DNA of 20,782 bases from a virus. The stretch lies in IMG/VR virus record IMGVR_UViG_3300018038_000059, positions 1 to 20,782 of that record. One strand, given 5' to 3'. Positions 1 through 20,782 of this stretch are shown one piece after another. A program made the translations under genes and the position numbers. Position 1 is the first letter of the stretch. Each line of letters starts with the position of its first letter. Below the pieces are notes generated by a model, which saw only the letters and a list, made by a program, of their open reading frames with translations, had not been told where the DNA came from and ran no database searches.

Positions 1-2
1 AG

Positions 3-722
3 CTTGGAGGAAGAATCTCAAGACATTCAATTCTTGCAAGTCAACTTTTTAATATCAACCTCGCCAACTTTGATAAAAACAAAACACATGCAATGGAGTA
101 TTACCTTGCAAAGAAAACAAGATATGCAGGAAGTTATGGGATGTGGGGCAATACAATGTCAGAGCAGCTTGCTAAGGAAGCTCATTTTTTTCCTAAGCAA
201 GTTTGTGATGAGCTTCTGAAAAAATTCCATGCAGCCGAGCCTCTTATTATAAATGTTTTTCAGAGATATATTGAAAACAATCTAAACAAAACAAAGTGCC
301 TAAAAACTCCCATAGGAAGAGTGAGATATTTTTATGGTCTTAGAAGCTTTTCAGATAACAGTAAAATATATAGAGAAGGCTATAGCTACATTCCTCTATC
401 TACTACTGGTGATAATAATGGGCTTGCTATTCTTTATCTCTATCCTTTTACTAACTCTATTTATGGTAGTGGAGAATTGGGTGGACAAATTATCCAAGAA
501 GTCCACGATTCAACTACCTTAGAGGTAGATGATTCTCTTAGCAATGTTAAGAAGTCAATGGAGTTTTTAAGACAAGCTTATCACAGAAAGATAGTTTTTG
601 AGAATGGTTTTGAAATGGAAATTCCTATAGAGTTTGAAATTGGCTATTCTCTTGGTTCTATGAAAGCTTTTAATACTGAACAAGAACTTGATATTATTTA
701 TCCTTTTCTAAACAAGAACTAA
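3..722 (+). CDS. Family A DNA polymerase, C-terminal part (5' truncated by window edge)
   Basis: Replicative DNA polymerase of the Pol I family; only the last 239 residues (end of the polymerase domain) are inside the window. The reading frame is open from base 3, so the ATG at 93 is internal, not the start. Visible landmarks: a DIH-like segment at residues 4-18 (RISRHS...ASQLFNI), motif B/O-helix KKTRYAGSYGM at 37-47, a GRVRYFYG segment near 105-112, and motif C QEVHDS at 165-170 containing a catalytic Asp. Motif C reads HDS rather than the cellular HDE. Motif A and any 3'-5' exonuclease domain must lie upstream of the window. It is followed after 9 bases by the helicase gene, which fits a replication operon. 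The family assignment is firm; the subfamily is not determined. Confidence 0.9.
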   Translation, partial: LGGRISRHSILASQLFNINLANFDKNKTHAMEYYLAKKTRYAGSYGMWGNTMSEQLAKEAHFFPKQVCDELLKKFHAAEPLIINVFQRYIENNLNKTKCLKTPIGRVRYFYGLRSFSDNSKIYREGYSYIPLSTTGDNNGLAILYLYPFTNSIYGSGELGGQIIQEVHDSTTLEVDDSLSNVKKSMEFLRQAYHRKIVFENGFEMEIPIEFEIGYSLGSMKAFNTEQELDIIYPFLNKN

Positions 723-731
723 AGTGCAAAA

Positions 732-1943
732 ATGCCCAGACAGCTAAAGAGTTCATGGATAGATACTTATGTCAATTCAATTATTCCAAGCTCAGATGCT
801 CCAGAAAATTTTCATTTTTGGTCGGCAGCTACTATTGTATCTGCTGCTTTGCGTAGGAATATATACTATGTAAGAGGCGCTCGTAAGCTTTTTGCCAATT
901 TATACACTATTCTTGTTGCTCGTCCTGGTATTGGAAAAGGTGAGAGTATTATTCCAGCAAGTGTGATTTTGGAGAAAAGCAATACCGCAAATATGCTTGC
1001 TGATAGGCTTACAATGCCTCATATTATTAGTAGAATGCACAAAGGATTTCAAAGAATAGGACAGAATAGCATAGGCTTTGACCACACAGCTTGTATGTTT
1101 GCTGAAGAGCTTAGTACTTTTATGCGAGCTTCAGAAGAAGAGCTTGATACTCTCAATCAATTATGGAACTCCCCAGATAAATATGGAGCAGGAACAGTAG
1201 CAAGGTCAGATGAGACTATTGAGAATCCAAGTTTTGTATTACTAGGAGGAACTACTCCTAAGTGGCTTTGTAGAAGCATTCCAGAACATGCAGCCGGCGG
1301 TGGTTTTACAAGAAGAGTTAATTTTGTGTATGCTAAGAACAATTCTAAAATAACTCCATTTCCTAAGCCTTGGACTCCACCACAAGTTTTAATTGAAGAT
1401 TTAAAACACATGGGTACTTTGCAAGGGGAAATGGTTTTGACACAGGCAGCGATTCCGGTGTTTGAAAAGCTTTACAAAGAATGCAAAGTAGAAGATGATT
1501 TTGATGATGAAACTTCGGCTACTTATAAAACAAGCCAGTGGACGAATGTTGTAAAACTTGCTATGGTTCTTAGTATTTGTCAATCAGATTCTATGATGAT
1601 TGATAAGAATACTTTGGTTAGGGCTATTAAGTTAGTAGAACAAGTAAGACATGACCTGGGTTTGGTTTTTAGCTATATAGGAGAATCAGACACAGCAGCA
1701 GCAGGGGCTAAGGTAGTTGAGTTTATTAACAAAGTAACATATGCTACAACTTCTCAGATAATGAGGCATATGTCAAAGGATACAACATATGACATATTAA
1801 CAAATACAATCCTTCCAACATTGGTTCATGCTGGGATTTTGCAGATGCTTAACTTAGGCAATACAACAAAGTACTTTGATCCAATCCACCTTCAAGAGCT
1901 TCAAAAACAACAAGCAGCTAAGGCAAAAGGAGGAACACCTTGA
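732..1943 (+). CDS. DUF3987-like P-loop replicative helicase/ATPase
   Basis: A 403-aa P-loop ATPase resembling the DUF3987/primase-associated helicase group found in phages and plasmids, probably the replicative helicase partner of the upstream polymerase. The nucleotide-binding loop is at residues 63-72 (ARPGIGKGES). It lacks the first Gly and the usual Ser/Thr after GK, but GKG variants are known in this group. A Walker-B-like stretch CMFAEELSTFM is at 121-131, a sensor-like FVLLGGTTP at 168-176 and a candidate arginine finger GGGFTRR at 189-195. The last ~70 residues look like a winged-helix domain that could bind DNA. No primase domain is present. No clear ribosome binding site precedes the ATG, so coupling to the polymerase stop 9 bases upstream is likely. 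The family call rests on motif order. Confidence 0.75.
   Translation: MPRQLKSSWIDTYVNSIIPSSDAPENFHFWSAATIVSAALRRNIYYVRGARKLFANLYTILVARPGIGKGESIIPASVILEKSNTANMLADRLTMPHIISRMHKGFQRIGQNSIGFDHTACMFAEELSTFMRASEEELDTLNQLWNSPDKYGAGTVARSDETIENPSFVLLGGTTPKWLCRSIPEHAAGGGFTRRVNFVYAKNNSKITPFPKPWTPPQVLIEDLKHMGTLQGEMVLTQAAIPVFEKLYKECKVEDDFDDETSATYKTSQWTNVVKLAMVLSICQSDSMMIDKNTLVRAIKLVEQVRHDLGLVFSYIGESDTAAAGAKVVEFINKVTYATTSQIMRHMSKDTTYDILTNTILPTLVHAGILQMLNLGNTTKYFDPIHLQELQKQQAAKAKGGTP
1926..1933 (+). promoter_or_regulatory. Ribosome binding site that fixes the TTG start at 1940
   Basis: AAAGGAGG lies inside the end of the helicase gene, six bases before a TTG codon that overlaps the helicase TGA stop (TTGA). 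No ATG lies nearby in that frame, so this strong site is the main reason to accept TTG as the start of the 98-aa gene. Confidence 0.7.
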
Positions 1944-2236
1944 ATCTACATGTTTGGTATCCGACAATTCTTAAAAAAGACCATGTTTTATGCCTAACAG
2001 ATTTTTTTACTAAAATGGTCAAAAGAATTGTAGCCGGGCAACTTAGGTATGAAAAACAAGGACCTACTTCATACTTAAAATGGTTAGAGCAAGAAACAAA
2101 AGCCTATAAAAAAACAGGTAATTCAGAGCATCTAATCAATGCTGCTAACTATGCCTATCTAGAATCAGTATTTCCAAGTCATCCAAAATTTCATTTTGAC
2201 CCAACAGCAAAATCAATAAGGAGAAAAGAAAGCTAA
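1940..2236 (+). CDS. Hypothetical phage protein, 98 aa, TTG start
   Basis: Not assigned to a named family. It starts at TTG overlapping the helicase stop, supported by AAAGGAGG six bases upstream. The protein is soluble and probably helical, with no Cys pair or membrane segment. The central part (about residues 34-76: basic GQLRYEKQ, then KWLEQETKAYKKTGNSEHLI followed by NAANYAYLE) has the general look of small phage proteins with a TGN.EHL..AANYA signature that occur in replication/nucleotide regions, but I cannot attach a function. The C-terminus is basic (KSIRRKES). The stop overlaps the next ATG (TAATG), so it is translationally coupled to the GroES-like gene. Confidence 0.7.
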   Translation: MNLHVWYPTILKKDHVLCLTDFFTKMVKRIVAGQLRYEKQGPTSYLKWLEQETKAYKKTGNSEHLINAANYAYLESVFPSHPKFHFDPTAKSIRRKES

Positions 2237-2709
2237 TGGCTAAAACAACCTCAGAAACTTTTGTGGATAAGAGAAGGATTGGGAAAGCAGAAGCTAAGAC
2301 TATCTGTTCTTGTGGTGAAAACTATGTAATGGAAGACTCAGAATTTTGTAACCTTTGTGCAAATAAATTAGTAAAACAAGCACAAGAAGAAAACTACCTA
2401 ATCCCCCTCCAAGCAGTCGGCGCTCGCATGTTCGTAAGAAACGATGATTCAATGATTCGATCAGGTATGATTTATATCCCTGACAATGCCCAAAGGAGAT
2501 CGACAATTGGAGTAATTATTAATCTTGGTCCTGATATTCAGAATCAAGATTTAAAGCTGGGTATTAGAATTATGTTCGATCAATATGCTGGAAGGGTAGT
2601 AGAAATAAGAGGATACAAGAACATAACTCTTGTAAGAGAAGATGAAGTACTTGCAATTGTAACTAAGAGCCTGAAGGAAATTGAAGAAAGTAGTGCAAGC
2701 AATGGATAG
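2236..2709 (+). CDS. GroES-like co-chaperonin with N-terminal zinc ribbon
   Basis: Residues about 54-143 follow the GroES/Cpn10 chain from end to end: an opening strand LIPLQAVGARMFVRND, a mobile-loop region with the GroEL-binding hydrophobic patch GMIYIP (77-82), the RSTIGVIINLGP turn (88-99), LKLGIRIMFDQYAG (106-119) and a closing EDEVLAIV (135-142), which matches the GroES SDILAIVE end. Phage co-chaperonins such as T4 gp31 replace host GroES so that host GroEL folds the phage capsid protein; a similar role is inferred here. Unlike ordinary ~97-aa GroES, it has about 50 extra N-terminal residues holding C24-x-C26 and C38-x2-C41, a likely zinc ribbon, plus a ~14-residue polar tail. It sits in the early/replication operon, apart from the capsid genes, and starts within a TAATG overlap; AAGGAG lies 12 bases upstream. 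Confidence 0.85.
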   Translation: MAKTTSETFVDKRRIGKAEAKTICSCGENYVMEDSEFCNLCANKLVKQAQEENYLIPLQAVGARMFVRNDDSMIRSGMIYIPDNAQRRSTIGVIINLGPDIQNQDLKLGIRIMFDQYAGRVVEIRGYKNITLVREDEVLAIVTKSLKEIEESSASNG

Positions 2710-2878
2710 TCAAGAGAGCACACAGTCTAGTGATCCCATTCACGATTTGGCACACGAAATTGCCAACATTAAAGCATACAGTCCTGCACTGCTTTTTTAT
2801 GAAACCGTGGAGGTCATTTATGGGATTCTTAAGTCGTCACCTTTGTTAAAAGATGATGCTCAGTTCTTTAGTAGTTAA
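2702..2878 (+). CDS. Small hypothetical protein, 58 aa
   Basis: Last gene of the plus-strand operon, of unknown family. The ATG at 2702 overlaps the end of the GroES-like gene by 8 bases. A TTG at 2681 would add 7 residues (MKKVVQA) but is less convincing. The first ~12 residues are polar (Gln/Ser-rich); the rest is probably two helices, DLAHEIANIKAY and LFYETVEVIYGILKSS, ending in QFFSS. There is no Cys pair and no clear membrane segment. It is followed by the bidirectional hairpin terminator. Confidence 0.55.
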   Translation: MDSQESTQSSDPIHDLAHEIANIKAYSPALLFYETVEVIYGILKSSPLLKDDAQFFSS

Positions 2879-2906
2879 GAAAAAATGGAGCAGTAAACAA
2901 AAAAAT

Positions 2907-2941
2907 AAGGCCAGCCCAGTATCTAGCCAAGCTGGCCTTTT
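2907..2941. terminator. Bidirectional intrinsic terminator between converging operons
   Basis: A perfect 9-bp inverted repeat, AAGGCCAGC (2907-2915) and GCTGGCCTT (2931-2939), encloses a 15-base loop. On the plus strand it runs into TTTTCATTTTATT. On the minus strand it runs into TTATTTTTTTG (complement of 2898-2908). Both directions therefore have a stem followed by a U-rich tract, right where the plus-strand replication operon and the minus-strand virion operon meet. Confidence 0.85.
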
Positions 2942-2970
2942 CATTTTATTCTTACCATATTAAAAGCCTA

Positions 2971-3054
2971 TTACTTCATTTTCTTCTTGAACTTCTTTGG
3001 CTTCTTTTTCTTCGACTTTTCATAATCAAAGTCGCCGGGTTTCACTTTTGGCAT
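2971..3054 (-). CDS. Lysine-rich mini-protein, 27 aa
   Basis: A very short but convincing gene: ATG with AAGGAGG six bases upstream, and an AT-rich leader like those before the capsid genes. The product begins MPKVKPGDFDYEKS and then becomes almost purely Lys with Pro and Phe (KKKKPKKFKKKMK), 13 lysines in 27 residues. No family is recognised. It is the last gene of the virion operon, 16 bases before the terminator hairpin on its own strand. A strongly basic peptide in this position could bind DNA or be packaged with it, but this is inference. Confidence 0.65.
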   Translation of the reverse strand: MPKVKPGDFDYEKSKKKKPKKFKKKMK

Positions 3055-3059
3055 TTTTG

Positions 3060-3078
3060 CCTCCTTGTTAAAATTAAC
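3060..3078 (-). promoter_or_regulatory. AT-rich translation leader plus strong RBS before the Lys-rich gene
   Basis: Read on the minus strand, this is GTTAATTTTAACAAGGAGG, ending six bases before the ATG. GTTAATTTTAAC is also a near-perfect palindrome. The same GTTAATTT(T)AA.AAGGAG string precedes the decoration-protein gene. Confidence 0.5.
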
Positions 3079-3083
3079 TGCAA

Positions 3084-3293
3084 CTAAACCTTAGTAGCTT
3101 TTACACTCTTCTTACCACCAGATTCCTGGCTTGCAATGCACTTGCCTTTTACAAAACCAGGAACACTTCCTTCAGACATGTGGCTAAAACCACACTCTTC
3201 CATTACATTGCAACTAGCCTCATTAATCTCACGAGTTTCTTCAACACTGTGAGCATCTTTGATAGCACTTTCTTTTGTGTATCCACCAGCCAT
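3084..3293 (-). CDS. Small hypothetical protein, 69 aa
   Basis: Not recognised. Good AAAGGAG site upstream of the ATG. The product is polar and charged: an acidic/helical middle (EETREINEASCNVMEEC), three Cys (about 28, 34 and 52) too widely spaced for an obvious zinc motif, and a basic tail GGKKSVKATKV. No membrane segment. It lies between the large putative ejection protein and the Lys-rich peptide at the distal end of the virion operon. It could be a minor virion component, but nothing in the sequence shows that directly. Confidence 0.7.
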   Translation of the reverse strand: MAGGYTKESAIKDAHSVEETREINEASCNVMEECGFSHMSEGSVPGFVKGKCIASQESGGKKSVKATKV

Positions 3294-3313
3294 TGTTTTT
3301 CTCCTTTGTTTTA

Positions 3314-5278
3314 TTATTGATTCTGCCCACTAAAAATCTCACTGAAAGCACTCTCTACTTTTCCAATTCCCTTGTTTAAAGTATTTGTAATAGCTCCTTT
3401 CTCCAAGAAATTCTTTTTCTTTGGCTGGCCGAATATTTCATGTGTTGCAATAGGACCAACAAAAGGTGTGTGGCTTACTAAATATCTTTCTCCTGCTTTT
3501 TTAAACTTATCCAAATTTCCTTTAAAAGCAGCATTTCCCACATCCCATACTTGTCCTGCTTCTTGACCAAAAGGCCCTAGCAGAGATTCCAAAGCCATTG
3601 TCTTATCTCCATAAGACAAAGCCATCATAGCATCATACATAATAGGAAGGCCAATGCTATAAGCAATGTTATCTATTGTCCTTTCAAGCACAAACTTCTT
3701 CCACTTTTCAGGAGAATCCATATACTCCCCTGGTCTTTGTTTCAAATTTCCATATTTAAGCCAATTAGAAGCATCTGCAACAGCCTCTCCTACCATTGGA
3801 TAGATAGTTGCAAAATACATAAGTGGTCTTAAATTCCCTTGTTTTGCAGGCTTTGCAATGAAATCATTTATAAACTTTCCTGATTGAAATTGCATTTTTT
3901 TATAAAGAAATAAAGCTCTGCCAAGAGCACCAGTTTCAAAACCTTTAGCATTACCAATAGCAACTCTCCCACCTCTTGCCATAGTAGGCAAAGTAGAAGC
4001 ATCTCCCCTATACTGTGTAATATCAGAAGTTCTCTTTGCTGCCATTAACTTATCTCTTTCATCAAGACCAGATTTTAAAGCCTTATCTGGATCAATATGC
4101 AATTCATGAAAGTATTCTCTAATCCATTTATTTGTAGGATCTTTTTTCAACTTAGCCAAAGCATCTTCTACAAAATTTCTTCCAGCAATTGCTGAGAATA
4201 TTCTTCTTTGTTTGTCTAGATAATTTGCTCCATTATACTTCATGATATAAGCCCCAGGATCTTGCATAAACTTCGGCATCTCTTCCATCCTAAGAGCTTT
4301 CATTGTATGATAGTATCCTGCACTAGATTTTAAAGCAAATTCTCTAGCTTCTGGTTCTCCGGTTACAAAGTCATAAACAGTTTTAGCAAAAGGCTTTAGT
4401 TCACTAAAAAAAGCCTGACCAGTATTAGCCTTTGCTGCATGAATTAAAGGATTGAACCATTGTCCTATATGTCTCATAGGACTTAAAGAAAGATGGCTAG
4501 TTATCATATAACTATTTGTACGTTTTTCAACATTGGATTTAGAACTCATAGGCTCTTCATTCCAAGGTTTAAATCTTTCTACAAGCTCTCCAGTTTCTGG
4601 GTTTATGGTAGGAATTAAATATGTTTTAATCCTTCTACCAAGATAAGCTTCTGTTATGTTCTTCGCATAAACCCAATCCATTCCAGAGCCAGTTTCTTTT
4701 TTAATCCCATCCAAGGCTCTTGCCACATTTTCATCATTCGGACCAAACATCTTATGTTCAGTTAAAACATGAGAAGAGTCAGAATAAAACTTAGCAAGAC
4801 TTTCTACAGCATGTTTGCCTTCATAGCTAGGAAAGTTTGTTTTGTTTGCTTGTAAATCTTTTAATATATCTCTAGCACTGCCATTGCCTTGCATAGAAGC
4901 TTGAGTTAGTTCAGTAACAGTACTGCGAATATTTGGAGCCTCTTGTTGCAATAAACCATGCAACTTCGATCCGGGCTGGACTCCTGTAGTAATTCCTTTC
5001 TGTACATAATCATTCAAACTGCTAAGTTCATCTTTAGAAACTTTACCCAATCCATTTAAAAGCCTGGACGCGTGTTGTTTGGAGAAATTAGTCTCTGCCT
5101 CTGGCAAGGCTTTTTCAAGCATGTCTTTAAGCTTGGGTCCCCATTCTTTGGACATGTTTGTAATAGTTTTAAACTCGCTTCTTCCAAATTCTCTAGCAGC
5201 AAATTCAAAGCCTTCTTTAGCAATATCAGGAATTGCTTTGCTTGCTGCTTCTACAATTGGAGTTACAATGCCTGCCAT
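3314..5278 (-). CDS. Putative internal virion / DNA-ejection protein, 654 aa
   Basis: Large, mainly helical basic protein, third of three consecutive large putative internal virion proteins. The central and C-terminal part (about 320-560) resembles a family seen in phage polyvalent or internal virion proteins: a QRRIFSAIAGRNFVEDAL helix near 357-374, then LGRALFLYKKMQFQSGKFI (452-470), then KQGNLRPLMYFATIYPMVGE (479-498). The hydrophobic stretches about 484-500 and 537-553 could insert in a membrane, as expected for a protein that helps DNA cross the cell envelope. No lytic transglycosylase or nuclease motif was seen. The start is shared with the upstream stop (TAATG) and preceded by GAGGAG. 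The role is inferred from position, size and composition. Confidence 0.65.
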   Translation of the reverse strand: MAGIVTPIVEAASKAIPDIAKEGFEFAAREFGRSEFKTITNMSKEWGPKLKDMLEKALPEAETNFSKQHASRLLNGLGKVSKDELSSLNDYVQKGITTGVQPGSKLHGLLQQEAPNIRSTVTELTQASMQGNGSARDILKDLQANKTNFPSYEGKHAVESLAKFYSDSSHVLTEHKMFGPNDENVARALDGIKKETGSGMDWVYAKNITEAYLGRRIKTYLIPTINPETGELVERFKPWNEEPMSSKSNVEKRTNSYMITSHLSLSPMRHIGQWFNPLIHAAKANTGQAFFSELKPFAKTVYDFVTGEPEAREFALKSSAGYYHTMKALRMEEMPKFMQDPGAYIMKYNGANYLDKQRRIFSAIAGRNFVEDALAKLKKDPTNKWIREYFHELHIDPDKALKSGLDERDKLMAAKRTSDITQYRGDASTLPTMARGGRVAIGNAKGFETGALGRALFLYKKMQFQSGKFINDFIAKPAKQGNLRPLMYFATIYPMVGEAVADASNWLKYGNLKQRPGEYMDSPEKWKKFVLERTIDNIAYSIGLPIMYDAMMALSYGDKTMALESLLGPFGQEAGQVWDVGNAAFKGNLDKFKKAGERYLVSHTPFVGPIATHEIFGQPKKKNFLEKGAITNTLNKGIGKVESAFSEIFSGQNQ

Positions 5279-6813
5279 TATTTTTCTCCTCTGCCCCTTG
5301 CCATTTCATTCAAAAACTTCTCAAGATTATCAGTTTCTTGTGGCCCTGTTTCTAAAAGCTTTGGCTTTGCTTCACTCATTCTTAATTTCAATCTTTCAAA
5401 AGCATTCCTTCCAGGCTTGCCTTTTAACTTCTCAGCAAGTTGCTTGCTAGGATTCAAAGCATCACTAGCTTTTTGCAACTTATCTACAGCCCTAATAGCA
5501 TTGCCTTGAGGCTCTTGGAGAGCACCAGAGATATTGGCATCAGTAATTTTACCTTTAGTTTTTTTCCAAACTTTAGGAACTTCTAAAGTAGTACCAGCTT
5601 CAGCATCCTTTGCTTGTTGTTTAATTAAATCCTTAACTTTGGCTCCATGTTCTCTAACCTGTGACTCTGTCATTTTTGTATTATCTATTACAAATTTAAC
5701 AAAGTCAGCGTCTCTTTTAGATTTAGTAGCTTGCGCAGATATGTATGAAGCTTTATCTATATCAGAAGCAAAATTAAGCTCAAATCCTTTTCTCCCATAA
5801 GAATATCTTGGTTTAGCACCAGAAAGCTCTTGAGGTAATTTGCCTTTTACTTGTTTTACTGTTGCCCCTAAAGCCTTTCCTTCAACCTTCGGTTCTTCTT
5901 TTGCTTTATTTATAATTTGATCAATTTGTACTTTTTCATGTGCAAAAGGATCATCTTTTACAACCTTTTCAGTTGCTTCTTTTACTTGTTGCTTAGCAGT
6001 TTGCAAAGTCTCTTCTAATTTTGACAAAGCATCTTTACCAGCTGTCTCTGCCATTGGCCCTGCTTTTTTACCAAATTTGCTTGCTAACTTTCCAAGTATC
6101 CCTCCAAGTCCCATTCCTGTTGCAGTCATTCCTGCAAATTCTTTTGGAGTATCAGAAAAAGGAATTGCTCCTGCTGAGTTATGAATTAAAGATTTAACCA
6201 AACCTGGAAACTTAGTAGCTCCTGTTAAACCTTCGGCTACTTTTTCTATCGGCCTTCCTGGAATACTTTGTCCAGCCATTTCAGCTAACTTCGCCTTAAT
6301 AGGATTTTCCTCTTCATAATTACCACTAGCAATCTTTGCCTTTTCTGCTTGCTTGTCAAGTAATCTTCTTATAATATTATTGGGTCCAACTCCTAATCCT
6401 ATTCCACCTACTTTAGCTACATTACTAGCCCCTTCCATTAAACCTTTAGCAGCAGAAGGAATAAAAGAATCTGCTTCACCGGCTGATTTATTTCCTTCCA
6501 TACCAAATTTTGCTTGGTGCTGAGGAGGTTGTGAACCAAAGTCTGAAATTGGTTGCAGTTTATCTGCAAGTTTTCTACTTAAGCTATCAGATTCATTTGT
6601 TGTAATTTGACTAGACCCTCTCTGCACACTTCCAGAGTATCTTTCTTTAAAAGCTTTCTTTGCTTGTTCTACTTGGCTTGGGTCAGTTTTTAACCTAGGC
6701 TGCACAAATTTCTCAAATATCCTATCCATAAACAAATCAGCCTTTGGAGAAGCAAGGATCTTTGCTTTCTTCTTTGGATCAAGAACATCGAGAAGTGTAT
6801 AGTCTTGAGGCAT
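5278..6813 (-). CDS. Putative internal virion protein with a polyvalent-protein-associated domain, 511 aa
   Basis: Lys/Ala-rich, mostly helical, low-complexity protein with one recognisable module at about residues 333-402: KPRYSYGRKGFELNFASDID followed by KASYISAQATKSKRDADF. This matches the look of the small domain that recurs in phage 'large polyvalent proteins' and other injected phage proteins (YxxGxKxFxLxFxSDIDKAxYI...KSKRDA). A Gly-rich, weakly hydrophobic patch (about 128-143 and 226-250) precedes a coiled-coil-like stretch (about 255-300). The ATG is one base after the stop of the 538-aa gene and has no evident ribosome binding site, so it probably depends on coupled translation. A packaged or injected protein is the best guess. 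Confidence 0.6.
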   Translation of the reverse strand: MPQDYTLLDVLDPKKKAKILASPKADLFMDRIFEKFVQPRLKTDPSQVEQAKKAFKERYSGSVQRGSSQITTNESDSLSRKLADKLQPISDFGSQPPQHQAKFGMEGNKSAGEADSFIPSAAKGLMEGASNVAKVGGIGLGVGPNNIIRRLLDKQAEKAKIASGNYEEENPIKAKLAEMAGQSIPGRPIEKVAEGLTGATKFPGLVKSLIHNSAGAIPFSDTPKEFAGMTATGMGLGGILGKLASKFGKKAGPMAETAGKDALSKLEETLQTAKQQVKEATEKVVKDDPFAHEKVQIDQIINKAKEEPKVEGKALGATVKQVKGKLPQELSGAKPRYSYGRKGFELNFASDIDKASYISAQATKSKRDADFVKFVIDNTKMTESQVREHGAKVKDLIKQQAKDAEAGTTLEVPKVWKKTKGKITDANISGALQEPQGNAIRAVDKLQKASDALNPSKQLAEKLKGKPGRNAFERLKLRMSEAKPKLLETGPQETDNLEKFLNEMARGRGEK

Positions 6814-6814
6814 T

Positions 6815-8431
6815 TTACTGATTCATTGTATCTAGTAAATCTTTATCTACAATACCAGACTGTGCTTTATCTGCAAGATCCCTAGCTTGCTGTGCTTTCT
6901 TTTTCAAATCTAAAACAGCAGGATCATCAGTAGCTTTTGGTGAAGCACTTGCACTACCTTTCATCAGCTCAGTAGCTTGCTTTTCATAAGCAATAGCAGC
7001 ATCAGAATTAATCTTAGAAGCAAGCTGCAATTGTTTTTGCCCGTTACCATTAATCACAGCCTCTCTATACTTCTGCATATCTGCTCTTTGTTCTTCTGCA
7101 ACTTTAATACGAGCATATTCAGGACCAGCTCTCATTTTCTCAATATCTGCTTGATTTTTCATTTGAGATTCAGCAAGCTTTTGCTGTTGCAAAAGCTGTC
7201 TATTCTGCAATTCAAGCTGTGCATTAAACTGTACCTGATCTTGTTGCATTTTCTTCTCATCAAGAGTGAGTCTCTTATTAGCAACTTCAATCTGCTTAGT
7301 CTCAGCAGGAGTAGCTTGTAAACTAGCTGCAATTCTAGCAGCAGCTTTTGTTTCATCAGTATCTAAAGGACCAACAGATTGCTGTTTTAAATACTCTGGA
7401 TTATTCTGCATCTCCTGTATCTGCCTCTGTTGAATCATCTGTTTAATAACATCATCAGGAGCTTGTTGCATTGTAAGAGTCTTTGGTTGTGGCAATTGCT
7501 GATTATTTCCTTGCTGTCCACCCTGTCCGCCCATCAGTTTTGCTTTAAGCATCTGCAATAAATTCTGCTTCTGTTGTGGATTCTGAGCTTGTGCAGGATT
7601 AGGAGCACCAGATGGAGAGCCTTGCATGTTCATACTTGGCTGCCCTGCATTGCTACCAGGCTGACCCTGGGAAGGCTGTCCACCCTGTGGACTCCCACTT
7701 CCCTGACTTTCCCCTGTCATTTGCTTAGCCCTGTCCGCAGTAGCAGCCTGCACAGCAGCTAATTCAGGACTCATTTGAGGTTGCTTCTTATTCTTATTCT
7801 GCTTCTGAGCCTCTGCATCTTTTTGTTGTTGTGTTTGGTATTTATATAAATCCATTCCTGCTTTGTGGAACTCTTTCCAATTGTCATCCACGATTTTATT
7901 AGCTGTGTCATAATCTTTATTTTCAACAGCTAGAAAGTAAAGTTTTAGCTTGTATTCCAAATCTGCTTTCTTCTTCTCAAAATCTTGTTGCTTCTTTTGA
8001 TTAGCTTGGTTTATAACATTATTAAAAAGCTGCTGAGCAACAGCACCAGTTCTTGCTTGCTTATTTGCAAAACTAGAAGGCAGATTATTTTCAGGAGTTT
8101 GAATTGCCTGACTGCCTCCAGGATTTCTAGGCATTGCTTGTGTAGCTCCAGGAATACCAGAACCTGCAACACTTGGTTTTGCTTGCCCACCAGCAAGAGC
8201 CATCGGTGTACCTTGCTTGCCTGCAATATTAGTAGGTGATGCTACAACTCCAGGAATCCCTGGAATTTGTGCTCCTGTTGCTGGTCCTCTTTGTCCTTGT
8301 TGTTGCTGCTTAGCCTGTGCAAGCTTTGCTAAAAGAGCAAGCATTTGCTGTGTTTGATCTTGTTGATTAGGAGCAGTTCCAGGAGGAAGATTAGCACCAA
8401 GACCTATAATTGGATTAGCTGGTGTTGACAT
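6815..8431 (-). CDS. Gln-rich putative internal virion/ejection protein, 538 aa
   Basis: Strongly biased composition. Residues 1-140 are Pro/Gly/Gln-rich and disordered-looking. Residues 141-210 form a charged helix with a clear core, DLEYKLKLYFLAVENKDYDT. Residues 240-320 are a second GQPSQGQPG-type linker. Residues 325-470 are again helical and Gln-rich (QLELQNRQLLQQQKLAESQM), probably coiled coil. No catalytic motif. A good AGGAG precedes the ATG. Its place between two other large low-complexity proteins, downstream of the adaptor and nozzle genes, parallels the P22 gp7/gp20/gp16 and T7 gp14/15/16 ejection sets. That analogy is by position and composition, not by visible homology. Confidence 0.6.
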   Translation of the reverse strand: MSTPANPIIGLGANLPPGTAPNQQDQTQQMLALLAKLAQAKQQQQGQRGPATGAQIPGIPGVVASPTNIAGKQGTPMALAGGQAKPSVAGSGIPGATQAMPRNPGGSQAIQTPENNLPSSFANKQARTGAVAQQLFNNVINQANQKKQQDFEKKKADLEYKLKLYFLAVENKDYDTANKIVDDNWKEFHKAGMDLYKYQTQQQKDAEAQKQNKNKKQPQMSPELAAVQAATADRAKQMTGESQGSGSPQGGQPSQGQPGSNAGQPSMNMQGSPSGAPNPAQAQNPQQKQNLLQMLKAKLMGGQGGQQGNNQQLPQPKTLTMQQAPDDVIKQMIQQRQIQEMQNNPEYLKQQSVGPLDTDETKAAARIAASLQATPAETKQIEVANKRLTLDEKKMQQDQVQFNAQLELQNRQLLQQQKLAESQMKNQADIEKMRAGPEYARIKVAEEQRADMQKYREAVINGNGQKQLQLASKINSDAAIAYEKQATELMKGSASASPKATDDPAVLDLKKKAQQARDLADKAQSGIVDKDLLDTMNQ

Positions 8432-8440
8432 TTAAATCTC

Positions 8441-10477
8441 CTATTGTGTAGGCCAAAGGAAGTTGATTAAGTTTTGAATTTCAAGATCATTAATAGACTC
8501 TCCACCTAGTATTACAGAACCATCACCATTAGCACCACCACCACCTGCTCCTAAGCTTTGCAAAAGCATCAAAGTAGCAAGTTCAGTAGCAGTACCCCCA
8601 ACTCCAGAATTAACATTTGGAATATTAGCATTTACACTTCCTACTGGCTCACTACTATTTTGATTCGGTAATACAGTAGAATTAGTTTGCATTGCATTCA
8701 TTAAATCAGCAAGACTTGTTCCAGTAGCCGGCCCTGTATTTGAAGCAACAATTGGATTCTGAGAAGAATAAACATCCTGTTGTGAATTACCTGAATTTCC
8801 TTGGCTTCCTTGGTTTGAAACAATTCCTGTACCAGCTGCTCCGCCTAAGCCTAAAAGAATTGAAAGAATGCTACCAAATCCTCCGCTACCACCTAAAGGA
8901 TTTTGTGCAGAATTTGAACCAAACAAACTAGAAACTAAACCACCAAGCCCTGCAAATGGGCTTGTACTACTACCTTGGGTATTTAAACTAAGCAATCCAG
9001 GCAATAAAGCTCCTAACAAACTAAGACCAGTTTGATTATTAACAGTAGGCGGATAGGTTTGGCTAGCACTTTGTTCATTACTTAGCAATGGATTAGTCTG
9101 TGGCAAAGTAGCATAAAATTCATTTACAAGTCTATCAATGCTATTTTGGTCCAATGTTTGTAATTGATTCCCAAGTGTATTTGCTTGATTTGTTAAAGTT
9201 GTTCCACTTGCAAGAGAATTAGCAACATTCTGAGTATTAGTACCAAGAATGCTTGTATTAGCAGAAAGCATATTCTCAACAGCTGTCTGCATAGCAGTAG
9301 TCTGTGCTTGTGTCAAAGCAGCATTCTGACCAAGAGCAGTTTGCTGATAGTAATTTGCAAGAGCATCTGCATTAATACTGCTATCAATATTCCCACTAGC
9401 AGCATTCTGTCCTTGTAACAAAGCAGCATTCTGTGCAATATTCTGTTGCTCAGAAGCAACCATAGCTTGCCAAGCAGGAGTTTGGTCAATTAAATCTCCT
9501 GTAGAAGCAAGCTGCTGCAGCCCAGATGGAACTTGAATATTATTATTCCCTTGAGCACTTTGCATTAACTGGCTCAAATAAGGAGTACCAGTAGTATTCC
9601 CTGTTTGCAAAGCCTGGTTTAAATTACTAAGCAGAGTCTCCAAAGGAGCACTCAAACTCCCAGGATACTGAGGAAGTCCTGTGCCTATTTGACTTTCCAA
9701 ATAATCATTTAAAGCATTTGTAAGATTCGGATCTTGTGTTGAAACAATACCAAAAGCATTATTCAAAGCACTTGTAATTGTAGGAGTACTTGCTCCTTGT
9801 CCTGGTGCAGTTGGAGTTCCAGAACTTCCACTTCCTCCTAAATTATATCCAAACAATGAAAGTAATTCTTCAAGTGAATTTAAATTAATCCCAGTCCCTG
9901 TACCAGCCGCATTTCCTCCAACTGAAGTTTGATTACCTAAGACTGTAGGTAAGCTGCCTTCAGAATTTGTAGGAGCACCTAAAGTAGCTCCTCCCGAAGC
10001 ATCACCACCTGGCAAAACACTAGACCCTGCAACTACTGGAGGCAGTAAAGTAGCAGGCGGAGGTGTAGTATTTGGCGGAGTATATCCAGCATTGACATTT
10101 GCAACACTATCCAAACTCCCAAAAGGATTAATAGCAGTCTCAGCACCAGAGTATTGCTGAATTAACTGATTAAACTGCTGTAATTGCTGCGGATTCAAAG
10201 CAGCAAGCATTCCATTCCAAGACTCTGGAGTATATCCTACCGTGCTACCAGAAGACCATTGATTTGAAGCAATTCCAGGAGCGCTAAAAACACCATTAGT
10301 CTCAGTAACCTGTGGAGCATTTTGCATCAAAGACATTAACTGCGCCCAGTCAGAAGTCCCAGCTTGGGCTGCTTGTCCAACAGTACCATAAGCTCCATTT
10401 TGAGTAGTAGAGGTATTGCTAAACAAAGTAGCAGGATTTGTAGAAGCCCCAAGATTTGGAAAAGCACCACTTGCCAT
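8441..10477 (-). CDS. Asn/Gly/Ser-rich putative ejection or tail protein, 678 aa
   Basis: First and largest of three consecutive low-complexity virion candidates. Residues 1-330 are Asn/Gly/Thr/Ser-rich with a Pro-rich linker (130-150). Residues 330-450 form amphipathic helices with the pattern MVASEQQNIAQNAALLQGQN followed by AASGNIDSSINADALANYYQ, a style common in phage tail or injection proteins. Residues 482-556 are Gly/Leu-rich and hydrophobic (LLGALLPGLLSL, GGLVSSLFG, GFGSILSILLGLGGAAGTG), able to enter a membrane. The tail ends hydrophilic. An excellent AGGAGG sits inside the end of the upstream mini-gene, and the start overlaps that gene's stop (TAATG). It could be the pore-forming member of the ejection complex. 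Confidence 0.65.
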   Translation of the reverse strand: MASGAFPNLGASTNPATLFSNTSTTQNGAYGTVGQAAQAGTSDWAQLMSLMQNAPQVTETNGVFSAPGIASNQWSSGSTVGYTPESWNGMLAALNPQQLQQFNQLIQQYSGAETAINPFGSLDSVANVNAGYTPPNTTPPPATLLPPVVAGSSVLPGGDASGGATLGAPTNSEGSLPTVLGNQTSVGGNAAGTGTGINLNSLEELLSLFGYNLGGSGSSGTPTAPGQGASTPTITSALNNAFGIVSTQDPNLTNALNDYLESQIGTGLPQYPGSLSAPLETLLSNLNQALQTGNTTGTPYLSQLMQSAQGNNNIQVPSGLQQLASTGDLIDQTPAWQAMVASEQQNIAQNAALLQGQNAASGNIDSSINADALANYYQQTALGQNAALTQAQTTAMQTAVENMLSANTSILGTNTQNVANSLASGTTLTNQANTLGNQLQTLDQNSIDRLVNEFYATLPQTNPLLSNEQSASQTYPPTVNNQTGLSLLGALLPGLLSLNTQGSSTSPFAGLGGLVSSLFGSNSAQNPLGGSGGFGSILSILLGLGGAAGTGIVSNQGSQGNSGNSQQDVYSSQNPIVASNTGPATGTSLADLMNAMQTNSTVLPNQNSSEPVGSVNANIPNVNSGVGGTATELATLMLLQSLGAGGGGANGDGSVILGGESINDLEIQNLINFLWPTQ

Positions 10478-10614
10478 TATATCCTCCTAAGTGGACAACC
10501 AATTAAATGTCCGTTTTTAGACTTAACTTCCCAAGGAAGACGAAAGCAATAAGGACATCTTCCTTTTCCAATTTTAGCCAAAAGCTCTTGTGCTTTTTGT
10601 AGCAAAGAACTCAT
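10477..10614 (-). CDS. Zinc-finger mini-protein, 45 aa
   Basis: A short gene filling the gap between the adaptor and first ejection gene. It starts two bases after the adaptor stop, with GGAG nine bases upstream, and its TAA overlaps the next ATG. The product has a Leu/Lys helix (LLQKAQELLAKIGKG), then C20-PY-C23, a short basic linker, H36 and C41, which could make a single C2HC zinc site. The last codons encode the AGGAGG used by the next gene. The family is not recognised; a small DNA- or virion-binding zinc protein is plausible. Confidence 0.65.
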   Translation of the reverse strand: MSSLLQKAQELLAKIGKGRCPYCFRLPWEVKSKNGHLIGCPLRRI

Positions 10615-10616
10615 AA

Positions 10617-11354
10617 CTATGATCTCCAAGCACTAATCCTTCTAATCCTTGGTCTGAGCATATTAGTCTCAGTGCTTCTCCAAGCTTCTCTTTCTCTTTT
10701 CTTCTTTCTTCCTTTAAGCAATCCAATAAGCCCTGGTTGGCTAGGATCACCATAAAGCTGGGATCTTATAGCAGCTGCACTATCATATTGCCCGAGATCA
10801 TTAAAACCTCTAAGTGCAGCTCCGTATACAATAGCCTCCAGCCAATCATTAGGAAGCAGAATTACTGTAGTATTTAAATTTCCAGCAGCATTAAAATAAT
10901 CTGTAATCGGATGTTGCTGAATGCCTCTTGCTTGTGTTTGATAAGCTTGGTCTGGTGTAGGAAAGAAAATAATATTACCCCCAAACCTACACCACTCAAT
11001 AGGAGTTGAAGGGATTGAAGTTTGAAGCTTATCAATTTCCTGATAGTGACTCGGATCAAGCTTCCTAGACTCTGTATTACTAGGATAATCAATCCACAAT
11101 GTAATATCTAACATCGTATCCAGAATCAAACCTGAGCTAAAAAAGTCGGTTTCTGGATATGTATTTGTATTTGCTGTTAGGTTGAAAGTCGGACCCAAAA
11201 CCTCAAGCTCTGCAAAGTCACTTCTAAAATCAGCATCAGAAGCAATTTCAAGCAGAGAATCTCTAATCCACTGATCTGCTAATCCAGTATCAGAAGTTCT
11301 ATTCTCTACTTTTCTAAGCACAGAAGCTTCTAAGTTTTGAATTGTTACTGACAT
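10617..11354 (-). CDS. Head-tail adaptor (connector) protein
   Basis: A 245-aa protein with the layout of the SU10/P22-gp4-type adaptor family that attaches the tail to the portal ring: an N-terminal helix bundle (VLRKVENRTSDTGLADQWIR, then LLEIASDADF), a beta-rich centre (TNTYPETDF; IEWCRFGGNIIFFPTPDQAY at about 123-142), and C-terminal helices (NDWLEAIVYGAALRGFNDLGQYD). The aromatic/PTPD signature is the strongest match. The C-terminus is very basic (RKKKRERE and RPRIRRISAWRS), which may contact DNA or the portal. A weak GGCGGA site precedes the ATG. It is separated from the nozzle gene by two small genes, unlike the usual adjacency. Confidence 0.75.
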   Translation of the reverse strand: MSVTIQNLEASVLRKVENRTSDTGLADQWIRDSLLEIASDADFRSDFAELEVLGPTFNLTANTNTYPETDFFSSGLILDTMLDITLWIDYPSNTESRKLDPSHYQEIDKLQTSIPSTPIEWCRFGGNIIFFPTPDQAYQTQARGIQQHPITDYFNAAGNLNTTVILLPNDWLEAIVYGAALRGFNDLGQYDSAAAIRSQLYGDPSQPGLIGLLKGRKKKREREAWRSTETNMLRPRIRRISAWRS

Positions 11355-11381
11355 AACTATCCGCCTTTGCTTTTTACCAAA

Positions 11382-11735
11382 TTACTCAGTATAAATAAAA
11401 GCATTCCCAGTATCTAACCTAGGAATTTGTACTCCTCCCCTAACCCAACCAATATGCCCGCTTCTTAAAGTTTTAAGATCCGCTTCTCCATGAGCTTCCC
11501 AGATTGTTTGACCTAGAGCATTTTGAACAATTAGAGTATCCAAAGCATTTAAATAATTAGCAAACTCAATCTGAGCAACTTTAATATCAACAGATCCTGT
11601 AGGAGCAATAGTAGCAGTAAAACCATTCCCTCCAATATTATCAGTAGCCTTCTTCCCCCCCAAAGGCTGATCTGGTAGAATTGATGTAGGAGCATCAGCA
11701 GAATTTATAATCCACTGTCTTGAACCAATAGTCAT
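11382..11735 (-). CDS. Small structural protein, 117 aa, function unknown
   Basis: Beta-rich protein with good AAGGAG upstream. It contains a Gly-rich middle (GGNGFTATIAPTGSVDIKVA) and a conserved-looking C-terminal half (DTLIVQNALGQTIWEAHGEA ... GHIGWVRGGVQIPRLDTGNA). No Cys, no transmembrane segment. The style, a small domain with a TD..G..IWE type strand and a final LDTGxAFIY, is common among minor phage tail or decoration proteins. It sits between a tail-like protein and the adaptor, so a minor tail or neck part is likely, but I cannot name the family. Confidence 0.7.
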   Translation of the reverse strand: MTIGSRQWIINSADAPTSILPDQPLGGKKATDNIGGNGFTATIAPTGSVDIKVAQIEFANYLNALDTLIVQNALGQTIWEAHGEADLKTLRSGHIGWVRGGVQIPRLDTGNAFIYTE

Positions 11736-11744
11736 AAGCTCTCC

Positions 11745-12113
11745 TTAGAAAACAAAAATAACAAAAGCCACGCCACTTGTGGCAGTTACTTTAATCTGTG
11801 TTGATGTGTAAGCTGCACTTCTCCAAACATCCCCTGTTGCTCTTTTATCCACAACAAACCAACCAGTAGGTATTCTCATTAACTGATGCACTAAAGTTTG
11901 CTGTGAACCAGTTCCTGTAAAAGATATAAACTGACCATTTATATTACCTTGACTCGGCGCACCGCTTGTATTTGCACCGCCTAAGCTAATATTACTATTA
12001 AAAGCTTGTGCAAGTAATCTCCAGTTTTCTCTAATCTTATTAATAACAAATTTAATATTAGGATCTTTAACATCAGCAGTTTTAATACCTACAAGATCAA
12101 CAGGAATATTCAT
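11745..12113 (-). CDS. Small tail-associated protein, 122 aa
   Basis: An N-terminal helical half (VNKIRENWRLLAQAFN region) is followed by a beta half in which INGQFISFTGTGSQQTLVHQ leads into LMRIPTGWFVVDKRATGDVW and STQIKVTATSGVAFVIFVF. This second half resembles a domain frequent in phage tail hub/fibre-associated proteins (VAHxLxRxPxGFxVxxxD...TxTxIxLxxxxAxxxFxVF). The ATG lies two bases after the stop of the nozzle gene and has no visible ribosome binding site, so reinitiation after the nozzle gene is expected. A minor tail part is the likely role. Confidence 0.65.
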   Translation of the reverse strand: MNIPVDLVGIKTADVKDPNIKFVINKIRENWRLLAQAFNSNISLGGANTSGAPSQGNINGQFISFTGTGSQQTLVHQLMRIPTGWFVVDKRATGDVWRSAAYTSTQIKVTATSGVAFVIFVF

Positions 12114-12115
12114 GA

Positions 12116-13864
12116 TTAAGTACCAAAGTTTGGATTTTTATATTCACTATTAAGTTCATAGATAAAAGCAATTTCATAAATCTTAATAATATTACTATTC
12201 CCATCTACATTAAAAGTAATAGTATACTGAAATTGCAGCCCAGAAAATCCAGCAGTAGAACCTGATGTTGAACTGCCATTAATATTAGGCCCTTCTATTG
12301 GAATTACAGTTTCACATATTTGGCTAGTATTAAAGGTCCCATTAGGCTCAGATAAAATAAGATTTACAGTTTCAGCAGTTTCTCCTCTTTCATTTGTCAA
12401 AGAAAAACCAAGATTAACATTACCAAGCTCTCCCGAAGTAACCCAGTCATTATAACCATAAGTAATTCTGATTCTATCAATTCTCTTATTGTGTTTTCTA
12501 TCTTGAAATACTAAGTTTCCTGAAACATAAGCAGGAGATTCACATTCTGTTGAAGGTAAAGAAGTTCCAGCTCCTGTTCCTAGTTGCCCAATTAAACCAT
12601 TAATATCACCAACTAACAAACCATCAGGATAAGAAAATGCAGTAGGTACTATCTCACCCATAATAACAGGATAAAAAACAGTAGGAGTACCGCTTGCGGA
12701 AAAATCAGGAAAACTATACTTTGTCCAATTTTGCTCATAAAAATTAAAACACCAAGCGTTAAACTTAAGGTTAGAATCTCCACAAAATAACCAATATGCT
12801 TTGTAAGCTTGGCCAAGAGCTAAGTTACTTGTAATAAAGCCAAATATAATAGACCCTGCTAAACTACTTAAACCAGAAGTTAAATCAGCATAAATAGCAT
12901 CTCTAGCCCCTATTCTACTCCTTCCATCACTACTTGGAAAATCACCAATAGGAGTAAAAATGCTACCATTAAAATCCCAAATATTCTCATCTCCTACATA
13001 AACCATTTCCTCTTCACCATAAACAGCAAGTGATTTAGGAAATCTAGTACCCTTTCCTTTGTCTCCAAAAGCATCATAGCTAAAAGGAGCTAAGCCATTT
13101 CCTGTAGGAGACATTTGTGTATAACCACCATGGCGAAGAATATAGATATTGCCATATATCTTCCCCATACCCATTATTGGCCCAAGACTATCTGCAAGAT
13201 TTGTCGCTGTAGTCCCTGGAATTGAAGTACCAGTCCCCCAAGAAGTAGGATCACCTGGTAATGAAGTCATTACCATTTGTGGAAAAGGACCACCAGAGAT
13301 TCCTGCTCCAGTAGCACTTGATACATTTGCTGCTATGCAATAGCTATTAAGCTCCTGTAAGTAAAAAGCACTTGGCGCTGTAGCACTTGCAGGCTGATAA
13401 TCATGTCCAGTATTTCCATCCCAAGTCCAAATAACATCAGCACCTTGACAAAAACAAAGTAGTCCATTTACTACAGTCCAAGAAAGTAAATTACCAGAGT
13501 TAGTAATACTTCCTGTAGAAGGAGTTAATGCAGTCCAGGCTATGGGATTTAATGAAGAAGCATAATACAATTTACCACCTTGAATAACATTTTCATGCTG
13601 ACCACCAATAGCATCAAACCAAGCAGCTATCATTTGTAAATAAGAGTTAGAACCCAAAGTAGCTCCAGTAGCAGCTACTTGTGTCAAAGCAGGTCTTGTT
13701 GTTAAACCTGCTTTATTAAACAGTATATTTCTAACATCATAAAATCCACTTTGTTCAGCCAAATCAGGAGCTACTTGAGATAATATTCCACCAAAAGGTC
13801 CTCTTATAACAAGTTCAGGACTCTCATCTTCAAGCCTTGTAAGCTGTGCTTGTCTGTTTGGCAT
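12116..13864 (-). CDS. Tail nozzle / P22 gp10-like tail protein
   Basis: A 582-aa, almost entirely beta protein. The N-terminus, IRGPFGGILSQVAPDLAEQS followed by GFYDVRNILFNKAGLTTRPA, is typical of podoviral nozzle/stabilisation proteins (gp10 of P22, tail tube B types), which open with a 'variable, then trace each segment back to raw coordinates' fold of propeller blades. Repeated blade-like units follow (NGLLCFCQGADVIWTWDGNT, MGKIYGNIYILRHGGYTQMS, EEMVYVGDENIWDFNGSIFT). The C-terminal third is a beta sandwich. Length fits gp10-like proteins. No ribosome binding site is visible; the ATG follows the 82-aa gene stop by six bases, again suggesting coupling. It would extend the tail below the adaptor. 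Confidence 0.7.
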   Translation of the reverse strand: MPNRQAQLTRLEDESPELVIRGPFGGILSQVAPDLAEQSGFYDVRNILFNKAGLTTRPALTQVAATGATLGSNSYLQMIAAWFDAIGGQHENVIQGGKLYYASSLNPIAWTALTPSTGSITNSGNLLSWTVVNGLLCFCQGADVIWTWDGNTGHDYQPASATAPSAFYLQELNSYCIAANVSSATGAGISGGPFPQMVMTSLPGDPTSWGTGTSIPGTTATNLADSLGPIMGMGKIYGNIYILRHGGYTQMSPTGNGLAPFSYDAFGDKGKGTRFPKSLAVYGEEEMVYVGDENIWDFNGSIFTPIGDFPSSDGRSRIGARDAIYADLTSGLSSLAGSIIFGFITSNLALGQAYKAYWLFCGDSNLKFNAWCFNFYEQNWTKYSFPDFSASGTPTVFYPVIMGEIVPTAFSYPDGLLVGDINGLIGQLGTGAGTSLPSTECESPAYVSGNLVFQDRKHNKRIDRIRITYGYNDWVTSGELGNVNLGFSLTNERGETAETVNLILSEPNGTFNTSQICETVIPIEGPNINGSSTSGSTAGFSGLQFQYTITFNVDGNSNIIKIYEIAFIYELNSEYKNPNFGT

Positions 13865-13870
13865 AAAAAG

Positions 13871-14119
13871 TTAATTCAAATACTCAGCTTCTGCTTTCTT
13901 CCAAGCCTCAATAAATTGTTTCTTATCATTTTCTGTAGCTTCACGAAGACCAGGTAAAATCATATGATCTAAAAAATCTTCGGCTTTAGGCATAGGTTTA
14001 TTATTCAATATAGCATCTTCTCTAACCTGAGCATAAAAATCTCTCAAATTCATCTCAGTAATAGGCTCTGCCGGGTTTTGATTTAAAACCTCTTCCAATC
14101 TTTCTTTTGTAAATTCCAT
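13871..14119 (-). CDS. Small hypothetical protein, 82 aa
   Basis: Acidic, helical protein: KERLEEVLNQNPAEPITEMN at the start, LRDFYAQVREDAI in the middle, and DKKQFIEAWKKAEAEYL at the end. No Cys, no membrane segment, no recognised family. Its ATG overlaps the stop of the PurD-like gene (TAATG), with AAGGAG 12 bases upstream, so its synthesis is coupled to that enzyme. It also immediately precedes the nozzle gene. It could be an accessory subunit of the enzyme, a chaperone for the nozzle protein, or a minor tail part; the sequence does not decide. Confidence 0.7.
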   Translation of the reverse strand: MEFTKERLEEVLNQNPAEPITEMNLRDFYAQVREDAILNNKPMPKAEDFLDHMILPGLREATENDKKQFIEAWKKAEAEYLN

Positions 14120-15420
14120 TAAAGTTCCAAGCTCCTTTTAATCTGTCCAAATCTTTTTTTAAAAACTTGCCCAAGATCAGTTCTATATTGCAAATCAGGC
14201 ACTCTAATCTTCTCAGCTTGCTTTACACAATCATCCATTGTAGCTTCAATTGTTGCCCCACTTGCCATTGCAATGCCTATCATGCCATAACTTGCACTTG
14301 TTACAATTTCTTCTTGGTCATTTAATTTCAAATTATAAGGATAAAAACTCGGCGAAACTAATTTCTTAGCACTCAGCCCAGTAGGAATATCTCCTGTATT
14401 TATAGAATCTTCAAAAGGCCAAGGGCTAATACTAAGTTTTAAACCTCCACCATATCTTCCATCTTGAAAATAAGCTCCTTCTTCTCTAACTTGCCCCTTT
14501 GCTCCATCAGCCAAGAAAGCACCAAGCTCTCCTGAGAGAATTGTCGACAATAAAGTAGGTGTCGCATCATATCCAAATCTAGGGGTAAATTCGAGAGCAT
14601 AAATACTGCCACTTTTACTGTTTGTACTTCCTTGTCCTTCTTTGGCGATGATGGCATTGACATCTAGGCATCCTGTGTATTCGTTTTCTTTGCAAAACTT
14701 GAACATCTTTTCAATAGTCTGCTGTGTCAAAACTGTGCTATCTGTAGTCCAAACAACATTTCCAGAACACCCACCACTTGGACCAAGATCATCATTCATT
14801 AAATGCTTAGTCTCAAGAGTATGATTTCCTGGAAATATTGGCTGTCCTTTGCTAAACCAAACTTCTGTTGAAATATCAATTCCCGGAATAAATTCCTGTA
14901 AAACAAACTCCACATTCCCAGTCACCAGCTTTTTATAATGCTCAAACATCTTAATAAGACTTTCTGAATCTTTAGAAACAAAACTAGGAATATTACCCGA
15001 ATCAGATCCAGAAGGCTTAAATACAAATCTACTATTAGGCTCCTGTTCATTGATAAATGCCTCTGCTTCTTCAAAGCTATTAAAATTCTTGCTAGGTGGT
15101 ACTTTGATCTTATATTGTTTCATTATCTCTGATGCAAACTTCCTATCCATTTCTAGTTTATCTGCTAAGAGCGATCCGCCCAGAACAGGGATTCCATGAC
15201 TTCTAAACACATCTGCTATTAAACCAAACCCTGTACAATCACATATTACAATTTCTGGCTCAAACCTACCAACCTTGCTGAGGCTATCTATTAAAATCCC
15301 CTGTCCAATAGCCTCAGCTTCTGTCCTTCTAGCAAAAAATAAAACATCATTCCCTTCTTCCTGAACTCTGTGTGCAAGTCCAAAACTATCTCCAGCATCT
15401 GAAAGAAAGAGAAATCTCAT
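14119..15420 (-). CDS. PurD-like ATP-grasp ligase
   Basis: A 433-aa enzyme with the complete domain order of phosphoribosylamine-glycine ligase (PurD, GAR synthetase), which joins glycine to phosphoribosylamine using ATP. N-domain: residues 1-85 (MRFLFLSDAGDSFGLAHRV). ATP-grasp: ADKLEMDRKFASEIMKQY (86-103), FVFKPSGSDSG (132-142), VLQEFIPGIDISTEVW (173-188), a Gly-rich loop GPSGGCSGNVVW (213-224), CLDVNAI (251-257) and ALEFTPRFG (275-283). C-domain: GMIGIAMASGATIEATMDDC and the end motif QYRTDLG, like YRxDIG of PurD. E277 and R281 are kept, but the Asn of the EFNxRFGD motif is Thr279 and the following DPE is YDA, so substrate or metal use may differ. It is coupled to a membrane mini-protein upstream (ATGA) and the 82-aa gene downstream (TAATG). 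True purine synthesis is possible, but a different amide-forming reaction is equally open. Confidence 0.85.
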   Translation of the reverse strand: MRFLFLSDAGDSFGLAHRVQEEGNDVLFFARRTEAEAIGQGILIDSLSKVGRFEPEIVICDCTGFGLIADVFRSHGIPVLGGSLLADKLEMDRKFASEIMKQYKIKVPPSKNFNSFEEAEAFINEQEPNSRFVFKPSGSDSGNIPSFVSKDSESLIKMFEHYKKLVTGNVEFVLQEFIPGIDISTEVWFSKGQPIFPGNHTLETKHLMNDDLGPSGGCSGNVVWTTDSTVLTQQTIEKMFKFCKENEYTGCLDVNAIIAKEGQGSTNSKSGSIYALEFTPRFGYDATPTLLSTILSGELGAFLADGAKGQVREEGAYFQDGRYGGGLKLSISPWPFEDSINTGDIPTGLSAKKLVSPSFYPYNLKLNDQEEIVTSASYGMIGIAMASGATIEATMDDCVKQAEKIRVPDLQYRTDLGQVFKKRFGQIKRSLEL

Positions 15421-15593
15421 ATCTTTTTCTCACCTATCATTCTCCCAATATATCCTACAGCAAGTACCACAAGTGTCTTAAGAGTTTCAGTAGCCTCACC
15501 AGGCTTTGCAAATCTCGTCAAAGCCCAAAGAGAAACTAAGAAAATAGTAAGCAGAATTAAAAGATCAAACTTATCCTCTAAAAATTGCTGCAT
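15417..15593 (-). CDS. Small membrane protein, 58 aa (holin-like candidate)
   Basis: A short gene in the gap between the ATP-grasp and XhlA-like genes. The product begins MQQFLEDKFD, then a first membrane helix LLILLTIFLVSLWAL (11-25), a short charged loop (TRFAKPGEATETLK), a second apolar stretch TLVVLAVGYIGRMIG (40-54), and a basic end EKKI. AGGA lies eight bases before the ATG. Its TGA overlaps the ATP-grasp ATG by four bases (ATGA). Two short hydrophobic helices and the neighbouring XhlA-like gene fit a lysis pair, but no endolysin is present in the window, so a virion or membrane role is also possible. Confidence 0.6.
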   Translation of the reverse strand: MQQFLEDKFDLLILLTIFLVSLWALTRFAKPGEATETLKTLVVLAVGYIGRMIGEKKI

Positions 15594-15603
15594 AGTCTAA
15601 TTC

Positions 15604-15831
15604 CTATTTCCTAACCATCCCCATAATTCCTTCAATTGCAGCAAAGAGAAAGAGGATAAAAGCAATAATTCCCATTGCTCTGTTTTGGAAACTTGTTAAA
15701 TCTTCTATCTTGTCAATAACTGCTTTCTGTCCTACTTTTAAATCCTCTAGTGAAGATTCTGTATTTTCTTTCATATTGTAAAAATTAGCCTCCAGTACAC
15801 TAATCCTAGTCTCGAAATTACTCTCAGCCAT
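15604..15831 (-). CDS. XhlA-like coiled-coil/membrane-anchor protein, 75 aa
   Basis: The N-terminal two thirds is a charged coiled coil (ETRISVLEANFYNMKENTES to IDKIEDLTSFQNRA), ending in a single hydrophobic segment MGIIAFILFLFAAIEGIMGM (about 53-72) and a basic tail VRK. This is the layout of XhlA/haemolysin-type phage proteins, which work with holins at the cytoplasmic membrane. An excellent GGAGGAA lies before the ATG. The two-TM mini-protein follows 10 bases later, matching the common XhlA plus holin pairing. An alternative is a spanin-like or tail-assembly membrane protein. Confidence 0.65.
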   Translation of the reverse strand: MAESNFETRISVLEANFYNMKENTESSLEDLKVGQKAVIDKIEDLTSFQNRAMGIIAFILFLFAAIEGIMGMVRK

Positions 15832-15848
15832 AACTTCCTCCGATATTT

Positions 15849-16505
15849 TTAGTTATAGTTGAAGTGAAGATGGAAACCAATTCCCTGAATTTCAATTGTT
15901 CCTGTATTTGCAAGAACAATATCAAGCTCAGCAACAAAGTTTGAAAGATCATCTACATTCATTACTGGAGTTGTTACTGGGCAAACTTGAACATAAGGCC
16001 CAGTGCTAGGTACTGTAAGTGGAAATATTGGGTTTGTTAAAGGATAATTATTTACAACATTCGCTACATTATTTGCATAAACAATCTCATCCAAAGTCAC
16101 AGCAACAGAAGTAACAGATACAACACCTGGTTGGTAAATTACAACAAGGTTATCAATCTGAAGTCCTTTGTTTGGGGGAAAGTTATTTGGAGTAAATTGT
16201 GTCTGCCCCTTATAAGGTGGAAAACCTGAAACTCCTACAGGAGCATTTGCCCCACCAAATTCCTCTTGAAAAAAAGGCCCAACTTCTATAAGCCTTCTAA
16301 GCTGAGAAAGACAAGCAACTACCCTAATAGTCGCAGCCCCACTAGCAGTGCCATTAAAACTAAAATCTCCCTCAGTATTTCTAGTCAAGGCTGGATTAGA
16401 ACTCCAAGAGCCACTATAAAGCAAAGAAGCATCACAAGCTCCTTTAAAAATCCACCCTCCAGCCTTTGCTGTATCCCCTCCCCAATTTGCTGCTGATCTT
16501 CCCAT
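15849..16505 (-). CDS. Beta-rich putative virion protein, 218 aa
   Basis: The start is set at the ATG at 16505 (MGRSAANWGGDTAKAGGWIF), which has AGGAGGA upstream; an in-frame ATG eight codons earlier has no such site. The protein is a chain of short beta segments rich in Val, Asn, Gly and Pro, with GSWSSNPALTRNTEGDFSFN early, a Pro/Gly/Phe-rich middle (GGANAPVGVSGFPPYKGQTQ, NNFPPNKGLQIDNLVVIYQP), and a C-terminal TGTIEIQGIGFHLHFNYN. It has few charged residues and no helical signature. It fits a capsid- or tail-associated structural protein; no family is recognised. Confidence 0.65.
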   Translation of the reverse strand: MGRSAANWGGDTAKAGGWIFKGACDASLLYSGSWSSNPALTRNTEGDFSFNGTASGAATIRVVACLSQLRRLIEVGPFFQEEFGGANAPVGVSGFPPYKGQTQFTPNNFPPNKGLQIDNLVVIYQPGVVSVTSVAVTLDEIVYANNVANVVNNYPLTNPIFPLTVPSTGPYVQVCPVTTPVMNVDDLSNFVAELDIVLANTGTIEIQGIGFHLHFNYN

Positions 16506-16518
16506 TGTGTCCTCCTGT

Positions 16519-16782
16519 TTAAAAATCATCCCACATATTATTGTTAGTATCTGCTCTCTTAATAGCAGTCATGTTTTGAAGCTCAGTTCCTACATCTTCC
16601 AGAACTTCTGTTCTAATCACTGGCATGATATAAGAATCTGGGTTATCATAACAGTGCTCAAAACAAAGCAGCAATCCATTCTGCATTCCCATTTGAGGTA
16701 ATCTATAAGGCCAGCCACATCTATCACAGAAAGACCAGGCACTTATATGCTTTCCTGCTCTTGCTGTAATATGTATTGACAT
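16519..16782 (-). CDS. Zinc-ribbon phage protein, 87 aa
   Basis: Contains FC19-DR-C22-GWPYRLPQM and then GLLLC40-FEH-C44-YDNPDS, a two-knuckle zinc ribbon in the arrangement often seen in small proteins of phage head-tail gene clusters (CDRCGFRY...L..GLxVCxxCxDxRHP). The C-terminal half is polar, with possible Asp/Asn-rich disorder (ADTNNNMWDDF). GAGGT lies upstream of the ATG. It follows the secreted-protein gene and precedes a structural gene. A structural or assembly role is inferred from conservation of this family in virion clusters; no enzymatic motif is visible. Confidence 0.7.
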   Translation of the reverse strand: MSIHITARAGKHISAWSFCDRCGWPYRLPQMGMQNGLLLCFEHCYDNPDSYIMPVIRTEVLEDVGTELQNMTAIKRADTNNNMWDDF

Positions 16783-16808
16783 AAAATTACCTCAATTAAC
16801 AATGAGAA

Positions 16809-17510
16809 CTAATAACCAATACATACATAAGACCAAGTATCAGAATTAGAAGTACCTGAAACAAAAGTAACTGCTGTTGCAGAAATAGCCTCTGCTCCTG
16901 TTGTATAAGCATGGCCATTGGAATTAGTTGTGCTACAACTATACGAAGTAGCAGAACTAAAAGCCGGCATTCCTGTAATAGCAAAAGTAGTAGCAGAGCT
17001 TACTGTATAAGTACCATAAACTACTTTAAGAGGTTGCCCAAGTGTAGTAGGAGAAGCACAAGAAGAAGAGCTTCCACAACTAACAAGACCAACAGAATTA
17101 CCTACTCCTGCACTTGCTCCTGGGATATTACCAACATAAGTAAACGTCACACTTCCAGTTCCACTGAAAGTAAGAATATTTACTTCCACAAAATTAGAAG
17201 CAATGCTCCCAAGATTATAAACCCCAGAAGAAGTACAAGTCTGAGTAGCACCTCCTGTAAGTGCTGTATAAGAACCTCCATAAGTAGAAGCACCTTGCAA
17301 AGCAACAGTACAAGTACTTACAGTTCCAGTAGCCGTCCAAATCAAAGTATGAGAAGTAATACCAGTCCCAGTTTGATTCATAATCGGCATTGTCACTGGA
17401 CCACCTGTTGCAAGAAAAGTCTGGCTTTGCATAACAGGAACAGTTACTTGAGCCCGAGCAAAAGACAAAGAACAAAGCAAAACCCCAAAAAACAAAACAA
17501 ACTTCTTCAT
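16809..17510 (-). CDS. Exported Ser/Thr-rich protein with signal peptide, 233 aa
   Basis: The N-terminus is a textbook Sec signal peptide: MKK, hydrophobic core FVLFFGVLLCSLSF, and an AxA site (ARA then Q at about 20/21). The Cys in the core is not in a lipobox. The mature part is very rich in Ser, Thr, Gly and Val with repeated short beta strands and several Cys (CTVALQ, TQTCTSSGVY, LVSCGSSSSCASP, YSCSTT, YVCIGY) that could form disulfides in the periplasm or outside the cell. AAAAGGAG with an AT-rich leader precedes the ATG. A secreted protein in the middle of a head-gene operon is unusual; it may be a surface-exclusion or host-envelope factor, or an extracellular virion decoration. Confidence 0.7.
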   Translation of the reverse strand: MKKFVLFFGVLLCSLSFARAQVTVPVMQSQTFLATGGPVTMPIMNQTGTGITSHTLIWTATGTVSTCTVALQGASTYGGSYTALTGGATQTCTSSGVYNLGSIASNFVEVNILTFSGTGSVTFTYVGNIPGASAGVGNSVGLVSCGSSSSCASPTTLGQPLKVVYGTYTVSSATTFAITGMPAFSSATSYSCSTTNSNGHAYTTGAEAISATAVTFVSGTSNSDTWSYVCIGY

Positions 17511-17517
17511 ATGTCTT

Positions 17518-17535
17518 CTCCTTTTAAATTAATTT
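17518..17535 (-). promoter_or_regulatory. AT-rich leader and RBS before the exported-protein gene
   Basis: Minus-strand AAATTAATTTAAAAGGAG, ending eight bases before the ATG. It shares the TTAATTTAAAAGGAG core with the leaders of the decoration and Lys-rich genes. It overlaps the stop codon of the preceding tiny ORF. Confidence 0.45.
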
Positions 17536-17657
17536 AAACAATGCTCACAACCAATTCCTGGACCTTCTTTACTTTGTAAAAGACAAACAAAGTAAACAGC
17601 CTCATTTGGAATTGTCATAATAGTTTTGACTTTAAGAGCAAGCAAACTAAGGAGCAT
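17529..17657 (-). CDS. Tiny Cys-containing ORF, 42 aa (or 29 aa)
   Basis: A small open frame between the major capsid protein and the exported-protein gene. From the ATG at 17657 (overlapping the capsid stop by 11 bases) it encodes 42 residues; from the internal ATG at 17618 it encodes 29 (MTIPNEAVYFVCLLQSKEGP..). The C-terminal part has C-x(12)-C-x2-HC-type spacing (VCLLQSKEGPGIGCEHCLN), a possible small metal site. Neither start has a strong ribosome binding site, so coupling to the capsid gene would be needed. It may be a real mini-protein or chance. Confidence 0.4.
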   Translation of the reverse strand: MLLSLLALKVKTIMTIPNEAVYFVCLLQSKEGPGIGCEHCLN

Positions 17658-18612
17658 TCGTTGCCCAAGTTCCCACCCAAGAAGTTGCACCAAATACAAA
17701 CCTCATAATAGCCAGTTCCTTTACACTCTGAGTATCAAAATCATCAGCAGCAGCAGTCTTGAGTTTCATTCTCTCAACATACTTCAATTGGTGACTAGAT
17801 TTCTCAGGCAACAAGAACCAAGCACTCTGACTTGTTAAATACTGCCAAGTCATAAAATTAAGCCCATCACCTAGCAAGGCATTAATTTCATTATCAGTTG
17901 TATAAGGTTTATTACCAGAACCAAGAATCTCACGAGCAATCCAAGTCAATTCTGGTGGAATAAGCAAAGTCTTCGGTCGAATTTCCCAAGGAAGTCCTGA
18001 AGAAGTAATACCACGATTATATTGGTTCAAAGCAAGCTGCAAAGCACTTACAGACAAATCCACATCAGTAGCAGGGCGATTAGGATATGTTCCTGCAAGT
18101 GAAATAACATTACTAACCCCAGGCCCAAGATTGGTAGCAGCAACACCACCAAGCAAAGGATGCTGGTTATTAAACAAAGAAACTCCATCAGTAGTAGTTA
18201 CTGAAGTAGTAAAGCCAAGATTGAAGATATTAGCTGCCTGCATTTCTACAGTAAACATAGCAGCCCTAGCAAGTGCTTTAGGCATCTTTTTGATAATATC
18301 ATAACACTCATCATCAAAAAGCTCAAAGCTTGCTCTCATAGCCAAGGCATAGGTAAGGGGCAAATAACGCTTAGACCCACCTTCTACGATAGTAGTATAA
18401 CCTACCGAAGTCCCCTCATCCTTCAAAGCCAAAGCACCAATATCCCCATACTCTGCCTCATCTTCAAAGAACCTATCTGACTTCTCTTCATTAAAAATAT
18501 GCTGCCACTTACTAGCCCGCATAGCCAGGTTTAAGAAATGTACAAAGACATGCTTAAGCCCTGGGGCCATGCTAAGAGCATACTGTTCTCTTACCATTGT
18601 TCCTGTAGGCAT
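17647..18612 (-). CDS. Major capsid protein (HK97 fold)
   Basis: A 321-aa protein with the sequence look of HK97-type coat proteins of the Mu-gpT-like/prohead family. It has an N-arm and E-loop region with DEAEYGDIGALALKDEGTSV, then IVEGGSKRYLPLTYALAMRA followed by SFELFDDECYDIIKKMPKAL, the long helix ARAAMFTVEMQAANIFNLGF, the typical DGVSLFNNQHPLLGG insertion (about 162-176), and a P-loop/A-domain with RPKTLLIPPEL and a closing FGATSWVGTW. Position after scaffold and decoration genes supports the call. AAAAGGAG and an AT-rich leader precede the ATG. No cleavage-protease domain is fused. Shell-forming function is inferred from family and position. Confidence 0.88.
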   Translation of the reverse strand: MPTGTMVREQYALSMAPGLKHVFVHFLNLAMRASKWQHIFNEEKSDRFFEDEAEYGDIGALALKDEGTSVGYTTIVEGGSKRYLPLTYALAMRASFELFDDECYDIIKKMPKALARAAMFTVEMQAANIFNLGFTTSVTTTDGVSLFNNQHPLLGGVAATNLGPGVSNVISLAGTYPNRPATDVDLSVSALQLALNQYNRGITSSGLPWEIRPKTLLIPPELTWIAREILGSGNKPYTTDNEINALLGDGLNFMTWQYLTSQSAWFLLPEKSSHQLKYVERMKLKTAAADDFDTQSVKELAIMRFVFGATSWVGTWATNAP

Positions 18613-18620
18613 TCTTTTTT

Positions 18621-18640
18621 CTCCTTTTCAAATTTAAAAA
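18621..18640 (-). promoter_or_regulatory. AT-rich leader and RBS before the capsid gene
   Basis: Minus-strand TTTTTAAATTTGAAAAGGAG, eight bases before the ATG. It belongs to the set of T/A-rich stretches that directly precede the ribosome binding sites of the virion genes expected to be most abundant. Confidence 0.45.
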
Positions 18641-18665
18641 CACAAAATAAAAGCCTAACAAACAA

Positions 18666-19241
18666 CTAAGCAATTCCCTGCTGTGAAGCCGGCAGAACGG
18701 TGAAATAAACCCCACGAGCATCTGAGGCAGTTGTGTTAACATTAGCGTCAATATTAACAATCTTAACCACAGCAGAAGCTCCTGTTTTTGTCTTATCCAC
18801 ATACCAATGACCATCAGTGTCAATAGACATGCCATAAGCCAAACCAATATCAGTTTGTGCAGCAGTCTGACTTGGTCCTACTTCACCAAAGAAAACAGTA
18901 TCATTATTTGCAACTTCTACTGAAATCTTTCCATCTTGAACAGGAGCACCTACTGGGATCTTTACTGCACTAGCCTCATTAGGAACCCCACCAGGAATTG
19001 TAAGAGTTTGTGCAGTGCCTTTGGTTGTTAAATTATTCCCAGCGGGCAATACAAATCCTTCAATTCCAGCAGCAACAGTAGCTCCATCCCAAGCAATCAA
19101 ATAACCAGCATTTGCTCCAGCAGTAGCAACTTCTACTGGAGTACCAGCTTTAAAAGTATTGCCTGCTCCTTCAAGAAGCCTTGCAATAACTGGCTGATGC
19201 TGGCTTGTAGAAAACCAACTGTGAATTTCGACACTAGCCAT
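18666..19241 (-). CDS. Putative capsid decoration/head-stabilising protein, 191 aa
   Basis: Beta-rich, Ala/Gly/Thr/Val-rich protein directly upstream of the major capsid gene. It contains FKAGTPVEVATAGANAGYLI, then IEGFVLPAGNNLTTKGTA, VKIPVGAPVQDGKISVEVAN and, near the end, ARGVYFTVLPASQQGIA. The ...AGTPV...GF.....P...F.V pattern and location fit lambda gpD-like or other small decoration proteins that cement the capsid. There is no membrane segment. It has AAAAAGGAG and the AT-rich leader before the ATG. At 191 aa it is larger than gpD (110 aa), so it may carry an extra domain or be a different kind of head protein. Confidence 0.65.
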   Translation of the reverse strand: MASVEIHSWFSTSQHQPVIARLLEGAGNTFKAGTPVEVATAGANAGYLIAWDGATVAAGIEGFVLPAGNNLTTKGTAQTLTIPGGVPNEASAVKIPVGAPVQDGKISVEVANNDTVFFGEVGPSQTAAQTDIGLAYGMSIDTDGHWYVDKTKTGASAVVKIVNIDANVNTTASDARGVYFTVLPASQQGIA

Positions 19242-19250
19242 GTTTATATT

Positions 19251-19267
19251 CTCCTTTTTAAATTAAC
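19251..19267 (-). promoter_or_regulatory. AT-rich leader and RBS before the decoration gene
   Basis: Minus-strand GTTAATTTAAAAAGGAG, nine bases before the ATG. It is nearly the same as the leader of the Lys-rich mini-gene 16 kb away, including the preceding TTTAGT..AGTTAATTT context. Confidence 0.5.
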
Positions 19268-19280
19268 TACTAAACAACAA

Positions 19281-20033
19281 CTACAAACCAGCTCTCTTAG
19301 ACTCATCAAGATCAGGGAGATATGAAGTAAGTCCTTTATTGACATTCATAGCAATACTCATATGACTCTCTCCCCTCTTTGTCTCTCCTTCAATTGGAGT
19401 ATCAATCTTAGGATCAGAATGAATTTCCTTTCCAGTAATAGCATCTTTCCCAACAAGAGTATTTGTCAAAGAATCCTTAGCAACTGCATTCTGTCTTTGC
19501 AAACGAGCTTGTGGAGAAACAGCAGCAAAGGCTCTTTGGTCTTTTGCTTTAAGAGCAGCAGCATAAAGCTCCTTTGGAATCACCATTAAAACAAGCTCTC
19601 CCCAATAAAAATGCCCATCTTTTGAAGAAAGCCCTGCGACTTCTACATCATCTACTGTAGCAAGCCTTGCTCCAATTCCCTTACCTTCCCAAAATCTAAC
19701 ACCTACTCCAATACCCTCACTCTTGTTATGCACCCATCTTGCCATAAAAGCAGGGTTCTTACAAGTAACCTTCTCCACAGATAATTGCTCCATTGGAATG
19801 GCAACAATTGGATCTGACAAAGACCCTTCATAATCCTGTGAAAAGGGCCTTGGCTTTCTTGGTTGCTGACCGTGTTCTGAAAGAATCTGTGCAATCTGTT
19901 CCTCACTAAGCTTCGGCCTAGTATTCTGTGTAGTCATCACCGGAGATTCATTTGTTGCCATTTTGCTATCACTTCCTTCTTGTGTTTTATTTACTTCAAT
20001 TTTCTGTGTTTGGTTATTGATTCCTTTTAGCAT
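19281..20033 (-). CDS. Hypothetical head-region protein, 250 aa
   Basis: No family recognised. The ATG at 20033 has TTAGGA six bases upstream and starts eight bases after the scaffold stop; an in-frame ATG 24 codons later (MATNESPVMTTQN) also has AAGGAAG and could be the true start. The first 70 residues are polar and disordered-looking. The core (about 75-180) has IVAIPMEQLSVEKVTCKNPA, MARWVHNKSEGIGVGVRFWE, ATVDDVEVAGLSSKDGHFYW and MVIPKELYAAALKAKDQRAF, suggesting a compact alpha/beta domain. The tail is Lys/Asp-rich. Position between scaffold and decoration genes suggests a minor head or assembly role. Confidence 0.65.
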   Translation of the reverse strand: MLKGINNQTQKIEVNKTQEGSDSKMATNESPVMTTQNTRPKLSEEQIAQILSEHGQQPRKPRPFSQDYEGSLSDPIVAIPMEQLSVEKVTCKNPAFMARWVHNKSEGIGVGVRFWEGKGIGARLATVDDVEVAGLSSKDGHFYWGELVLMVIPKELYAAALKAKDQRAFAAVSPQARLQRQNAVAKDSLTNTLVGKDAITGKEIHSDPKIDTPIEGETKRGESHMSIAMNVNKGLTSYLPDLDESKRAGL

Positions 20034-20041
20034 AAAGCTTC

Positions 20042-20770
20042 CTAAGCAGTAGCAGCAGCAATGTATTCTTCTTCACTCATTCCAAACTTAGCAGCAGCTT
20101 CTTTCTGATCTTGAGTAAGCTGAATCTTTGCATTGCCTCTGCCATCATTGGCATTTCCACCAGCAGAACTCCCCACTTCCAAGCTACCCTTTTCCTTATT
20201 AATATGAGCAGCAAGCTTCTTTAAATTCCTCCCCATAACAAGCTCTACAGCTGTAGGATACATAGAAGCATTCAATCTCTGTTCTACAGTCAGAGTTTTA
20301 AACATAGCTTCACACTCATCATGCAAAACATCATAAGCAATCCTGAGATCAGGATTATTCCTAATTTGTTCCATCCCATCTCTTAGAGCAGAATTTCCTT
20401 GAGTCATTAAGGTTGCTGTGATAATAGGACGAAGCTTCTCATTTACCCTATCCTGCAACCAAGCTTCATGGTCTTCAAGAATACTTGGGCGCTTTGGTTT
20501 GCCTTCATCTTCATTGTTATTACTAGACCCTGCCGACCTTGCAGTTTTCAATTCATTAAAGCCAACTTCTAAATTACTCAATGTAGAAGTTACCTTTTCT
20601 AAGTTAGTCTGCAATGTAGTATTCTGACTTTCAAGAACACTAAACTTCGGTTCAAGCTCGGCAAGTTTTACTCTTGCAGCTTCTCCATCTTGAATCATCT
20701 TTAAAATCTCTTCCCTCGTCTTCCCTTGAAAGATTTCAGGAATATTCCCCACTTCATTCCATCCAGGCAT
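20042..20770 (-). CDS. Capsid scaffolding protein
   Basis: A 242-aa charged helical protein with a coiled-coil-like N-terminal half (GKTREEILKMIQDGEAARVK to LEKVTSTLSNLEVGFNELKT, about residues 16-75), a disordered acidic linker (SSNNNEDEGKPKR), a second helical part and a C-terminal LTQDQKEAAAKFGMSEEEYI module at about 218-237. This last motif is typical of phage scaffolding/head-assembly proteins and is expected to touch the capsid protein. It is encoded upstream of the decoration and capsid genes, as usual. AGGAG is visible at the very end of the window before the ATG, so the gene is complete. No protease motif was seen. Confidence 0.72.
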   Translation of the reverse strand: MPGWNEVGNIPEIFQGKTREEILKMIQDGEAARVKLAELEPKFSVLESQNTTLQTNLEKVTSTLSNLEVGFNELKTARSAGSSNNNEDEGKPKRPSILEDHEAWLQDRVNEKLRPIITATLMTQGNSALRDGMEQIRNNPDLRIAYDVLHDECEAMFKTLTVEQRLNASMYPTAVELVMGRNLKKLAAHINKEKGSLEVGSSAGGNANDGRGNAKIQLTQDQKEAAAKFGMSEEEYIAAATA

Positions 20771-20782
20771 TGCTTTTCTCCT

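Follow-up and report, generated by a model that had tools for sequence, protein, structure and literature searches.

Does a single gene in this phage DNA encode a GroES co-chaperonin with an added cysteine module at its N-terminus, and what might the added part do? The window, i.e., the whole stretch of DNA analyzed, is a 20,782-base IMG/VR virus record that represents an incomplete phage genome; the virus is known from environmental DNA alone, and its host class is bacteria. At 2236..2709 (+ strand), an N-terminal four-cysteine module is fused to a GroES (Cpn10) domain recognized by Pfam, in one ORF of 157 amino acids. We read the product as a phage co-chaperonin of the gp31 kind with a probably zinc-binding N-terminal module, and give this reading as a whole a probability of about 0.62. 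That the protein is a co-chaperonin is, taken by itself, highly probable.

The preliminary description had reported a single reading frame of 157 amino acids at 2236-2709, and this was confirmed. A Shine-Dalgarno-like AAGGAG (2218..2223, + strand) lies 12 nt 5' of the ATG at 2236, while no ATG, GTG or TTG in the other frames of 2236-2430 opens an ORF of more than 22 amino acids as a separate GroES start. Since the other-frame starts give at most 22 amino acids, there is no sign that a frame error has fused two genes. GC3 is also the same (0.28) in the module part and in the GroES part. Both observations speak against the fusion being an assembly or sequencing artefact that unites two small phage genes, as does the agreement of the remaining contig with a second record, IMGVR_UViG_3300018043_000004, which is 100% identical to the window, base for base, over 6274-20782 (14.5 kb). 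The artefact explanation draws on the fact that the fusion region is covered by one metagenomic contig only, as the second record starts at window position 6274, and that small cysteine-pair proteins can adjoin phage GroES. One example is viral contig L282 (IMGVR_UViG_3300020202_000083), where the GroES ORF directly follows and overlaps, in another frame, an ORF for a small CxxC..CxxC protein. On balance, we regard an artefact as very improbable.

The gene belongs to a + strand operon that starts in the window with the C-terminal part of a family A DNA polymerase (93..722) and a DUF3987/PHROG 14296 primase (732..1943), both identified by Pfam and PHROG. An ORF of 98 amino acids (1940..2236, + strand, from the ORF list) follows, and its stop codon (2234-2236) overlaps the GroES ATG at 2236, so the overlap makes translational coupling of the two genes likely. 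This 98-residue protein has an internal Met at 2015 as a possible start, and a distant relative in viral contig L077 (29% over 65 residues). The last gene of the operon is a small ORF of 65 amino acids (2681..2878, + strand), which overlaps the end of the GroES gene and has no Pfam match. A hairpin at 2907..2939, terminator-like on both strands (z -3.5), separates the converging operons, and past it lie structural genes on the - strand. Among these we observed an ATP-grasp protein resembling phosphoribosylamine-glycine ligase (GARS/PurD; 14119-15420, Pfam and NCBIfam) and a 654-amino acid protein (3314-5278) without Pfam or PHROG match. The window further contains a capsid protein gene (17647-18612) and a gene for a scaffold-like protein (20042-20770). 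The order of polymerase, primase, small genes and opposed structural genes is common to PaP2, EBPR podovirus 3 and similar podoviruses, with a primase identity to this type of only about 20-27%.

The second record extends 10.7 kb beyond the window and bears terminase-like and portal-like genes there (tblastn with the portal and terminase of Caudoviricetes sp. vir526), which brings the DNA covered by both records to 31.5 kb. No second GroES was found in either contig, and no phage GroEL was recognized among the ORFs read in these 31.5 kb. Host GroEL is therefore the likely partner, though the rest of the incomplete phage genome may contain a GroEL gene.

The identity of the C-terminal part is carried by profile evidence. 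The Cpn10 family of Pfam (PF00166) matches residues 58-142 (2407..2661, + strand) with 39.6 bits against a cut-off of 21.1 (E 5.4e-10), and the same residues are matched by PHROG 3188, 'co-chaperonin GroES' (E 2.4e-7), by 13 NCBIfam GroES models, each under its strict cut-off, and, in sequence, by PDB GroES/Cpn20 chains. This agrees with the original proposal that the C-terminal ~90 residues are GroES, and the profile search suggested there as a check places the GroES part inside the Cpn10 family (39.6 versus 21.1 bits). When the GroES part was scored without the module, the Cpn10 profile score was the same.

The fold was modelled using AlphaFold2 with an alignment (A10) that included 23 GroES sequences from viral contigs, giving a mean pLDDT of 78; with 3 sequences only, pLDDT was 41.5 and the model unusable. 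Confidence was 89-97 over most barrel blocks, 64-72 in the mobile loop, and 52-72 over residues 1-60. The GroES beta barrel, whose absence had been named in the preliminary description as a ground for rejecting the reading, is thus present in the model. The best match among solved structures was T4 gp31 (1g31; Z 11.5, 90 residues, 2.4 A), followed by Thermus thermophilus Cpn10 and other Cpn10s. Matches to Cpn10 and gp31 had Z of 8-11.5, and barrels of the alcohol-dehydrogenase type ranked lower, with Z below 7. An alignment made of GroES sequences biases the model towards a GroES-like answer, and for this reason the profile match counts as the independent evidence for GroES.

Alignment A10 also locates the two functional elements of the domain. 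The mobile loop covers about residues 68-90 (2437..2505, + strand), and its I79-Y80-I81 aligns with the I-I-I tripeptide of most of the 23 viral GroES, within I-Y-I-P-D-N-A here versus I-I-I-P-D-x-A in most other GroES. The loop is near-normal in length, being one residue shorter than in most aligned GroES. At the position of the roof hairpin (2530..2550, + strand), the protein is about 7 residues shorter than full-length GroES. The preliminary description had put the module next to the mobile loop or the roof, and the second of these sites is thus itself reduced here. A short roof is not unique to the gp31 type, as the non-gp31 GroES L368, L379 and L361 from viral contigs also have about 5 fewer roof residues.

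The N-terminal part contains all four cysteines of the protein (24, 26, 38 and 41) within one 18-residue stretch. They form the C-x-C and C-x2-C pairs, 12 residues apart (C26 to C38), that had been described, and the codons of C24-x-C26-G ... C38-x2-C41 (2305..2358, + strand) specify a putative single Zn site. When these residues were shuffled 500,000 times, a comparably tight motif (C-x1-2-C-x8-15-C-x2-C) arose 35 times, and the motif is thus unlikely to be due to chance. Residues 1-57 have no Pfam match and no match to a zinc-ribbon profile, profiles of such short modules being insensitive. In the model, the module has a low pLDDT (52-72), with a helix predicted over residues 39-52 that begins at the second cysteine pair. 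The position of C38 and C41 at the start of this low-confidence helix makes a treble-clef-like knuckle as plausible as a ribbon. Hence, of the zinc ribbon first proposed, the non-random four-cysteine motif stands, and a ribbon is one candidate fold for it. From the motif, a single Zn is probably bound by C24, C26, C38 and C41. DUF7459 (PF24258) was considered as a family for the module and rejected: it scored 21.2 bits against a cut-off of 27, the match vanished when the cysteines were replaced or the module was used alone, and none of 46 records scored above its cut-off.

What is new here is the cysteine module at the N-terminus of a GroES, as phage GroES genes themselves are well established (PMC4294664; PMC5259590) and some pelagiphages have GroES among their core genes (PMC9599517). 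Our searches of the open-licence literature yielded no description of a GroES that bears a zinc module at its N-terminus. We also know of no characterized GroES with an N-terminal cysteine module.

With the whole protein, no relative was confirmed by tblastn in viral contigs (exact-peptide search). Only annotated GroES genes were matched in phages, with weaker matches beginning at residue 38 (23% identity, E 0.5), and bacterial GroES in plasmids, where the two matches checked were ordinary rhizobial groES-groEL pairs. Residues 17-103 (module, linker and loop) gave nothing in phages beyond one chance match of 22 residues, and of 80 viral contigs chosen because they encode a GroES, none had a four-cysteine N-terminal stretch. 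DNA patterns for the cysteines followed by the GroES loop, with either TGT or TGC codons, detected no second in-frame fusion in viral contigs, and a DNA pattern detected none among the matches listed in genome contigs. As these scans require particular codons and the genome contigs were assessed among the matches listed, they do not prove that other fusions are absent. Matches to the TGT pattern were mostly one family of phage DNA primase-helicases, whose zinc region fits the pattern in a different phase. The diversity of two alignments, A1 and A2, was too high for scanning. Foldseek against viral models returned several viral GroES of 125-155 amino acids and one of 200; these are known by length, and some may carry a like module. 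The ORF at L282:2791-3674 has two tandem Cpn10 stretches (Pfam), and from sequence its arrangement with the neighbouring cysteine-pair ORF is possibly a split counterpart of the fusion, or else came up by chance in the pattern search. Other viral GroES (L400-L402, IMG/VR contigs) have a cysteine-free N-terminal extension, MARTIKTKKDKNGNTVHTINGEEYYTIP, and N-terminal additions to viral GroES therefore occur.

These data bear on whether the module does anything. It might be a stabilizing or passive add-on, such as a captured zinc-binding peptide, on an ordinary phage GroES and have no client role. Its small size, single occurrence and lack of relatives in our searches would fit, as would the unrelated N-terminal stretches on other viral GroES, e.g., the cysteine-free one in L400-L402. 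However, a full four-cysteine motif is unlike a random tail, and we consider a passive module unlikely, though a serious alternative.

The position of GroES in related phages can be compared with that in the window. Among 80 viral contigs sharing the primase, three (G019, G039 and G060, all podovirus-like) encode a Cpn10, and this 3-in-80 is a lower bound because many of the records are fragments. In all three, GroES is situated just 3' of a portal-like gene and 5' of a scaffold-like gene; these identities come from the order of the ORFs and the look of their sequences, for the scaffold and the small genes without a confirming profile. In a fourth relative, Caudoviricetes sp. vir526, it is two genes from terminase. 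All four resemble this phage in combining a DUF3987 primase with a phage GroES, but in each of them GroES has no cysteine module and is located beside portal, scaffold-like or terminase genes. GroES is thus an occasional head-region gene in related phages, and its proximity to portal, scaffold or terminase genes links it to head morphogenesis, whereas the gene in the window ends the polymerase-primase replication operon, outside the head cluster.

Four-cysteine zinc modules are frequent nucleic-acid binders. Together with the operon position after polA and primase, this would suit a module that acts as a nucleic-acid or replication adaptor, in a protein that tethers GroEL to replication proteins or works without GroEL. 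Yet the mobile-loop tripeptide serving GroEL binding is retained, GroES is found in the head region of related phages, and an early operon position is equally sensible for a chaperone required ahead of the late proteins. A replication adaptor is therefore improbable.

For the preferred reading, a co-chaperonin with a zinc-binding module, we infer that the GroES domain would assemble into a seven-subunit ring which binds and caps host GroEL via I79-Y80-I81 of the mobile loop. As in gp31, the shortened roof hairpin would give the dome a more open top, so that larger or partly protruding phage proteins could be folded. The clients would most likely be head proteins, as suggested by the position of GroES in the relatives and by gp31; this is by analogy only, because the gene here ends the replication operon. 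The module would bind one structural zinc via its four cysteines and form a small folded knob on each subunit, and the seven extra contact surfaces per ring might serve binding of phage clients or stability of the ring. Whether the module has a specific adaptor or client role is more speculative, and we hold such a role to be doubtful. In its most specific form, the module would be a client-recruiting adaptor in the lid, with seven zinc knobs that bring one specific phage protein to the GroEL of the host, which is similarly doubtful. To our knowledge, client specificity of a chaperonin through such a lid adaptor has not been described.

Phage co-chaperonins such as gp31 are examples of a virus using a modified lid to retune the GroEL of its host. 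A folded module added to such a lid would provide a natural test of whether client selection or modification of the cage can be built into a GroES ring, and the protein could serve as a scaffold for directed chaperonins. Should the module be passive, the protein is a minor domain variant.

Compared with bacterial GroES and the phage GroES of PHROG 3188, the protein shares the Cpn10 domain and the mobile loop motif I-x-I-P-D-x-A, with about 22-33% identity in alignment A10, but differs by its 57 N-terminal residues with C-x-C/C-x2-C and by its shorter roof. T4 gp31 is likewise phage-encoded, has the GroES fold and is the best structural match, and its roof loop is missing or short. We know of no four-cysteine N-terminal module in gp31. 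Folding of T4 gp23 requires gp31, whose missing roof loops are thought to aid in handling gp23 (PMC6318259). The mobile loop of gp31 is longer (22 residues; PMC6318259), and as the loop here is GroES-sized, we do not file the protein as a gp31 orthologue despite its gp31-like roof. Neither His nor Cys occurs in the C-terminal tail, TKSLKEIEESSASNG, which thus lacks an extension of the type found in Helicobacter pylori HspA, a GroES that carries an extra metal-binding segment with cysteines (PMC7840056; PMC6271281). HspA is a host protein, and its extension is C-terminal, rich in His and Cys and nickel-binding rather than an N-terminal four-cysteine module. Although it differs in type and is located at the opposite terminus, the HspA segment shows that an added metal-binding segment is possible on GroES.
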